This document shows, piece by piece, positions 1 to 64,000 of a DNA stretch of 64,000 nucleotides. A program made the position numbers and the translations under genes. The first letter of the stretch is position 1. Each line of letters starts with the position of its first letter. Below the pieces are notes generated by a model. It was not told the origin of the DNA and did not search any database. It saw only the letters and a list, made by a program, of their open reading frames with translations. Location of the stretch: the NCBI RefSeq assembly GCF_000244915.1, contig NZ_CM001442.1, positions 4,402,001-4,466,000 of the forward strand. Direction: 5' to 3'. The stretch comes from Bradyrhizobium sp. WSM471 (GTDB lineage: Bacteria > Pseudomonadota > Alphaproteobacteria > Rhizobiales > Xanthobacteraceae).

Positions 1-1056
1 GGTGTCGTCATAGGGGATCGGACCCTTGGCGGTCAGGCGAGGGGCCTCGTGGCTGACGAGGCCCATGCCGTGGGCCAAAAACTCCGTGCAGTCGCGCTGG
101 CTGATCTTCGCGAGCTGCCGCTCGGCCGCGACGTAGATGTCGCCGCCCATGGCGCCGGGCCGGACCGCGGCGAAGGCCGCGCGCTGGACCGCCTCGATCT
201 CGGCCAGACAGTCCTTCAGCTCGCTATCGGGCTCACCGAGCATGGCCATGCGCGCGAGATCGCCGATATAGCCGTGATAATTGCCGCCGGAATCGAGCGA
301 CAGCACCTCGCCTTGCTCCCAGCGCTGCGCCGACGGCGCCCGGTTGTGGCTGCTGCCGCAAGCGAGCAGGCAGTATTCGAAGGTCAGCCCGCGATTGGCT
401 TCGGCGATCCGCAAGGCGTCCGACAATTGCTGCTTGGTCGTGCCCGGGCACGACAATTGCTGCTTGGTCGTGCCCGGGCCGTGCCCGGCGATCACCTCCA
501 GCATCGAGGCGATCACCAGTTCGGACGCCGTCTTGAGTTTTGCGAGCTCGTCCGCCGACTTGACCGCCCGCAGTCGCTCCAGCACCAACAGCGCGTCCTT
601 GAGCTCGGCGCCGGGCAGGGCGTCGGCAAGCGCCCGGCCCGCATCCATCGGCAGGAACGCCATCTCGACCCCGACCCGCTTCAGGGGCACGCCGGCGTTG
701 CGGATCAGGCTGACGGCCCGCGTGATCGCATCGACCGAGCCGTTGGACTCGGTCCGGACCTGTGCCACCCATGGCGGCGCGACGGCGCGCTGATGGGTCT
801 CCAGCCGGTGCCCGACATAGACCGCGTGCTCCGGTGCGCCCTTGGGATAGATCAGGACCGGCAGATAGCGGCTGACGCCCAGCGCATCCATGTAGTCGAA
901 GAAGATCGCGCGCTCGGCACCCAGCAGGTACTGCACATTGTGCTTGGAGGTCACGACCAGGACGTCGAGGCCGGCAGCCTCCATCAGGCGGTCGAGCTTG
1001 GCGGCGTCGAATGGAATGGCGCGCGAGCGGTCTGCGCGGGCGACGTTCTCCTGCAT
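1..1056 (-). CDS. M24-family (creatinase / Xaa-Pro peptidase-like) peptidase, partial
   Basis: The gene runs off the left edge, so only about 352 N-terminal residues are visible. The start is the ATG at 1056 (MQENVARADRSRAIPFD). The N-terminal half looks like a creatinase-N domain (VVTSKHNVQYLLGAERAIFFDY) and the following part enters the pita-bread fold: residues such as LACGSSHNRAP, LSLDSGGNYHGYIGDLARM and MGLVSHEAPRLT match the M24 region that binds metal and substrate. Creatinases and Xaa-Pro aminopeptidases share this layout, so the substrate is not resolved. It is transcribed away from the TRAP genes. One oddity is a 10-residue tandem duplication (PGTTKQQLSC / PGTTKQQLSD) encoded at 421-480. 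The family call is firm, the exact activity is not. Confidence 0.85.
   Translation of the reverse strand, partial: MQENVARADRSRAIPFDAAKLDRLMEAAGLDVLVVTSKHNVQYLLGAERAIFFDYMDALGVSRYLPVLIYPKGAPEHAVYVGHRLETHQRAVAPPWVAQVRTESNGSVDAITRAVSLIRNAGVPLKRVGVEMAFLPMDAGRALADALPGAELKDALLVLERLRAVKSADELAKLKTASELVIASMLEVIAGHGPGTTKQQLSCPGTTKQQLSDALRIAEANRGLTFEYCLLACGSSHNRAPSAQRWEQGEVLSLDSGGNYHGYIGDLARMAMLGEPDSELKDCLAEIEAVQRAAFAAVRPGAMGGDIYVAAERQLAKISQRDCTEFLAHGMGLVSHEAPRLTAKGPIPYDDT
421..480. repeat. 30-bp in-frame tandem duplication inside the M24 peptidase gene
   Basis: Positions 421-450 and 451-480 are identical except for the last base. Each copy encodes PGTTKQQLS followed by C or D. Because the unit is 30 bp, the reading frame is kept. 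The related sequence just beyond it (tgcccgg at 481-487) suggests slippage at tgcccggg. Confidence 0.95.
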
Positions 1057-1200
1057 GACGAACCTCCCAATGCTGCCGTGGCCTCAACCGCTGCGTCGGT
1101 TTGCCCGGGGATTGTGGGCGCCAAGTGTGAGCCGAAAGAGGGGTTCTGGGTAGCTGCGGAATGATCTGGCCTGACCTGCACAGCCATATCCATGATTCGC

Positions 1201-1256
1201 ATAAGGTATATTATGGAATATATTTATATACAATCAGATCAATTATTTAACTGGAA
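1201..1256. promoter_or_regulatory. AT-rich block with inverted repeat, candidate promoter/operator
   Basis: In an otherwise GC-rich window this stretch is mostly A/T. It contains gtatat (1206-1211) and its reverse complement atatac (1226-1231), separated by 14 bp. It lies 145 bp upstream of the peptidase start and about 260 bp upstream of the TRAP operon. Binding by a GntR-type regulator is a guess, and no regulator gene is adjacent within the window. Confidence 0.35.
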
Positions 1257-1326
1257 TTCCTCTCACCGCATCTTCGCTGCCAGTTCTTTTCCGGCCCAGC
1301 CGTGGCACGTCGCCCCGGCTTTTGAC

Positions 1327-1353
1327 GGCTACTGTGCATGGGGTTGTTTTCGC
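1327..1353 (-). repeat. 27-bp dispersed intergenic repeat, copy 1
   Basis: On the minus strand this reads gcgaaaacaaccccatgcac and continues agtagcc. It is identical over 27 bp to 20881-20907 on the plus strand. Both copies are intergenic. I recall similar short conserved sequences in Bradyrhizobium intergenic DNA, but that was not checked. Confidence 0.85.
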
Positions 1354-1513
1354 GTTTTTTGAATCCGGCCCATGCCTCCGAAAGCCGATATTGCCGTGAC
1401 GATGTCCGGCTGCAATAAGCGAGGCTTCGCGAGATCGCAGATGACCTTCTGACCTTCCGTCCGTATAGGTTTGCATCTCAGAACAACAACAAACTTTCCG
1501 AGGAAGCAGACCC

Positions 1514-2533
1514 ATGAGCTTTTCCCGCCGCACGCTTCTCAAGGCCTCCGCCGCGACCGCGGTCCTGGGCGGCCTCAGTGCGCCCCATGTGGCCCGCGCC
1601 CAGAGCGCCGAGTTCACCTACAAATACGCCAACAACCTGCCGGACACCCATCCGCTGAACGTACGCGCCAAGGAGATGGCGGCGGCGATCAAGGCCGAAA
1701 CCAAGGGCAAGTTCGACCTCCAGATATTCCCGAACAACCAGCTCGGGTCCGACACCGACATGCTGAGCCAGATCCGCTCCGGCGGCGTCGAGTTCTTCAC
1801 GCTGTCGGGGCTGATCCTGTCGACCCTGGTACCGGCGGCGTCCATCAACGGGATCGGCTTCGCGTTCCCGGACTACGGGACGGTCTGGAAGGCCATGGAC
1901 GGCGATCTCGGCGCCTTCGTCCGCGGCGAGATCAAGAAGGCCGGGCTCGAGGTCATGGACAAGATCTGGGACAACGGCTTCCGCCAGACCACGTCGTCGA
2001 GCAAGCCGATCACCCATCCGGACGATCTCAAGGGCTTCAAGATCCGCGTGCCGGTGTCGCCGCTGTGGACCTCGATGTTCAAGGCGTTCGATGCGGCGCC
2101 CGCCTCGATCAATTTCGCCGAGGTCTATTCCGCGCTGCAGACCAGGATCGTCGAGGGCCAGGAAAACCCGCTGGCGATCATCTCGACCGCCAAGCTCTAC
2201 GAGGTGCAGAAATACTGCTCGCTGACCAACCACATGTGGGACGGCTTTTGGTTCCTGGCCAATCGCAAGGCGTGGAGCAGCCTGCCCGAGGATGTGCGCA
2301 CCATCGTCGCCAAGAACATCAATGCCGCAGCGCTCAAGGAGCGCGAGGATACCGCCAAGCTCAATGCCAATCTCCAGCAGGAGCTCGCGGGCAAGGGCCT
2401 GACCTTCAACCAGCCCGCGGTCGCGCCGTTCCGCGACAAGCTGCGGTCCGCCGGCTTCTATGCCGAGTGGAAGGGCAAATATGGCGACCAGGCCTGGGAC
2501 CTGCTGGAAAAGGCCGTCGGCAAGCTGTCGTAA
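1514..2533 (+). CDS. TRAP transporter substrate-binding protein, DctP family
   Basis: This is a periplasmic solute receptor of 339 aa for a tripartite ATP-independent transporter. Residues 1-30 form a Tat-type signal (SRRTLLKAS ... VARAQ), which points to export of a folded protein. The mature part shows the DctP pattern: KYANNLPDTHPLN at its start, then GSDTDMLSQIRSGGVEF and FKIRVPVSPLW, and the VEGQENPLAII segment where these receptors carry substrate-contacting residues. It lies 15 bp upstream of the fused permease and in an operon with an acyl-CoA synthetase, so the ligand is probably a carboxylate that is activated with CoA after uptake; that is inference. The ATG at 1514 is preceded by aggaag. 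Confidence 0.92.
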   Translation: MSFSRRTLLKASAATAVLGGLSAPHVARAQSAEFTYKYANNLPDTHPLNVRAKEMAAAIKAETKGKFDLQIFPNNQLGSDTDMLSQIRSGGVEFFTLSGLILSTLVPAASINGIGFAFPDYGTVWKAMDGDLGAFVRGEIKKAGLEVMDKIWDNGFRQTTSSSKPITHPDDLKGFKIRVPVSPLWTSMFKAFDAAPASINFAEVYSALQTRIVEGQENPLAIISTAKLYEVQKYCSLTNHMWDGFWFLANRKAWSSLPEDVRTIVAKNINAAALKEREDTAKLNANLQQELAGKGLTFNQPAVAPFRDKLRSAGFYAEWKGKYGDQAWDLLEKAVGKLS

Positions 2534-2548
2534 CGCGTTGGAGCCGTC

Positions 2549-4438
2549 ATGGCTCATATCGAGGTCGAAGTGAGCGGAGTGGCGGGCGAGGCGACTGTTC
2601 GGTCCCCTCGCCGACCTTCGTTGCTGGCCTCGACGGAGCGCGCGCTCGGCCTCCTCGTCGAAATCCCGGCGGCCATTTTGGTGGTCGCCGAGATCGCGAT
2701 CCTGTTTGCCGGCGTGGTCGCGCGCTACGGCCTGCACCGGCCGCTGATCTGGTCGGACGAGCTCGCCTCGATCCTGTTCCTGTGGCTCGCCATGCTGGGC
2801 GCGGCGGTCGCGTTCCGCCGCTCCGAGCACATGCGCATGACCGCGGTCGTCGCCAGCGCCAAGCCCGCCACGCGGGCCTGGCTCGATCTCGTGGCGACCT
2901 GCGCGGCGCTGGCCTTCCTGGCGCTGATTGTCTGGCCATCCTGGGACTACGCGTACGAGGAAAGCTTCATCACCACGCCGGCGCTGCAGATCTCCAATAT
3001 GTGGCGCGCCGCGGCGCTTCCGGCCGGCATCTGCCTGATGGCGGCGTTCGCGCTGTTGCGGCTGCTGCGCGCAGCCGATTACCGCATGGTACTCAGGGCC
3101 GTGGTCGCCGTTGCCGTCGTCGTCGGCTTGTTCTGGCTGGCGCAGCCTTATCTGCGGCCGCTCGGCAACCTCAACCTCGTCATCTTCTTCGTCGGCGTCG
3201 CCGGCTTCTGCGTCTTTGCCGGCGTTCCCATCGCGTTCGGCTTCGGGCTCGCCATCTTCGGCTATCTGGCGCTGACCACGCACACGCCGGTCATGGTGCT
3301 GGTCGGCCGGATGGACGAGGGCATGAGCCACCTCGTCTTGCTCTCGGTGCCACTGTTCGTATTCCTGGGGCTGCTGATCGAAATGACCGGCATGGCACGG
3401 GCCATGGTGGCGTTCCTGGCGAGCCTGCTCGGCCATGTCCGCGGCGGACTGCATTACGTCCTTGTCGGCGCCATGTACCTGGTCTCCGGCATCTCAGGTG
3501 CCAAGGCCGCGGACATGGCGGCGGTCGCGCCCGTGCTGTTCCCGGAGATGAAACAGCGCGGCGCCAAGCCTGGCGATCTCGTCGCCCTTCTTGCGGCAAC
3601 GGGCGCGCAGACCGAAACCATTCCGCCGAGCCTCGTGCTGATCACGATCGGATCGGTCACCGGCGTCTCGATCGCCGCGCTGTTCACCGGCGGTCTCCTG
3701 CCCGGCGTGGTGCTCGCGATCACGCTGTGCATGCTGGTGTGGTGGCGCTACCGCCACGAGGACATGAGCCATGTCCGCCGCGCCACAGGGGGCGAGATCG
3801 GCAAGACCTTCGTCATCGCCCTGCCCGCGCTCGCGCTGCCCTTCGTGATCCGCTACGCCGTGGTCGAAGGCATCGCGACCGCGACCGAAGTCTCCACCAT
3901 CGGCATCGTCTATGGCGCACTGGTCGGCCTCCTCGTCTACCGCCGCTTCGACTGGCGGCGGCTGTTCCCGATGCTGGTCGAGACCGCGGCGCTGTCGGGC
4001 GCGATCCTGCTGATCATCGGCACGGCGACCGGCATGGCCTGGGGCCTGACGCAATCAGGCTTCTCGCGCTCGCTGGCGTCCGCCATGACCGGATTGCCGG
4101 GCGGCGCGGCGACCTTCATCGCCGTCTCGATCCTGGCCTTCACCATCCTCGGCAGCGTGCTGGAGGGGATCCCTGCGATCGTGCTGTTCGGGCCGCTGTT
4201 GTTTCCGATTGCGCGCGCCGTCGGCGTGCACGAGGTGCATTATGCCATGGTGATCATTCTCGCCATGGGTATCGGGCTATTCGCGCCGCCCTTCGGCGTC
4301 GGCTATTATGCCGCCTGCGCCATCGGACGCGTCGATCCGGCCGAAGGCATCAGGCCGATCTGGGGCTATCTGCTGGCGCTGCTGGTAGGATTGATCGTCG
4401 TCGCCGTCTTTCCGTGGATCTCCATCGGATTCCTGTAA
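2549..4438 (+). CDS. TRAP transporter fused small/large permease (DctQM)
   Basis: At 629 aa this combines two subunits that are usually separate. Residues about 30-190 have four hydrophobic segments and the DctQ-type signature LIWSDELASILFLWLAMLG. From about residue 210 comes the DctM part (GVPIAFGFGLAIFGY, LVSGISGAKAADMAAV, LIIGTATGMAWGLTQSG), the large membrane subunit that uses an ion gradient for uptake. The start is the ATG at 2549, 15 bp after the receptor stop. Unlike the second TRAP locus at 6.2-9.1 kb, which has separate Q and M genes, this one is a natural fusion; such fusions are known in the family. Confidence 0.92.
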   Translation: MAHIEVEVSGVAGEATVRSPRRPSLLASTERALGLLVEIPAAILVVAEIAILFAGVVARYGLHRPLIWSDELASILFLWLAMLGAAVAFRRSEHMRMTAVVASAKPATRAWLDLVATCAALAFLALIVWPSWDYAYEESFITTPALQISNMWRAAALPAGICLMAAFALLRLLRAADYRMVLRAVVAVAVVVGLFWLAQPYLRPLGNLNLVIFFVGVAGFCVFAGVPIAFGFGLAIFGYLALTTHTPVMVLVGRMDEGMSHLVLLSVPLFVFLGLLIEMTGMARAMVAFLASLLGHVRGGLHYVLVGAMYLVSGISGAKAADMAAVAPVLFPEMKQRGAKPGDLVALLAATGAQTETIPPSLVLITIGSVTGVSIAALFTGGLLPGVVLAITLCMLVWWRYRHEDMSHVRRATGGEIGKTFVIALPALALPFVIRYAVVEGIATATEVSTIGIVYGALVGLLVYRRFDWRRLFPMLVETAALSGAILLIIGTATGMAWGLTQSGFSRSLASAMTGLPGGAATFIAVSILAFTILGSVLEGIPAIVLFGPLLFPIARAVGVHEVHYAMVIILAMGIGLFAPPFGVGYYAACAIGRVDPAEGIRPIWGYLLALLVGLIVVAVFPWISIGFL

Positions 4439-4461
4439 ACCGGCGCGTAAGGGAGGTGTCG

Positions 4462-6111
4462 ATGAGCGAGCGGCAGAGCCAGTACAATATCGGCCTCGAC
4501 AAGACGCGTGCCAACTACGTGCCGCTGAGCCCGTTGAGCTTCCTGGCACGCAGCGCCGCAGTCTATCCCGATCATGTCAGCACGGTCTACGAGGGGCGCA
4601 GCTTCACCTGGCGCGAGACGCATGAGCGCTGCAAGCGCTTTGCTTCGTATCTTGCCGGCAAGGGCATCGGCGTCGGCGACACCGTCGCGGCGATGCTGCC
4701 GAACATTCCGGCGATGAACGAGGTGCATTTCGCCGTCCCCATGACCGGCGCCGTGCTCAACGCGCTGAACATCCGGCTCGATGCGCCTTCGATCGCATTT
4801 CAGCTCGACCATGGCGGCGCAAAGATCATTCTGGTCGATCCGGAATTCTCTAGCGTGATCACCGACGCGCTCGCGCAGATGACCGGCCCAAAACCGTTCG
4901 TGATCGACGTCGACGACGCCGCGTTCAAGGGCGGAAGGCGCATCGGCGAGATCGAGTATGAGGCCGCGCTCGCGCAAGGCGATCCCGACTTCGCCGCGAT
5001 CCTGCCGGGCGACGAATGGGACGCGATCGCGCTGAGCTACACCTCGGGCACCACGGGAAATCCCAAGGGCGTCGTCACGCATCATCGCGGCGCCTATCTG
5101 AATGCCGTCAGCAATATCCTCGCGGGCCAACTCGGCCAGCATCCGGTCTATCTCTGGACACTGCCGATGTTCCACTGCAACGGCTGGTGCTTCCCCTGGA
5201 CCATTGCGGCGGCCGCCGGCATCAACGTCTGCCTGCGCAAGGTCGAGCCGACCAAGATCTTCGAGTTGATCAAGCAGCACGGCGTCACCCACATGTGCGG
5301 CGCGCCGATCGTGTACAACACGCTGATCAACGCGCCCGATGCACCGAAGGGCAATGCCGCGCGGCGCGTCGTCGGCCTGATCGCCGGCGCCGCGCCGCCG
5401 GTCGCGGTGCTCGAAGGCGCCGAGAGCCTCGGCATCAAGCTGACGCACGTCTATGGCCTGACCGAGGTCTACGGCCCCGCCTCCGTCTGCGCCGAGCAGC
5501 CTGGCTGGGATGATCTGCCCGCAGCCGAGCGCGCCAGCCTGAAGCGGCGGCAGGGCGTGCCCTACCCGCTCGAGGAAGCCGTCACCGTCATCGATCCGCA
5601 GACCATGAGGCAAGTACCGCGCGACGGCGAGACCATCGGCGAGGTCATGTTTCGCGGCAACATCGTGATGAAGGGCTACCTCAAGAACGACAAGGCGACG
5701 CAGGAAGCCTTCGAGGGCGGCTGGTTTCACACTGGAGACCTCGGCGTGCTCGACGCACACGGTTACGTCATCATCAAGGATCGCTCCAAGGACATCATCA
5801 TCTCCGGCGGCGAGAACATTTCCTCCGTCGAGGTCGAGGACATTCTCTACAAGCACCCGGCCGTGCTGTTCGCCGCCGTGGTCGCAAAGCCCGATCCGAA
5901 ATGGGGCGAAGTGCCCTGCGCCTTCGTCGAGCTGAAGGACGGCGCGAGCGCGAGCGAAGCCGACATCATCGCCTTCTGCCGCTCGCATATGAGCGGATTC
6001 AAGACGCCGAAGGCTGTCGTGTTCGGGCCGATCCCGAAAACGTCGACGGGAAAGATCCAGAAATTCCTGCTGCGCAACGAAGCGGGATCGGCGAAGGCGA
6101 TCTCGGCCTGA
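4462..6111 (+). CDS. Acyl-CoA synthetase (AMP-forming ligase)
   Basis: The enzyme activates a carboxylic acid to its CoA thioester through an acyl-adenylate. It has 549 aa, normal for the family. Visible motifs: P-loop-like SYTSGTTGNPKGV, YGLTEVYGP, WFHTGDLGV, DRSKDIIISGGENISSVEVE and the catalytic-lysine tail PKTSTGKIQKFLLR. Overall it resembles the medium-chain / AlkK / DmdB-like group, but the substrate cannot be read from the sequence. The ATG at 4462 follows ggaggtgtcg, a strong ribosome site 23 bp after the TRAP permease stop, so it is co-transcribed with the uptake genes. The reading frame happens to be open upstream as far as 1471, but that part has no protein-like features. Confidence 0.92.
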   Translation: MSERQSQYNIGLDKTRANYVPLSPLSFLARSAAVYPDHVSTVYEGRSFTWRETHERCKRFASYLAGKGIGVGDTVAAMLPNIPAMNEVHFAVPMTGAVLNALNIRLDAPSIAFQLDHGGAKIILVDPEFSSVITDALAQMTGPKPFVIDVDDAAFKGGRRIGEIEYEAALAQGDPDFAAILPGDEWDAIALSYTSGTTGNPKGVVTHHRGAYLNAVSNILAGQLGQHPVYLWTLPMFHCNGWCFPWTIAAAAGINVCLRKVEPTKIFELIKQHGVTHMCGAPIVYNTLINAPDAPKGNAARRVVGLIAGAAPPVAVLEGAESLGIKLTHVYGLTEVYGPASVCAEQPGWDDLPAAERASLKRRQGVPYPLEEAVTVIDPQTMRQVPRDGETIGEVMFRGNIVMKGYLKNDKATQEAFEGGWFHTGDLGVLDAHGYVIIKDRSKDIIISGGENISSVEVEDILYKHPAVLFAAVVAKPDPKWGEVPCAFVELKDGASASEADIIAFCRSHMSGFKTPKAVVFGPIPKTSTGKIQKFLLRNEAGSAKAISA

Positions 6112-6198
6112 GCTTGTCTCGACTCCGCGGCGGCTGCGTGTCGCCGCGAAGTCGTTGCGCAGTTTCGGCGAGGTCGGGTTCGCCGAGTCCCGTCGTCC

Positions 6199-7176
6199 TC
6201 ACATCTTCTTGTAGGCTTCAACCAGCGCCTGGCCGTCGGCTCCCGCCTTCTTGAGCCAGTCGGCGGTGAGCTGTTCGCCGATCTTCTGGAAGCCGGCCTT
6301 CAGCGCCGGGCTCGGCGGCTCGACCGTCATGCCCTTGGCCTTGAGCTGGTCGATGTACCAGGTGCTCTTGTCCTGCCAGGCCTTCCAGCCGCGGGTTTCC
6401 GCGGTCGCGGCGGCTTTGAGGATAGCCTCCTGGGTCGGCTTGTCCAGCGCGTCGAACGCGGCCTTGTTGACGAAGGTGTAGTCCTTCGGGATCCAGGCTT
6501 GCACGTCATAGAAGTACTTCAGCGACTCCCATGCCTTCGCATCGTAGCCCGTGCCGCCCGACGACATGAAGGAGTTCACGACGCCGGTGGCAAGCGCCTG
6601 CGGCAGCTCGGCGGCCTGAATGGTGACGGACTGCGCGCCGACCAGTTCGCCAATGCGCGCGGTCCCAACGTTATAAGCCCGCCATTTCAGGCCCTTCATG
6701 TCCTCGATGCTCGCAAGCGGCTTGTTGACATAGACGCCCTGCGGTGCCCACGGCACGACGAACAGCAGCTTGAGCCCCTGCGCGTCCAGCTTCTTGGCAA
6801 TCAACGGCTTCGACGCCTGATACAGCTTCATGGCGTCGGGGAAGCTGGTCGCCAGAAATGGCACGACGTCGACCCCGAACACCGGATCCTCGTTCTCGTG
6901 GATCGACAGCAAGACTTCGCCCATCTGCGCCTGCCCGGTCATCACCGCGCGCTTGATGTCGGGCGCCTTGAACAGCGAGGCGCCGGGATGAACCGTGATC
7001 TGGAGCTTGCCGGATGTCGCGGCTTCGACGTCCTTGGCGAACGCGACGAGGTTCTCGGAGTGCGGGTTGTCGGCCGGATACGCTGCCGGCAGATTCCATT
7101 TGGTTTGCGCCAATGCGGGCGTCGCGGCCAGCACGGCGCCGGCGATCAGGGATGCGCGGAATAAACGAGAGATCAT
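6199..7176 (-). CDS. TRAP transporter substrate-binding protein, DctP family (second locus)
   Basis: This 325-aa receptor has a Sec-type signal (MISRLFRASLIAGAVLA ... ALAQ). The mature protein opens TKWNLPAAYPADNPHSENL and contains KAPDIKRAVMTGQAQMGE and LKWRAYNVGTARIGELVGAQ, typical of DctP receptors. I chose the ATG at 7176 because gaggag lies just upstream; a TTG at 7203 is possible but lacks a ribosome site and would disrupt the signal peptide. It is the last gene of a Q-M-P operon on the minus strand. It is clearly diverged from the receptor at 1514, which suggests a different ligand. Confidence 0.92.
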   Translation of the reverse strand: MISRLFRASLIAGAVLAATPALAQTKWNLPAAYPADNPHSENLVAFAKDVEAATSGKLQITVHPGASLFKAPDIKRAVMTGQAQMGEVLLSIHENEDPVFGVDVVPFLATSFPDAMKLYQASKPLIAKKLDAQGLKLLFVVPWAPQGVYVNKPLASIEDMKGLKWRAYNVGTARIGELVGAQSVTIQAAELPQALATGVVNSFMSSGGTGYDAKAWESLKYFYDVQAWIPKDYTFVNKAAFDALDKPTQEAILKAAATAETRGWKAWQDKSTWYIDQLKAKGMTVEPPSPALKAGFQKIGEQLTADWLKKAGADGQALVEAYKKM

Positions 7177-7213
7177 GGGGCTTCTCCTCACAGTCGACTT
7201 CAAAACGGTACGC

Positions 7214-8527
7214 TCAGTCTGGGAAAGCGAGCTTGGGCAAGAACATCACGATCTGCGGATATTCCGTGATGATGAATACGGACGCGAGCAGCAGGACGAA
7301 GAACGGGAATGCTGCCCGGGCGACCGTCAAGGTATCGCGGCCGCTCATGTTCTGGAGCACGAACAGATTGAAACCGACCGGCGGCGTGATCTGCGCCATC
7401 TCGACGTGGATGATGAGATAGACGCCGAACCAGACCAGGTCGAGGCCGGCCTGCTTGACCATCGGCAGCACGATCACGGCAGTGAGAACGATCATCGAGA
7501 TGCCGTCGATCAGGCATCCCAGGATGATGTACATGATGCTCAGATACAGCGCGAGCATGCCCGGCGTGAGCTGCTGGCCCTGGACCCAGGTGGCGAGCGC
7601 TGCCGGAATGCCCGTATAGGCCATCGCTGCGGTCGTGTAGGCCGCGCCTGCCAGGATCAGCATGATCATGCAGGTCAGGCGCGTCGCGCTCATGATGCTT
7701 TCGAGGAAGTTCTTGCGTGTGAGCGTGCGGCTCCACCACGCCAGCAGCAGCGCGCCCGAAACGCCCCAGGCGGCGCATTCGGTCGCGGTCGCAAATCCCA
7801 ACACGAGCGACAGGAAGACCGCCAGGATCAGAAGCAGGCATGGGGCGAGCTTGGCGGACTCTTGCAGCTTCCGGCGAAACGACATCGGCGGGTCGCGCGG
7901 CGGGACCTTTTTTGGATTGAGCAGCGACCAGATGATGATGTAGCCGGAGTAGAGCACCATCACGAGCACGCCCGGCAAGAAGCCGCCGAGGAAGACCTGA
8001 AGCACGGAGACATTCGCCGTGACCGCATAGACCACCATCGGGATCGACGGCGGGATCAGCAGGCCGAGCGTGCCGGAGCCTGCGAGCGATCCGAGGCTGA
8101 GGCCCTTGTCGTAACCACGCTTGTCGAGCTCGGGCAGCGCGATCTTGCCGATGGTCGCACAGGTCGCCGCCGACGAGCCCGACACCGCCGCGAAGATGCC
8201 GCAGCCGATCACGTTGACATGAGTGAGGCGCCCCGGCAGCCACTGAACCCAGGGTGACAGGCCTCGAAACATTTCCTCGGACAATTTGGTGCGGAAGAGG
8301 ATCTCGCCCATCCAGATGAACAGCGGCAGCGCGGCCAGCGTCCATGACGAGCTTGCGCTCCATGTCGTGGTCGCAAGCACCGAGCCGAGCGGCAGGCTCG
8401 TGGTCAGCGCCATCGCCACGAAACCGACGAGCCCGAGCGAAACCGCGATCCAGATGCCGCTTCCCAGCAGCACGATCATGACGCCGAGCAGAATAAACGA
8501 CAGTTCGATCATGCCGAGATTGGCCAT
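7214..8527 (-). CDS. TRAP transporter large permease, DctM
   Basis: This 437-aa integral membrane subunit has about twelve hydrophobic segments. Recognisable motifs are GCGIFAAVSGSSAATCATIGKIALPEL near residue 110, GSLAGSGTLGLLIPPSIPMVVYA, and the C-terminal HVEMAQITPPVGFNLFVLQ, all standard for DctM. The start is the ATG at 8527 with ggagg six bases upstream. It begins two bases after the DctQ stop and ends 37 bp before the receptor gene. Confidence 0.95.
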   Translation of the reverse strand: MANLGMIELSFILLGVMIVLLGSGIWIAVSLGLVGFVAMALTTSLPLGSVLATTTWSASSSWTLAALPLFIWMGEILFRTKLSEEMFRGLSPWVQWLPGRLTHVNVIGCGIFAAVSGSSAATCATIGKIALPELDKRGYDKGLSLGSLAGSGTLGLLIPPSIPMVVYAVTANVSVLQVFLGGFLPGVLVMVLYSGYIIIWSLLNPKKVPPRDPPMSFRRKLQESAKLAPCLLLILAVFLSLVLGFATATECAAWGVSGALLLAWWSRTLTRKNFLESIMSATRLTCMIMLILAGAAYTTAAMAYTGIPAALATWVQGQQLTPGMLALYLSIMYIILGCLIDGISMIVLTAVIVLPMVKQAGLDLVWFGVYLIIHVEMAQITPPVGFNLFVLQNMSGRDTLTVARAAFPFFVLLLASVFIITEYPQIVMFLPKLAFPD

Positions 8528-8529
8528 CG

Positions 8530-9123
8530 TCAACCTCCGCCGCCCTGTGAGATCCGCTCGATGAATTCGTCCGGGGTCTCGTCCGGCGAGCCCTTCTCGT
8601 AGCTCGGCCGGTTGCCGCCGATGACACTGATCATTTCATCAATGAGCGCGATCGAGAGGATCACGAGTCCGCCGGAAAACCCGAGCTGCGGAATCCAGAG
8701 CGGAAGCGCGACGACGCCCTGCGCCACGTCGTTGAAGCGCCAGGAATCGTAGGTCATCTGCACGGCATGCCGGGTGAAATAGAGGATGAAAGCGGCGGCA
8801 ATGCCGAGGGCCACGACCTCCGCAACCTGTTTGGAGCGCCCATGCAGACGCTCCAGCAGCAGGCCGACGCGGATCATCTCTCCGCGCTTGAAGGTGTGAG
8901 CGAGGCCGAGGAAAGCCATCGCGGCCATGCACCAGGAGGCGAAATCATCGCCGGCGGGAATGTTGACCGCAAACTGGCGCCCGATCGACATGATCATCAT
9001 GATTGCAAAGATCGCAACCATGAAGGCCCCGGCGGCGTAGCCCGCACCGAGATAAAGGAGATCCAGCGCGCGTCGCACCGGTCCCCGGCTCGTGACATCG
9101 TCCCCTGCCAACGCGATCCCCAT
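8530..9123 (-). CDS. TRAP transporter small permease, DctQ
   Basis: This four-helix membrane subunit has 197 aa. The segment NIPAGDDFASWCMAAMAFLGLAHTFKRGEMIRV carries the usual DctQ pattern: a charged residue before helix two, then a hydrophobic run and the G-E-M-I-R-V box. It is the first gene of the second TRAP operon. I took the ATG at 9123; a GTG six bases earlier is an alternative. The 164 bp between it and the facing-away MBL gene presumably hold the promoter, but I see no clear hexamers. Confidence 0.9.
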   Translation of the reverse strand: MGIALAGDDVTSRGPVRRALDLLYLGAGYAAGAFMVAIFAIMMIMSIGRQFAVNIPAGDDFASWCMAAMAFLGLAHTFKRGEMIRVGLLLERLHGRSKQVAEVVALGIAAAFILYFTRHAVQMTYDSWRFNDVAQGVVALPLWIPQLGFSGGLVILSIALIDEMISVIGGNRPSYEKGSPDETPDEFIERISQGGGG

Positions 9124-9287
9124 CCTCACACGAGGCGATTCAGACGTCCCGGCGATCGCACGTCGCGCGCCGGTCCTGCATGAATATCGCCCCTGCCCAG
9201 CGCCTGTCTTTCAGACGTTAGATCAACATGATGGGGCTAGCGCAAGCAAGGAGTATGCCGGCTCTCACCGGAATTTCCACCGCAGGT

Positions 9288-10085
9288 TCAGCGGGTCTCC
9301 AGCCTCAGCCCGTCATACGCGGGCACCACGCCCGCCGGCAGCGACTGCCGGATCACCTCATAATCGACATCGGCCGTCATGTTGGTGATGACGGCGCGCT
9401 TCGGCTTGAAGCGCTCGATCCAGGACAACGCGTCGTTGATGCTGAAATGACTGACATGGCTGGTGTAGCGGAGGCCATCGACGATCCAGAGATCCAGATT
9501 TTCCAGGGCGCCCCAGCTCTCGCGCGGGATGTCGTTGAGGTCGGGAGTGTAGGCGGCATCGCCGATGCGATAGCCCAGCGCGGGAATGTTGCCGTGCTGC
9601 ACCAGGAAGGCAGTCATCGTCACCGCGCCGCCTTTCCCCTGGATCGTCTGGCTTTCACCGGCCTCGATCGACTGCGCCGTCAGGATCGGCGGATAGTCGC
9701 TGCCCGCCGGCGAGACGAAGCAATAGGAAAACCGCGACATGATGTCGTTCGCAGTCGTCTGATTGAGATAGGTCGGAATCCGCCGGCGCATGTGCATCAC
9801 GACCGAACGCAGATCGTCCATACCGTGGGTCTGATCGGCGTGCTCGTGGGTCAGGAACACTGCATCGATGTGGTCGACATTGGTCGCGAGCAATTGCTCG
9901 CGCAGGTCCGGCGAGGTGTCGATCACGATACGCGTGGTGCCCTCGCCCGAGGTCTGCTCGACCAGCAGCGAACAGCGGCGACGGCGGTTCTTGGGATTGT
10001 TGGGATCGCAGGCACCCCAGCCGAGTGCCGGGCGCGGCACGCCGGCGGAGGAGCCGCAGCCCAGGATCGTCAGCGTCAGCGTCAT
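9288..10085 (-). CDS. MBL-fold metallo-hydrolase (PhnP-like)
   Basis: This 265-aa protein belongs to the metallo-beta-lactamase fold. It begins with the PhnP-like LTILGCGSSAGVPRPALGWG and carries the metal motif as THEHADQTHGMDDLR, with Gln in place of the usual third His of HxHxDH. I believe this HADQ variant is common in alphaproteobacterial relatives, so it is not a sign of damage. Further ligands appear as SHFSINDAL and VLHQ-like segments. PhnP acts on cyclic phosphodiesters, but the substrate here is unknown. It lies 13 bp downstream of tatD in the housekeeping run. Confidence 0.85.
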   Translation of the reverse strand: MTLTLTILGCGSSAGVPRPALGWGACDPNNPKNRRRRCSLLVEQTSGEGTTRIVIDTSPDLREQLLATNVDHIDAVFLTHEHADQTHGMDDLRSVVMHMRRRIPTYLNQTTANDIMSRFSYCFVSPAGSDYPPILTAQSIEAGESQTIQGKGGAVTMTAFLVQHGNIPALGYRIGDAAYTPDLNDIPRESWGALENLDLWIVDGLRYTSHVSHFSINDALSWIERFKPKRAVITNMTADVDYEVIRQSLPAGVVPAYDGLRLETR

Positions 10086-10098
10086 GCGGCTCCCAGTT

Positions 10099-10875
10099 CT
10101 AAGCTTTCACCCTCGAGAACAGGCGAAAGAAGTTGTCGCTTGTCTGGCGCGAGATCTCGTCAAACGACACGCCACGTGTTTCGGCAAGCACTTTTGCGAC
10201 CTCGACCACATAGGCCGGTTCGTTGCGCTTGCCCCGGAACTTGCCCGGCGCAAGGTAGGGCGAGTCCGTTTCAACCAGAATACGGTCGGACGGCAGTTCG
10301 GCCGCAAGCGCGCGCAAGGCCTCGGACTTCTTGAAGGTCAGGATGCCCGTGAAACCGATATAGAGCCCGAGCGAGACCGCCTTCAGCGCCAGCTCGCGCC
10401 CGCCGGTGTAACAATGCAACACGGCGCGAAACGATCCCTTTGCCGTCTCCTCTTCAAGGATGCGGCCGCAATCCTCGTCCGCCTCACGGGTGTGGATCAC
10501 CAGCGGCAAGCCGGTGGCGCGGGCCGCGGCGATGTGGGCACGAAAGCCCCTCGCCTGCGCCTCCGGCGAGCCGTTGTCGTAGAAATAGTCGAGCCCGGCC
10601 TCGCCGAGCGCGACGACCTTTGGATGCTGCGTCAGTGCGATCAGCTCGTCCGGCGCGATGCCGTCTTCCTCATCCGCGTTGTGCGGATGGGTGCCGACCG
10701 AGCAATAGACGTCGTCGTAGCGCTCGGCGATGGCCAAAAGCTGGTTCAGCTTTCTCACCCGCGTCGAGATCGTGACCATGCGGCCGATGCCGGCCGCTCG
10801 CGCGCGCGACATGATCCCGTCGAGATCCTCCGCAAAGTCCGGAAAATCCAAATGGCAGTGGCTGTCGACCAGCAT
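10099..10875 (-). CDS. TatD-family metal-dependent hydrolase (DNase)
   Basis: At 258 aa this has the normal length for TatD, a TIM-barrel metal-dependent nuclease involved in DNA fragmentation and repair. Family motifs are all present: the N-terminal DSHCHLDF (metal ligands), SVGTHPHNA, ALGEAGLDYFY, PLVIHTREADED, VLHCYTGG and ILVETDSPYLAP near the end. The start is the ATG at 10875 (MLVDSHCHLDFPDF). It follows metG by 13 bp; the order metG-tatD-MBL hydrolase is common in alphaproteobacteria. Confidence 0.95.
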   Translation of the reverse strand: MLVDSHCHLDFPDFAEDLDGIMSRARAAGIGRMVTISTRVRKLNQLLAIAERYDDVYCSVGTHPHNADEEDGIAPDELIALTQHPKVVALGEAGLDYFYDNGSPEAQARGFRAHIAAARATGLPLVIHTREADEDCGRILEEETAKGSFRAVLHCYTGGRELALKAVSLGLYIGFTGILTFKKSEALRALAAELPSDRILVETDSPYLAPGKFRGKRNEPAYVVEVAKVLAETRGVSFDEISRQTSDNFFRLFSRVKA

Positions 10876-10888
10876 GGTGCGAACGCCC

Positions 10889-12889
10889 TTAGGCTGCCGG
10901 CTCGATGTAGCGCGGGAAGGCCGGCGTCGGCGCGGGCAGCGTCGTACCGGGCGCGATGCGCGTCGCGCCGCCGAGCGCGGCGAAGTTGCGCTCCCCTTCG
11001 GGGATACCGAGGCTGTCCAGCAGCAATCCCGAGGCCGTCGGCATCGCCGGCTGGGCCAGGATCGCGATCTGGCGCACGACTTCGGCGGTGACGTAGAGCA
11101 CCGTCCTCTGCCTGACAGGATCGGTCTTGGCGAGCGCCCACGGCGCTTCGCCCGCGAAATAGCGGTTGGCTTCCGCGACCACGGCCCACACGGCATTGAG
11201 CCAGTGATGGATTTGCTGCGTCGCCATCGCTTCGCGGGACGCCGCGAGCATGCCGTCGGCTTGTGACAGGATCGCCTTGTCGTTGTCGCTGAATTCGCCG
11301 GGATCCGGAAGCACGCCGCCGAGCTGCTTGGCGATCATCGACAGCGAGCGCTGCGCGAGGTTGCCGAGATCGTTGGCGAGATCGGCATTGATGCGCGCGA
11401 CGATGGCCTCGTGATTGTAGTTGCCGTCCTGGCCGAACGGCACCTCGCGCAGAAAGAAATAGCGCATCTGGTCGACGCCGTACTGGTCGGCGAGGTTGAA
11501 GGGATCGACCACGTTGCCGACCGACTTCGACATCTTCTCGCCCCTGCTGAACAGGAAGCCATGGGCATAGACCCGCTTCGGTAGCGGGATCCCGGCCGAC
11601 AGCAGGAAAGCCGGCCAGTACACCGCATGGAAGCGGATGATGTCCTTGCCGATGATGTGCACGTCGGCAGGCCAATAACGCCAGTTGTTGTCGCTCTCGT
11701 CGGGGAAGCCGACGCCGGTGATGTAGTTGGTGAGCGCGTCGACCCAGACATACATCACGTGCTCTTCGTCGCCGGGCACCTTGACGCCCCAGTCGAACGT
11801 CGTGCGCGAGATCGAGAGATCGCGCAGGCCGCCCTTGACGAAGCTCACCACCTCGTTCTTGCGGGAGTCGGGGCCGATGAAATTGGGCTGCGTCTCGTAG
11901 AGCTTGAGCAGCCTGTCCTGATAGGCCGACAGGCGGAAGAAGTAGCTCTTCTCCTCGACCCATTCGACCGGCGTGCCCTGTGGCCCGAGCCGCACGCCGT
12001 CTTCGTTCAGGCGTGTCTCGTCCTCGGCGTAATAGGCTTCGTCGCGCACGGAATACCAGCCGGCATAGATGTCGGCATAGATGTCCCCGTTCGCCTCCAT
12101 GCGCCGCCAGATCTCCTGGCTGGAGCGATGATGCTGCTCCTCGGTGGTGCGGATGAAGCGGTCGAACGACACGTTCAGGCGCTCGTCCATTTGCTTGAAA
12201 CGGCCGGCATTGCGGGCGGCGAGCTCCGAGACGGACATTTTTTCGCTGGCCGCGGTCTGAACCATCTTCTGGCCGTGCTCGTCGGTGCCGGTCAGGAAGA
12301 ACACATCCTTGCCGTCGAGTCGCGCGAAGCGCGCCAACGTATCGGTCGCGATCGCCTCATAGGCGTGGCCGATATGGGGGCTGCCATTGGGATAGGCGAT
12401 CGCGGTCGTGATGTAGAAGACGTTGTCGCGCGCGGGCACGGCCACGAGCGTGGTGGCCTGCGGCCCGGCGTCGGACTTCGGTGCGCGCGGGGCCTTGGGC
12501 TTGGCAATTTTCGGCGGCGTGGCGACAGGAGCTAGTGTGGTGGTCACGGCAGGCGCAGCCACCCTCGCCGTCTTGGCTATCGTTTTCGCCGAAGCCTTGT
12601 TTTTCGCCGAAGCCTTGGCTGGCTTTTTGGTCGCTGTCTTGACCGTCTTCTTGGCGACGACCTGCTTCTTCGCTGCCTTCTTTGCCGTCTTCCCGGCGCT
12701 CTTCTTCACAGCCTTCTTCCCGGTTTTCTTGGCGGCCGTCTTTTTGGTCTTCGTGGCTTTCTTGACCTTCTTGCCAGCTTTGCGCGCGCGCGCCTTCACG
12801 GCGTTCTTCGCGGCTTTCTTGACGGCCTTCGTGGCAGCCTTCTTCTTGCTGCTCTTGCCTCTAGCGATTTTCTTAGCTCGCGCTGCCAC
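10889..12889 (-). CDS. metG: Methionyl-tRNA synthetase with Lys/Ala-rich N-terminal extension
   Basis: This enzyme charges tRNA-Met. The catalytic part begins near residue 156 ([15 protein letters not shown]), with the HIGH signature at 172-175 and KMSKS in [12 protein letters not shown]. The connective segment ([13 protein letters not shown]) lacks the zinc cysteines, as in the zinc-free class, and there is no C-terminal EMAP domain. The oddity is the first 155 residues: highly basic, made almost only of Lys, Ala, Thr, Val and Arg, similar to histone H1 or AlgP tails. The GTG start at 12889 has aaagga seven bases upstream, which supports translation of the extension. GTG codons near residue 149 could start a normal-length enzyme, but their ribosome sites are weak. 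Confidence 0.95.
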
Positions 12890-12950
12890 GACGAATTCCT
12901 TTACCGGCTTCTCGAAATTGGGAAACGAACCTGCGTTAGTTTATTGTCTT

Positions 12951-12999
12951 GAGCATGATCCCATCGGAAAACCGCTGCACACTTTTCCGGATCATGCTC
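12951..12999. repeat. Palindromic intergenic repeat between holB and metG
   Basis: The outer arms gagcatgatc (12951-12960) and gatcatgctc (12990-12999) are exact reverse complements, with inner cggaaaa / ttttccg also pairing. The element fills the short gap and its last base touches the holB stop codon. I recall very similar sequences recurring between genes in Rhizobiales genomes. It may act as an RNA hairpin between the two genes. Confidence 0.85.
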
Positions 13000-14045
13000 T
13001 AGCGCGTTGCGTCCGCCAGCCAGCCGAACACCGAGAAAACCAAGGGCTTTCGCTCCAGATTGTAGGTTTCGGTGTCGCGCGCGGCGCGGACGATCTTTTC
13101 CCATACCTCAGCTAGGCGCGCAAGGCGCGGCAGATTCTGGTTGGCATTGGCCTCGTCGGCGTGCAGGCGTTCCGCAATCCAGCGATCGATGCCGTCGATG
13201 AAGGCGGCAAGCGCAACGCGGTCACTGGTGCCGAGCGATTCGCCGAGCGTGTGCAATTCGCGCGGATCGACCTGCGGCAGTCGCGCCAGCAGCGCGGCCG
13301 TGCGCTGCTGGAGCTTCAGGGCGTCACCGCCGAGCAGCGTCAGCGCCCGCGCGACGCTGCCCTCGGAAGCCTCGGCCGCCTCGCGCAATGCCGGATCGTT
13401 CGGGTCGAGATCGGCAGCGGTTGCGGCTGCGGCAATCACATCGTCGGTTGCGAGGGCGCGCAGGCGCAGCTTGCTGCAGCGCGACTGAATCGTGGCGAGC
13501 ACGCGCGCCGGCGCGTGGCTCACCAGCAGGAACAGCGATTGCTGCGGTGGTTCCTCGAGAATTTTCAGCAGCGCGTTGGCGGCATTCGGATTGAGCTCGT
13601 CAACGGTGTCGACGATGCAGACGCGCCAGCCTTCGGCCGCTGCGGTCGAGCCGAAGAAACCGATCGTCTCGCGCGTCTCGTCCACGGTGATCACGGTGCG
13701 CATGACGCCGCGGTCGTTGGCGGTGCGCTCCAGCGTCAGCAGGCCCCCATGCGAGCTCGCCGCAACCTGCCGCGCCACGGCGTCATCAGGATTGATGGCG
13801 AGGTCTTCGGCGCGCTGCACGGAAGGCGCCAGCGGCTTGCCGTGCGCGAGCACGAAGCGCGCCATCCGATACGCCAGCGTTGCCTTGCCGATGCCTTGCG
13901 GCCCGCCAATCAGCCAGGCATGCGGGATGCGCCCGCTGCGATAGGCAGCGAGCAGCGCGGTCTCGGCCTCGCGATGGCCGAACAGAAGGCTCGTCTCGCG
14001 CGGATGAGAAATGGCGGTTTCGCGCTCGGTCTGACGCGGGCTCAT
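12999..14045 (-). CDS. holB: DNA polymerase III subunit delta'
   Basis: This is a 348-aa clamp-loader subunit. The N-terminal AAA-like domain shows HAWLIGGPQGIGKATLAYRMARFVL (Walker A-like) and the sensor region EEPPQQSLFLLVSHAPARVLATIQSRCSKLRL, diagnostic for delta'. The C-terminal part is the helical collar domain. The start is the ATG at 14045, overlapping the tmk stop by four bases, so the two are translationally coupled. The tmk-holB-metG-tatD order is typical of the class. Confidence 0.93.
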   Translation of the reverse strand: MSPRQTERETAISHPRETSLLFGHREAETALLAAYRSGRIPHAWLIGGPQGIGKATLAYRMARFVLAHGKPLAPSVQRAEDLAINPDDAVARQVAASSHGGLLTLERTANDRGVMRTVITVDETRETIGFFGSTAAAEGWRVCIVDTVDELNPNAANALLKILEEPPQQSLFLLVSHAPARVLATIQSRCSKLRLRALATDDVIAAAATAADLDPNDPALREAAEASEGSVARALTLLGGDALKLQQRTAALLARLPQVDPRELHTLGESLGTSDRVALAAFIDGIDRWIAERLHADEANANQNLPRLARLAEVWEKIVRAARDTETYNLERKPLVFSVFGWLADATR

Positions 14046-14728
14046 ATGGACACCACCGATGCCGGCGTTGGAAGCAGGCGATCACGCAGCGCGTTCCAGA
14101 TGCGTCCGGCAACCGTGTCGGGATCGGAATTGGCGTCGATCAGCACGCAACGCGCGGGATCGTCCGCCGCGATCTTGCGATAGGCCTCGCGCAGGCCCTG
14201 ATGGAAACCGAGCTTCTCGGCCTCGAACCTGTCTGGCGTGCCGCTGCCGCGGCGTGCGGCCGCGCGCTGCAAGCCGATCTCGACCGGCAGGTCGAGGATG
14301 ATGGTGAGGTCCGGCTTGAGATCGCCGATCGTGACCCGCTGCATCGCGTTGATAAGCGCCGCCGGCACCTGGCCGAGGCTGCCCTGATAGGCCCGCGTCG
14401 AATCGGCGAAGCGGTCGCACAGCACCCAGGTGCCCTGGTTGAGCGCGGGCTGGATCACGGTGCGGACATGGTCGTCGCGGGCGGCCGCGAACAGCAGCGT
14501 CTCCGCCTCGGGTCCCAGCAGCTTGCCCATGCCCGACAACACCAGATGGCGCATGATCTCGGCGCCCGGCGAGCCGCCCGGCTCGCGCGTGACGAGAATG
14601 CGCATCCTGGCCGCCTTGAGACGGTCGGCGAGCTTCTTGATCTGGGTCGACTTGCCCGTGCCCTCGCCGCCTTCAAAGGTGACGAAACGCCCGCGTCCGG
14701 ACGGCCACTTTACCGCGCTTTCACTCAT
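14042..14728 (-). CDS. tmk: Thymidylate kinase
   Basis: The enzyme phosphorylates dTMP to dTDP. At 228 aa it is slightly longer than average because of a short N-terminal lead (MSESAVKWPSGRG). The P-loop is FEGGEGTGKST, followed by the DR(E/F) motif VTREPGGSPGAE and the lid/substrate segment LCDRFADSTRAYQG. The start is the ATG at 14728, two bases after the dac stop. It forms a coupled pair with holB. Confidence 0.96.
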   Translation of the reverse strand: MSESAVKWPSGRGRFVTFEGGEGTGKSTQIKKLADRLKAARMRILVTREPGGSPGAEIMRHLVLSGMGKLLGPEAETLLFAAARDDHVRTVIQPALNQGTWVLCDRFADSTRAYQGSLGQVPAALINAMQRVTIGDLKPDLTIILDLPVEIGLQRAAARRGSGTPDRFEAEKLGFHQGLREAYRKIAADDPARCVLIDANSDPDTVAGRIWNALRDRLLPTPASVVSI

Positions 14729-14730
14729 GA

Positions 14731-15993
14731 TCAGAGCTTCTCGGCGCCCGCACGGAACATGCCGATCACGAGCTCGCTGGCGCCGTCGATCGCACGGCGC
14801 ACGGTCGAGCCGGTGCCGATCGCGTCAGCGGCATAGACCGGCGTCTCCACCGCGATGTTGCCGCTGCGCCAGACCCGGACCAGCCCGACCTTCTGCCCGG
14901 CCTCGACCGGCGCGCGCACCGGACCGCTATAGACGACGCGCGCGATCAGCTTGTCGCTGCCGTTCTTGTGCACCATCACTTTCACGGGCGTCTTGGCCAC
15001 CAGTTTCACCGAGCGGCTCTCGCCGCCGAACACCTTGGCGTAGCCGACGGGCTGATCGGCGGCGATCAGCGTGCGGGTCTCGAAATTGCGAAAACCCCAT
15101 TCCAGCATCTTCTTGGCTTCGGTCGCGCGATCTTCGGGGTCTTCCAGCCCGTTGATGACGACGATCAGCCGCGTGCCGTTCTGGACCGCCGAGCCGACCA
15201 TGCCGTAGCCACCTTCCTTGGTGTAGCCGGTCTTCAGACCGTCGGCGCCTTCCATGGAATTGAGCAGCGGATTCCGGTTGGGCTGGCGGATCTTGTTCCA
15301 GGTGTATTCCTTCTCGCCGAACAGTTTGTAGAATTCGGGGAAGTCGAGAATGATGTGCCGGGCAAGGATGCCGAGCTCGCGCACCGTCATCTTGTTGGCG
15401 GGGTCGGGCAGACCGTTGGAATTGCCGAAGGTCGATTTCGTCAGGCCAAGCTCACGGGCGCGCTTGGTCATGAAGTCGGCGGCGAAAATCCGCTCGTTGC
15501 CCGCCATGGCTTCGGCGAGCGCAATGCAGGCGTCGTTGCCGCTCTGGATGATCGCCCCGTGCAGGAGGTCGTCGACTGTGACCTTGCTGTTGATCGCGGC
15601 GAACATGGTTGAGCCGCCGGAGGGCGCGCCGCCCCTGCGCCAGGCGTTCTCGCTGATCCGGTATTCGTCGGTCAGCTTGATGTCGCCCTTCTTGATCGCG
15701 TTGAAGACGACCTCGGCGGTCATCAGCTTCATCATGCTGGAGGGCGCGCGCAGCTCGTCGGCGTTCTTCTCGAACAGCACGCTGCCGCTGGAGGCTTCGA
15801 TCAGGATCGCGGTCGGGGCGTCGCCGTCGAAGCCGGCATCATCTGTTTTCTTGGCGCCCTGGACGCTCTGGTTGGCCGCGTAGAGCGCCCCGCCCCAGCC
15901 AATGGTCGCCACCAGAGCCGTCGCGATCAGCCCACGCGCCAGCGCTCCGGCGGTGAACCGGCTGCGCCCCAACGAGTAAAGATGAAATTCCAT
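14731..15993 (-). CDS. D-alanyl-D-alanine carboxypeptidase (penicillin-binding protein 5/6 type)
   Basis: This periplasmic enzyme trims the terminal D-Ala from peptidoglycan stem peptides. It has 420 aa with an N-terminal hydrophobic export segment. The three penicillin-binding motifs are clear: SMMK (in RAPSSMMKLMTAE), SGN (IIQSGNDACIALAEAM) and KTG (GLKTGYTKEGGYG). After the catalytic domain comes the PBP5-like C-terminal beta domain and an amphipathic tail (ASELVIGMFRAGAEKL) that could anchor it to the membrane. I used the ATG at 15993; a TTG at 15999 is possible. It is the first gene of the run dac-tmk-holB-metG. Confidence 0.94.
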   Translation of the reverse strand: MEFHLYSLGRSRFTAGALARGLIATALVATIGWGGALYAANQSVQGAKKTDDAGFDGDAPTAILIEASSGSVLFEKNADELRAPSSMMKLMTAEVVFNAIKKGDIKLTDEYRISENAWRRGGAPSGGSTMFAAINSKVTVDDLLHGAIIQSGNDACIALAEAMAGNERIFAADFMTKRARELGLTKSTFGNSNGLPDPANKMTVRELGILARHIILDFPEFYKLFGEKEYTWNKIRQPNRNPLLNSMEGADGLKTGYTKEGGYGMVGSAVQNGTRLIVVINGLEDPEDRATEAKKMLEWGFRNFETRTLIAADQPVGYAKVFGGESRSVKLVAKTPVKVMVHKNGSDKLIARVVYSGPVRAPVEAGQKVGLVRVWRSGNIAVETPVYAADAIGTGSTVRRAIDGASELVIGMFRAGAEKL

Positions 15994-16144
15994 GGCCAAG
16001 CCCTGAGAGCGGCGTTCTAACAGTTGGAGCCGGTGCGAACAACACGGGGTGGCCGCTTGTCCCGAGATTGCACGATTCTCGTCCGGCCCCTATCGTGGCA
16101 CCTCAGATTTTCTGACCAAACCCCTGAAACAAGGCGGAAAAGCG

Positions 16145-17098
16145 ATGTCCTCCACCCGCGTGATCAAGGCCAACGGGATCGACCTGTTCATCCGCGAAGC
16201 CGGTCAGGGGCCGCTGGTGGTGCTGTGCCACGGCTGGCCGGAACTCTCCTACTCCTGGCGCCACCAGATCCCGGCGCTGGCGCTGGCCGGGTTTCGCGTC
16301 GTCGCCCCCGACATGCGCGGCTATGGCCAGAGCTCAGCGCCGCCCGAGGCGACGGCCTATTCGATCTTCGACACGGTCGGCGATATCGTCGGCCTCGTGC
16401 AGGCGCTTGGCGAGACCAAGGCCATGGTGGTCGGTCACGACTGGGGTGCACCGGTGGCCTGGCACGCGGCGCTGTTCCGGCCGGACATCTTCACGGCGGT
16501 CGCCGGCCTGAGCGTGCCGCCGCCGTTCCGCGGCCGCGGCAAGCCGCTCGACCTCCTGCGCCAGGGCGGCATCACCAATTTCTATTGGCAGTATTTCCAG
16601 GCGCCCGGCGTTGCCGAAGCCGAGTTCGAGCATGACGTCGCGCGCACCATGCGCATCGTGCTCGGCGGGCGGGGCCTTGCCGATCCCTCCGCGGCCATGT
16701 TCGTGCAGGAGGGCAAGGGCTTTCTCGGCCACGGCAATCCGGAGGAGCCTCTGCCGGTCTGGCTCGGCGAGACTGACCTTGCCTATTTCACCGAAGCCTT
16801 CCGTAAGTCCGGCTTCCGCGGCGGGCTGAACTGGTATCGCAACCTCGATCGCAATTGGGAGCTGACGGCGCCCTGGCAGGACGCGCTAATCCACCAGCCC
16901 TCGCTCTTCATTGCCGGTTCGAAAGACGCCGTCATCACCGGCCTGATCGGAGCCAAGCGTGTCAACGAGCTCGAGCGCGTGCTGCCCAATCTCAAGCGAA
17001 AGCTGATCATCGAGGACGCCGGCCATTGGGTCCAGCAGGAGCGGCCCGACGAGGTGAATGCGGCGCTGGTGAAGTTCTTGAAGGAAAGCGCGGCCTAG
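16145..17098 (+). CDS. Soluble epoxide hydrolase-like alpha/beta hydrolase
   Basis: At 317 aa this has the full epoxide hydrolase pattern: oxyanion motif HGWPE, nucleophile aspartate in GHDWGAP, lid tyrosines in NFYWQYF and NWYRN, and the late histidine in EDAGHWVQQE. Family members open epoxides to diols. The start ATG at 16145 has aaggcgg upstream; the frame is open further upstream without protein-like content. Its stop codon overlaps that of rlpA on the other strand (ctag at 17095-17098), so the two genes converge with no space for a terminator. Confidence 0.92.
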   Translation: MSSTRVIKANGIDLFIREAGQGPLVVLCHGWPELSYSWRHQIPALALAGFRVVAPDMRGYGQSSAPPEATAYSIFDTVGDIVGLVQALGETKAMVVGHDWGAPVAWHAALFRPDIFTAVAGLSVPPPFRGRGKPLDLLRQGGITNFYWQYFQAPGVAEAEFEHDVARTMRIVLGGRGLADPSAAMFVQEGKGFLGHGNPEEPLPVWLGETDLAYFTEAFRKSGFRGGLNWYRNLDRNWELTAPWQDALIHQPSLFIAGSKDAVITGLIGAKRVNELERVLPNLKRKLIIEDAGHWVQQERPDEVNAALVKFLKESAA

Positions 17099-18030
17099 TA
17101 GAGGCCGCGACCGCTCAGGATGCCGCGGGCCTCGGCAGCGCCGTCCGAGGCGTAGGCGCCGGACGGCGCGCTCTCGGTGGCATAGCGGCCGTCCCCGTCA
17201 TAGGACACGGCGCGCGCGTTCTGGAGCGCCCGGCCCCGGTTGCGGCTCGAGGCCGACATTTCCGAGGTCGCATTAAGTGAAGCCATGTCGGCGGAGGTGT
17301 TGCCGAGATTGTAGGGCCGTCCCTCCGGCGTCGGAACTTCGCCGCGCATGGCGCCGCGGTTCGACGATGGCAGCTCCGGCACGAAGGGCCTCGCCGAGGC
17401 GACCCGGACCATCGAGGGTGATGGCGCCGGAGTCCCGGTGCGCAAGGTGGCCATCAGCTGGCGGTCGTCGGAGCCTTCCAGCGGCGCCCGGCCGACATAT
17501 TCGACCCGGACCTTGGCGACCCCATTGCCTTTGAATTCAAGCAGTTCAGCGGCCTTGTTCGAGACGTCGATGAGCCGGTTGCCATGATAGGGCCCGCGGT
17601 CATTGACGCGGACGATCAGCGACTTGCCGTTCGAAACGTTGGTCACCCGCGCATAGGACGGCATCGGCAGGGTCGGATGCGCCGCGGTCAGCGAGCCCAT
17701 GTCGAACACTTCGCCATTGGCGGTCAGGCGGCCGTGGAAATCGTCGCCGTACCAGGACGCCATGCCTTCGGCGCGGTAGTTGACGTCCTCTTCGGGCACA
17801 TAGGTCCGGCCACCCACCACATAGGGCTTGCCGACGCGGTAGGCGCCGCCGCCCTTCGGGACCGGATCACCGAAAGCCACGACCCGGGGGCTCGAGGACA
17901 CGCCGTATTTCGGATCGACCCGGCTGGCGAATTTGTTGGAGGACGCGCAATTGGCGAGCGCAAGGCAGATCGCTGCCATCGCTGCAGCGCGCGCGACCCG
18001 CAACACCGAATCTGACCGTCGGATCCCCAT
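17095..18030 (-). CDS. rlpA: RlpA-like septal ring lytic transglycosylase lipoprotein
   Basis: This outer-membrane lipoprotein carries a double-psi beta-barrel domain (GMASWYGDDFHGRLTANGE ... PSYARVTNVSNGKSLIVRVNDRGPYHGNRLIDVS), the catalytic fold of RlpA, which cleaves peptide-free glycan strands at division sites. I chose the ATG at 18030 because it gives a classic lipoprotein signal with lipobox LANC about 25 residues in; longer in-frame starts would destroy it. Length is 311 aa. There is no C-terminal SPOR domain; instead the C-terminal 130 residues look unstructured. Confidence 0.9.
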   Translation of the reverse strand: MGIRRSDSVLRVARAAAMAAICLALANCASSNKFASRVDPKYGVSSSPRVVAFGDPVPKGGGAYRVGKPYVVGGRTYVPEEDVNYRAEGMASWYGDDFHGRLTANGEVFDMGSLTAAHPTLPMPSYARVTNVSNGKSLIVRVNDRGPYHGNRLIDVSNKAAELLEFKGNGVAKVRVEYVGRAPLEGSDDRQLMATLRTGTPAPSPSMVRVASARPFVPELPSSNRGAMRGEVPTPEGRPYNLGNTSADMASLNATSEMSASSRNRGRALQNARAVSYDGDGRYATESAPSGAYASDGAAEARGILSGRGLY

Positions 18031-18386
18031 TCGCCCCAAATACCACTTTGCCGGAGGCGTACCTAACCCGCTTTGGCTACGGGGCAGCGCTGTCCGGTCC
18101 TTTGCTCCGAGGCGGCCCACCACCGCGTCGAACGTGGTAACGATAACGCAACCCGAACACGGCGGAAATGGGGAGCGCACAGCGTTCACGCCGGGATGGT
18201 AAACGGGGCGTATGCGTTCGCCCCGTTGAACTACGGGGCACGGGCACCCTGCTCCGTGCCGCGGCCGGACATTCTGTTGCGCCAAATCCTCACTCCACCC
18301 CCATTGTCGCGCCGCTCACTGGAATTCTTTTGACTGTGCAAGGCCGCCCGCGTTTTCTCGCGTGCAGGGCGGAATGGAATGAGACG
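18031..18386. other. Intergenic region upstream of rlpA with a hairpin
   Basis: No gene is convincing here. At 18202-18227 the arms aacggggcg and cgccccgtt form a perfect 9-bp stem with an 8-base loop. There is no T-run, so it is not a classical terminator. The region must contain the rlpA promoter; no clear hexamers were identified. Confidence 0.5.
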
Positions 18387-18476
18387 ATGATCGAGACGGT
18401 TTCGGCACTGATGGGTTTGGTAAGCGCGGGGATCTTCCTGGCCCATGCGTTCGAAGGTTACCGCACGAGGGCCTGA
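18387..18476 (+). CDS. Small hydrophobic protein, 29 aa
   Basis: The product begins MIETVSALMGLVSAG and continues IFLAHAFEGYRTRA. It is a single predicted membrane helix with a charged tail. Similar tiny proteins with an IFLAHA core are, from memory, frequent in Bradyrhizobium. The ribosome site is weak (aatgag). Function unknown. Confidence 0.5.
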   Translation: MIETVSALMGLVSAGIFLAHAFEGYRTRA

Positions 18477-18577
18477 GGCGCTCGCGCGGACGGCAAGCAT
18501 CACCCTTTCAAGACGGCACGTTCGGAGATTTTTAATCGATCCGATCGAGCATCGCAGACGAGAGCGGCAGGTGTCCC

Positions 18578-18676
18578 ATGCGCAACCATGACCTCGTATC
18601 CGATGGCTTCCTGGCATTGACCGCCGGTGGTTTGGTCCTGCTGTGCTCCAGCCTCGTGGCATTGGCCTTCGCCTGA
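18578..18676 (+). CDS. Small membrane protein, 32 aa
   Basis: The product starts MRNHDLVSDGFLALTAGG and has one hydrophobic helix (LVLLCSSLVALAFA) reaching the C-terminus. The sequence ggcagg sits about seven bases before the ATG. It follows the 29-aa gene by 101 bp on the same strand. Function unknown. Confidence 0.45.
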   Translation: MRNHDLVSDGFLALTAGGLVLLCSSLVALAFA

Positions 18677-18704
18677 GCACCCCAGCAATTCCCGAGAAAT
18701 ACGT

Positions 18705-19007
18705 TTACCGCAGTCCAAGCAGCGAACGCCGATAGAGGCTGTCACGGGCTTCGTTCAGGCAGACGAAGCTGCCGGTAAAACCCTGGCCGTACCGCTTCTG
18801 GCTTTTGCCGTAGTAGATACCTTTGCTGAAATCGAGCCAGACGACCCGGTCGTGCGGGCAATGACGCTGCGCCTGCGCCTCGTAGCGAAATGGCGTCAGC
18901 GGTGTGGCCGATACCTCAGCGCCACTGCAGCCGACCAGGATCGCAACGGCGAGCGCGATCGCGCCGGGCCATTTGCCAAAGCCGCTCCAAGATACTCCGC
19001 AAGCCAC
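18705..19007 (-). CDS. Small putative lipoprotein of unknown function
   Basis: With a GTG start at 19007 (gggagg just upstream) the product is 100 aa. It has a short export signal with lipobox ILVGC near residue 24. The mature domain has an even pattern of aromatic and basic residues: FRYEAQAQRHCPHDRVVWLDF, then KGIYYGKSQKRYG and SFVCLNEARDSLYRRSLL, with two cysteines that could form a disulfide. I recall this pattern as a recurring short secreted protein in Bradyrhizobium. The open frame upstream of 19007 looks non-coding. Confidence 0.7.
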   Translation of the reverse strand: MACGVSWSGFGKWPGAIALAVAILVGCSGAEVSATPLTPFRYEAQAQRHCPHDRVVWLDFSKGIYYGKSQKRYGQGFTGSFVCLNEARDSLYRRSLLGLR

Positions 19008-19166
19008 ACCCCGCCTCCCGATCCTGGCCGTCGCACGAAGGCCGCTCGGGCACGATAGCACGAAACAGCACGGTCTTCGGAAAGCGACACGCGCCTCACG
19101 TCTTCCGCGGGCCACCTTGTCGGGTTACAGGAATGGAGGATGATCTTGGTGCGAGGATGCTGCTGA

Positions 19167-19751
19167 ATGTCGGTTGAGCCCGGACCCGAACTCCGCACCG
19201 AACCGCGCCTGCCGTTGCCGCGCCTGGGCTTGATCCCAATGGTGATCTTCGGCTCGCGCTGGCTGCAACTGCCGCTCTATTTCGGGCTGATCGTGGCGCA
19301 ATGCGTCTACATCGCGCTGTTCCTCAAGGAGCTCTGGCATCTCTCCTGGCACGCCCTCGACCTCACCGAGCAGCAGATCATGATGAGCGTGCTGGCGCTG
19401 ATCGACGTCGTGATGATCTCCAACCTGCTCGTGATGGTGATCGTCGGCGGCTACGAGACGTTCGTCTCTCGGCTCGAGCTCCAGGGCCACCCCGACGAGC
19501 CGGAATGGCTCGGCCACGTCAACGCGAGCGTCCTGAAGATCAAGCTCGCCATGGCCATCATCGGCATCTCCTCGATCGCGCTGCTGCGGACCTTCATCGA
19601 GGCCGGCAATCTGGGATCGAACCGCGCCGGCTTTACCGAGACCGGCGTGATGTGGCAGGTGCTGATCCACCTCACCTTCGTCGTCTCGGCGATCGGCATT
19701 GCCTATGTCGACCGACTGAGCGACTCCGGGGCGCGTAACCATGCGGAGTGA
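19167..19751 (+). CDS. UPF0114 (YqhA) family inner-membrane protein
   Basis: This 194-aa protein has three to four hydrophobic helices. Family hallmarks are visible: FGSRWLQLPLYFGLI near the N-terminus, ALIDVVMISNLLVMVIVGGYETFVSR in the middle, and HVNASVLKIKLAMAIIGISSIALLRTFIEA. The family is widespread but of unknown function. It is divergently oriented from the small lipoprotein gene and converges with the ATPase zeta gene. Confidence 0.92.
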   Translation: MSVEPGPELRTEPRLPLPRLGLIPMVIFGSRWLQLPLYFGLIVAQCVYIALFLKELWHLSWHALDLTEQQIMMSVLALIDVVMISNLLVMVIVGGYETFVSRLELQGHPDEPEWLGHVNASVLKIKLAMAIIGISSIALLRTFIEAGNLGSNRAGFTETGVMWQVLIHLTFVVSAIGIAYVDRLSDSGARNHAE

Positions 19752-19769
19752 GCCTCGAGCGCCGGCTTG

Positions 19770-20087
19770 CTACTTGTCCGCTTCGAGTTGCTGCAACGCC
19801 TGGTGCAAGCATTCCTGAAGCTTGGCTGCGACCTGTTCGCGGGCGACGCCTTTGGCGGCAAGATCACCTGACACCTTGTCGAGGATCTCGTCCATCGTCC
19901 GGTTCTCCAGATGGTCCGTCACCAACGCCGTCGCGTAGCCGGCTGCGGCATCGCCGCTGAGGCCGAGCTCGGTTGCGGCCCAGAGCCCGAGCAGCTTGTT
20001 GGACCGGGCCGTGGCCTTGAACATGAGCTCCTCGTCGTGGACGAATTTGGCCTCAAAGCCCTGCTCGCGCTTGTCGAACGTGGTCAT
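19770..20087 (-). CDS. F1Fo-ATP synthase zeta (inhibitory) subunit, DUF1476
   Basis: At 105 aa this matches the alphaproteobacterial zeta subunit, which inhibits reverse ATPase activity of the F1 motor. The N-terminus MTTFDKREQGFEAKFVHDEE is the inhibitory segment, followed by the four-helix bundle (NKLLGLWAATELGL, DHLENRTMDEILDKVSGDL). I chose ATG 20087 (ggagctgacc upstream) because family members start MTTFDKRE; an ATG four codons upstream is less likely. It is far from other ATPase genes in this window, as is usual. Confidence 0.93.
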   Translation of the reverse strand: MTTFDKREQGFEAKFVHDEELMFKATARSNKLLGLWAATELGLSGDAAAGYATALVTDHLENRTMDEILDKVSGDLAAKGVAREQVAAKLQECLHQALQQLEADK

Positions 20088-20167
20088 GGTCAGCTCCATT
20101 GTCATTTTCGCTGATCGGGTTCGGACTGGCTGGAAGCGAACGTCTCCGTGGTTCAAATCAGGATCAT

Positions 20168-20269
20168 ATGAAGTCTCCGGCGGAAGCCAAACGCCGTCAA
20201 GCCCGCTCGGCTGCGCCCACCGGGCCCGTGCAGGACACGGACCAGCTCTACGCCAGCCAGCTCGGCTAG
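20168..20269 (+). CDS. Possible 33-aa hypothetical protein
   Basis: The frame reads MKSPAEAKRRQARSAAP and ends QLYASQLG. An agga lies five bases before the ATG. It is hydrophilic with no recognisable domain. Conservation would be needed to accept it. Confidence 0.25.
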   Translation: MKSPAEAKRRQARSAAPTGPVQDTDQLYASQLG

Positions 20270-20337
20270 GCAGGGATATTTACTATTCGTTAAGCAGACT
20301 CAGCGCCGCATGGCCCGGGGACATCGAGAGCTGACGC

Positions 20338-20562
20338 ATGAACAAAGAACTGCGGGAGTTTCGACGACTTGAACGGGTCTGCCTGGAGCAGGCAGCCCTC
20401 TCCACCATGGACCTCGCGCGAAGCGGGTTGCTCAAGGTCGCCGACGATTGTCGCGTCGCGGCCGAAGCGATCGAGGCGCAATCGCCTCGCAGACCTTTTG
20501 CAAGTGCCGTTCAGGCGCTGAAGCAGGCTTTGAGCGTGACGCGCATCCCGCACCGGCACTGA
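20338..20562 (+). CDS. Hypothetical helical protein, 74 aa
   Basis: The product begins MNKELREFRRLERVCLEQA and is predicted fully alpha-helical with many Ala, Arg and Leu residues. It has no membrane segment. The pattern resembles short Bradyrhizobium proteins of unknown function. Start ATG at 20338 with gagag upstream. No further role can be given. Confidence 0.6.
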   Translation: MNKELREFRRLERVCLEQAALSTMDLARSGLLKVADDCRVAAEAIEAQSPRRPFASAVQALKQALSVTRIPHRH

Positions 20563-20611
20563 GGTTGGCGCTCGCGGGCAAGGACATCTTTGACGGGGCG
20601 ACCGCGTGCGG

Positions 20612-20803
20612 TCAGCCCTTCGCCTCCGTCTGTTCACGAGCCAACCGTTCGGCCCTCAGCCGTTCCTTGTTGGCATAGAACGCCTTCTGCGCCGCTTCGT
20701 GCTCGCGCATGGCTTTTTCGGCTTCGATACGGCGTGTCGCATCGCGCGCCTGCCGCTGTTCGGGGGTCAAGGGCTTGCGCCGGTAGGAAATGTCTTCCGT
20801 CAT
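20612..20803 (-). CDS. Hypothetical charged coiled-coil-like protein, 63 aa
   Basis: The product MTEDISYRRKPLTPEQRQARD continues as one long highly charged helix rich in Arg, Glu, Lys and Ala (EAEKAMREHEAAQKAFYANKE). Heptad-like spacing suggests coiled coil. Function unknown. It is convergent with the 74-aa gene. Confidence 0.65.
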   Translation of the reverse strand: MTEDISYRRKPLTPEQRQARDATRRIEAEKAMREHEAAQKAFYANKERLRAERLAREQTEAKG

Positions 20804-20880
20804 GGCCAGATAACGCGGAGGTCAGGGAAGGGTTCCCCTTGGTCCCGCCGGGCGGCAGTGTGGGCGGACTGCATAAATGT

Positions 20881-20907
20881 GCGAAAACAACCCCATGCAC
20901 AGTAGCC
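20881..20907 (+). repeat. 27-bp dispersed intergenic repeat, copy 2
   Basis: Identical over 27 bp to the copy at 1327-1353 but on the opposite strand. It lies in the 129-bp gap between the 63-aa protein gene and the EEP nuclease gene. Confidence 0.85.
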
Positions 20908-20932
20908 AAGTCCTTCTGCAGACAGCACTTTT

Positions 20933-21628
20933 TTATCGCGCTTTTGATGCGTTTGACCCCGCAGCGATCTCGATGTCTGCAATCAAAGGCAAATGGTCTG
21001 AATAGGCCCTCGCCTCTTGGTCGGTCCAAACCTTCCCGATCGGGCTGTCGGACGTCGCATAGATCCGGTCAAGCCGCAGCAGGGGCAAACGCGACGGGAA
21101 AGTTCGCAGCCGCGTCCGGTTTGGGCAGACCTGCGCGAGCACGCGCCGCACCGATTTGATCCAGAACCAGTCGTTGAAATCCCCGAGGACGACGGTCATT
21201 CCAGGCTTCACCAGGCTCACCAGCGCCTGAGCCTGCGCGTGGCGCTCGTGGATGCTCAAGCCGAGATGCGTGGCCACCACGCGGACCTCGCCGACGGGCG
21301 TCAGCAGTCCCGCGGCGATCGCTCGGCGCGGCTCGCGCTCACGATACGACACGTCGACGATCTCGGGCGGGCCGGAGAATGGGAAGCGGCTCAGCAGCGT
21401 CTGGCCGTAGTCGCCATCGGCCGTGACGATCGATTTGGCGTGAACACGGTGATCGCCGACGACACTCGCCAGCTTCGCAAACGGATCGTCTGATCGCGAT
21501 CGCGAATCCACCTCCTGAAGCGCGACGACATCGGGAGCCCATTTGCGAATGATGGAACAGATACCCTCGAGATCGAATTTCGGATTGAGATTGAAGGTGC
21601 CATGCACATTCCACGTCATGAAGCGCAT
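20933..21628 (-). CDS. Endonuclease/exonuclease/phosphatase (EEP) family protein
   Basis: This 231-aa protein has the metal-dependent EEP fold. Motifs: MTWNVHGTFN (Asn), ALQEVDSR (catalytic Glu), VVATHLGLS, VLGDFNDWFW (Asp/Asn) and the terminal YSDHLPLIADIE (Asp-His). Substrates in the family include DNA, phospholipids and phosphoesters, so specificity is open. The ATG at 21628 overlaps the upstream PLD gene's stop by one base (tgatg), so translation is coupled. The pairing with a phospholipase D suggests lipid or nucleic acid phosphodiester processing. Confidence 0.85.
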   Translation of the reverse strand: MRFMTWNVHGTFNLNPKFDLEGICSIIRKWAPDVVALQEVDSRSRSDDPFAKLASVVGDHRVHAKSIVTADGDYGQTLLSRFPFSGPPEIVDVSYREREPRRAIAAGLLTPVGEVRVVATHLGLSIHERHAQAQALVSLVKPGMTVVLGDFNDWFWIKSVRRVLAQVCPNRTRLRTFPSRLPLLRLDRIYATSDSPIGKVWTDQEARAYSDHLPLIADIEIAAGSNASKAR

Positions 21629-23805
21629 CAGCGCCTCCCGGCGAGCCACGTCGCGACGAATTGCGCGCCTGCGCAGATCGCGAGCCAGCCCAGGAACGCC
21701 AGTGCGAGGAGCGATATGTTGACCCAGGACGCGTTATTGGCGAGATCTGCGATCTGAGCACCCAGAACTGCCATGGCGAGAATGCCGGGGGTCATGCCGA
21801 GCAGCGTTCCGACCAGGAAGTCACGCAGCGGCAGCGTGCTCGCGCCAGCCACGACATTCACCACCGAGAACGGCGCGATCGGAATCATCCGGATGACGAC
21901 GACGGCCAGAATGCCCTTGCCGACAACACGCTCCTGGATGCGCGCGGTACGTCGCCCCAGCAAACGCTGGAGACGTTCGCGGCCGAGTGCCCGTCCGATC
22001 GCAAACAGGACAAAGGCGCTGAGCGAGACGCCCGTCATGGCGGTGGCGAAGCCCAGCCATGGTCCGAGTGCGGCAGCAGTCGCCGCAATGAGCACGAGAA
22101 CCGGAAACACCACCAGCCCGCCGACGACGAAAGCTGCAATCGCGAATGGCGGTCCCCAGATGGAGTGCGCGTAGGCGGACAGGAATGTCGACATCCGGCC
22201 CGCGTCGGCGAAATCGCTCAAGGAGGTGTAAGACCAGGCCATCGCCAGTCCCAAAAGCGCGACGGCTATCGCGACCATCCCGATGATCGTCTTCGTGCTC
22301 CACATGCGCGATGCCGCCCGCTCCAGATGCAGAGGCCGCTCGGGGTCCGCCACGGGCTGAACCATCGTGGCCAGAGTGCTGGTCAGCACCGAGGACTCCA
22401 CTTGCCGCAGCGCCTTCGTCCCACCGGTTCTCGAGACGTCGTCCAGGAGCGCAAAAAGACGATCTTCGTTTTGCGCGACGGTCTGTTCGTCGAGATCGCA
22501 GAAATGGGCGATCAGGCGACGGCGGACCGAGGAGATGAACTCGCGGTGCTCGTCTGATGCGGCTTCAAAGATCAGGTCGCACTCGCTGTCGGCGCCCATC
22601 GATCGATTGTTTAGATTGGCCGAACCGATCCTCAAGATCCGATCGTCGACGATCATGAGCTTGCTGTGCACCATCACGGCCGCTTCCGAGTCCCCATTCC
22701 GCGACACCGGGTAGACGAAGCGGATGCGATCGGCGACGCCGGCCGAACTGAAGCAATCGATGAAAGCGCCCCGGCCGTTCTGCATGGCTTGGGATTCCAA
22801 CCATGAGGAATGCAGTTTTGGCGTGACGACCAGAACCCGAAGCGAAGGCACGCGCAGCATCTGCTCCGCCAGTTCGCGCGCGATCCTGGTGGCGCTGGTG
22901 AACTGGTTCTCGATATACACGAAGCTCGTCGCGGACCGGATCGCTGCGATCAATGAGCGTTCGACCTCCCTGAGCGTCGAACCTGCCGGACAAACCACCT
23001 CGGTCCTGGCGATACCCACCGGCATATGCTCAGCCTCGACCGGCACATTCGCCGGCCAGCGCAAGCTTTTCAGCGGACCCCGATCATCAATCTGTTGGCC
23101 TGCCGCGCGCCAGCGTTGCTCCACGAGGTCGAACAGCCACGCCGCCGCATCCCCGTCGACCACGCATTGAACATCATGAAACGGCAGGTATGGCTTGCCC
23201 TGGGGATCACAGCGCGATGCGTGATCGGCGCGGTGATCACTGGTGTCCCAGCGCCTGATCGTCAGATCGAGTCCGCCGACGAACGCCAGCGAACCGTCGA
23301 CACAGACGATCTTCTGGTGTTGGGCCGAACCAAATGGAAGCGTGGAATCCAGCTGAAACCGGACGCGGCCATCTGTGTCGGCGGTAAACTTGGCCGCGGA
23401 ATTCCATTCCCTCTCGGAAGCGTAGAACGAGACGAAGTCCCAGACGAGAATGTTGATCCGCAAGGTCGGACGTCGCTGGACCAGCGCGCGCAGGAATGGG
23501 CCGAGCTGTTCCGGCAAGCCATCATCCGCTCGCCCGGACTCTCCGACCAGCCTGGTCTCGCTGTGGATATCCCAACCGACGATATAAACGAGATCCTGCG
23601 CCTGCAGCAGGGCCTCCCGCAGGGCCGCGAAATAAGCGGCGGCATCGTTGAGAACCGCCACACGCCGCGCCTCGCACCGCCGCCAGACGGTGTCGCCGGG
23701 GATCAGGGTCGATGAGCTCTGAAGCAGGGAGACCTCGCAATTTGCGTTCGCCGTTGAAACGCGCTGAGCACGCAACGTGTTCCCCAACTCAGAACCATGG
23801 GTCAA
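21628..23805 (-). CDS. Phospholipase D-like protein fused to a VTT/DedA-type membrane domain
   Basis: This 725-aa fusion has two HKD catalytic motifs of the phospholipase D superfamily: HQKIVCVDG at about residue 163 and HSKLMIVDD at about 380, each followed by the usual G-G or G-S-x-N box. From about residue 500 there are five to six hydrophobic helices with the VTT (SNARE-associated) pattern FVLFAIGRALGRERLQRLLG and RMIPIAPFSVVNVVAGAS. Such fusions are known and are thought to remodel membrane phospholipids. No ATG suits the start: the frame begins at a TTG (23805) with no good ribosome site, and TTG codons lie at residues 7 and 11, so the exact N-terminus is uncertain. Confidence 0.88.
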   Translation of the reverse strand: MTHGSELGNTLRAQRVSTANANCEVSLLQSSSTLIPGDTVWRRCEARRVAVLNDAAAYFAALREALLQAQDLVYIVGWDIHSETRLVGESGRADDGLPEQLGPFLRALVQRRPTLRINILVWDFVSFYASEREWNSAAKFTADTDGRVRFQLDSTLPFGSAQHQKIVCVDGSLAFVGGLDLTIRRWDTSDHRADHASRCDPQGKPYLPFHDVQCVVDGDAAAWLFDLVEQRWRAAGQQIDDRGPLKSLRWPANVPVEAEHMPVGIARTEVVCPAGSTLREVERSLIAAIRSATSFVYIENQFTSATRIARELAEQMLRVPSLRVLVVTPKLHSSWLESQAMQNGRGAFIDCFSSAGVADRIRFVYPVSRNGDSEAAVMVHSKLMIVDDRILRIGSANLNNRSMGADSECDLIFEAASDEHREFISSVRRRLIAHFCDLDEQTVAQNEDRLFALLDDVSRTGGTKALRQVESSVLTSTLATMVQPVADPERPLHLERAASRMWSTKTIIGMVAIAVALLGLAMAWSYTSLSDFADAGRMSTFLSAYAHSIWGPPFAIAAFVVGGLVVFPVLVLIAATAAALGPWLGFATAMTGVSLSAFVLFAIGRALGRERLQRLLGRRTARIQERVVGKGILAVVVIRMIPIAPFSVVNVVAGASTLPLRDFLVGTLLGMTPGILAMAVLGAQIADLANNASWVNISLLALAFLGWLAICAGAQFVATWLAGRR

Positions 23806-23849
23806 TGTTCAGCGTGTGAGGATTCCGGCGCCACAGTCTCCCCTCGCCG

Positions 23850-24146
23850 CTACTTGGTTCGGACCGCCTTTGCACCAGCGCCCTTCAAGGCGTCTGCAAT
23901 CTTCTCGGGTGCATCGCCGTGAAAGTCCACGGAGACCTCGATTGGACCTTCCAGCTTCTGATGCCCCTCCGGCGCAGGCGCGGTCTTGGCGTCTGGACCG
24001 GCCGGGCGTGTCCCCGATGTGTTCGCACCACCGGCGGCCTGGACGAAGACGTCGCTTCGCGGCACGCCGCATTCCTGCACGACATGCTCAACCGCAAGCT
24101 CGGCGCCGCGGCGCGTGTCGAATTCTCCGATGATCGTGCTTTCCAA
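23850..24146 (-). CDS. Hypothetical protein with alpha-beta repeat-like fold, 98 aa
   Basis: The product begins MESTIIGEFDTRRGAELAVEH and looks like a small ferredoxin-like fold in which one strand-helix unit is followed by a Gly/Pro/Ala linker and a second strand (EVSVDFHGDAPEKIADALK). The start is TTG at 24146; ggaggg five bases upstream makes this convincing. It sits 44 bp from the PLD gene on the same strand and may be co-transcribed with it. Function unknown. Confidence 0.7.
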   Translation of the reverse strand: MESTIIGEFDTRRGAELAVEHVVQECGVPRSDVFVQAAGGANTSGTRPAGPDAKTAPAPEGHQKLEGPIEVSVDFHGDAPEKIADALKGAGAKAVRTK

Positions 24147-24218
24147 GGGCGCCCTCCGTGGCTGGACCAGAGGGCGAACAACAGGCCAGCGAGGGACAGG
24201 TTCCTGACGCGCGGGCGT

Positions 24219-24323
24219 TTAGAACCGGACGATCCCGAACACGACAAGCAGCGCGAGCGTGATCACCCCCGAGACCAGCAGCGAACCGAGACATCCCAGC
24301 CGATTCGAGAAAAAGAAGAACAT
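24219..24323 (-). CDS. Small single-helix membrane protein, 34 aa
   Basis: The product MFFFFSNRLGCLGSLLVSG is followed by a hydrophobic stretch ITLALLVVFGIVRF. I recall tiny proteins opening MFFFF-SNRLGC as recurrent in Bradyrhizobium, which supports a real gene. Its ATG is 24323. Function unknown. Confidence 0.65.
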   Translation of the reverse strand: MFFFFSNRLGCLGSLLVSGVITLALLVVFGIVRF

Positions 24324-24403
24324 GCCTCGTCCATCCCATAGCTTGGTGACGGGCTAAGTTCTCCCACTCGACAGCGTTCCTGGAGGGTTTTGGGAGGCGC
24401 GAA

Positions 24404-24439
24404 CAAGAACCAATCCAAGAACCAATCCAAGAACCATTC
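24404..24439. repeat. Three tandem 12-bp repeats
   Basis: Unit caagaaccaatc occurs at 24404-24415 and 24416-24427, then caagaaccattc at 24428-24439. The array is intergenic, just upstream of the 68-aa gene at 24464. Confidence 0.9.
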
Positions 24440-24463
24440 ATTGAGCGGGACGTTGAGTCCGCG

Positions 24464-24670
24464 ATGTCAGACGCTTTTGATTATTTCCGAGCGCATGCGG
24501 TCCGGGCGCTTTGCAAGGCCCGGGCGATGCCGCGCGGACGCATGAAACATCTGCAAACCGTCGTGGCCCGGATCTACCACCTGCTGACAAAGGAGGCGGC
24601 CTATGGGCCGAACCTGCAGCATATGGACGACTTCCGCGCAGCCCAGAAGCTCGAAAAGTCCATCGACTGA
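24464..24670 (+). CDS. Hypothetical helical protein, 68 aa
   Basis: The product MSDAFDYFRAHAVRALCKARA continues with a basic helical middle (MKHLQTVVARIYHLLTKEAA) and an acidic tail. There is no membrane segment or known motif. It lies directly after the 12-bp repeat array, which may affect its expression. Function unknown. Confidence 0.6.
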   Translation: MSDAFDYFRAHAVRALCKARAMPRGRMKHLQTVVARIYHLLTKEAAYGPNLQHMDDFRAAQKLEKSID

Positions 24671-24700
24671 ACTGCAATGGCGGTGACGCTGCACGCCCCC

Positions 24701-25150
24701 CGACGCGTTCAGCTCTCTTTGGGAGCGGTCCTTGATTGCGACTCGCCAAGCCCTGGATTGATGGCGATCGACGCGCCGGCGGCGCCGCCGGCTTCATAGG
24801 CCGTCATCGACCATCCGGCTGGCGCTGCGCTGGGTCCGCATCTTCAGGTCGAGCTTGTCGAACTCCGCACCGACCACCGAGGTCTTGAGAACCACCAGCC
24901 CGCGGCCGGTGCTTTCGTTGACCTGATCGCGACCGGCCTTGATCGCCACCAGCCTCTGCGCGATTGACGCCACCATCCCGAGCGCGAAGGAGGCATTGGC
25001 CAGATGCCGCTGCCGGAACCTGCTGTACTCGACCGAGGTCTTGAACCGGCCAAGTTCGGCGCGCACGGCGCCGTCGATCAATTTGGCGCGCAACGCCTGG
25101 ATGCGGAGCTTCAGCTTGTCGAGCGTGGCAGGATTGGAGGTCTGATGCAC
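24701..25150 (-). pseudogene. Decayed duplicate of the DUF2786-like gene
   Basis: This is a second copy of the gene at 26072-26827. It starts at a GTG (25150) like the parent and reads MHQTSNPATLDKLKLRIQALR. Compared with the parent it lacks 98 residues (294 bp) right after RIQALRAK, which removes the DUF2786 core. It also lacks two residues in SRFRHQQRH (here SRFRQRH), and a 2-base deletion near 24809 shifts the frame after SRMV, so it ends DDGL. DNA similarity continues past the early stop to about 24701. Whether the shortened 118-aa product is made is unknown. Confidence 0.9.
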
Positions 25151-25299
25151 TGATTATCTGCCGCGATAGCGCGGACGTGATTTAACGTGCCCGGTCGCTT
25201 GGGTGAGCTTTGGGCCTTGCGGGAACCAAGGCCCAGACCTGCCATTAGCTTCTGCCACCTTAAAGCTCTCCTTGAGGGCTTCATACTCGGAGAATTCAG

Positions 25300-25554
25300 A
25301 TGCGCACCACAGTCCTCGTCCTATTGATGCTTCTGGGATTTCTATCTGCCGCGCGTGCAGAGCGCGACTATCCCTGGTGTGTCGTTGGCGACGATCTCAG
25401 CTGGCCCGGCGAGTGCATGTACGAGACCCGGGAGCAATGCATGGCTTCGGCATCCGGCCGCTGGAATACGACGTGTGACATCAATCCGCGCGTGAGGTTC
25501 AACCAGCAGGCCCAGCCCACCACAAAGAAGCTGCAGGAACGACGCGGGCATTAG
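25300..25554 (+). CDS. DUF3551-like small secreted protein
   Basis: At 84 aa this has a Sec signal peptide (MRTTVLVLLMLLGFLSAARA) followed by ERDYPWCVVGDDLSWPGECMY and REQCMASASGRWNTTCDINPR. The YPWC opening, the spaced cysteines and the EQCMA...C..NP pattern fit the DUF3551 family, which is greatly expanded in Bradyrhizobium and of unknown function. Four cysteines probably form disulfides in the periplasm. Confidence 0.85.
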   Translation: MRTTVLVLLMLLGFLSAARAERDYPWCVVGDDLSWPGECMYETREQCMASASGRWNTTCDINPRVRFNQQAQPTTKKLQERRGH

Positions 25555-26071
25555 TGGCTGGTCCGGCGGGAAGTCGACAAGGCGCCGCCCCCGGGCGCGA
25601 CTGGCATGGGTGACCTGACCGCTGCTCGTATTTTCCGCTTCCCGCGCGGGCAATCTGCGCGGCTCAAGGAACGACCAGGCGCCCTGCCCGCTGCCGTGTG
25701 CAGGGCAGCCCACGAAGCCATTTCGCAGGGCCACGAAGCACCCCCGAAACAATCCGCGATTAGCCTCGTTGCCAATCAACAATGGGGACGGCGATCATGT
25801 TGGATATGCTTATGGACGCGATCTACGGGGGCGTCATTTCGGCCTCGGTTCCTGGGATGAAGACCCAGGGACCAGGCGATGCACGTTCGAGAGCCGCCGT
25901 CACCAGCGCTGCTTGGCTGCCAGAATTGATTGAAGCGCTGGAAAACTTCGCTGCGCTTCCCGCGCCCCATCAATCGGAAGTCGACGCCTGCCATGCTCGG
26001 TTGCGACTTCCAAGCGACCAAGGTCAACCGACGCTGCACTGACCGGAGGTCGTAGGCCTCCCCCAATGCGT
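25555..26071. other. Region without a convincing gene between DUF3551 and DUF2786 genes
   Basis: Several overlapping open frames exist on both strands but none has family-like features. The best candidate is listed separately at 25797-26042. DNA similarity to the decayed duplicate begins near 26063. Confidence 0.5.
25797..26042 (+). CDS. Possible hypothetical protein, 81 aa
   Basis: The frame reads MLDMLMDAIYGGVISASVPGM and ends in a hydrophilic tail with ELIEALENFAALPAPHQSEVDACH. It could be real, but frames on the opposite strand are equally open and no domain is recognised. Confidence 0.3.
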   Translation: MLDMLMDAIYGGVISASVPGMKTQGPGDARSRAAVTSAAWLPELIEALENFAALPAPHQSEVDACHARLRLPSDQGQPTLH

Positions 26072-26827
26072 TCAGCTTCCTTTGGGAGTGGTCCTTGACT
26101 GCGGCTCGCCAAGGGACTTGCCAAGGCCGGGGTTGATGGCGAGCGACGCTCCGGCGGCGCCGCCAGCTTCATAGGCCGTCATCGACACCATCCGGCTGGC
26201 GCTGCGCTGGGTCCGCATCTTCAGGTCGAGCTTGTCGAACTCCGCATCAACCACCGAGGTCTTGAGAACCACCAGCCCGCGGCCGGTGCTTTCGTTGACC
26301 TGATCGCGACCGGCCTTGATGGCTACCAGCTTGTCCGCGATCGACGCCACCATCCCGAGCGCGAAGGAGGCATTGGCCAGATGCCGTTGCTGGTGCCGGA
26401 ACCTGCTGTACTCGACCGACGTCTTGAACCGGCCAAGTTCGGCGCGCACGGCCCCGTCGATCAATTCGGCCAGATAATGCGCGACCTCGACATCCGCACC
26501 GAGACCGAAGAACACATAGTGGTTCTCGCCGGCCGCGTTCTTCTCGCGCCAGACCCGACAATCGCAGAAATGAGCGATCGCGCCGATGCAGTCGTCCAGT
26601 GGAATTCGCTTCTTGCGAAAAGTCTCGTACACCCTGCGTTCGCACGAGGACGCGCGCAGTTCAACGTCGGAGAGCGACAAATCGTGGCGATCCAGCAGTT
26701 CGGCGACCTTGGCGGCCGCAGACAGCGCCTCGTCCTCGGTGCAGCCATTGGCGATGGTCTTGGCGCGCAGCGCCTGAATGCGGAGCTTCAGCTTGTCGAG
26801 CCCGGCTGGATTGGATGTTTGATTCAC
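26072..26827 (-). CDS. DUF2786-domain protein
   Basis: At 251 aa this carries an N-terminal DUF2786 module: LDKLKLRIQALRAKTIANG, CTEDEALSAAAKVAELLDRHDLSL, the typical 40-residue helical unit of phage and plasmid proteins. The middle part (FCDCRVWREKNAAGENHYVFFGL, EVAHYLAELIDGAVRAEL) matches the follow-on domain of this family (DUF7168-like). The C-terminus is Gly/Ala-rich. Function is unknown; family members are common on mobile elements. The GTG start (26827) is shared with the decayed copy. It lies just left of the 12-bp sequence matching the tRNA-Ser end. Confidence 0.85.
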   Translation of the reverse strand: MNQTSNPAGLDKLKLRIQALRAKTIANGCTEDEALSAAAKVAELLDRHDLSLSDVELRASSCERRVYETFRKKRIPLDDCIGAIAHFCDCRVWREKNAAGENHYVFFGLGADVEVAHYLAELIDGAVRAELGRFKTSVEYSRFRHQQRHLANASFALGMVASIADKLVAIKAGRDQVNESTGRGLVVLKTSVVDAEFDKLDLKMRTQRSASRMVSMTAYEAGGAAGASLAINPGLGKSLGEPQSRTTPKGS

Positions 26828-26882
26828 GGATCACCTGTCCGGGGAAAGCCTGACCGAGAGACTCCGGTCCGGTCGGATGGAT

Positions 26883-26894
26883 TGGCGGAAGGGG
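26883..26894 (+). other. Candidate left attachment-site remnant (12-bp match to tRNA-Ser 3' end)
   Basis: The 12 bases tggcggaagggg are identical, in the same orientation, to 41905-41916, the 3' end of the tRNA-Ser gene. The two copies bracket 15.0 kb that contains the toxin-antitoxin pair, the acyltransferase cluster and the integrase remnant. The match is short, so chance cannot be excluded. Confidence 0.35.
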
Positions 26895-26957
26895 GGCCTG
26901 TCAATCTCGCTGAATTATTCGACTTCTCCGCCGGCCTCGTGACCGATCTCAGGCAGA

Positions 26958-27092
26958 ATGGAGCTTGGAGAGCGCGAGGCTAGCAAGGCCTGGAGAGACG
27001 TGACCCAAGAGGCAATCGAACGCAAGGGGCAAGTGATTACGACTTGCGAGGCGATCCTGAAAGATGTGGGTGAGAGCCGAATCAAGGGCTAA
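26958..27092 (+). CDS. Possible 44-aa hypothetical protein
   Basis: The frame reads MELGEREASKAWRDVTQEA and ends GESRIKG. It is helical and charged. An agg lies seven bases upstream. The remaining part of the 26828-27212 gap holds nothing else convincing. Confidence 0.3.
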   Translation: MELGEREASKAWRDVTQEAIERKGQVITTCEAILKDVGESRIKG

Positions 27093-27212
27093 AGCCCGCT
27101 GCTTCAGTAGGGGTGGCTTGCGTACCTCCGAGCGCCTAAAACCCGTCTGCTGTGTCCTCAGCGCTGCCGCCGGCGCTTCCATCGGCCAAGGCAATCCGCT
27201 AAAGGTTTGAGA

Positions 27213-27944
27213 ATGCGTAAGCCAGAGTCGAAGGAATCTGATGCCTTAAGCCGGGGGGCCTATAGCGCCTCTGAGCGCCTGCGCCTTCTGAATTTCAGCC
27301 GCGGCTCCGCGCCTGTTCGTCACGTTTCCCGGAGCATCGTGGTTCGCTGGTTGCGCGGGTATGACTTCGGGACCGAAGAAGCCGGAGGGCACTCCGAGCC
27401 GCTCTGGCGGCCGGACTATTCGAAGGACGACGATTTAATCGAACTCAGCTTCCGCGACCTGATCGAGCTTCGGTTCGTCAAGGCATTTCGCGACATCGGG
27501 TTGGCCCTGCCAATTATTCGAGAATGTTATCAGCGCGCGGCCGAAGAAGTGCATGACGAGCGTCCGTTCTCGACGCAAAAGTTTCGCACCGATGGCAAAA
27601 CGATCTTCCTTGAAATCACCGAAGGCATTCAAGAAGCAAAGCTGGTCGACCTTCGCCGACGGCAAAATGTCTTTCGTACCATCGTCGAACCGAGTCTCAA
27701 GGATTTGGAATTCGATGCGTCTGCCGTCGCGCGATGGCTCCCTCTCGGGATGCCTCATAAGTCCGTCGTCATTGACCCAACACGCTCATTTGGCCGCCCC
27801 ATCGCCGCGTCCGGCGTTCCGACCGAGGTGTTAAATCGGGCAGTCGAGGTAGAAGGGTCGGTCGCCAAGGTTGTCAAGCTGTACGAGGTAAGCGCCGCTG
27901 AGGTGCGTAGCGCGGTCACGTTCGAAAGAAAGCTCGCTGCTTGA
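27213..27944 (+). CDS. VapB45-like antitoxin (MerR-like HTH plus DUF433)
   Basis: At 243 aa this has two parts. The N-terminal half resembles a MerR-type winged helix (AYSASERLRLLNFS, VRWLRGYDF) with an extension (FRDLIELRFVKAFRDIGLAL). The C-terminal 60 residues match DUF433: DPTRSFGRPIAASGVPTEVLN and VAKVVKLYEVSAAEVRSAV. Such proteins are antitoxins paired with PIN-like toxins of the VapC45 group; the HTH probably autorepresses the operon. ATG 27213 has aaagg at a 7-base spacing. Its stop overlaps the toxin start (ttga), as expected for a coupled pair. Confidence 0.82.
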   Translation: MRKPESKESDALSRGAYSASERLRLLNFSRGSAPVRHVSRSIVVRWLRGYDFGTEEAGGHSEPLWRPDYSKDDDLIELSFRDLIELRFVKAFRDIGLALPIIRECYQRAAEEVHDERPFSTQKFRTDGKTIFLEITEGIQEAKLVDLRRRQNVFRTIVEPSLKDLEFDASAVARWLPLGMPHKSVVIDPTRSFGRPIAASGVPTEVLNRAVEVEGSVAKVVKLYEVSAAEVRSAVTFERKLAA

Positions 27945-28243
27945 AGCTGTTGGTGGACAATAACCTCAGTCCATCGCTTGCACGAAGTTTTCAACCTCTA
28001 TTTGACGAGCATGAATTCGTCGCGCTTCGCGACAAATTCCCGGCAAATACAAAAGACGTTGGTTGGATCTCTGCGCTCGATACCGAAGGCGGTTGGGCCG
28101 CCCTTACGGCAGAGAGGAAGTCGAAAACTCGACCGCATGAGCGCCTCGCGCTCGACCGATCAAACATTGTTTTCTTTTTTCTCACCGGCTCTTGGCTCAA
28201 ATGCTCAGTGCCAGAAATGGCATGGCGCCTCATACGGCTTCTA
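27941..28243 (+). pseudogene. VapC45-like PIN toxin, C-terminus lost
   Basis: The TTG start overlaps the antitoxin stop. The first about 100 residues fit the VapC45 PIN-like family: MKLLVDNNLSPSLARSFQPLF, then VALRDKFPANTKDVGWISAL and NIVFFFLTGSW. The usual catalytic segment SGDRRI is here TAERKSK, so one acidic residue may be altered. After AWRLIRLL (about 28243) homology stops and the frame, still open to 28705, runs into AT-richer unrelated sequence and across the ACP gene. I read this as a truncation at an insertion or deletion junction. The toxin is probably inactive. Confidence 0.65.
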
Positions 28244-28298
28244 GTTTATCATTGCATTTGGATTGTAATTATCTGCCGGAAGAAGGTTTCGATTGTGA

Positions 28299-28664
28299 GT
28301 GCTATTGCTGTCGGCATTGGCTGCAGACTACCGGGATATATCGTCTCGCCAGACGCAGCGGAGTCCGTCCGGAGCGGCCACATTGCGGGATTTGGGGGCA
28401 GCGGCCGAACCGGCGGGCCGCCTTCGCCTGGAGTTCCGACGCACGCCGCCCGTCGAGCGGCCCGCGTTGTTGCGGCATCTGATCATCGAGGATCTCGGTG
28501 TCATCTTGCGCCGCAGAGGGAATCCAGGCCGCGCATTTTGCGATTGCGACCTCGACTCACTCGGGACGCTCCAACTGCTGATCGCACTCGAAGCGGACAC
28601 CGGCATTCGGCTCCCCGCCCGGGACGTGACGACTGTACGCGCACTGGCCGACAAGCTGGGGTGA
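28299..28664 (+). CDS. Polyketide-synthase-type acyl carrier protein (possibly a PKS C-terminal remnant)
   Basis: The C-terminal 70 residues form an acyl carrier domain: RPALLRHLIIEDLGVILRR, then the phosphopantetheine site CDLDSLGTLQLLIAL with Ser as the attachment residue, and LPARDVTTVRALADKLG. The leading VERPALL resembles the linker before the last ACP of modular polyketide synthases. The 121-aa frame begins at a GTG just after a stop, and the first 45 residues look random. It may therefore be the cut-off tail of a PKS or a free-standing ACP. It is 33 bp upstream of the PapA-like gene, as PKS genes often are in mycobacterial lipid loci. Confidence 0.6.
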   Translation: MLLLSALAADYRDISSRQTQRSPSGAATLRDLGAAAEPAGRLRLEFRRTPPVERPALLRHLIIEDLGVILRRRGNPGRAFCDCDLDSLGTLQLLIALEADTGIRLPARDVTTVRALADKLG

Positions 28665-28697
28665 TGCAAGAACTGCATCTGGCCGAAGCAGTTGCCC

Positions 28698-30116
28698 ATG
28701 ACTGATCTGCGTCCGCTGCACGACTGGTCAGGACCTCCTGCGACGCTGACTCTCTGGCGCCCGTCTGCTGCATCAATGGAAAGTGCGAAGCTCGCACCGG
28801 TGTCGCCCGTGTTACCCAGTTACGAACAGGAACAGCATCTGCGCGCCTTCCGCGCGTGTGAGCAGCGGCACGAGTCGATGGCGCGGCTGCTTGTCGTTGT
28901 GTGGGACGAAGCCGGCCGGTGTGACCTCAGGGCCATGACCCATGTCGTGACTGCACATCTGCGTAGGCACGACACTTATCATAGCTGGTTCGAGGAGCGC
29001 GGCGAAGCAATAGTACGACACGTGCTGACCGATCCTGCGGCGATCGAGATGGACTGTTCGACGCTGGGTGAGGTGAGCGCGGAGGATTGGCAAGAGCATG
29101 TCATTGCGACCCCTGCACCGTTCGCGTGGGATTGCTTTCGCTTCGGCGCTCTCCAGCACACAACGGGGTTCACTTGCTTTGCAAGCATTGACCACTTGCA
29201 CGCCGATGCGACCGTTGTCGCGTTCCTGATGGCGGAGATCCGCTCAGCGTATCGCGCTGTGCGCGACGGCCAGACGTCGCTTCAATTCGGTCCGCCGGGG
29301 AGCTATCTAGCTTACTGCAGCAGTCAGCGCCAGCGCGCAGCCGCGACAACGTTAGCGGATCCTGAGGTGAAGGAGTGGATCGCGTTCCTGCATCGCAACG
29401 ATGGGCGGACGCCGTCTTTCGCGTTGCCGCTCGGGGTGCTGGAGGATCGCTATCAGGCCGAGTATGTACACGTGGATGTCCTCGATGATGCCGTCATGGC
29501 CGCGTTCGAGTCCGCATGCCACGCTTCCGGCGCGCGAGTGATCGGCGGCCTGTTGGCCTGCGCGGCCCTGACCGAACGGGAATTGGCTGGGCGCTTGCGC
29601 TACAGTGTTGTCACTCCCACAACGACGCGAAGATCGGCACCGGGTTTCAGGACGACCGGCTGGTGCGTGGGATTGGTGCCCATCGATTTCGAGGTCCAGG
29701 AACGAACGTTTGCGCAACTCGCCTTCACAGCCCAGCGTAACTTTGACGAACGGCGAGGCCTTGCCCACGTGCCGATCGAGCTCGTACTTGAACTCGCCGC
29801 CGGGCTGCCGACGATTCGATCCGTCGCCACAGGTGGCGTCATGCTATCCTATATGGACGCGAACTTTCCTCCGCGCAGTGCGCACGTTGCGCGCGAATTG
29901 CAGCAGGGGAATGGGCGAGGCTATATCAACCAAGGCATGGCCGCGCAGGTTGCGCTCTGGTTCTTCCGTACGCATCGCGGGCTCTCGCTGACGGCGGCTT
30001 ATCCGGCAAACGGGACAGCCCGTGCCTCGATGCACCGGTATGTAAAGACGCTTACGGGCGCATGCCGCCAGGCGGCCGACGCATTGATGCCGACGTACTC
30101 TCATGTCGGCGGTTAA
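28698..30116 (+). CDS. PapA-like acyltransferase (condensation-superfamily)
   Basis: This 472-aa protein resembles the mycobacterial polyketide-associated acyltransferases PapA1, PapA2 and PapA3, which esterify trehalose with long-chain acyl groups. Shared stretches from memory: TLWRPS near the start, HLRRHDTYHSWF, FALPLG, FESACHASGARVIGGLLAC and RRSAPGFRTTGWCVGLVPI. The catalytic HxxxD is H166-D170 (DHLHAD). I chose the ATG at 28698, which places the WRPS segment correctly. An alphaproteobacterial host for this type is unusual. The next gene begins two bases after its stop, so it heads an acyltransferase operon. Confidence 0.85.
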   Translation: MTDLRPLHDWSGPPATLTLWRPSAASMESAKLAPVSPVLPSYEQEQHLRAFRACEQRHESMARLLVVVWDEAGRCDLRAMTHVVTAHLRRHDTYHSWFEERGEAIVRHVLTDPAAIEMDCSTLGEVSAEDWQEHVIATPAPFAWDCFRFGALQHTTGFTCFASIDHLHADATVVAFLMAEIRSAYRAVRDGQTSLQFGPPGSYLAYCSSQRQRAAATTLADPEVKEWIAFLHRNDGRTPSFALPLGVLEDRYQAEYVHVDVLDDAVMAAFESACHASGARVIGGLLACAALTERELAGRLRYSVVTPTTTRRSAPGFRTTGWCVGLVPIDFEVQERTFAQLAFTAQRNFDERRGLAHVPIELVLELAAGLPTIRSVATGGVMLSYMDANFPPRSAHVARELQQGNGRGYINQGMAAQVALWFFRTHRGLSLTAAYPANGTARASMHRYVKTLTGACRQAADALMPTYSHVGG

Positions 30117-30118
30117 CG

Positions 30119-31507
30119 ATGACCCACGCGACGTCTCATCCAGAGAACGTGCCGAACCTGCCGCCGCCCTTCGTGTCTTTCGCGGACCAGGGCATTTACC
30201 TTGCGCATACCTCACTCGGGCAGCATGCGGTCATTCAGGCGCTGTGGCGCTATCTCCGGCCTGTGGACCTGGACGCGCTGACACAGTTCCGCGACAATCT
30301 CGCGCTCGGGCTGCTCGCGCGGCTGATCCGGCCGGCGCTGCTTCCGTTCGGGCGGCACCAATGGGTGAGCGCGCCAGCCCCATCCGCTGCTCTCGCTGTT
30401 GCCGAGGCGCCGCTTGCCCCTGAGGCGATGCAGGCGTGGGCCGACGCGCAGGTGGAGCTTCCCTTGGACCCCGCGCGGGGACCAGCATGGACCTTCACGT
30501 TCCAAACCTTCACCGACGGCTCCACCGTGGTCTCGCTCGTGGTTTCGCACTGCATCTCGGACGGACTGACAGTTTTAACGGCCATCAGCGAAGCCGTGCG
30601 AGGCGTGCAACGGCCGCCACTCTCTCCCGCATGGTCAGTCTGGTCGGCGCGCCGCGCCGCGACAATACTGGGTGCCGAACTCCAACGCATGGTGCGGGAC
30701 ACGCCGGCGACGCTCCGGGCGCTCGCCCAACTGGCCGGTGCGGCATACACCTCGCGCCCCACATACACCGCACCCACCGCGTTGCCAGTCGTGACGATCG
30801 CCGACAACCGGAGAATCGTATTTCCATCGGCCTTCATACGCCTGCCCACATCCCTCTGGGACGCCAGAGCACAGTGCCGCGGTGGGAGCCGGTTCACGCT
30901 CCTGACCGCGGTCACCGCGGCGTTTGCCGAAGCGCTCGGTCGCGTTCGCGATGATAATGTCACCTTGCTGATTCCCGTGAGTGAACGAGCAGGTCTGCCG
31001 CACACCGGCGGGAACGGGGTCGCGCTTGCCACTTTGAAGGTGCGTGTCGGCGAACTGCGAGGGCGCCTGCATACGTTTCAGCGGCGTCTGCGGGCTACGC
31101 TGCTGCGGACGAGACGCGAACCCAATCGACTTGCCGCACTGCTGCCCTTGGTGCCTTTTGTGCCCAGACGCGCATTTTCGGCTGCCACCCGTCTGGCGTT
31201 TGCCGCGCTCGGTGACCTGCCGGTCACCTGTTCCAACTTGGGTCACTGTCCCGAGGGCGTGCTCCGGATCGATGGCGGCGCGGCCGATCGTTTCTGCTTT
31301 CGCGGCATCGACCGTCCGGTCGAGCGGCGCGCGATCGAGGAGCGCCATGGTGTGGCGACCCTCTTCGCAGGCATCATTCCCGGGTTTATCGTCCTGAGCT
31401 TCGTTGCCTACCAGCCCGGCGTGGTAACGAGCCCTCAGCATCTTCGTGCCCTCGTCGAACGCCTCTTGGCTGACTACGAACTCCATGGCGAGTTTTTCGA
31501 TGCTTGA
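30119..31507 (+). CDS. Condensation-superfamily acyltransferase, paralogue 1 of 3
   Basis: At 462 aa this belongs to the CoA-dependent acyltransferase/condensation fold. The HxxxD(G) motif is H144-D148 in VVSHCISDGL. Upstream is PLDPARGPAWTFTFQTFTDGS, and later LPVTCSNLGHCPEG, both shared with the next two paralogues. Length and layout are like bacterial wax ester synthase/diacylglycerol acyltransferases, but the motif is SHxxxDG rather than HHxxxDG. The ATG at 30119 lies two bases after the PapA stop. Substrate unknown; acylation of a lipid or sugar is inferred from the neighbours. Confidence 0.75.
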   Translation: MTHATSHPENVPNLPPPFVSFADQGIYLAHTSLGQHAVIQALWRYLRPVDLDALTQFRDNLALGLLARLIRPALLPFGRHQWVSAPAPSAALAVAEAPLAPEAMQAWADAQVELPLDPARGPAWTFTFQTFTDGSTVVSLVVSHCISDGLTVLTAISEAVRGVQRPPLSPAWSVWSARRAATILGAELQRMVRDTPATLRALAQLAGAAYTSRPTYTAPTALPVVTIADNRRIVFPSAFIRLPTSLWDARAQCRGGSRFTLLTAVTAAFAEALGRVRDDNVTLLIPVSERAGLPHTGGNGVALATLKVRVGELRGRLHTFQRRLRATLLRTRREPNRLAALLPLVPFVPRRAFSAATRLAFAALGDLPVTCSNLGHCPEGVLRIDGGAADRFCFRGIDRPVERRAIEERHGVATLFAGIIPGFIVLSFVAYQPGVVTSPQHLRALVERLLADYELHGEFFDA

Positions 31508-32888
31508 GCCGAGCACGCCCGACGCCCCTGCATACGCGCGGCACCGCCTCGCCTGGGTGGACCAGGTGGCCTACGAATTGTTCAGGGTCACCGGCCGGAG
31601 GCAGTTGATGCAATGCCTCTGGCTCTATGATCGTGACGTGAATCTTGCCCCGCTGGCGCGAACAATTGAACGGCTCTCCGCACTGTCCTTCAATCGGCTC
31701 ATTGAGCCGTCAGCCTTGCCTGGTGGAAGGCCTCGTTGGGTGAAGCCGGCGGAGACGCCCATTCTGCCCGAGCGGAGTTCGGACCTGCTGCCACGATCGC
31801 GGCTCCTGCAGTGGGCTAATCGGCACGCGCGCGCGCCCATAGACCCGGTCATCGGTCCGGGTTGGCGAATGGCCATCCAGCCGTTCGACGATGGCAGCAC
31901 AGCCGTGAGCATCGTCGGATCCCACGTACTCCTCGACGGAATGGGAGCCTTGCGCGCTATCGAGGCTGCTACAAACGGCATCGGCGTCCCGAACCGGTAT
32001 TTGCCTAAAGGCGCCCGCGGGCGGCTGTCCGGGTGCGTGTCGGACGCTTGGCAGATCCTCGCCGACGCTCCGCGCACGATTGCCGCACTCGCTCAGAGCG
32101 CGCACGCGTACTGGTACAGGCCCTCCGCCTCTCTACAGAGGCCGGCGGTTACTGCCGCCGAACCGGGTCATGACCCATCAACGATCGTCGAGCTTCCGGC
32201 TGTCGCGGTCACTGTTGAATCGCGTGCCTGGTTCGCGTGCGAGCAGCGGCTGGGGGGCGGCTTGAATACGCTGCTGCCGGGCTTCGTAGCGTCGCTCGCG
32301 TCGACTCTCGGCAGGCGCCGTTTCTCCGACGGCGCTATCAGCCTGCTTGTTCCCATAAACCGAAGGCGTGGGCTGGAGGACGAACGAGCGCTGGCGATCG
32401 AATTCCATATGATGAACATCGCGCCTGCAGGCCTGACCACCGACCTGCGGCCCGTGAATGCGCCGCTCAAGGCGCTTCTTCGCGGTGCGAAGAACAATCC
32501 GACCGCCGCACTGCTTTCGTCCCTGCCGGCGATCGCCTGGATGCCGCGCACGGCCGCGAAGATGCTCGTGAACCGGGTGTTCAATTATGGCGGTGAGCTG
32601 CCAGTAAGCTGTTCCGACCTGGGAATGCTGCCGGGCGGGCTCGCGCGCATAGACGGCGCGCCGTGCCGCCATGTGCTGACACGAGCGGTGGATGTCAACG
32701 TCACGCGCCAAGACCTGGAGCGCTCCCACGGTCATCTCGTTGTTGTGGCCTCGCGTTTCGAGAAGACCATTTCCCTCTGCATCGAGGCCTGCCAGTTGGA
32801 ACCAACGCCAACCACGACCGACGAACTTCGTCGCGTGACCTCCCTGATACTCGCCGACTTCGGACTCGATGCGATCATTGAGGCCTGA
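31500..32888 (+). CDS. Condensation-superfamily acyltransferase, paralogue 2 of 3
   Basis: Also 462 aa, this starts at an ATG at 31500 that overlaps the previous stop by eight bases. Its active-site motif is H142-D146 in VGSHVLLDGMG. The shared framework is IDPVIGPGWRMAIQPFDDGS, and LPVSCSDLGMLPGGLARIDG near residue 370. A helical insertion (DAWQILADAPRTIAALAQSA) parallels one in paralogue 1. The close length and tandem layout indicate gene duplication, yet sequence divergence is high, so separate acceptor or acyl specificities are likely. Confidence 0.75.
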   Translation: MLEPSTPDAPAYARHRLAWVDQVAYELFRVTGRRQLMQCLWLYDRDVNLAPLARTIERLSALSFNRLIEPSALPGGRPRWVKPAETPILPERSSDLLPRSRLLQWANRHARAPIDPVIGPGWRMAIQPFDDGSTAVSIVGSHVLLDGMGALRAIEAATNGIGVPNRYLPKGARGRLSGCVSDAWQILADAPRTIAALAQSAHAYWYRPSASLQRPAVTAAEPGHDPSTIVELPAVAVTVESRAWFACEQRLGGGLNTLLPGFVASLASTLGRRRFSDGAISLLVPINRRRGLEDERALAIEFHMMNIAPAGLTTDLRPVNAPLKALLRGAKNNPTAALLSSLPAIAWMPRTAAKMLVNRVFNYGGELPVSCSDLGMLPGGLARIDGAPCRHVLTRAVDVNVTRQDLERSHGHLVVVASRFEKTISLCIEACQLEPTPTTTDELRRVTSLILADFGLDAIIEA

Positions 32889-33292
32889 CGCTTTGGGGCT
32901 GCCTTTCGACAAGCGACTGACAAGCCGATAGCGTAGTCAGAGATCGTTTTTTCGTGCTGCGGCAATTCCTGCGCTCTGAAGGTACGACAACTTTTTAGCC
33001 TGATAGCGTCTGAGGTTCGTGATCCCGCATCCGACTTGTCCCGACCGATTGCGACTGCTCGACCGCCACACCACCGATCTGCTCGACAACCGCCCGAGCC
33101 CACGCGCACGCGCGACCTGCGTTTTCATCGTTGCCAACGCTCTCGCCTGCTGGCAAAGGGTGATGCCGTGCGGTGGCTCCCGGAGACCGGGCTGTCGGGA
33201 ACACGCGGCGCGCAGCGTTCGTACATCGCCTGGAATTACCGGCCTTGATGCGGCAATCTCATCGTGCAGCTAAGAGACAGGGGGCTCAAGAA
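32889..33292. other. Gap between acyltransferase paralogues 2 and 3
   Basis: Two overlapping plus-strand frames span 33019-33273 but show no family pattern. The gap breaks an otherwise tightly packed operon, so a gene may have been lost here. An agggggctc lies about 10 bases before the GTG of the next gene. Confidence 0.4.
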
Positions 33293-34672
33293 GTGAACCC
33301 TTCCTCTGCCAACAAGTTGCGGGAACGCCGCGGCGGGGCCGGCGACGCCGGCGCAGATGACGTGCTGTGCTATATGGACCAAGGCTCATTCGTTGGATTG
33401 CGCGCGCTCGGACGCGGGCCAGCGCTGCAGATCACCTGGTTATATCCCCACCCGATCGATGAAGCCGCCGTGAGACAGTTCAGCGAGCGCCTCGCACGAG
33501 GGTTGCTAGGACGCCTCCTGCAGCGTTCACCATTGCCATGGGGGCGGCACCGTTGGGTGGCCAACCCTGTGCCGGGCCCAGTGACATGGTTTCGCGACCC
33601 GCTCCCCAATGAGAGGCTGCTTGAGTTGCGCCGTATGCTGCTCGATTTACCTGTGGATCCCGAGCGCGGACCAGGTTGGCGCCTGGCCGTCCAAGCGCTT
33701 GAGGACGGTGGCTGCGCGCTGACCATGCTGGTGTCGCACACGATCGCTGACATGCAAGCCACCAATCTGGCCATCGCTGACGCGGTGGCTGGACGACATG
33801 CCGACCATGGACTCCCAGCCCCGTCCTGGCGCTGGTCTCCAGTGATGCTGGCGCGCGACGGTGTTGAGAGCTTACGCGCCCTGCCTGGCGTTTGGCGCGC
33901 TCTGGTGGCTCTCGTGCGGCGGTCGCGCAATGGGAGCGCGGGCGTGTCGCGTCCGAGCTCCCGCGCTCGAACCAGCCACGATCACTTTGAGCCGGCAGCG
34001 GATGTGCCACTTGTTGAGGTGGTCATGGACGCAGCGGCTTGCCAACAGCGCGCGTCGGATCTGGGCGTGGCAAGCAACACGCTGATCGTGGCGTTCGCAG
34101 CACGGATCGCTTTCCGGGTGGGCCGCGTGGACGCCTCAGGACGGGCGAAGCTGGTGCTGCCGGTCAGCGACCGCCGTTCAGATGACCGGCGCGGCAACGC
34201 GCTGCGGTCGATCACAGTGATGGCGGACCCCGAGGCTTGCCGCAAGGATCCGCGCGGCTTACAGCGAGATCTCAAGGCTGCGCTGGCCTCGCTGATCCGG
34301 CACGGCGATGATCTGTCGCCGCTGTTTCCGCTGATTCCGTATGTGCCGCTGTGGCTGGTGCGTCGTCTGGAGCGGGAGGCGCTCGGCGCGGGCCTGCCCG
34401 TTGGCTGTAGCCTGGTAGGCGAGTTGCCGCTGGACGTGAACCGCCCCTGCGGCGAGGCATTGCTTCTGCAACTCTCCATTCTGGAGCACTACACGGTCCC
34501 GGACCTCCAAAGGCTGGGCGGCGTGCTATTCATCGGGTGCTACCGTCTCGGTGAACGGCTTTGCTTTACCGTGTCCGGCTACGTGCCAGACGGCGCAACG
34601 ACACGCGCCGAATTGGCACCATTGGTGCGCGATGCGCTCGCGGACATGGGCCTGTGCGGGACGGTCAGTTGA
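33293..34672 (+). CDS. Condensation-superfamily acyltransferase, paralogue 3 of 3
   Basis: With the GTG at 33293 this is 459 aa, matching its paralogues; an ATG at 33248 is an alternative. The motif is H149-D153 in LVSHTIADMQ, so the glycine after Asp is replaced by Met. The framework VDPERGPGWRLAVQALEDGG and LPVGCSLVGELP is conserved with the other two. The loss of the glycine might affect activity, but His and Asp are intact. It is the last plus-strand gene before the convergent exporter operon. Confidence 0.75.
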   Translation: MNPSSANKLRERRGGAGDAGADDVLCYMDQGSFVGLRALGRGPALQITWLYPHPIDEAAVRQFSERLARGLLGRLLQRSPLPWGRHRWVANPVPGPVTWFRDPLPNERLLELRRMLLDLPVDPERGPGWRLAVQALEDGGCALTMLVSHTIADMQATNLAIADAVAGRHADHGLPAPSWRWSPVMLARDGVESLRALPGVWRALVALVRRSRNGSAGVSRPSSRARTSHDHFEPAADVPLVEVVMDAAACQQRASDLGVASNTLIVAFAARIAFRVGRVDASGRAKLVLPVSDRRSDDRRGNALRSITVMADPEACRKDPRGLQRDLKAALASLIRHGDDLSPLFPLIPYVPLWLVRRLEREALGAGLPVGCSLVGELPLDVNRPCGEALLLQLSILEHYTVPDLQRLGGVLFIGCYRLGERLCFTVSGYVPDGATTRAELAPLVRDALADMGLCGTVS

Positions 34673-34805
34673 CGATAACGGATAAACAAGAGGGGACGTT
34701 GCATCCTTGGCCAAGACTTGGCGCAACGGAAGGTGGGGCTTGACCGATTAACTGTTGCCGAGCACCAAGGTGCACCGCATGCCGGCCAAAGCGGCTGCCG
34801 AACAC

Positions 34806-35972
34806 TCAAGCGACGCGTAGCGCGTCAACGATCTTCATGCGGGCGGCCCGTACAGCCGGCAGGAATCCGCCGAGAAAGCCCATCACAAGCGCGAAGACGA
34901 GCGACCGCAGCACGATCCCGGGCGTCAGGACAAACCGAAATGCGAGCTCGGAGAGCGACGTCCAGTTGAGCGTCGTTATCTTCACCTGCATCATGAGCGA
35001 TGCGAACGAAAGCCCCACCACCCAGCCGACGAGCGCGAGCAGCAGCGCCTCGACAAGGAAAGCCATGAGGATCCGCGAGCGCCGAAATCCGAGCGCGCGC
35101 AGGACCCCGACCTCCACCATGCGGCTGGCGACGGCCGCGTACATCGTTATCGTCGCGCCAATGACCGCGCCCAGTGAGAACATCACCGAGAGCGTGATCC
35201 CGAGCAGCCGAATGAACCCGGAGAGCAGGCGGGACTGCTCCTCATAGAAGACGCGCTCGCGTTTGGCTTGGATGGTAAGGCGGGGATCCGATTCGAGGCG
35301 CGCCTTGAGCGCATCAAAGCTGGAGCGATCAGCGAGGCGCACCGTGACCGAGGAGAAAAAGTCTCGCCGAAACGACTGCATGAGCTGCTCGTTATCGCAC
35401 CAGATCTCGGAGTCGAACCCGCTGCCCCCCGCGTCGAACCGGCCTACGATCTTCCAGTCGCGGTGAGCGAACCTGAGGCTTGATCCAATCTCGAGGTCTT
35501 CGAAACGCCCCGCGAGCGCTCCGCCCATTACGATCTCGTCCGATCCCGGGCGAAACATGCGTCCCTCCGCGAGCCGCACCTGCGGACGCACAGCCAGAAC
35601 GGCTGGACCAACGCCGCGGACCAAAATGTTGCTCGCCTGTTTGGTCTTGCTTCTTGGCCGCGCGATCAGCACAGCCACTTCCTTCGATACGAGCGGCGCG
35701 CCTTCGGCCCCGATGATCACCTCGGGCTGGCTTTCGATGATCCTGGCCTGCAGACGGTCGATCAGGCTCTGGATCTCGACTTCCGCGGAGCGGCGTACGA
35801 AAATGACGTTCGTGTCCTCGCCGGTGGCGACGAGAGTTCGCTTGAGTCCGGAGTCAAGCATGAGCACGGCAGCGTAGACAAACACCACAAGGGCCATGCC
35901 TGTCGCGGTGAGAAAATTGGTGAATTTGCGCATCTGCAGGTTGCGCCAGCTGTAGGCGAGCAGCAACGGCAT
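34806..35972 (-). CDS. ABC exporter permease, FtsX/MacB type (second)
   Basis: This 388-aa membrane protein has one N-terminal helix (NFLTATGMALVVFVYAAVLML), a periplasmic domain of about 220 residues, and three C-terminal helices with the FtsX-core motif VEVGVLRALGFRRSRILMAFLVEALLLAL. It is the last gene of the four-gene exporter operon, starting two bases after the stop of the first permease. Two different permeases next to one ATPase suggest a heterodimeric channel, as opposed to the single MacB polypeptide. Confidence 0.9.
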   Translation of the reverse strand: MPLLLAYSWRNLQMRKFTNFLTATGMALVVFVYAAVLMLDSGLKRTLVATGEDTNVIFVRRSAEVEIQSLIDRLQARIIESQPEVIIGAEGAPLVSKEVAVLIARPRSKTKQASNILVRGVGPAVLAVRPQVRLAEGRMFRPGSDEIVMGGALAGRFEDLEIGSSLRFAHRDWKIVGRFDAGGSGFDSEIWCDNEQLMQSFRRDFFSSVTVRLADRSSFDALKARLESDPRLTIQAKRERVFYEEQSRLLSGFIRLLGITLSVMFSLGAVIGATITMYAAVASRMVEVGVLRALGFRRSRILMAFLVEALLLALVGWVVGLSFASLMMQVKITTLNWTSLSELAFRFVLTPGIVLRSLVFALVMGFLGGFLPAVRAARMKIVDALRVA

Positions 35973-35974
35973 GT

Positions 35975-37135
35975 TCAGCCCAACGCCCGAAGACCATTGA
36001 CGATGCTGACACGTGCTGCCCGGTGCATTGGAAATACCGCGGCGAGGGCCCCGACCACCAAGGCCGAAAGTGCCTGCAACATGACAGTGCTGACGCTCAC
36101 GATCAGTGCTGGGAAGAGCGTCGCGGAGAGTACGGCCAGGTGCGCGGCAACCGGGGGCGTGAGCCCGATAGCGATCGCGCCACCGATCGATGCTATCACG
36201 ACGGATTCGCCAAGGATCAATCGTGCCACGTAGCCGGGGCTGAAGCCAATGGCCTTCAGCGTTGCATACTCGCGGAGTCGCTCGCGCGCCGTCATCGCCA
36301 TTGTGTTTGCCATAACGGACAAGATTATAAAGATAACCACGAATGAGACGATCCGAATGGAAATGAGCATCGCTTCGGTCTGCTTCACGAAGCCGATCTG
36401 GAAAGTGCGCTCAGTCTCGGTGAGCGTCTCGGCAAACGAGTTCCGGAACACTGCGTCGATTGCCTGACTGACTTCCGCGACGCGGTCAATGCTGACGACG
36501 TCCACGACGAAGAACCCAACCTGGTCAGCCTGTGCCTTGGAACGCACACGGAGTGTTTCGTTCAGGTAATCCCAGCGGAAGTAAAGATGCGAGGTGTCGG
36601 TTTTAGGGTCTCGGCCGTCAAAGACGCCATCGATCACGAACTCCCAGTTACCGGGGAAAATCGTCCCGCGTAGCTGAATCACATTGCCTGGCTTGAAGCC
36701 GTAGCGGTCGGCGAGTTTGCGTCCTACGATCGCGCCGCGGCGGTCGCGCAGGAAGGCGCGCCGTACCTCGTCCGAAACGAGGATCTCGGGGTGCATATCG
36801 AGATAGCTCGCGGCGTCGATCGCAAACTGCGGGAAGAAATTCTTCGGATCCTTGTAGATGCCGCCGAACCAGTTCATGTAGGTGATGCGTCGCACGCCGT
36901 CGACAGCGCTTATGCGCTTGTGATATGCTTGTGGCAGCGGCAGTGCGAAAGACATGGCGTTGCGGGTCAGCAGCCGCGAAGGAACGGCGCCATTAACCCC
37001 CGCGTACCACGTGTCGACGACGGTCTGGAGCACACCAAAGGCGAGAATCGCAACAACGAGCCCGAAGAGCGTCAGTGACGTGCGGAGCCGGTGGCGCAAG
37101 ACGTTGCGCGCCACGAGCTTGAGCCATTGGCTCAT
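35975..37135 (-). CDS. ABC exporter permease, FtsX/MacB type (first)
   Basis: At 386 aa this has the same plan as its partner: an N-terminal helix (RTSLTLFGLVVAILAFGVLQ), a large extracytoplasmic domain and three C-terminal helices with REYATLKAIGFSPGYVARLILGESVVIA. I chose the ATG at 37135; a GTG at 37144 directly abutting the ATPase stop is possible. With HlyD and the ATPase it resembles MacAB or cyanobacterial DevBCA, which exports heterocyst glycolipids. Confidence 0.9.
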   Translation of the reverse strand: MSQWLKLVARNVLRHRLRTSLTLFGLVVAILAFGVLQTVVDTWYAGVNGAVPSRLLTRNAMSFALPLPQAYHKRISAVDGVRRITYMNWFGGIYKDPKNFFPQFAIDAASYLDMHPEILVSDEVRRAFLRDRRGAIVGRKLADRYGFKPGNVIQLRGTIFPGNWEFVIDGVFDGRDPKTDTSHLYFRWDYLNETLRVRSKAQADQVGFFVVDVVSIDRVAEVSQAIDAVFRNSFAETLTETERTFQIGFVKQTEAMLISIRIVSFVVIFIILSVMANTMAMTARERLREYATLKAIGFSPGYVARLILGESVVIASIGGAIAIGLTPPVAAHLAVLSATLFPALIVSVSTVMLQALSALVVGALAAVFPMHRAARVSIVNGLRALG

Positions 37136-37144
37136 CGCTGGCAC

Positions 37145-37876
37145 TCACTCAAGGCGCTGCTCCACCAGGTAAGAAAGCTCGCCCTTCTCCAGATGCATGA
37201 TGCGCTTCGCATGCGCCGCCGCGCGGCCATCATGGGTCACCATCACGATCGTCTTGCCCATCTCGCGGTTCAACCGCTGCATAATTCCAAGCACCTCCTC
37301 CGCGGACTGCCGGTCAAGGTCGCCCGTCGGCTCGTCGGCCACCAGCATCGTCGGGTCGGTGACGATCGCCCGCGCGATCGCCACGCGTTGCTGCTGTCCG
37401 CCCGAGAGTTCCGAGGGCAAATGTTTGACGCGATCGCTCAGGCCAACGAGACTGAGCGCGAGTTGCGCGCGGTCTCGGCGTTCGCGCCGCCTTAGGCCGG
37501 TGAGCGTGAGAGGCAACTCGACGTTCTCCAGCGCTGTGAGCACAGGCATCAGATTGTAGAATTGGAATATGAAGCCCACGTTCGCCGCGCGCCAGTCAGC
37601 GAGATCGGCTTCCGGGAGGCGCGTGATGTCCTCGCCACCCACCTTGATCGAGCCGTGATCTGGACTGTCGATGCCGGCGATCAGGTTGAGCAGTGTCGAC
37701 TTGCCCGATCCGGACGGGCCCATCAAAGCGAGGAACTCGTTACAACGGATGTCGAATGTGAATTTAGAAAGGACCGGGACGATCTGCCCACCGCGCCGGT
37801 AGCCCTTGCTGACGTCGCGCAGCGCGATGAGCACATCTTCCCCGGTCGGCGCCTCGGAGACGCCAGTTATGCTCAC
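37145..37876 (-). CDS. ABC exporter ATPase, MacB/LolD type
   Basis: This 243-aa nucleotide-binding subunit has Walker [10 protein letters not shown], the Q-loop [21 protein letters not shown] typical of the LolD/MacB group, the signature [14 protein letters not shown], Walker [13 protein letters not shown] and the H-loop VTHD. It powers export through the two permeases. The GTG start at 37876 overlaps the HlyD stop by four bases, indicating coupling. Confidence 0.95.
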
Positions 37877-39123
37877 TTCGTGGCCTGCTTGACTGCGCGC
37901 CCATCAACAAGATCCTCCGGCGGTCGGATCACCACTCGTGTGCCGGCCTTTAGGTCACGTACCTCGATCTGGTCGCCCACCTTCATACCGAGATCCACAG
38001 GCTGCAGACGGGCTTTGCCATTCTCGACGACGTAGACCTGCTGTCGTCCACCCTCCTCAACGACGGCCGCCATCGGCACTGCAAGAATAGGCTTGCGCTC
38101 TGACTCGGCGAGTTCACGATCGAGGAAGGCCACCTTTGCGCTCATTTCCGGAAGCATCCGCGAGTCGCGCTGCTTGAACCGGATCTTCACGAGGGTTGAC
38201 GCCTTGGCGCGATCCACAGTTGGGACCATCCGGCTAACCACGCCCTCGAAGCGCTCGGCGGGGATAGCGTCCAGCTGGATCTCCACCGGTTGCCCCACAT
38301 GGATGCTCAGGTACGACGACTCCGCCACGTCGGCCTCCACTTCAAGCGAGTCCATGTCGGCAATGGTGACGACCGCGCCCTTGGTGTCGACCGCCTGCGA
38401 GAACGGTGTGATCGTGTCGCCTACGTTGGCGTGCCGCGTGAGGACAACGCCGTCGAAGGGCGCTCGGATAAGGGTCTGGCCGACGGCAACGTCGGACACA
38501 CGGAGATTGGCTTGCGCAGCGGCGATGGCGGCCCCGTAACCGGCAAACGCTGCTCGCGCCTTGGCGAGGCGTGCCTCAGCGGTTTCGCGCGTCGAGTCGC
38601 TTATGATGTTCTTCTCGCCGAGGGCCTCGGAGCGCCTGAACGCGATTTCCGCTTGGGTGAGCTCCGCCCGCCCCTGGGCGAGGTTGGCTTCCGCAACCTG
38701 CACGTTAGCGGCTGCCTGGTCGCGCATCGCCTGCGTGTCGCTGCTCTCGAGCCGGGCGATCACCTCACCCTCCTGCACCTTGCTGCCTTCGAGTACGCCC
38801 AGCCACTCGAGACGGCCTGTCGCCTTCGAGGCGACGGATGCCTTGCGTTGCGCAACGACGTACCCGGTCGCGTTCAACAGCGTCAATGCTTGTGATGGAT
38901 AGACGGAGTAGATGACCGCCGTCTCGACGACGATCTGCGCATGCCGGCGCCACGCCCACGTTCCGACCCCAATGCCGACAAGCATGGCGAGGAGAAGTAC
39001 CCGCACCAGGATGCGGCGCAATCGGCTGCGGCGCCCCGAGCCGGCGCTACGGTCGATCGCTAGCGCGGATAGATCGGAGGCGGCGGGTACGCCATCGCTC
39101 AGGGTTTGGGGCAGAGACATCAT
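37873..39123 (-). CDS. HlyD/MacA-type periplasmic adaptor protein
   Basis: This membrane fusion protein of 416 aa links the inner-membrane exporter to the outer membrane. A cytoplasmic lead of about 50 residues precedes one helix (RRILVRVLLLAMLVGIGVG). Then come the lipoyl-like half (GRLEWLGVLEGSKVQEGEVIARLE), a helical hairpin rich in Ala/Glu (AEANLAQGRAELTQAEIAFRR), the second half (VGQTLIRAPFDGVVLTRHANVG) and a beta-barrel domain. The start is one of two adjacent ATGs (39123/39120). Divergent from the glycosyltransferase gene, it heads the exporter operon. Confidence 0.92.
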   Translation of the reverse strand: MMSLPQTLSDGVPAASDLSALAIDRSAGSGRRSRLRRILVRVLLLAMLVGIGVGTWAWRRHAQIVVETAVIYSVYPSQALTLLNATGYVVAQRKASVASKATGRLEWLGVLEGSKVQEGEVIARLESSDTQAMRDQAAANVQVAEANLAQGRAELTQAEIAFRRSEALGEKNIISDSTRETAEARLAKARAAFAGYGAAIAAAQANLRVSDVAVGQTLIRAPFDGVVLTRHANVGDTITPFSQAVDTKGAVVTIADMDSLEVEADVAESSYLSIHVGQPVEIQLDAIPAERFEGVVSRMVPTVDRAKASTLVKIRFKQRDSRMLPEMSAKVAFLDRELAESERKPILAVPMAAVVEEGGRQQVYVVENGKARLQPVDLGMKVGDQIEVRDLKAGTRVVIRPPEDLVDGRAVKQATK

Positions 39124-39231
39124 TTTATCATCAATTTCCGAGCAATCCGCGCAGACTATGAAGAAAATATCTCGTTGAGAAAGCCGTAAGCCATGCGCTG
39201 GACGACTGTCAATTAGCATTAAAGGCGGCTC

Positions 39232-39261
39232 TTGACATCCACGTGTTCTGCTCTTCTCTAA
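39232..39261 (+). promoter_or_regulatory. Candidate promoter for the glycosyltransferase gene
   Basis: The 213-bp gap between divergent HlyD and glycosyltransferase genes contains cttgac (39231-39236), the alphaproteobacterial -35 form, followed about 17-18 bp later by tctcta/ctctaa, a weak -10. It lies about 75 bp ahead of the inferred start at 39337. Confidence 0.35.
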
Positions 39262-39336
39262 GCTCTGAAACAAGCCGACGGCGCCCACACCAAAGCGATT
39301 GCTATGACTTGAAACTGCGAAAACCGGAGCGCGATT

Positions 39337-40578
39337 ATTAAGTTCACCGTCGCAGTGCACGGGACACGGGGAGACATCGAACCCGCCGCTGCCGTTGCAC
39401 GCGAGTTGCAGCGCCGCGGTCATGAGATCAACATGGCCGTGCCTCCCAATCTCGTTGGGTTCGCTGAGTCGGCTGGCTTATCTTCGGTGGATTCTTACGG
39501 CCCGGATTCCCAACAGCAACTAGAGGCGGAGATTTTCCACGACTGGTTCAAGTTGCGCAATCCCATCAAGGTCCTGCGGCAGGCTCGAGAGTACCTCACC
39601 AACGGCTGGGCCGAAATGAGCGAGACTCTCACCAGGCTGGCAGTCGGCTCTGATTTGATACTCAGCGGAACGACTTATCAAGAGGTCGCCGGCAATGTGG
39701 CCGAGGCCCAAGGGGTCCCCCTTGCCGCCCTGCATTACTTCCCCGTCAGGGCGAATAATCACATGCTGCCGGTTCAATTGCCCCCGAGTTTGATCGAGCC
39801 CTTGTGGTCAGTCGCCGAGTGGTCGCACTGGCGCCTATTGAAGCCGGCCTACGATGAACAGCGTCAGACCTTGGGACTTCCGGAGTCCAAAATTCGTGCC
39901 GTGCGCCGACTCGTCGCCTATGGCGCGCTGGAGATTCAAGCCTACGACAAGGTGTTCTTTCCCGGGCTTGAGGAGCAATGGGGCTGGAAGAGACCTTTGG
40001 TCGGCGCGATGACCCTGGAATCCGCCACGCATTCCGACGCGTCCGTGCGTTCCTGGATCGGAGCTGACCGCCCGCCAATTTACTTCGGGTTCGGCAGCAT
40101 GCCGGTCGACAAACCGGCCGAGACCATTGCGCTGATCATAAACACGTGTCGGGAGCTCGGCGAACGCGCGCTGATCTGTTCGGGAGTCTTGCGCCTTGAA
40201 GGCAGAACTCCCACGAAGGACGCCATGATGGTGCCTTCGGTCAACCACGCCGAGTTCTTACCGCGCTGCCGGGCCATCGTTCACCATGGCGGCGCCGGCA
40301 CCACTGCCGCCAGCGTGCGATCCGGCGTCCCAACTCTTGTGCTCTGGGTGGGCGCCGACCAGCCGGTGTGGGCTACACAGATCAAACGCCTGGGGGTCGG
40401 CACCTCGCGTCGTTTCTCCACCATGACGCGGGAGACCCTTCACGATGACCTGCGGACCGTTCTCGGGTCACGATGCGCCGCTCGGGCGCGCGAGGTGGGC
40501 AATCAGATGACACCGCCGACCCAGAGCCTGACAACTACCGTAGCCCTCCTCGAACGGCTGGCCGCTAAGCGCGCGTGA
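39337..40578 (+). CDS. Glycosyltransferase of the mycobacterial glycolipid type (GT1), probable AUU start
   Basis: This 413-aa GT-B enzyme matches mycobacterial glycolipid transferases such as Rv2962c and the GPL gtf genes: AVHGTRGDIEPAAAVARELQRRG, HEINMAVPPNLVGFAESAGL, WAEMSETLTRLA, PPIYFGFGSMPVDKP and the nucleotide-sugar box AIVHHGGAGTTAASVRSGVPT. Homologues start M-K-F; here the corresponding codon is ATT at 39337 (ATT AAG TTC), seven bases after ggag (39326-39329). The first standard start, GTG at 39355, would delete the first beta strand and has no ribosome site. So either AUU is used, as in infC, or a start mutation has occurred. Confidence 0.88.
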   Translation: MKFTVAVHGTRGDIEPAAAVARELQRRGHEINMAVPPNLVGFAESAGLSSVDSYGPDSQQQLEAEIFHDWFKLRNPIKVLRQAREYLTNGWAEMSETLTRLAVGSDLILSGTTYQEVAGNVAEAQGVPLAALHYFPVRANNHMLPVQLPPSLIEPLWSVAEWSHWRLLKPAYDEQRQTLGLPESKIRAVRRLVAYGALEIQAYDKVFFPGLEEQWGWKRPLVGAMTLESATHSDASVRSWIGADRPPIYFGFGSMPVDKPAETIALIINTCRELGERALICSGVLRLEGRTPTKDAMMVPSVNHAEFLPRCRAIVHHGGAGTTAASVRSGVPTLVLWVGADQPVWATQIKRLGVGTSRRFSTMTRETLHDDLRTVLGSRCAARAREVGNQMTPPTQSLTTTVALLERLAAKRA

Positions 40579-40635
40579 TGTCTGCCTGTACCTCGCCGAA
40601 TGAGCAGCAGGCCGGACGCGAGCGAACAGGAGGGA

Positions 40636-40800
40636 ATGGCAACCGTCGCATCCCGAGCCGAACTCGTACGTCTGCTGGAGGACGATGTCTCCCATGGTGA
40701 TCTCACCGCCGACTTGCTGGAAATTAGCGAGGCCGCCGGTGTCATGGCGTTCACGGCCCGTGCGCCCCATGGGGCTAGCGAACATCTTCGTTCAATCACC
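40636..40800 (+). pseudogene. ModD/NadC-like N-terminal fragment
   Basis: About 55 residues resemble the start of ModD (quinolinate phosphoribosyltransferase-like): ASRAELVRLLEDDVSHGDLTA and ISEAAGVMAFTARAP. Similarity stops at ASEHLRS near 40800, where integrase sequence from the other strand begins, so the gene was cut. An ATG at 40636 follows aggaggga; another at 40600 is in frame. It is 57 bp after the glycosyltransferase. The rest of the gene, about 220 codons, is missing. Confidence 0.6.
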
Positions 40801-40801
40801 A

Positions 40802-41743
40802 CTAAGCGGAAACGACGTCGAAGCTTTGCTCATCGTCGTTCGCGCGCATACCGTCGAGGACCGACAGCGCCGGATCCGTCAAGGGAACGTGGTGGTCCTG
40901 GTCCTTCATTCGTTCGCCGGGGATTTTCCAGGTCGAGCCCGGCCGATCGATCTCAGACCAATGCGCTTCGACCGCCTCGTTGGTGCGACACCCCGCGAGG
41001 ATTAAGAAGCGCAGCATGGCAGCGGCAGTTCCGGGCGCGCCGGCAAGGAGCTTCATGAAGGCCGGCGCTTCGGAATAAGGCAACGCCGGATGATGCCGAA
41101 CCACCCGCTTGGCTCGTTTTGGCAGCTTCTCGCGCAACTGCCTTGTGATCTCTGCCGGATTACGGAAGTCCGGATCGTCGATATCGACGTTCTTCGCAAT
41201 GATCGTTTCAATTCGGCCGCGGACGCGGTTCGCAGTCTCGCGCTTCTCTACCCAGATTGGCTTCAGAAGGTCGTGGATGTGACTCGGTTTGATCTCCGGG
41301 ATGGTCAGCTTGCCGATGGTGGGATAAGCGTAGCGCTTGAGCGAGGACGGCCACTGGTCGCGATGCTTCTCGCTCCAGGTCGACCAGTTCGTCCGGATGT
41401 AGGCTTCCGCGCACTCCTCGAAAGTCGATAACGCCTCTTTTGTTTCGACGGCTTTCGTTTCTTCGCGTTCCTTTCGCCTCTCCTGGACGATGTCCACGCC
41501 AGCGGTGCTACGATCGCCTCTCACGCGCAGACGGGCTGCATCTCGGGCCAGCCGCGCATCCCTTAACGACACATCCTTGAACGAGCCGAGGCCGTGCCAA
41601 CGCTCCTTGCCGTCTTTCCAATATCGATAGGACCAGCTCTTCGAGGTCGGTCCGTTGACGATCAACTAGAGACCCCCGCCGTCGGCATATTTGCCGGGCT
41701 TGTCTTGGCGCTCAGCGTCAAGTGGTTTCAGTCTTCCAGCCAT
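40802..41743 (-). pseudogene. Tyrosine integrase (P4-like) pseudogene next to tRNA-Ser
   Basis: The original start is the ATG at 41743 with ggaggaacg upstream, giving MAGRLKPLDAERQDKPGKYAD, the DUF4102 N-terminal domain. At 41666-41668 an in-frame TAG replaces the Tyr of the conserved GLYL motif. Reading resumes LIVNGPTSKSWSYRYWKDGKE and continues to the first catalytic Arg (LAGCRTNEAVEAHWSEID). It then ends at QSFDVVSA, lacking the H-x-x-R and the nucleophilic Tyr. It thus has both a nonsense codon and loss of about 100 C-terminal residues. Frame starts after the TAG (TTG 41665) could give only a fragment. Confidence 0.9.
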
Positions 41744-41904
41744 CGTTCCTCCGAGAAAATCGTCCTCCGAACCCACGGTCTAAAGCTACGGTCAGCATCC
41801 CGATTAGGGAGAACACCGACGAACTGCGAATTACAGATCTTCGGCGCAAGTTACTGAATTTGCTGTGGAGTTCGAACGACTGCGAACAGTGGAAAACAAT
41901 ATAC

Positions 41905-41994
41905 TGGCGGAAGGGGTGGGATTCGAACCCACGGTACCCTTGCGGGCACGCCGGTTTTCAAGACCGGTGCCTTAAACCACTCGGCCACCCTTCC
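41905..41994 (-). tRNA. tRNA-Ser (anticodon UGA)
   Basis: On the minus strand the gene begins GGAAGGGTGGCCGAGTGG and ends CCCTTCC-G-CCA. The acceptor stem pairs GGAAGGG with CCCTTCC. The anticodon arm ACCGGTCTTGAAAACCGG has the loop CTTGAAA with anticodon TGA. A long variable arm (GCGTGCCCGCAAGGGTACC) is typical of serine tRNAs, and the T arm has GGTTCGAATCC. CCA is encoded. Its 3' end faces the integrase pseudogene. Confidence 0.97.
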
Positions 41995-42138
41995 AAGTCC
42001 GGAATGGCTGTCGCTTAACGTAGTCGACGGCGCATGGCAACGCGAAGTTGGCGCCCACCCCATCTCGCAGGGCGTCGCTGATTGCGAGGCCCGGTTTGGA
42101 TCGCCTCCGTCCCGGGGCTCGTTTGCTGTCCTCAAACG

Positions 42139-42163
42139 AAAACGGCGCCCCAAGGGAGCGCCG
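42139..42163 (-). terminator. Rho-independent terminator downstream of the secreted repeat protein
   Basis: On the minus strand cggcgctccc, tt, then ggggcgccg forms a stem followed by TTTTCGTTT. It lies 28 bp after the stop codon of the gene at 42191-42568. Confidence 0.75.
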
Positions 42164-42190
42164 CTGGAAACTCTTCGTAGCCTAGTCAGC

Positions 42191-42568
42191 TCAATAGCCG
42201 CCGCAGGACGCACACCCCATCTGCACCGGCGCGTAATACGAATACCCCGGCTGGACCATCTCGACGCGCTGGCGCGTGGCGTATTGCGGCGGGATGCGCT
42301 CGTACTGGACGCTCGGCGGCGCCACCATCACGGTCTGCGGCACCATCACGGTGCGGTACTGCGCCGGCGCGCGGTGCGCCACGACGGCGCCGGGCGACAC
42401 CATCACGGTCTCGTCGACGGTGCGGTATTGCGGCTGCACGTATTGCTGCTGGTAGCAGGTCGTGCACGGCGGCGGCGTGTAGCAATTGTAGCAGCCGGCG
42501 GAAGCAGCGCTCGTCATGGAAATCGCAGCGACGACGGTCGAGAAAACGACAGCGAGAGTGCGAGACAT
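42191..42568 (-). CDS. Secreted Tyr/Val/Pro-rich repeat protein, 125 aa
   Basis: A Sec signal peptide (MSRTLAVVFSTVVAAISM ... SASA) precedes a low-complexity mature protein rich in Tyr, Val, Pro and Gln. A loose repeat is visible: QYRTVDETVMVSPGAVV, then QYRTVMVPQTVMVAPPSV. It opens CYNCYTPPPCTTCYQ and ends GCASCGGY, so cysteines cluster at both ends. I recall related secreted proteins in Bradyrhizobium. Function unknown; a surface or envelope role is a guess. Confidence 0.75.
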   Translation of the reverse strand: MSRTLAVVFSTVVAAISMTSAASAGCYNCYTPPPCTTCYQQQYVQPQYRTVDETVMVSPGAVVAHRAPAQYRTVMVPQTVMVAPPSVQYERIPPQYATRQRVEMVQPGYSYYAPVQMGCASCGGY

Positions 42569-43033
42569 TATTGTGGTGCCCCAATTGCCCGAAATGGATT
42601 TGCGAAGGTCGCATCAGTATACGCCGCCAAATTCTGAGCTGCCGAAGTTCGTCGGGGCATCCTTAATGCAAACGGCCGGCGTGCGCCGGCCGCTAAGGAC
42701 TCGTTGACCATTCGGGCGCGCCTGTCGATCGGTCGAGCAATGGTCGCGGCTCGCCGACGACGATCATGGGCCGCCCTGGCGCATCCGCAACGCCCGATCA
42801 GATGTCTTCCGCTGCCGCTCGCGCCCGGCCGGTCTCGGCGCGGGTTGGCGTTGCCGCCGGATCACACTCGCCGGAAAATCCGCCAACAGCCCCGGGGTGT
42901 GACCGCATCTTGTGCATTTCTCGCGCGTTGATTGCATCGCGTCCTGCTGACGCCCGTAGCCGGATTTGCCATAATTCGTGGTTGGGAATCACTGCCAGTT
43001 ACTTAAGCGAACCCGCCGGCAGGGGATGGAAGG
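42569..43033. other. Divergent control region upstream of the autotransporter
   Basis: No gene is supported. It includes a perfect palindrome at 42673-42692 (arms cggccggcg and cgccggccg, two-base loop). No T-run follows. The ribosome site for the autotransporter (aggggatggaagg) lies at the end. Confidence 0.5.
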
Positions 43034-46000
43034 ATGCATCATCGACCAGTGTCACGGCGCCACCAGCGCGCCTTGAGCGGGAAGCTCGGCCTCGGCAACA
43101 GGCGCGCCCTGCTCGCCAGCACGGCCTTCACGGGCGCATTCATTGCCGTCATTGCCGGGCATCCCGGCAGCGCGCTCGCCGCCTGCGCCGTCACGGTGGG
43201 TCCCAACACAGTCACCTGCAACAGCACCGTCACGACCAACACCACGAATACCGACGCCGCAACGGCGTCGTCAGTCGACCGCTCGCAGGCATTCAGCGCG
43301 GGGCCCGTGAGCGCCACGATCAATCCGGGCCAGACGGTCAGCGGTTATGGACTTGCGATCAGCGCGAACGGTGCCGGCATCAACGTCGTCAACAACGGCG
43401 CCGTGACCACGACCCAGGCCGTGCACGCGCTCGACATCAGCACCAGCACCGGGAACATCGTTTATTCGGGCAACGGCAGCGCCAGCAATACGGCCGGCTC
43501 CGGCATCGGCCTCAACATGAACACCAACGGGGCCGGCACCATCACGATGGGGACGAGCGGAACTCCCGTCACGCCGAACTTCCAGGGATCGACGGCCATG
43601 CAGCTCATCGCGGCCAGCTCGATCAACATGACCCTGAACGGAGGCTCGCTGACGACGCTGTCGTCCTTCGGCGATGGCGCCCTGATCAGCGGCGGGGACG
43701 TCTCCGTCGCACTGACCGGCAACGGCGCCATCGTCAACGCGAGCGGCGCTACCGCGGCCAGAGGTCTCGACGTCTTCGGCACCGGGACCATGACCGTGAC
43801 GTCGAATGCGACCATCGGCGGCGCCAGCGCCGCCACGTCGTTCGGCACCGGCATCCTCGCGATAGCGACCGCCGGCAGCGGCGACGTCACAGTCAATCAG
43901 ACCGGTGGCACGATCTTCGCGACAAACTTCGGCATCAACGCGAGCAGCGGCGCCACGGGATCGGGCTCCGTCATCGTCAACACGGCGTCCGGCAGCGCGA
44001 TCGCGCTCACCGATCCGGCGGCGAGCGGCATCGACGCCAGCACGAACGGCACCGGTGCCGTGACCGTGCACCAGGCTGGCGCGATCACGGGCGGCGCCCT
44101 CGGCATCAATGCCGTGATCTTCAACGCCGCCAATTCTCGCGACATCACCGTCACGAGCAGCGGCACGGTCGATGCTACATTCACAGGCATCAACGCCGTC
44201 ACCGCGGGAGCCGGCAACATCAACATCATGACCTCAAGCACGATCAACGGCCCCTTCGGCGGCGGCATCGTCGCAAACGCGGTAGACGGCCGCATCACCG
44301 TGAACGTGAATGCCGGCACCGTCCGCGGCAGCGCCGCCGGCTTTCTCGCCCCAGGCATCGCGGCGACCGCATCCGGCAGCGGCGGCGCCACCATCAACAT
44401 CGCGGCGGGCGCGACCGTCACCGGGTCTCAGTTCGAGGGCATCACGGTCAGCGGCACGAACAACGTGATCAACAATTTCGGCACCATCAGCGGATTCGGC
44501 GGTGTCCGTGCCACCGGCGCGACCACGATCGTCAATGCCGGCACGATCGCGAGTTTTTCCGAGGGGGTCCGGTTCGATAGCGCCGGCAGCACGTTGGAGA
44601 TGCAAGGACCCAACGCCACTCTCACCGGCCAGGTCGTCGGCAGCGGCTCCGATACGATCCGTTTCTCCGGCACCGGCTCCAACACATTCGATGCTAGCCA
44701 GATCGACGCCGGCTGGGGGCTGATCGACAAGACAGGCTCCTCGAATTGGGCGCTGACCGGAACGTCGACGACAACCGCATTCGTGACGGTCAACGGCGGA
44801 ACCTTGTCGGTCAACGGCGACATCAGCTCGACCGGCGGCGTCACGGTGAATGCCGGCGCCACGCTGGGCGGGATCGGCACGGTGTCGTCCACCATCATCA
44901 ATGCCGGCGGCTCGCTTGCGCCCGGCAACTCGATCGGCACGCTCACGGTGAGCGGTAATCTGACCTTCGCCGGCGGCGGCAATTACGTGGTCGAGGTCTC
45001 GCCGGCCACGGCGGATCGCACCAACGTGACCGGCAACGCGACGCTCGCCGGCACGCTCCGCGCCATCGGCACCGGGGGAACCTACACGCCGGGCACGCAC
45101 TACACCGTCATGAATGCAGCAGGCACGCTCAGCGGCAGCTTCGGCGCGCTGGCGATCTCGGGCAATTTCGGCGTTACGCGGCCGCACGTCGAATACGACG
45201 CCAACAACGTCTATCTCGTGCTTGATCAGGCGCTCGTCTCGCCCTTCCTGATCAACGGCACCCGCAACCAGGTCGCGACGGCGGGAGCGGTTGATGCCGC
45301 TTTCCTCGGCGGCAGCGGCGCATTCTCGGCGCTGATTGGCTTGACCTCGCCGCAACTCAACGCCGCGCTGGATCAGCTTTCGGGCGAGGTGCACGCCTCG
45401 ACGGTCGGCACGCTGGCGAATGACAGCCTGGCGATGCGCGGCGCGATCCTGGGACGGCTGCGGCAGGCCTCGTATGGAGGCGACATCGACTCCATGGCCG
45501 CGCTGTCGTTCGGCGGATCGCAGACCGCGTTCGCCGCATACGCGATGGAGAGCGCACTCGCCTACGGCAAATCGCCGATTGTGACGAAGGCGCCGATGGC
45601 GCCGCCGCGAGCGATCTCCGACACCGTGTTCTGGGCCCAGGGATTGGGCGCCTGGGGCACTTTCAATGGCGATGGCAATGCAGCCAGCGTGCGGCGGGAT
45701 CTTGCCGGCTACATCAGCGGCTTCGACACCCGCGTCGGCGGTACTGGTCGCCTCGGCATGGCGGCGGGCTATACCGGCAGCAAGAACACGCTTGACGGCC
45801 GCGGCGCCTCCAACGTCGACACCGCCCACATCGCCGGCTACGGCGGATGGCGGTTCGGCAGCATCAACCTGCGCGGCGGCGGCGCCTATGCGTTCCACAC
45901 GATCGACACCGATCGGCTGGTGAACATCGTCGGCTTCGCTGATCGCCTGACCTCACGGACTGACGGCAGCACCGGGCAGATCTTCGGCGAGATCGGCTAC

Positions 46001-46444
46001 GGCGTCGCATTCGGCAAGGTTGCGTTGGAGCCGTTTGCCGGGGCTGCCTGGGTGCGTGTGCACACCGATGCCACCGCCGAACTCGGCGGCCCGGCGGCGC
46101 TGAACGTTGCGGCGCAGACCTTCGAAACCGGCTATGCGACGCTCGGCGGGCGCGCCGCGACCTTCGTGCCGCTGGCGCACGACATGACGCTGATCCCCCG
46201 CACGACCGTCGCCTGGCAGCATGCATTCAACAACGTGACCCCGGCTGCCGTGATGGCGTTCCAGGTCGCCCCGGCCCCGTTCACGATCGCGGGTGTGCCG
46301 GTTGCGCGCGACTCGCTGCTCGCGGAGGCGGGCTTCGATCTTGCGATCGGCCGACACATCACGGTCGGCCTCTCCTATGTGGGTCAGATCGGCAACACGG
46401 TCACCGATCACGCCGCCAAGGGCAAATTCTCCTGGGCGTTCTGA
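43034..46444 (+). CDS. Autotransporter with beta-barrel domain (type V secretion)
   Basis: At 1136 aa this is a classical autotransporter. A long signal region (ALLASTAFTGAFIAVIAGH ... ALA) is followed by a passenger of about 680 residues very rich in Gly, Asn, Thr, Ser and Ala, with repeated short strands such as GAVTVHQAGAITGGALGIN that suggest a beta-helix. A passenger-associated repeat GGVTVNAGATLGGIGTVSST and APGNSIGTLTVSGNLTFAGG follows. The C-terminal about 280 residues form the barrel (WAQGLGAWGTFNGDGNAAS) ending in GKFSWAF with terminal Phe. Homologues act as adhesins or surface enzymes; no protease motif is visible. It converges with ilvD, one base apart. Confidence 0.93.
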   Translation: MHHRPVSRRHQRALSGKLGLGNRRALLASTAFTGAFIAVIAGHPGSALAACAVTVGPNTVTCNSTVTTNTTNTDAATASSVDRSQAFSAGPVSATINPGQTVSGYGLAISANGAGINVVNNGAVTTTQAVHALDISTSTGNIVYSGNGSASNTAGSGIGLNMNTNGAGTITMGTSGTPVTPNFQGSTAMQLIAASSINMTLNGGSLTTLSSFGDGALISGGDVSVALTGNGAIVNASGATAARGLDVFGTGTMTVTSNATIGGASAATSFGTGILAIATAGSGDVTVNQTGGTIFATNFGINASSGATGSGSVIVNTASGSAIALTDPAASGIDASTNGTGAVTVHQAGAITGGALGINAVIFNAANSRDITVTSSGTVDATFTGINAVTAGAGNINIMTSSTINGPFGGGIVANAVDGRITVNVNAGTVRGSAAGFLAPGIAATASGSGGATINIAAGATVTGSQFEGITVSGTNNVINNFGTISGFGGVRATGATTIVNAGTIASFSEGVRFDSAGSTLEMQGPNATLTGQVVGSGSDTIRFSGTGSNTFDASQIDAGWGLIDKTGSSNWALTGTSTTTAFVTVNGGTLSVNGDISSTGGVTVNAGATLGGIGTVSSTIINAGGSLAPGNSIGTLTVSGNLTFAGGGNYVVEVSPATADRTNVTGNATLAGTLRAIGTGGTYTPGTHYTVMNAAGTLSGSFGALAISGNFGVTRPHVEYDANNVYLVLDQALVSPFLINGTRNQVATAGAVDAAFLGGSGAFSALIGLTSPQLNAALDQLSGEVHASTVGTLANDSLAMRGAILGRLRQASYGGDIDSMAALSFGGSQTAFAAYAMESALAYGKSPIVTKAPMAPPRAISDTVFWAQGLGAWGTFNGDGNAASVRRDLAGYISGFDTRVGGTGRLGMAAGYTGSKNTLDGRGASNVDTAHIAGYGGWRFGSINLRGGGAYAFHTIDTDRLVNIVGFADRLTSRTDGSTGQIFGEIGYGVAFGKVALEPFAGAAWVRVHTDATAELGGPAALNVAAQTFETGYATLGGRAATFVPLAHDMTLIPRTTVAWQHAFNNVTPAAVMAFQVAPAPFTIAGVPVARDSLLAEAGFDLAIGRHITVGLSYVGQIGNTVTDHAAKGKFSWAF

Positions 46445-46445
46445 C

Positions 46446-48296
46446 CTAGCGCGAGCGGCGCTTCACCTCGCGCACCGCGCCGCGCGCGGCGCTGGTGGTG
46501 AGCGCAGCGTAGGCCTGAAGCGCGGTCGAGACATTGCGCTTGCGGCCGATCGCCTGCCAGGCGGCATCGCCCTTCGCCTCTTCCGCGGCGCGGCGCTTGG
46601 CCAGCTCCTCGTCGGAGACCTCCAGCGTGATGCTGCGGTTCGGGATGTCGATGGCGATGCGATCGCCGGTCCTGACCAGACCGATGTTGCCGCCTTCGGC
46701 CGCTTCGGGCGACAGATGGCCGATCGACAGGCCCGACGAGCCGCCCGAGAAGCGTCCGTCGGTGACGAGCGCGCAGGCTTTGCCGAGGCCCATCGATTTC
46801 AGATAGCTGGTCGGATACAGCATCTCCTGCATGCCGGGGCCGCCGCGCGGGCCTTCATAGATGATGACCACGACCTCGCCGGCGACGACCTTGCCGCCCA
46901 GAATGCCTTCGACCGCCGCGTCCTGGCTCTCGAACACGCGCGCGGGGCCGGAGAATTTCAGGATCGAGGCGTCGACGCCGGCGGTCTTCACGATGCAGCC
47001 GTCCTGCGCGAGATTGCCGTAGAGCACGGCGAGGCCGCCGTCCTTGCTGAAGGCGTGATCGAGGTTGCGCACTACGCCCTTCTCGCGGTCGGCATCGAGC
47101 TCGTCGTAGCGGCGCTCCTGGCTGAACGCGACCTGGGTCGGGATGCCGCCGGGCGAAGCGCGGAAGAAGGTGCGGACGGACTCGCTCTTGGAGCGCTTGA
47201 TGTCCCAGCGCTCCAGCGCGTCGCTCATGGTCGGCGCGTGCACGGTCGAAACCGACGTGTCGATCAGGCCGGCGCGGTCGAGCTCGCCCAGGATGCCCAT
47301 GATGCCGCCGGCGCGGTGCACGTCCTCGACATGGACGTCGGCGACCGAGGGCGCGACCTTGCAGAGCACGGGCACGCGGCGCGACAGCCGGTCGATGTCC
47401 TGCATGGTGAACTTCACCTCGCCTTCATGGGCGGCGGCGAGAAGATGCAGCACGGTGTTGGTCGAACCGCCCATCGCGATGTCGAGCGTCATCGCGTTCT
47501 CGAACGCCTTGAAGTTCGCGACATTGCGCGGCAGCACGCTAGCGTCGTCCTGCTCGTAGTGGCGGCGCACGATATCGACGATGGTGTGGCCGGCCTCGAC
47601 GAACAGGCGCTTGCGATCGGCGTGGGTCGCGACCACCGTGCCGTTGCCGGGGAGCGCAAGACCAAGCGCTTCCGTGAGGCAGTTCATCGAATTGGCGGTG
47701 AACATGCCCGAGCACGAGCCGCAGGTCGGGCACGCCGAGCGCTCGATCACCTTGACGTCCTCGTCACTGACCTTGGAGTCGGCGGCCGCGACCATGGCAT
47801 CGATCAGGTCGACCGCCTTGGTCTTGCCCTGCAGCGTGACCTTGCCGGCCTCCATCGGTCCGCCCGAGACGAACACGGCGGGGATGTTGAGCCGCAGCGC
47901 CGCCATCAGCATGCCGGGGGTGATCTTGTCGCAATTGGAGATGCAGACCATGCCGTCGGCGCAATGGGCATTGACCATGTACTCGACGCTGTCGGCGATC
48001 AGCTCGCGCGAGGGCAGGCTGTAGAGCATGCCGTCATGGCCCATGGCGATGCCGTCGTCGACCGCGATGGTGTTGAACTCTTTCGCCACGCCGCCGGCCT
48101 GCTCGATCTCGCGGGCGACGAGCTGGCCGAGGTCCTTCAGATGGACGTGGCCGGGCACGAATTGGGTGAAGGAGTTGACCACCGCGATGATCGGCTTGCC
48201 AAAATCGCCATCCTTCATGCCGGTCGCGCGCCAGAGGCCGCGGGCGCCCGCCATGTTGCGGCCGTGGGTGGTGGTGCGGGAGCGATAGGCTGGCAT
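46446..48296 (-). CDS. ilvD: Dihydroxy-acid dehydratase
   Basis: This iron-sulfur enzyme makes the 2-keto acids of valine and isoleucine biosynthesis. The 616-aa length and motifs fit the E. coli-type Ilv[21 protein letters not shown], the cluster cysteines in [11 protein letters not shown] and [19 protein letters not shown], the lysine region, and [23 protein letters not shown] near the C-terminus. The start is the ATG at 48296 ([20 protein letters not shown]). It is a single gene here; other ilv genes are not in the window. Confidence 0.97.
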
Positions 48297-48450
48297 GGCG
48301 GTTTCCGTCCTCGGGTTTGGCTGGCCGGGCGCGGCAAATTTTCGAAGCCGCCTCAGGCGTTTCCGGCCGGATAGCGCACGGGGGGAACGCGCGCAACGGG
48401 AACTTGGGCCGGACAGGGCTCCCCTGCTCCCGGCGCGGGGACTCTCACCT

Positions 48451-48562
48451 GCCCCGGACGCGGCGCAGCGTCTCTTCGACGGTGCGCTGCAGCGCCGGGG
48501 CCCATCTGGCAGCGAGTGCTATGGCCTCCTAGGTCCCGGCTCGCGCTTCGCGCGTCCGGGAC
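48451..48562. repeat. Compound palindromic repeat downstream of the peptide ABC operon
   Basis: Two inverted repeats lie side by side: an imperfect one at 48451-48500 (gccccgg ... ccgggg) and a clean one at 48533-48562 with arms gtcccgg and ccgggac and an inner cgcg/cgcg stem. I recall very similar REP-like sequences scattered through Bradyrhizobium genomes. The second could act as a transcription stop for the operon. Confidence 0.7.
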
Positions 48563-48577
48563 ACGAGAGCTGAAGTC

Positions 48578-49438
48578 CTATTGCAGCTCGGGATCGAGCC
48601 GGTCGCGCAGCCAGTCGCCGATGACGGAGACCGCCAGCGTGGTCACCACGATGGTGGTGGCCGGCGCCAGCATGATCCAGGGCGCCCGGGTCAGGTACTC
48701 GCGGCCGTAGCCGACCATGTTGCCGAGGCTTGTCATCGGCGGCTGCACGCCGAGGCCGAGGAAGGACAGGCCCGACTCCATCAGGATCACCTCGGGAAAG
48801 ACCAGCGTGGTCGAGACGATCAGGGTCGAGGCGATGTTGGGCAGGATATGACGGAGGTAAATCCGCGCCGGCGTCGCGCCGAGCTGGCGGACCGCCGCCG
48901 CATAGCCTTGCGCATTGGCCGAGATGGCAAGGCCCCGCGCGATCCGGGCGTAACGCTCCCACCCGAAAAACCCCATCAAGCCGATCAGGAGCGGCAGCGA
49001 ATTGCCGAAAAATGCGAGCACCGCGAGCGCCAGGATCAGGAAGGGCATGCTGGCCTGGAAGTCGGACAGCATCAGCACGAGCTGCTCGACGGGCCCGCGG
49101 AAATGCGCGGCGAGGAAGCCGAGCGTGGTGCCGACGATGGCCGAAATGGCCGTCGCGCCGAAGGCGATCAGGAGTGAGATGCGGATCGACACGAGCAGCC
49201 GCGACAGCACGTCGCGGCCGAGCTCGTCGGTGCCGAGCCAGTGCGCGACATTGCCGGGTGCAGCGAGACGGTTGCGCAGGTCGAGTTGGGTATAGCCGTA
49301 GGGGGCGATCTTCTCGGCGAAGGCCGCGATCACCAGCATCGCGACGATCCAGCCGATCTCGATGGCGACCGAGACCGGGATCGCCGGGAGGCTCATGCGG
49401 CGGCGGACGCCCGCGTCCTTCAGCGTGGTGTCCGTCAT
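48578..49438 (-). CDS. Peptide/nickel-type ABC transporter permease, DppC family
   Basis: This 286-aa inner-membrane subunit has an N-terminal helix, the DppC lead HWLGTDELGRDVLSRLLVSIR, and the EAA loop RQLGATPARIYLRHILPNIA that contacts the ATPases. It is the last gene of the operon and overlaps the DppB gene by four bases (ATG 49438). With the neighbours it forms an importer for oligopeptides or similar solutes. Confidence 0.94.
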   Translation of the reverse strand: MTDTTLKDAGVRRRMSLPAIPVSVAIEIGWIVAMLVIAAFAEKIAPYGYTQLDLRNRLAAPGNVAHWLGTDELGRDVLSRLLVSIRISLLIAFGATAISAIVGTTLGFLAAHFRGPVEQLVLMLSDFQASMPFLILALAVLAFFGNSLPLLIGLMGFFGWERYARIARGLAISANAQGYAAAVRQLGATPARIYLRHILPNIASTLIVSTTLVFPEVILMESGLSFLGLGVQPPMTSLGNMVGYGREYLTRAPWIMLAPATTIVVTTLAVSVIGDWLRDRLDPELQ

Positions 49439-50364
49439 GCATGCGCTCCTTTGGCACGCAGCCGCGGGTCGAGGAAGCCGTAGAGGAAGTCGACGATCAG
49501 GTTGGAGGTGACCATGGTCATCGCCACCAGCAACAGGATGCACTGCACGACCGCGAGGTCGCGGTTGGCGACTGCGACGACGAGCAGGCGCCCTACCCCC
49601 GGCCACGAAAACACGCTCTCGACCACGACCGCGCCCGCGATCAGCGTGCCCACCATGAAGCCCAGAATGGTGACGGTCGGAATCGCCGCGTTCGGCAGTG
49701 CATGCGACGTCACGACTTTTCGCCACGGCACGCCCTTCGCCGAGGCGGTGCGGATATAGGGCTGGCCCAGCACCTCCAGCATGGCGCTGCGGGTGAAGCG
49801 CGCCAGCACCGCGGCGCCGCCAAGGCTGAGTGTCACGATCGGCAGGATGGCGTGACGCCAGCTGTCCTGCCCGCCCGAGGGCAACCATCCGAGTTGCACG
49901 GCAAAGACCAGCACGAGCAGCAGCGCCAGCACGAAACTCGGCACGGTGAAGCCGGCGACCGCCGTCATCATCACCGCGCGGTCGATTCCGGAGCCCCGGT
50001 GCAGCGCCGCGTAGATGCCGGCGGGAATGCCGAGCGCGACCTTGAAGAAGAAGGCCGGCAGCGTCAGCGCCAGCGTTGCCGGAATCCGCTCCATCACAAG
50101 CTCGATCGCAGGCCGCCCGTCACGCATGGAACGGCCGAGCTCGCCCTTGGCGATCGCGCCAAAATAGTCGAGATACTGAAACCAGATGGGATCATCGAGA
50201 CCCCACGCCTTGCGGAAGGCGGCGAGGACCTCCGGCGGTGCTTCCGGTCCCAAAATCATCAACGCGGGATCGCCCGAGAGACGCAGCACCACGAAGGCGA
50301 AGGTGACGACGAGCACGATCGTCAACGCCGCGCGTCCGATGCGAAGGGCGAAATAGCGTCCCAT
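49435..50364 (-). CDS. Peptide/nickel-type ABC transporter permease, DppB family
   Basis: At 309 aa, the protein has the DppB opening MGRYFALRIGRAALTIVLVV, FQYLDYFGAIAKGELGRSM and the EAA segment TASAKGVPWRKVVTSHALPNA. Six helices are predicted. The ATG at 50364 overlaps the ATPase stop by one base (tgatg). It pairs with DppC to form the channel. Confidence 0.94.
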   Translation of the reverse strand: MGRYFALRIGRAALTIVLVVTFAFVVLRLSGDPALMILGPEAPPEVLAAFRKAWGLDDPIWFQYLDYFGAIAKGELGRSMRDGRPAIELVMERIPATLALTLPAFFFKVALGIPAGIYAALHRGSGIDRAVMMTAVAGFTVPSFVLALLLVLVFAVQLGWLPSGGQDSWRHAILPIVTLSLGGAAVLARFTRSAMLEVLGQPYIRTASAKGVPWRKVVTSHALPNAAIPTVTILGFMVGTLIAGAVVVESVFSWPGVGRLLVVAVANRDLAVVQCILLLVAMTMVTSNLIVDFLYGFLDPRLRAKGAHA

Positions 50365-51356
50365 CACGCCGCGTCCCGCGTCTCGACTTGCGGCCCCGTC
50401 ACGAGGTGGCAGGCAACCTGCCTGTTGCCACCGACGTTCGACAGCGCTGGCACGTCGCTGGCACAACGCGCGATCGCGCGCGGGCAGCGCGGATGGAAGG
50501 CGCAGCCCTGGGGACGCGCCGCCGGGTTCGGCGGGTCGCCCGCCAACACGATGCGGCCTGCGCTGCGGCGACCCGGCGCGGGCGATGCAGACACCAGTGC
50601 CTGGGTATACGGGTGCTCCGGCCGCGCGAACAGATCATCGGCGCTGCCGATCTCGACGATGCGGCCGAGATACATCACGGCCACCACATTGCTGATCTGC
50701 CGGACGACCCGCAAATCGTGGCTGATGAAGAGCAAGGTCAGCGCAAGCTGCGCCTGGAGATCGGCGAGCAGATTCACCACCTGCGCCTGGATCGAGACGT
50801 CGAGCGCGCTGACCGGCTCGTCACAGACCAGGAAATCCGGCTTAGTCGCCAGCGCCCGCGCCAGCACGATGCGCTGGCGCTGTCCGCCGGAGAGCGCGCC
50901 CGGATAGCGCGCACCATGTGCGGGTGTCAGTTCGACGGCGCGCAGCAATTCGCGGACACGCTCCTCGCGCTCGGTGGGCGTACCGAGGCCGTGAATGTCC
51001 AGAGGCTCGCGGATTTGGGCTGCGACCGGCAACCGCCGGTCCAGCGCCCCCAGCGGATCCTGAAAGATCATCTGCATGTGCGCGCGTTGCGCACGCCATG
51101 CAGTCGTTCCGGGCTTTGCCATCGGCTCGCCGTCGAACCGAACCTCGCCATGGTCCGGTCGCTCGAGGCCGAGCACGATGCGGCCGGTGGTCGATTTTCC
51201 CGAGCCGGACTCGCCGACGAGGCCCAGCGTCTCGCCCTTGCGGATCGTCAGCGACACGCCATCGACCGCATGCACGGCGGCACTTCGGCCGAACATCCCG
51301 GAGCGCATGCTATAACTACGCGAGATTGACGACACGTCGACGAGGGGACCGTTCAT
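50364..51356 (-). CDS. Peptide ABC transporter ATPase, DppF/OppF family
   Basis: This 330-aa ATPase has Walker [10 protein letters not shown], the family phrase MIFQDPLGALDRRLPV, the signature LSGGQRQRIVLARAL, Walker B FLVCDEPVSALD and the H-loop ISHDLRVV. The C-terminal oligopeptide/nickel domain has the cysteine pair in GCAFHPRCPRA, which may bind an iron-sulfur cluster. Start ATG 51356 overlaps the OppD stop by four bases. Confidence 0.94.
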   Translation of the reverse strand: MNGPLVDVSSISRSYSMRSGMFGRSAAVHAVDGVSLTIRKGETLGLVGESGSGKSTTGRIVLGLERPDHGEVRFDGEPMAKPGTTAWRAQRAHMQMIFQDPLGALDRRLPVAAQIREPLDIHGLGTPTEREERVRELLRAVELTPAHGARYPGALSGGQRQRIVLARALATKPDFLVCDEPVSALDVSIQAQVVNLLADLQAQLALTLLFISHDLRVVRQISNVVAVMYLGRIVEIGSADDLFARPEHPYTQALVSASPAPGRRSAGRIVLAGDPPNPAARPQGCAFHPRCPRAIARCASDVPALSNVGGNRQVACHLVTGPQVETRDAA

Positions 51357-52336
51357 TCGGCAGCGATCCCGAGCAGCGCGCGACGCGAAGCCTCGGCGCG
51401 GACGCAGGCGACGGCGCGATCCTCCGCGATCGGCGCAAGGGTTGGGGCCACACGTCCGCACGGCGCCTCTGCGAGCGCACAACGCGGCGCGAAGGCGCAT
51501 CCATCAGGCATCCTCGCGGGATCGGGGACCGTTCCGGGAATGGCGGTCAGGCGGCGCCTCGGCCCGTCGAGCGGCGGCAACGCGCCGATCAGGCCCTGCG
51601 CATAGGGATGGACGGGATCGGCGAAGAGCTGGTTCGCCGGCGCTTCCTCGACAATGCGGCCAGCATACATCACGGCGACGCGGTCGCAGTTTTCCGCGAC
51701 CACGCCGAGATCGTGGCTGATCAGGACCATCGCCATGCCCATCTCGCGGCGGATGGTCGAGAGTAGTTCCAGAATCTGCGCCTGAATCGTGGCGTCGAGC
51801 GCCGTCGTCGGTTCATCCGCGATCAGCAGGTCGGGATTTCCGGCGAGCGCCATCGCGATCATGATGCGCTGGACCTGGCCACCGGAAAATTCGTGCGGAT
51901 AGGCTTCGAGCCGGCGCGCCGCGTCGGGAATTCCGACGAGATCGAGCAGCCGCCGCGCTTCCGCTTTCACCGCGCCGCCCGAGAGATCGCGATGCAGCGC
52001 CAGGGACTCGCAGAGCTGCCTGCGGATGGTCAGCACGGGATTGAGTGCGCTCGCGGGATCCTGGAAGATCATGGCGGCGCGCCCGCCCCTGATACGGTCG
52101 AGCTCGGCGGCGGGCGCACCGAGGATCTCGCGACCGTCGAGACGAACGGAGCCCGAGACGCGGGCATTCCGCGGCAAGAGGCCGAGGGCCGCAAGCCACG
52201 TCACCGACTTGCCCGATCCGGACTCGCCGACGAGGCCAAGGGCCTCCCCCTTGTGCAAGGCGAGATCGACACCGCGCAGGACTGGCACGCCGTGGAAGGC
52301 GACGCTGAGGTCCTTGATGCTGATCAGCGGCGACAC
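51353..52336 (-). CDS. Peptide ABC transporter ATPase, DppD/OppD family
   Basis: At 327 aa it shows [19 protein letters not shown] (Walker A), [14 protein letters not shown], the signature [27 protein letters not shown] and ISHDLGVV. The C-terminal [12 protein letters not shown] holds the cysteines of the oligopeptide domain. The GTG start at 52336 is three bases from the receptor gene's stop. The signature has Val where Gln is usual (GGQVQR), a common variant. Confidence 0.94.
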
Positions 52337-52339
52337 CGA

Positions 52340-53977
52340 TCAGGCCTCGAAATTGCCGGCGCGGAAATCCATCGCGAAGGCCGGCGACGCCTTCCACTTG
52401 ATCGACTTCGGCTTGGCCGTGAAGGTCGCGTTCTGGTGCAGCACCGTATAGGCCGGGTCTTCGCGCTCGGCGATCTCCAGCATGCGGCGGAACGCCGTCT
52501 TGCGGGCGGCCCGGTCGATCGAGGTTTCCAGGAACTCCGACAGCGTGTTCAGCTCGGCATTGGTCCACTCGCCGATCTGCTGCTGCTGGCCGTTGGGGCC
52601 ATGCTGGGCAACCAGCGACGACACGGGATCGTTGAAGGCGGCCGAGTTCGACCAGTCGCGCACCGCGCGGGTCGGCGCGCGTTCCATGATCTGGGACCAG
52701 TTTTCCTTGGTTTCGATCTGGACGTTAAGGCCGACCGACTTCCACATCTCGATCAGAACCTGCGCGGTCGCGACCTGGTTGGTGTAGTAATTGTTGAGCA
52801 GGCGATAGGGAATGGGATCGCCCTTGTAGTTGGCCTGCTTCAGCAGGTCCTGCGCCAGCTTGGGATCGTAGGCCGGCACGTTCCAGTCGGCATTGAACAT
52901 GTCGCCGTAGAACTCCCACTGCAGGCCCTTCGGGACGCGGGTGCGCCCGGCCCACAGGCTGTCGACGATCGCCTGGCGGTCGATCGCGTGGGTGAAGGCG
53001 CGCCTTACAAGCGGATTGGCGAGTTGGGCGTGGTTCTTGTCGAATACGGTCAGACGATGATTGAGGATGGTGCCGCCCTGCACTTCAAAGGCCGCGTTCT
53101 TCTCGATGCCCGCGATCTGGTCCGGCGGGATGTCGCAGGCGAACTGATACTCGCCCGAGAGCAGCCCGTTGATGCGGCTCGCGACCTCGGGCACTTCGAG
53201 GAAGCGGATGCGCTTGAGCGGTGGACGGCCGCCCCAATATTCGTCGTGGGCTTCCAGCGTCAGCGACACGTCGGGCTTGAGTTCGACGACCTTGTAGGGA
53301 CCGGTGGTAACAGGCTTGCGCGCCCAGTCGAGATAGCTCGCGGATTCAGCCCAGGCGCGGCGGTTCGCGATATCTGAGCCGTAGCGCGACAGCCGACCCT
53401 CGATCGTGACGTCGGGCGTCGCGTTGTAGAAGCGCACCGTGTACTTGTCGACGGCATCGACGCGCACGAGGTCCGGCCAGATCCGGCGCGCGACCGCGGG
53501 CACGTCCGGCGGCAGCTCCTTGCCCGGCCGCGGCGTCGGGATCTTCTCAAAAGCCTGGATGGTGCTGCGGCTCTTGGCCTCGCTCTCACCGAACATGCGC
53601 TCGCGGCTGAACGTGAAGACGACGTCCTCGGACGTCAGTTCGTCGCCATTGTGGAATTTGACGCCCTGGCGCAGCTTCACCTCGACAGTCTGGTCGTCGA
53701 TACGGCGCCACTCGGTGGCAAGCCCCGGCACGGCCTCCAGGCTGCCGCGCCAGTTCTTGGAGATCAGGCCTTCCCAGATCGAGGAGAAGAACACGCGCTC
53801 GCCGACATTGGACTGCTCGCGCAGCACGTCGAGCACGTTCGAATTCGTCACCTTCTGCACGGCAATCGTCACCGAAGGACGGTTGTCGGCCTGCGCGATG
53901 GCAAAACGCGGCAGCAGCAGCGTGCTTGCGGCAGCGCCGCCGGATTTCAGGATGGTGCGACGGGTAAGCTTGCTCAT
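52340..53977 (-). CDS. Peptide-type ABC transporter substrate-binding protein
   Basis: This 545-aa periplasmic receptor (SBP family 5) has a Tat signal (SKLTRRTILKSGGAA ... AIAQA). The ligand-binding body is recognised by VEVKLRQGVKFHNGDELTSEDVVFTF and GPYKVVELKPDVSLTLEAHDEYWGG, and by LVRRAFTHAIDRQAIVDSLW. It delivers peptides or other bulky solutes to the DppBC-type channel. Gene order isomerase, receptor, D, F, B, C suggests one transcript from about 54.8 kb. Confidence 0.94.
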   Translation of the reverse strand: MSKLTRRTILKSGGAAASTLLLPRFAIAQADNRPSVTIAVQKVTNSNVLDVLREQSNVGERVFFSSIWEGLISKNWRGSLEAVPGLATEWRRIDDQTVEVKLRQGVKFHNGDELTSEDVVFTFSRERMFGESEAKSRSTIQAFEKIPTPRPGKELPPDVPAVARRIWPDLVRVDAVDKYTVRFYNATPDVTIEGRLSRYGSDIANRRAWAESASYLDWARKPVTTGPYKVVELKPDVSLTLEAHDEYWGGRPPLKRIRFLEVPEVASRINGLLSGEYQFACDIPPDQIAGIEKNAAFEVQGGTILNHRLTVFDKNHAQLANPLVRRAFTHAIDRQAIVDSLWAGRTRVPKGLQWEFYGDMFNADWNVPAYDPKLAQDLLKQANYKGDPIPYRLLNNYYTNQVATAQVLIEMWKSVGLNVQIETKENWSQIMERAPTRAVRDWSNSAAFNDPVSSLVAQHGPNGQQQQIGEWTNAELNTLSEFLETSIDRAARKTAFRRMLEIAEREDPAYTVLHQNATFTAKPKSIKWKASPAFAMDFRAGNFEA

Positions 53978-54006
53978 GACGGGAACCCCTGCCCTGGATG
54001 ATGCGG

Positions 54007-54822
54007 TTATTCGGCGAGACCAAGCGCGGCGAGATGGGCTGCGCCGGCGCGGACGTCGTCGTGATTGCGAAGTTCGAGGATCAGCCGGGGGTTGGAATTC
54101 AGCCGGCCCAGCGCGCGGAACACTGCGACCCACGGGATATTGCCTTCGCCCGGGGCCCAGTGCCGGTCGGCAAAGCCATCGGTGTCCTGCAGGTGGACGT
54201 GCGTCAGCATGTCGCCGGCGGTTTCGACGTAGTAATCGACCGGCGGCGCGCCGGTGGAGATGTGTGCGTAGTTGGCGTGACCAGTGTCGAGGGAGACGCG
54301 CACCTTGCTGCTTTCGAGCGCCTTGGCGAGACGCACGCGATCGCGCGGATCCTTGTCCTCGATGTTCTCGATGACGATCTCGCAGCCGATGGTTTCGGCG
54401 CGCACGATCACCTCGGCCAGTGTCGCCTTGACGCGTTCGACGAGATTGCCGCGATTATCCGGATAGAGGTCGAGGTTGTTGTGGTCCCAGGTCGTGAACG
54501 GCGAATGGATCACCATCTGCGTCGCGCCGAGAAACTCGGCGGCTTCGAGGCCCTGAAGCAGGCGTTTCGTCACGACTTGGCGGATCATCGGGTCGTGGCT
54601 CCCGATCGCGAAGCCCCAGAACGGTCCGTGGATGCCGAGCCGGCCGGTGTGACCTGAGAGCATCTGCTTGATTTCGCTAGCAGCACTTCGCCAGTCGCCG
54701 TCGAGCAGATCCGCGCGAAAGAAATCCTGAATCTCGAGATCGCGCTGCCGTTCCAGGAGCCAGTCGCGGTGCGCGGGGATCGATTTGATGGACAACGCGG
54801 CGCCCAGTACCGGCTTTGACAT
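54007..54822 (-). CDS. Sugar phosphate isomerase/epimerase-like TIM-barrel protein
   Basis: At 271 aa it belongs to the xylose isomerase-like (AP endonuclease 2) TIM-barrel family. Metal-binding positions are visible in MVIHSPFTTWDHNN, CEIVIENIEDKD (Glu), VSLDTGHANYAH (Asp-His) and HVHLQDTDGFADRHWAPGEG (His). Substrates in the family are sugars and sugar derivatives. As the first gene of the transporter operon it may process the imported compound. ATG 54822 follows aggag. Confidence 0.87.
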   Translation of the reverse strand: MSKPVLGAALSIKSIPAHRDWLLERQRDLEIQDFFRADLLDGDWRSAASEIKQMLSGHTGRLGIHGPFWGFAIGSHDPMIRQVVTKRLLQGLEAAEFLGATQMVIHSPFTTWDHNNLDLYPDNRGNLVERVKATLAEVIVRAETIGCEIVIENIEDKDPRDRVRLAKALESSKVRVSLDTGHANYAHISTGAPPVDYYVETAGDMLTHVHLQDTDGFADRHWAPGEGNIPWVAVFRALGRLNSNPRLILELRNHDDVRAGAAHLAALGLAE

Positions 54823-55287
54823 GGCTTGCTCCTTTGACCGTCAGCGATCACGGGAGCAGCGCTAGACCAGTTCAATGACAGGCCGGTGAAATGCAGGTTC
54901 CGCAGCGATGAGGAGGTGTGGACATCCCCGCGGTCGCGTGCATCGAATTCAGGCACAGCGAGTGCGGCGCGTGCAGACGCATGCATCCGCGCGCGGATCA
55001 AGCGCGTTCGAGTCCGTAGTGATCCGGAATGGAATCCTATTTCGATGTCGCGTACATCGCGGGACATCGATCGGCGGCCTTCCAAGGGCATCACCCTCTG
55101 ATCGCGCACCACGGGGTTGGGGGACCACATGGGGCGGGGGGATCAAAGGCTGGGGCAAGGTTACGAGGTCCGGACTCCTAGGCACTCCGGACCTCGGGAC
55201 TTTCTAGATTGAACGTGATTTCGCGCCGCCGGCTTGATCAGCCGTGCGGCGCGAAGTCGTTTTAGCGTCGTTATGCCGACACGGGCG
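54823..55287. other. Intergenic region with two strong hairpins
   Basis: No gene is convincing. It must contain the promoter of the isomerase-transporter operon. At 55164-55196, cgaggtccgga and tccggacctcg form an 11-bp perfect stem with an 11-base loop. At 55220-55256, ttcgcgccgc and gcggcgcgaa pair, with an inner ggct/agcc stem, and a gttt-tag follows on the plus strand. These lie just beyond the end of the DUF1236 gene. Confidence 0.65.
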
Positions 55288-56556
55288 CTAGCGCGTCTGC
55301 GGCTCGATCGTCACCGTGCAGTCGCCCTGCCCTTGCGTCGCGACCACGATGTTGCCCGCGGGAGCACCGAGGGCGATTGGCGCGGACGAGCCGCCGCCGG
55401 GCATCTGGACAGTCACGCTCAGGGAATCGCTTCGCGCGGTCGAGCCTACGGTCGAGGGTTCTGCCTGGGCCACATTGCCCGACGCGTCACGCCGCATAAT
55501 CTGGCAGTTCACATTGCTGCCCCCGGCGGCCGCCATGCTCGACGAAGTGCCGCCGCTCATTTGGGCGCGGGCTCGCGATGGATCGCGAGGCACCTGGCTC
55601 ACGATGCGGTGCGTCCGCGGCTCCACAATGACAACGTCGTCACCGGTCGTGAAGTATTCATAGTCTCGATATTCGGGCTCGATCGAGACGATCTCGGGCG
55701 GAAGCCTGTGGAGGCGCACGCGCGAGGGAATGGTCTCGCCGACACGGATCGAGATGTTCAGATTGCGCTCCGGCTCCGCCAGGTGAGCACGGCTCACCGT
55801 TTCGGAGATCCGCACCTGCTTCTCGGACGAGACCTGCGTCTGCTGATTGGTTTGCGTGTTGGTCTGGGTCGTCTGGTTGGCTTGATTGGTCTGCGTGCCC
55901 GAATTGACAGGCGCGGTCTGCGCATTGTTGGTCGGGGCCGTCCGGTTCGTGTCGGTCGCGGTGGCCGGCCGGTTGTGCTGTTGGGCGGACGGCTGCTGCT
56001 CAGCCGCGTTGCGCGGCGGCTGGGTCTGGTTGCGCTCGTTCTGGTTGGCCGCAGCTCCCGTGCGCTCGTTCTGCTGGCCAGACGTACCGGATTTGGACTT
56101 CTCGGACTCCGCCGTTGATTTCTGCGGCGCGGACTTGTCCTGCTTCGTCTCGGCGCTACTCTTGCTGTCGCGTCCCGGTTTCGTGCTCTCCGCCTCACGG
56201 CTGCGATCGCGCGAAGGCTCGCGGGAGGGCTCGCGGGAGTCTTGGGCCTGATCCTTCGACTTCGGCTGGTTGCGCTCTGCAGAACCGGCCGGCTGGCGCT
56301 TATCGTCACTCGCCTCCTGCTTGGCAGCGCCGCCCTTCTCCTCGCGGCCAGCGCCCTGCAATCGCTCCTGGGCGCCCTGCGCGCGCTCTTGAACACGTTC
56401 CTGGGCGCCGCCGCCGCGCTGCGGCGCAGCGCCTTTCGCCGGCTCCTCGGTCCGTCTCGGCTCGTCCCTCCGCTCACCGGGCGCCTGGGCGTAGGCGATG
56501 CCCGAAGCAAGCATCAGTCCGATAGCTGCGGTCGATAACATCAAGTGCTTGCGCAT
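55288..56556 (-). CDS. DUF1236-domain periplasmic protein with long low-complexity region
   Basis: At 422 aa this has a Sec signal (MRKHLMLSTAAIGLMLASG ... AYAQA), about 220 residues of low complexity rich in Gln, Asn, Thr, Ser, Glu and Arg (DSREPSREPSRDRSRE; TNQANQTTQTNTQTNQQTQ), then a conserved region SIRVGETIPSRVRLHRLPPEI and EYFTTGDDVVIVEPRTHRIVS, which is the DUF1236 pattern common in Bradyrhizobium. The C-terminal tail is Gly/Ser-rich with a pair of cysteines. Function unknown; envelope-associated by its signal. Confidence 0.85.
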   Translation of the reverse strand: MRKHLMLSTAAIGLMLASGIAYAQAPGERRDEPRRTEEPAKGAAPQRGGGAQERVQERAQGAQERLQGAGREEKGGAAKQEASDDKRQPAGSAERNQPKSKDQAQDSREPSREPSRDRSREAESTKPGRDSKSSAETKQDKSAPQKSTAESEKSKSGTSGQQNERTGAAANQNERNQTQPPRNAAEQQPSAQQHNRPATATDTNRTAPTNNAQTAPVNSGTQTNQANQTTQTNTQTNQQTQVSSEKQVRISETVSRAHLAEPERNLNISIRVGETIPSRVRLHRLPPEIVSIEPEYRDYEYFTTGDDVVIVEPRTHRIVSQVPRDPSRARAQMSGGTSSSMAAAGGSNVNCQIMRRDASGNVAQAEPSTVGSTARSDSLSVTVQMPGGGSSAPIALGAPAGNIVVATQGQGDCTVTIEPQTR

Positions 56557-56648
56557 GGTCCCTCTCCTCGGAAATTCGCAACAACAGACGCGAACGTTCT
56601 GTGGGTGCGAAGGTTCCTGATCAGGAACGAGGGACGATCACGCGGGTC

Positions 56649-57053
56649 TCACATCTCGGGCGGGTCTCGCATCGGGTCCTTCAGCGTGAGCCGCGCCGTG
56701 AATGTCACGCTGGTCTTGCCAACCAGCGCCATGCCTTCAACCTCGGCGCCGTCGGCGGAGTAGTCGCCCGAAAAGCCGCAGGTCACTTCCCTGCCGCCGA
56801 ACGCGAGTGGCTTGCCGACGGCCTCAGTGTGCTGATTGACGGTCATGTCGCCGCGCCATTTGCCGTTCCGGAAGGTGTAGCTGCCGGTGTAGTAGAAATA
56901 GCTGTCGCCGCCCATGATGCGGCCGTCGCAGAGCACGACGACGCCTTTGGCCTGGCCACGCTTGCCGTCGCGCATCTCAATCTCAAAGATGTAGAGGCCG
57001 TTGAGGACCTTCTGTGGGTTGCCGCCCTGCTCGGGCCCATCGCCGGCCGACAT
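56649..57053 (-). CDS. GrlR-like regulatory protein
   Basis: This 134-aa protein matches GrlR, a small beta-barrel negative regulator first known from type III secretion: LNGLYIFEIEMRDGKRGQAKG, VVVLCDGRIMGGDSYFYYTGSY and VTCGFSGDYSADGAEVEGMALVG. In GrlR, an exposed E-D-E-D loop binds its partner; here that loop is not obvious. No secretion genes are nearby, so its partner is unknown. Start ATG 57053, 14 bp from the nadE stop. Confidence 0.7.
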   Translation of the reverse strand: MSAGDGPEQGGNPQKVLNGLYIFEIEMRDGKRGQAKGVVVLCDGRIMGGDSYFYYTGSYTFRNGKWRGDMTVNQHTEAVGKPLAFGGREVTCGFSGDYSADGAEVEGMALVGKTSVTFTARLTLKDPMRDPPEM

Positions 57054-57067
57054 CGCTCATCTCCCGT

Positions 57068-59101
57068 TCAAACCGGCACATTCCGCTCGAGATCTTCAAG
57101 CCACGCCGCTGCGCTCGAATCCGACGGCGCGCGCCAGTCGCCGCGCGGCGACAACGAGCCGCCGGCCGAAACCTTGGGTCCGTTCGGCATCGCCGAGCGC
57201 TTGAACTGGCTGAAAGCGAAGAAGCGGCGCAGGAACACCTCCAGCCAGCGGCGGATCTCCTTGAGATCGTATGCCTTGCGCTTATCGGTCGGAAATGCCG
57301 GCGGCCATTCGCCCTCGGCGACGTCCTTCCAGGCCCGCAGCGCCATGAAGGCGATCTTAGACGGCCGCATGCCGAACCGCAGTGTGTAGAACAGGTTGAA
57401 ATCCTGGAGCTCGTAGGGACCGACGGAAGCTTCCGTGCTCTGCGGCTTCTCGCCCGGCTCGACCGGAACCAGCTCCGGCGAGATTTCGGCAACCAGGATC
57501 AGACCAAGCGTCCGGTTGACGTCGTCGCCGAACTGCTTCGAGGCAATCACCCAGCGGATCAGATGCTGGATCAGCGTCTTCGGGACCCCGGCGTTGACGT
57601 TGTAGTGCGCCATCTGGTCGCCGACGCCATAGGTGCACCAACCCAGCGCGAGCTCGGAGAGATCGCCGGTGCCGATCACGATGCCGCCTTGATGGTTGGC
57701 GAGCCGAAACAGATAGTCGGTGCGCAGGCCCGCCTGCACGTTCTCGAAGGTGACGTCGTAGACCTTCTCGCCCTTGCCGAAGGGATGGCCGATGTCCTTG
57801 AGCATCTGCGTCGCCGTGGTGCGAATGTCGAGCTCCTGCCAACTCGTGTGCAACGCCTTCATCAGCGCCAGCGCATTGGCCTTGCTCTCGCTGCCGGTCG
57901 CGAAGCCCGGCATGGTGTAGGCGAGAATGTTCTCACGCGGCAGGCCGAGCAAATCGACCGCCTTGGCGGCGACGATCAAAGCGTGGGTGGAATCGAGCCC
58001 GCCCGAGACGCCGATGACGACGCGCCTGGTGCCGGTCGCGCGCATGCGCTGGACGAGGCCCGCGACCTGAATGTTGTAGGCCTCATAACAGTCCTGCTCG
58101 AGCAGGCTCTCGTCGCTCGGCACGAACGGAAAGCGCTCGACCTTGCGCAGGAAGCCGATATCGGCCGTCGGCGGGTTCAGGGCAAAAGCCACCTTGCGGA
58201 AGAAGGCTTCGCGCTGGCGACGATTGTCATCGAACGTGCCCATCGCGGCGCGCTCCTGCCTGAGCAGATCCAGATCTATATCAGCCAGTGTGATCTGGCC
58301 GCCCTGGCGGAACCGCTCGCCCTCGGCCAATAGCACGCCGTTCTCGTAGATCGAGGTCTGGCCGTCCCAGGCAAGATCGGTGGTCGATTCCCCTGCCCCG
58401 GCTGCTGAATAGACGTAGGCCGCGAGGCAGCGCGCCGAAGTCGATTGGCACAACAGCGCGCGCGAGCGGGCTCGGCCGATCGTGATCGGGCTGCCCGAGA
58501 GATTGATCAGCACGCTCGCGCCCGCAAGCGCGAGCTCGGAGGCCGGCGTGACCGGGATCCACATGTCCTCGCAGATCTCGACGCCGACGGTCAGGCCCGG
58601 TACGTCCTCGGCCGCGAACAGGAGGTCGACGCCGAAAGGGGCATGCAGCCCGCCAAAGGCGACCATCTCTCCGACGATGCCGGCGCCGGAGGCGAAATGC
58701 CGTCCTTCGTAGAATTCGCGATAGGTCGGCAGGTAGCTCTTGGGCACGACGCCGAGGACTTTGCCGCGATGGATGATGACCGCGCAGTTGTAGATGCGAT
58801 TGCCGAAGCGCAGCGGCGCGCCGACGATCAGGACGGTCATCAGCGCCGAGGATGCCTCGACGATGGCCACGAGCCCGCGCTCGACCGCATCGAGCAGCGG
58901 GTCCTGCTTCACGAGATCTTCGATCGCATAGCCGGACAGGCAGAGCTCGGGAAACACGGCAACCGCCGCCGACTGCGCGTGGCAGTCCTTCGCCGCCGCC
59001 AGAACCGCAGTCGCGTTGGCCGTGGGATCGGCCACATGAGAAGTGGTAACGCAGGCTGCCACGCGCGCAAATCCGTGGGCATAGATCGAGTGGAAACTCA
59101 T
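57068..59101 (-). CDS. nadE: Glutamine-dependent NAD+ synthetase
   Basis: This 677-aa enzyme converts nicotinate adenine dinucleotide to NAD+. The N-terminal nitrilase-type glutaminase domain has Glu (FPELCLSGYAIED), Lys (VPKSYLPTYREFYEGR) and Cys (GVEICEDMW). The C-terminal synthetase domain shows the P-loop VIGVSGGLDSTHAL and GDLSELALGWCTYG. Length fits the long bacterial type, such as that of mycobacteria. ATG 59101 starts MSFHSIYAHGFARVA. It is near a nicotinamidase gene (60330), consistent with NAD salvage. Confidence 0.96.
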   Translation of the reverse strand: MSFHSIYAHGFARVAACVTTSHVADPTANATAVLAAAKDCHAQSAAVAVFPELCLSGYAIEDLVKQDPLLDAVERGLVAIVEASSALMTVLIVGAPLRFGNRIYNCAVIIHRGKVLGVVPKSYLPTYREFYEGRHFASGAGIVGEMVAFGGLHAPFGVDLLFAAEDVPGLTVGVEICEDMWIPVTPASELALAGASVLINLSGSPITIGRARSRALLCQSTSARCLAAYVYSAAGAGESTTDLAWDGQTSIYENGVLLAEGERFRQGGQITLADIDLDLLRQERAAMGTFDDNRRQREAFFRKVAFALNPPTADIGFLRKVERFPFVPSDESLLEQDCYEAYNIQVAGLVQRMRATGTRRVVIGVSGGLDSTHALIVAAKAVDLLGLPRENILAYTMPGFATGSESKANALALMKALHTSWQELDIRTTATQMLKDIGHPFGKGEKVYDVTFENVQAGLRTDYLFRLANHQGGIVIGTGDLSELALGWCTYGVGDQMAHYNVNAGVPKTLIQHLIRWVIASKQFGDDVNRTLGLILVAEISPELVPVEPGEKPQSTEASVGPYELQDFNLFYTLRFGMRPSKIAFMALRAWKDVAEGEWPPAFPTDKRKAYDLKEIRRWLEVFLRRFFAFSQFKRSAMPNGPKVSAGGSLSPRGDWRAPSDSSAAAWLEDLERNVPV

Positions 59102-59242
59102 CGAGCACAGTCCCTTTGTCTCGTCGCGACCGGCCTCCGCCAGTTCTGGACTCCATTTAACCCATCGACATGGCCCCGTGCAGGCCATTCGACGGCATGC
59201 ATAACGGATTTGCAGCTTCGCTGCCCGGCCCTTGGGGTCGTC

Positions 59243-60313
59243 TCAGGCTCTGCGCACCAGCATGCCGGGCAGATCGTCGCGCAGCCACTCGGCGATCCGG
59301 GGCCAGGCATGGGTGTGGGTCCGCGCGCCCATGAACAGGCCAAGATGGTTGCTAGGCTGGGAGGCCGCCGCAATGAAGGCCGGTGGTGTGCCGAGCAAGC
59401 CGGCGGTGGCGAGCGCCTGCGCAGCCGGCACGACGTCGTCATCGAGCCCGGCCAGCAGGAAGACCGGCGCCTTGACGTCCTTCAGATCAATCACGCGGCC
59501 GAGGGCCATGAATTCGCCGCGCGCGATCCGGTTCTCCCGGAAAATCCAATTGACGATCTCGAGATAATAGGTGCCGGGCAGATTAAGAGGCTCGGCGTTC
59601 CAGCGCTCGAAGCGTGCCAGCAACGCCGCGCCTTCCTTCCCGGAGAGGTCGCTTTGCAGCGCCGTCACGATGTCGTCGCGGCTCGGCGCCTTCGACCAGA
59701 CCTGCAGCATCTCTTCGCCGCTGACATTGCCGCCGCCGCGCGCGACGAGCTGGTCATAGACCATCTCCGGCGCGTTGCGGGCGAGCTGCGACAGCCTGGA
59801 GTCGATCGAGAGGTCGACAGGCGCGCCTGCCAGCACCAGCCGCCGCACCTTGGCGGGAAAGCGCGCCGCATAGAGCAGCGACAGCCAGCCACCCTGGCAC
59901 AGGCCGACGAGATCGACCGGCGCGCCGATCTCGTCGCGCATGTCGGGTGCGGCCGAGCGCCAGTCGGTAAGATAGACCCGGTCGATGCCGCCATTTTGCA
60001 GAGACTGCACCACGCTGTGGCCGGGGGCGAAGTCGGCGATCAGGGCCCGATGCAGCGCATAGGGCGCGCAGACCAGTGCCGGCTGACCGGCCCCCGTGCG
60101 CGCGCAATTGCGCAGGCGCATGGTCGCAAGCTCCAGCGCGACGGAGTTGGGCGTGGTCCACGGCAGGCTGCTGTCGGCCTGCTCCGGCGGACCGCGCTCG
60201 AGCCATCCGAAGCAGGCGTCCATGGCCAGCCGAGCCGCAGCGAACGGCCACAGCAGCGGGTCATCCGGGACCGGGCTCGGTGCGCGCAGCTGTTTACCGG
60301 TCTTCTCCGCCAT
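59243..60313 (-). CDS. PhaC-like alpha/beta hydrolase
   Basis: At 356 aa this is shorter than a typical PHA synthase but has its hallmarks: DRVYLTDWRSA, a nucleophile-elbow with Cys (LVGLCQGGWLSLLYA), a catalytic Asp region (AGLDDDVVPAAQ) and a His (QPSNHLGLFMG). PHA synthases link hydroxyacyl-CoA into storage polyester; a related thioesterase or depolymerase activity is possible. ATG 60313 was chosen; the frame continues upstream but overlaps pncA. The start lies 17 bp from the nicotinamidase stop on the same strand. Confidence 0.75.
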   Translation of the reverse strand: MAEKTGKQLRAPSPVPDDPLLWPFAAARLAMDACFGWLERGPPEQADSSLPWTTPNSVALELATMRLRNCARTGAGQPALVCAPYALHRALIADFAPGHSVVQSLQNGGIDRVYLTDWRSAAPDMRDEIGAPVDLVGLCQGGWLSLLYAARFPAKVRRLVLAGAPVDLSIDSRLSQLARNAPEMVYDQLVARGGGNVSGEEMLQVWSKAPSRDDIVTALQSDLSGKEGAALLARFERWNAEPLNLPGTYYLEIVNWIFRENRIARGEFMALGRVIDLKDVKAPVFLLAGLDDDVVPAAQALATAGLLGTPPAFIAAASQPSNHLGLFMGARTHTHAWPRIAEWLRDDLPGMLVRRA

Positions 60314-60329
60314 GGCTATTTTACGGTCC

Positions 60330-60968
60330 TCACAGGAAGGCCTCGAAGCTGACGAGCGAAATACCGCGCTTCCGAAAACTCTGATGGGTCGCGGCCACCG
60401 AGCCGTCGAGATCGATGCCGCGGCAGGCGTCCTCGATAACGGCGACCTCGAACCCCGCCTTGCGAGCATCCTCCGCCGAAAAGCGGACGCAGTAGTCGAA
60501 CGCGAGGCCGGCGACGAAGACGGTGTTCAACTCGCGTTCGCGCAAATATCCGAGCAGGCCGGTCGGCGTTTTCTTATCGTTCTCGAACAGCGCCGAATAG
60601 GAATCGATGCCGCGCCGAAACCCTTTCCGCACCACCAGGCTTGCGCGGGTGGTGTCGAGATCGCGATGAAATTCAGCGCCCGCCGTGCCCTGCACGCAAT
60701 GGCTCGGCCACAGCACCTGGGCGCCGTAGTCGAGCGCGATGGTCTGGAACGGCTGTTTGCCCGCATGGTTCGAGGCAAAGGAGACATGATCGCGGGGATG
60801 CCAGTCCTGGGTCAGCACCACATTGGCGAATTTTTGGGCGATCCGATTGATGGCGGGGACGACCTTCTCGCCGCCCGGCACCGCGAGCGCCCCGCCCGTG
60901 CAAAAATCGTTCTGCACGTCGATGACCAGCAGCACGTCGCGGTCGGAAATCTTCATCGCATGGTCCAT
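60330..60968 (-). CDS. pncA: Nicotinamidase
   Basis: The enzyme hydrolyses nicotinamide to nicotinate. Motifs: Asp in LVIDVQNDFCTGGALAVPGG, metal ligands in DWHPRDHVSFASNH, and the catalytic Cys in GLAFDYCVRFSAEDA. Length is 212 aa from ATG 60968, or 208 aa from the ATG at 60956; neither ribosome site is decisive. Together with nadE it supports recycling of nicotinamide into NAD+. Confidence 0.95.
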   Translation of the reverse strand: MDHAMKISDRDVLLVIDVQNDFCTGGALAVPGGEKVVPAINRIAQKFANVVLTQDWHPRDHVSFASNHAGKQPFQTIALDYGAQVLWPSHCVQGTAGAEFHRDLDTTRASLVVRKGFRRGIDSYSALFENDKKTPTGLLGYLRERELNTVFVAGLAFDYCVRFSAEDARKAGFEVAVIEDACRGIDLDGSVAATHQSFRKRGISLVSFEAFL

Positions 60969-61216
60969 TCCAGGCCATCCCGCGCGACCGGCGCCGAAGG
61001 CACGTCTCCAGTGTCGATCTTCCCGCGCTGCTTCGCAACCACCCGCAGGTGCGGCCATCTGCGCGAATGCACCCCGTCGGCCCCGGGATGCAACGGTTTG
61101 GGCTGATGCGTGTTGACTAGATCCCGCCGGGGGCGGATTCTGAAAGCCGTTCGCATTTTGCGATCGGATAGAGCGGAGGAAGCGGTTCCCGCAGCCCGAA
61201 AGGCCGCGGCAGCCAT

Positions 61217-62194
61217 ATGGACATGACCATCGGCAAGACAGGACAGATTCTTCTCGCCGATATCGGCGGCACCAATGCGCGCTTCGCGCTCAGTCAGGGC
61301 GATCAGACCGGACCGATCGACTACGTCAAAGTGGCGGACTTCCCGACCGTCCGCGAAGCCATTGCCGATGTTCTCGCACGTCGCTCCGACGGCAAACCTC
61401 CCTCAAGGGCCGTGCTGGCCGTCGCGGGGCCGGTGACCAACAACCGCTGCGTCATGACCAACAGCCCTTGGGTCATCGACGGCAACGAGCTTCAGCCGGC
61501 CCTCGGCTTTGACAGCGTCCATGTTCTCAACGATTTCGAGGTGGTGGCCTGGTCCCTGCCCGCCCTGCAGCCCGCCGACCTGATCCCGCTCGGCGGACAG
61601 CAGGGTCTTCCCGGAGAGCCGTTGCTGGTCGTCGGACCCGGAACCGGCTTTGGCGTTTCCTGCCTGGTCGAGCGCCACGGCTCACGGCTGGCCGTCGTCA
61701 CCGAGGCGGGCCACGCGACCCTGCCGGCAGAGGACGAGCGCGAGGAACGCGTGATCGCGTGCATGCGCCGACGCCTCGGCCATGTCTCCATCGAGCGTGG
61801 CGCGTTGTCCGGTTCCGGCCTGCAAAGCCTCTATGAGGCGCTGTCCGAGGTGGAAGGCGCTCAGGTGCCGCATCGCGATGCTGCCGCCATCACGAAGGCG
61901 GCCCTGGAAGGCAGTTGCGAGCTCAGCCGCAAAACGCTGGAGATGTTTTGCGCCATTCTCGGCTCGGTCGCGGGCAACCTCGCGGTGACCTTCGGCGCAC
62001 GCGGCGGCGTCTATATCGCCGGCGGAATTGTGCCGCGCTTTCCCGACTTCCTTGCAGCCTCCGCATTCCGGGCGCGCTTCGAAGCCAAGGGACGCTTCCA
62101 GGACTATCTCCGCGACATCCCGACCAGACTGGTCACGAAACCCGATGCGAGTTTTGTTGGCCTGACGATGTTCGCCGAGCACAACCAGCCTTAA
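61217..62194 (+). CDS. glk: Glucokinase
   Basis: This 325-aa enzyme phosphorylates glucose with ATP. It has the phosphate-1 motif LLADIGGTNARFALS, the sugar-binding segment VLNDFEVVAWSLP, GPGTGFGVSCLV and EAGHATLPAED, all of the E. coli-type glucokinase. ATG 61217 (MDMTIGKTG) was used; the ATG at 61223 is also possible. It is divergent from the pncA gene. Confidence 0.95.
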   Translation: MDMTIGKTGQILLADIGGTNARFALSQGDQTGPIDYVKVADFPTVREAIADVLARRSDGKPPSRAVLAVAGPVTNNRCVMTNSPWVIDGNELQPALGFDSVHVLNDFEVVAWSLPALQPADLIPLGGQQGLPGEPLLVVGPGTGFGVSCLVERHGSRLAVVTEAGHATLPAEDEREERVIACMRRRLGHVSIERGALSGSGLQSLYEALSEVEGAQVPHRDAAAITKAALEGSCELSRKTLEMFCAILGSVAGNLAVTFGARGGVYIAGGIVPRFPDFLAASAFRARFEAKGRFQDYLRDIPTRLVTKPDASFVGLTMFAEHNQP

Positions 62195-62336
62195 CGGCGC
62201 GCGCCTCCGGCCGCGGGTTCCAGTCATGCACAGCTGATTGCACAGCACGCGCGCTCGGCGCGGGATCGTGCTTGCGCGCACGTCCCGGATGAGAAACAAT
62301 CCTGGCTTGTGTGTGGCGTAGTTGCGGGGGCGTGAC

Positions 62337-62540
62337 ATGCGTAAGCAGGATTTGGGTTTCGACTATCACCGCTATCACCGCCTTCTGCTCGAGGCGGACG
62401 ACGAGGGCAAGCGGCTGGCGCTGATCGAGCTCTTGATCGAGGAAAAGGCGCGTGACCGGCTTGCCGCCCAGCGCGCTTCGGACCGCGCCGCCATGACAGC
62501 CCACACTATCGCTACCGTGCTGAAGAACGGGCGCCCGTGA
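62337..62540 (+). CDS. Hypothetical charged helical protein, 67 aa
   Basis: The product MRKQDLGFDYHRYHRLLLEAD continues with a Glu/Lys/Ala-rich helix (EEKARDRLAAQRASDRAAM). A ggggg element lies about seven bases ahead of the ATG. No domain is known to me. Function unknown. Confidence 0.65.
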   Translation: MRKQDLGFDYHRYHRLLLEADDEGKRLALIELLIEEKARDRLAAQRASDRAAMTAHTIATVLKNGRP

Positions 62541-62683
62541 AACGAATGATTGCGCTACTGTGCCCGAAAACGCGGCATCAATTGCCATTTCGTTAACGAT
62601 CCCTCGAAAGCTCGCGTCAAACTTTTTGCTCTAGAAGTTCCCTCACCTGATCCAATTCAGGGGCAACAAAGGGGGGAATGAAC

Positions 62684-62839
62684 ATGAGCATGATTTCGAT
62701 CGCCGCGATGCCGGCCACCATCGAAACCCGTTTGGCCGATTCTTCGTTCAAGACCATCTTGCTGTTTTGCTGCACGGGCCTGGCCGCCTCGTTCGGCCTG
62801 ATGGCGCACGGCATCGATCTCGGCGCCGGCCTGATGTGA
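62684..62839 (+). CDS. Small membrane protein, 51 aa
   Basis: The product MSMISIAAMPATIETRLAD is followed by a hydrophobic helix (FKTILLFCCTGLAASFGLM) and ends LGAGLM. ggggggaatgaac places a strong ribosome site seven bases from this ATG; an ATG at 62678 is too close to it. A clear terminator follows 21 bp after the stop. Function unknown. Confidence 0.7.
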   Translation: MSMISIAAMPATIETRLADSSFKTILLFCCTGLAASFGLMAHGIDLGAGLM

Positions 62840-62860
62840 GACGCGACGCATTCCGTCGCG

Positions 62861-62896
62861 AAATGGCCGCCCCTGACGGGCGGCCATTTTGTTTTT
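62861..62896 (+). terminator. Rho-independent terminator after the 51-aa gene
   Basis: aaatggccgccc and gggcggccattt form a perfect 12-bp stem with the loop ctgac, followed by tgttttt. It lies between the 51-aa gene and the convergent response regulator gene and may serve both strands. Confidence 0.92.
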
Positions 62897-62900
62897 GGTT

Positions 62901-63278
62901 TCAGTGCGGCGTCTTCGCTGCCGCTTCCGGAAACATCGAATCGATCATCGCCCTGAGCTGATCGATCGAAATCGGCTTGCGCAGGATCGGCCGGCGCCTG
63001 AGCAAGGACGGCAGCAGCTCCGGACCGTAGCCCGTGGCGAACAAAAACGGCTTGCCGCGACGCTCGATCAAATCGGCGACCGGATCGACGTAGAGGCCCT
63101 TGAGATTGATGTCGAGGATCGCAAGATCGTACTGCGCGGTCATGGCGAAAGCGCTGGCGTCCCGAACATTATCCGCTTCCGCGGCGACGTGGTGGCCGAG
63201 TTCCCCCACCATGTCCGCCATCATCATCCGGATCAACGTCTCGTCTTCGACCAGGAAAACGGAGAGTCCGTCCGCCAT
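62901..63278 (-). CDS. Single-domain response regulator
   Basis: At 125 aa this is only a receiver domain: acidic pair in VFLVEDETLIRMMMADM, phospho-acceptor Asp in LAILDINLKG (about residue 55), Thr/Ala in FLFATGYG and the conserved Lys in ILRKPIS. There is no output domain, as in CheY- or Sdr-type relays. A partner kinase is not in the window. Confidence 0.92.
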   Translation of the reverse strand: MADGLSVFLVEDETLIRMMMADMVGELGHHVAAEADNVRDASAFAMTAQYDLAILDINLKGLYVDPVADLIERRGKPFLFATGYGPELLPSLLRRRPILRKPISIDQLRAMIDSMFPEAAAKTPH

Positions 63279-63389
63279 ATCAACCCCGCCATCAGCTTCC
63301 GAAGCTAATCATAACCGAATCGCGAAGAGGATTCACGAATTCGTGGCGGGCGCCGTTAATTCAGACGCGCCCGATCGGATTCAACTTGA

Positions 63390-64000
63390 TCAATCCAGCC
63401 CTCGTTCATGGCTGAGCCGCACCATCTCCTGCACGAACACCTGCTTCTGCTTGTCATCGAGGCTCGAATAGAGGGGCTCGGCGGCGTCGGCGACATTGCG
63501 CTGATCGGCAGCGCGGTCGATGAGGAATTGGGCTTCGTTGCGCATCTGCTCGACGATGTCGTCGGGAGGATCCCGCTTGGCGCGCGCAACCCGCAGGTTG
63601 AGCCGCTCGGCACCGTTATGCCCGAGGTAGTGCATGGCGCTCGAGAAGCCGTACCAGTGCTTCTCCTGCTCGGGCGTGAGGTTCAGTTCGGCCTTGATCC
63701 GCTCGATATAGGAGTCGCTGTTGGTGACGATCTGGTCGGCGGTCAATTGCGGCGCGCCGGTCTGGGTCAGGACCGTGACATCCTTGTCCTGCGGCGCGTT
63801 CTTCGCCTCCTTGCTCGCCTTGGCGCCCTTGCCCGGCTTGGCGCTCTTGGCATCCTTGTCCTTGCCGGCGCCCTGCTTGGCGTCCTTGGCCGCATCCTTG
63901 CTGGCGTCCTTGCTCGCATCTTTGGCTGCAGGCGCCTGATTGCCATTATTGCCAACGCCGAGCACGCCGGTGAAGACACCGACCACACCGCCGATGGCGC
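63390..64000 (-). CDS. LTXXQ/Spy-like periplasmic protein, partial
   Basis: The gene runs past the right edge, since no stop or convincing start is found before 64000. The visible part has a hydrophobic Gly/Val stretch, then a Lys/Ala/Asp-rich linker (DASKDASKDAAKDAKQG), then a helical domain with ELNLTPEQEKHWYGFSSAM, which carries the LTPEQ motif of the Spy/CpxP family. It ends QVFVQEMVRLSHERGLD. Such proteins are envelope stress chaperones. Confidence 0.8.
   Translation of the reverse strand, partial: AIGGVVGVFTGVLGVGNNGNQAPAAKDASKDASKDAAKDAKQGAGKDKDAKSAKPGKGAKASKEAKNAPQDKDVTVLTQTGAPQLTADQIVTNSDSYIERIKAELNLTPEQEKHWYGFSSAMHYLGHNGAERLNLRVARAKRDPPDDIVEQMRNEAQFLIDRAADQRNVADAAEPLYSSLDDKQKQVFVQEMVRLSHERGLD

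Follow-up and report, generated by a model that had tools for sequence, protein, structure and literature searches.

Gene content of the cassette

A 12.4 kb cassette (positions 28241 to 40621, no single strand) lies within the window, by which we mean the whole 64,000-nucleotide stretch of Bradyrhizobium DNA analysed here, and is shared with Bradyrhizobium sp. AT1 (locus L009, 8182-20242; hereafter strain AT1, since AT1 also denotes an acyltransferase gene). The two copies are 95.6-97.2% identical by blastn; outside the cassette the window has no match (blastn, E≤1e-20) to the flanks of L009 or of the other compared Bradyrhizobium loci. The cassette contains genes for PapA, three HxxxD acyltransferases, a MacAB-like exporter and a GT1 glycosyltransferase, together with a PKS remnant. 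A preliminary description of this DNA located all the coding frames, with several starts mis-set, and named families that are broadly right (PP-binding stub, Condensation/PapA, ABC_tran, FtsX/MacB permeases, HlyD adaptor, GT1/EryCIII-like); its "ACP" is the stump of a PKS, and the exporter falls below the DevBCA cut-offs.

The PapA acyltransferase (28698..30116, plus strand; Pfam Condensation, HLHAD motif) has an ORF that opens at 28692, with a likely ATG at 28698. Its proposed PapA-like identity is borne out by Mycobacterium tuberculosis PapA2 (6aef), the only solved relative found, which is related over the full length (E 1.8e-101, PapA residues 6-468), and by the catalytic HxxxD motif, in which H168/D172 align with H166/D170 of PapA2. 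A type I PKS is the neighbour of papA in related loci, and in the window itself this neighbour is a stump only. Motif counts over 50 rows were set aside, as the loose pattern missed 12 of the 50 PapA rows.

Three paralogous HxxxD acyltransferases follow on the plus strand: AT1 (30122..31507; SHCISDG motif; ORF opening at 30062, likely ATG at 30122), AT2 (31446..32888; SHVLLDG; start uncertain; 33% identical to AT1) and AT3 (33173..34672; SHTIADM; probably starting further downstream, near 33280; 34% identical to AT1). Motifs and paralogy agree with the initial reading of these genes, which have no Pfam match. They do not qualify as WS/DGAT wax ester synthases, the wax-synthase model TIGR02946 being reached by AT1 alone, at 25 bits for a cut-off of 309.95. 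The AF2 model of AT1 (pLDDT 82.7) shows a C-domain/WS-DGAT/PapA5 fold, which at the level of predicted structure places the protein among condensation-domain-like acyltransferases. The A1 sequence set comprised the query and 22 hand-picked matches, among 120 of 148 proteins listed.

The exporter genes lie on the minus strand and encode permease B (34806..35972) and permease A (35975..37144), both of MacB-core/FtsX type by Pfam, an ABC ATPase of LolD/MacB type (37145..37876; Pfam ABC_tran) and a MacA-like periplasmic adaptor (37873..39123; TIGR01730), whose ORF extends to 39423 and for which we chose a probable start at about 39123. An NCBIfam scan covered permease B, the ATPase and the adaptor, with permease A outside its scope. 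The adaptor exceeded the TIGR01730 cut-off (179.9 bits for 94.9), and the ATPase scored 227 bits with LolD (cut-off 307.75), 219.6 with MacB and 210.1 with DevA. A DevBCA-type exporter, as first suggested, was rejected: in the genes scanned all three models stayed below cut-off (DevA 210.1 of 295.8, DevB 58.4 of 129, DevC 34.9 of 290.35 for permease B), and the MacA, MacB and LolD types were nearest. The MacAB equivalog cut-offs were not reached either (MacA 114.4 of 342; MacB, cut-off 966, 219.6 for the ATPase and 49.3 for permease B). Like tripartite MacAB exporters, the cassette thus combines a MacA-like adaptor, MacB-core/FtsX permeases and a LolD/MacB-class ATPase; unlike them, it encodes the ATPase and two different permeases as separate proteins. 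The organism-named relatives of permease B, among 120 of 7996 matches listed, come from Bradyrhizobium, Aestuariivirga and Burkholderiales, and by sequence kinship the exporter is proteobacterial. No MMPL match was found among the cassette genes, which therefore lack the in-cluster MmpL of an acyl-trehalose/LOS pathway.

The last gene encodes a GT1-family glycosyltransferase (39337..40578, plus strand; Pfam EryCIII-like_C, Glyco_transf_28). It had been described as mycobacterial in type, and its organism-named relatives, among 120 of 4205 matches listed, are indeed from Bradyrhizobium or Mycobacterium/Mycolicibacterium. Its start is uncertain: an AUU at 39337 sits behind a GGAG and aligns with a Met in homologues, and a GTG at 39355 is the earliest standard start downstream of an in-frame stop. 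An isoleucine codon occupies the start position in all 8 Bradyrhizobium loci with this N-terminus; in Actinobacteria, the start codon was determined for 6 of 17 loci that have the gene. Of 14 Bradyrhizobium records, 7 have an intact glycosyltransferase gene and 7 have lost it or carry a truncated copy, which, together with the non-ATG start, suggests that the glycosylation step may be optional or weak. Bradyrhizobium cajani 1010, whose PKS is complete, has lost the glycosyltransferase.

Occurrence in Alphaproteobacteria

PapA, AT1-3, both permeases, the ATPase and the adaptor were found together in 17 of 17 alphaproteobacterial records, so the cassette is not a chance neighbourhood. Presence here means tblastn coverage, and some adaptor and AT matches hold stops or come in several pieces, mostly where the over-long frame starts of the window align. 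A single-protein query found AT1 in 13 of 265 Bradyrhizobium genomes, counting that of the window, and AT1 occurs in 1 of the 385 genomes of a class-wide sample, again the window's own. Co-occurrence and rarity both speak against the two outcomes that would have undone the initial proposal, namely genes that never travel together and best hits to ordinary alphaproteobacterial proteins.

A first search of 60 relatives gave, beyond genomes G000 and G016, just a weak match in G017 (E 6.2e-4, within a 5710-residue frame). A plasmid-borne cassette was also considered; three plasmid records matched, each covering at most 1% of the cassette. AT1 had one partial match in the plasmid collection, from Tsukamurella.

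Loss of the PKS and selection on the remaining genes

The region 28299-28664 had been taken for a PKS-type ACP; it is what remains of the 3' end of a type I PKS that has been deleted. The leader and about the first 22 codons of the PKS remain at 28242..28356 (plus strand), 85% identical to positions 2315-2433 of the Bradyrhizobium cajani locus (L010), in which a 2,091-aa PKS begins at 2369. The C-terminal remnant (28358..28664, plus strand), an ACP domain with its DSL motif kept and a PP-binding Pfam match (E 1.1e-6), matches the same locus from 8293. A stand-alone ACP gene was rejected, the sequence being such a PKS stump. The ACP remnant is read in another frame than the PKS start, so the deletion is out of frame. 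About 5.9 kb of PKS is missing in both the window and strain AT1, the latter with an additional frameshift within the stub. The deletion junction is identical in the two strains, which suggests that the PKS was probably lost once, in their common ancestor.

A full-length PKS is present in 11 of 13 cassette-bearing Bradyrhizobium genomes, immediately ahead of papA wherever the locus was read. The B. cajani enzyme scores 2626.6 bits with the Pks2 model (cut-off 2400) and has the Pks2/MAS-type architecture (KS-AT-DH-ER-KR-ACP, about 2,090 aa). No such protein was found in the window's genome, where the best Pks2 match is the stump (residues 1974-2078); a second Pks2-like PKS acting in trans was rejected, as beyond the stump this genome yields single-domain matches only.

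Loss of the PKS raises the prospect that the cassette is a dying relic that makes nothing useful, its remaining genes merely not yet decayed. The frameshifted stub of strain AT1, the patchy occurrence of the cassette (13 of 265 genomes) and a glycosyltransferase that has no standard codon at its conserved start and is incomplete or absent in half of the 14 Bradyrhizobium records would all fit. Substitutions between the window and L009, both PKS-less, argue otherwise. The dN/dS values were 0.11 for PapA, 0.33 for AT1, 0.42 for AT2, 0.30 for AT3, 0.10 for permease B, 0.30 for permease A, 0.09 for the ATPase, 0.12 for the adaptor and 0.22 for the glycosyltransferase, each below the neutral expectation adopted here (p ≤ 0.0015); the neutral fraction of 0.73 disregards transition bias, and a lower value would weaken AT2 and permease A most. 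The adjacent ACP stump, with a dN/dS of 0.67 (p 0.23 against neutral expectation), looks neutral in the same comparison. Judged by these substitution patterns, the nine genes besides the stump are still under purifying selection. In the window, the reading frames of PapA, the ATs and the exporter genes are uninterrupted from end to end, and three other alphaproteobacterial MAGs have clusters without a PKS. We thus regard a decaying relic as unlikely.

Kinship with actinobacterial loci

The order PKS-PapA-AT1-AT2 is common to cassette-type Bradyrhizobium loci and mycobacterial loci. Among 37 actinobacterial loci, 32 have papA followed by at least 2 AT paralogues and 23 have a full-length PKS, several of the others being truncated where a contig ends. 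AT1, AT2 and AT3 are each orthologous across phyla in the paralogue tree, with orthologues in actinobacterial, mostly mycobacterial, loci that carry papA. The synthesis genes are therefore mycobacterial in type, as had been proposed, and also in order.

The AT tree, thinned by our choice, has 60 rows from the window and 23 of the 50 loci. In it, alphaproteobacterial AT1, AT2 and AT3 each group as a single clade (SH-aLRT 100) placed amid actinobacterial sequences, with some forks of the AT1 and AT2 nesting supported below 95%. This nesting suggests that the AT genes came from Actinobacteria by transfer. PapA, AT and glycosyltransferase matches of 250 aa or less had been removed ahead of the trees, and in the PapA tree long branches meet. 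AT-family genes occur in 200 of 248 sampled genomes of the genus of M. litorale (profile A3, E≤1e-100, any paralogue), a count obtained with a different type of query from the 13 of 265 in Bradyrhizobium (single protein).

The Mycolicibacterium PKS-PapA-AT-AT loci (for example M. litorale L022 and M. setense L040), whose product is not known to us, have orthologous genes in the same order, with a PKS 51-56% identical to that of B. cajani and AT1 and glycosyltransferase 33-41% and 54-66% identical to those of the window. An AT1 identity of just 33-41% does not support a recent transfer from a mycobacterium to Bradyrhizobium and points to a transfer long ago or to a donor not yet sampled. Mycobacterial loci L021 and L040 differ in having MMPL transporters where Bradyrhizobium has the ABC exporter, and L040 also has a fatty-acyl-AMP ligase.

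A candidate acyl-trehalose pathway

PKS/PapA acyl-trehaloses are regarded as a hallmark of the mycobacterial envelope. The SL-1 pathway uses Pks2, PapA2/PapA1, Chp1 and MmpL8, the DAT/PAT pathway PapA3, Chp2 and MmpL10, and the LOS loci of mycobacteria contain pks5-papA4. The cassette resembles the SL-1, DAT/PAT and TPP pathways in its HxxxD acyltransferases, its dedicated exporter and, in related loci, a Pks2-type PKS beside papA. It differs in having three extra C-domain-like acyltransferases where those pathways have Chp1/Chp2 or PE, an added glycosyltransferase, a MacAB-type exporter for MmpL and, in the window strain, no PKS. PKS, PapA and glycosyltransferase together recall LOS, as for an acylated, glycosylated trehalose, a likeness set by gene content. 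Unlike LOS loci, the cassette has a single glycosyltransferase and lacks both MmpL and an acyl-AMP ligase; no further acyl-activating gene was found in it. In LOS loci, too, a pks5-pap segment has reportedly been lost through deletion (PMC7261415).

Two alphaproteobacterial MAG clusters, L016 and L017, which derive from different families, carry otsA and otsB beside papA; this otsA is the only GT20 match in each of the two genomes, in which no Pks2-like PKS was found. The third MAG with a PKS-free cluster, L018, carries different PKS genes in its genome, which show 34-41% identity along part of their length. At least one OtsA gene was found in all 8 genomes searched, the window's among them. 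The otsAB genes in two related clusters point to trehalose as the acceptor, indirectly, as they occur in just 2 of 17 alphaproteobacterial records, neither from Bradyrhizobium. For the acylated glycolipid initially proposed, trehalose-based lipids (LOS, DAT/PAT, TPP, sulfolipid) are therefore better candidates than phenolic glycolipids or GPL.

The same enzymes might instead acylate another sugar, a sugar alcohol or a hopanoid-type headgroup for export. Docking in PapA2 puts P171, T307, T324 and S384 beside trehalose-2-sulfate, according to PMC6996325, and by our alignment reading the cassette PapA keeps S384 only. The scarcity of in-cluster otsAB would also agree with another acceptor, as would the matches of the glycosyltransferase to several drug-modifying models, all under cut-off (the rifamycin glycosyltransferase model at 117.1 of 800 bits). 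Set against this, the only solved PapA relative is PapA2, over its full length, otsAB is built into clusters of two different families, and OtsA was present in every genome searched; we consider a non-trehalose acceptor improbable. That C-domain acyltransferases, a macrolide-type glycosyltransferase and a MacAB pump form an operon to modify and expel a secondary metabolite or toxic compound appears very unlikely.

On balance, we think it more likely than not that an acyl-glycolipid synthesis module came from Actinobacteria by horizontal transfer and was combined with a proteobacterial exporter of MacAB type, and that the cassette specifies a glycosylated acyl-trehalose pathway (LOS/DAT/TPP-like) that is PKS-free here. 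In such a pathway, trehalose would most likely receive several acyl chains from PapA and AT1-3 and a sugar would be added by the glycosyltransferase, and the adaptor, ATPase and two permeases would pump the lipid via the periplasm to the outer membrane, in parallel with the mycobacterial LOS/DAT/TPP-type acyl-trehaloses exported through MmpL. The ancestral cassette would have supplied PapA with a Pks2-type methyl-branched chain; after the deletion, the window strain and strain AT1 may use ordinary FAS-derived acyl-CoA instead, as PKS-free alphaproteobacterial versions appear to do.

It is possible, and we propose it tentatively, that a whole acyl-trehalose pathway passed from Actinobacteria to Alphaproteobacteria, exchanged MmpL for a MacAB-type pump that suits an outer membrane with lipopolysaccharide, shed its PKS in some lineages, that of the window among them, and now makes a fatty-acid trehalose lipid of an unrecognised class of rhizobial surface glycolipids. 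No acyl-trehalose or PapA-type lipid from Bradyrhizobium or other alphaproteobacteria was found in the open-licence PMC literature, an absence that is weak evidence. If a Gram-negative rhizobial genus maintains such a pathway under selection, an exporter swap would be shown to move it between envelope types, and a harmless Gram-negative host would be at hand for studying PapA-type chemistry. The cassette suggests a new surface lipid for rhizobia, and the natural PKS-minus lineage a direct test of the PapA/acyltransferase set without the polyketide.

Finally, a membrane protein, X440, with no NCBIfam match, no Pfam match for the two copies scanned and no occurrence in 7 genomes searched (none of them a positive control), is common to L016 and mycobacterial loci.

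Gene content of the cassette

The genome carrying the window is a single contig of 7.78 Mb. All the gene frames of the preliminary description are present in the window, and Pfam and NCBIfam recognised among the cassette proteins (28241-40621) a PP-binding domain, a Condensation-family PapA that bears out the earlier assignment, a GT1-type glycosyltransferase, and an exporter made of two MacB-core/FtsX permeases, an ABC ATPase and a HlyD/MacA-like adaptor. The three HxxxD acyltransferases (AT1-3) had no Pfam match when all three proteins were scanned. The exporter had been described as DevBCA-type; by the scans of the ATPase, adaptor and permease B, it falls outside that family and likewise outside the MacAB equivalog.

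Loss of the polyketide synthase

In other cassette-bearing Bradyrhizobium loci, PapA is immediately preceded by a polyketide synthase (PKS) of ∼2,091-2,107 residues. That of B. cajani has the domain order KS-AT-DH-ER-KR-ACP and scores 2626.6 bits against the NCBIfam Pks2 (phthioceranic acid synthase) model, above the 2400 cut-off. In the window, 28242-28356 aligns with the start of the PKS gene and 28358 onward with its final 350 bases; the intervening 5.86 kb are absent, and the two remnants are out of frame with each other. The supposed stand-alone ACP is thus a PKS stump, and because this stump remains, the absence of the PKS is a loss. The same deletion is found in Bradyrhizobium sp. AT1 (a strain, distinct from gene AT1), whose stump is split by an additional frameshift. 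These two genomes are the exceptions among 13 Bradyrhizobium genomes carrying gene AT1, the other 11 having a full PKS. In the AT1 gene tree, the PKS-bearing B. cajani locus (L010) adjoins the PKS-less pair formed by the window and the strain AT1 locus (L009) with a support of 90; in the PapA tree, the branching order of PKS-bearing and PKS-less Bradyrhizobium is not settled. No second such synthase was found anywhere in the window's genome, and its cassette no longer qualifies as a Pks2 system.

The nine remaining genes are still under selection. Between the window and strain AT1, both PKS-less lineages, their dN/dS ranges from 0.09 to 0.42, and each departs from the neutral non-synonymous fraction of 0.73 (p of 0.0015 or less; these p values would be higher if transition bias were allowed for, above all those of AT2 and permease A). 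The stump has a dN/dS of 0.67 and does not depart from the neutral fraction (p = 0.23).

Distribution and proposed pathway

The cassette is rare. We surveyed 17 alphaproteobacterial records, 14 from Bradyrhizobium (including one Bradyrhizobiaceae MAG) and three from other MAGs. The eight core genes were found in all 17, a full-length PKS in 12, and otsA/otsB within the cluster in two. In the MAG genomes G963 (100% complete, locus L016) and G777 (99% complete, L017), the in-cluster otsA is the sole GT20 match, and no Pks2-like PKS was found. The third MAG cluster, L018, also lacks a PKS, with other PKS genes elsewhere in its genome.

We infer both the acceptor and the product of the pathway; trehalose and PKS-free operation are proposed mainly because two of these MAG clusters contain otsA/otsB and all three lack the PKS. 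By analogy with SL-1, DAT/PAT and LOS (PMC6996325, PMC7261415, PMC4183827), PapA would perform the first acylation of trehalose, AT1-3 would add further acyl chains, the glycosyltransferase would decorate the sugar, and a MacAB-type complex would move it outward, with ordinary acyl-CoA as the putative donor once the PKS was lost. Palmitoyl-CoA has been docked into PapA2 (PMC6996325). Only one of the four docked acceptor residues given there is kept in the window's PapA, which, like the frequent loss of the glycosyltransferase and the rarity of the cassette, speaks against this reading. The cassette would work like a LOS/acyl-trehalose pathway. Our searches of open-licence PMC papers listed no description of such a pathway in Bradyrhizobium or other alphaproteobacteria.

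An uncharacterised hydrophobic protein of ∼440 aa occurs in the PKS-free cluster L016 (3104-4426, minus strand) and in ten mycobacterial loci, including that of Mycolicibacterium setense (L040, 14495-15838). Nine aligned copies are 37-44% identical and conserve SYY..DY..GF.RRGLAG and DYHDWVC; the two copies scanned had no Pfam or NCBIfam match. Mycobacterial-type clusters also appear on contigs labelled as a Bifidobacterium breve MAG (L024, L029, L032), and a protein labelled as from a "Gammaproteobacteria" MAG (P0013) is 96% identical to AT1; all probably come from mis-binned contigs.

Glycosyltransferase start and losses

The glycosyltransferase is intact in eight of the 17 records and lost or truncated in seven of the 14 Bradyrhizobium records (L010, L011, L013, L019, L027, G066 and G107), in all of which PapA, AT1-3 and the exporter genes are still found. 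At the conserved start position (start region at 39326-39340 in the window), all eight Bradyrhizobium N-termini have ATT, ATC or ATA; in L018 and in all six actinobacterial relatives whose start was read, the codon is ATG, TTG or GTG. In the window, GGAG precedes the non-standard codon by 7 bases. There and in L009, an in-frame stop codon lies just upstream, so that translation would start at the non-standard codon or at GTG 39355; in L012, L014 and L015, the frame is open as far as a standard start further upstream. The Bradyrhizobium glycosyltransferase may therefore start at a non-AUG codon.

Boundaries and surroundings

The cassette ends are sharp: outside 28241-40621, the window had no match (E ≤ 1e-20) to the compared flanks of related loci (for L009, 8.2 kb on the left side and 1.2 kb on the right; ∼2.3 and 1.2 kb for the other loci; longer for the stretches L092-L097, L101 and L102). 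Flank sharing among these loci was confined to L011, which has ∼630 bp in common with both L013 and L019. Near a tRNA-Ser (41905-41994), a short integrase frame (40802-41665) lies 180 bp beyond the end of the cassette. In this frame, the catalytic domain matched only over positions 7-80 of the 172-position profile, below the cut-off, and two other integrase domains were above it; it is probably the remnant of a genomic island. Beyond the tRNA lies a large autotransporter gene (43034-46444, 1136 aa; beta-domain E = 1.3e-58), and at 21628-23805 a phospholipase D-like and VTT membrane domain fusion adjoins an endonuclease/exonuclease/phosphatase gene.
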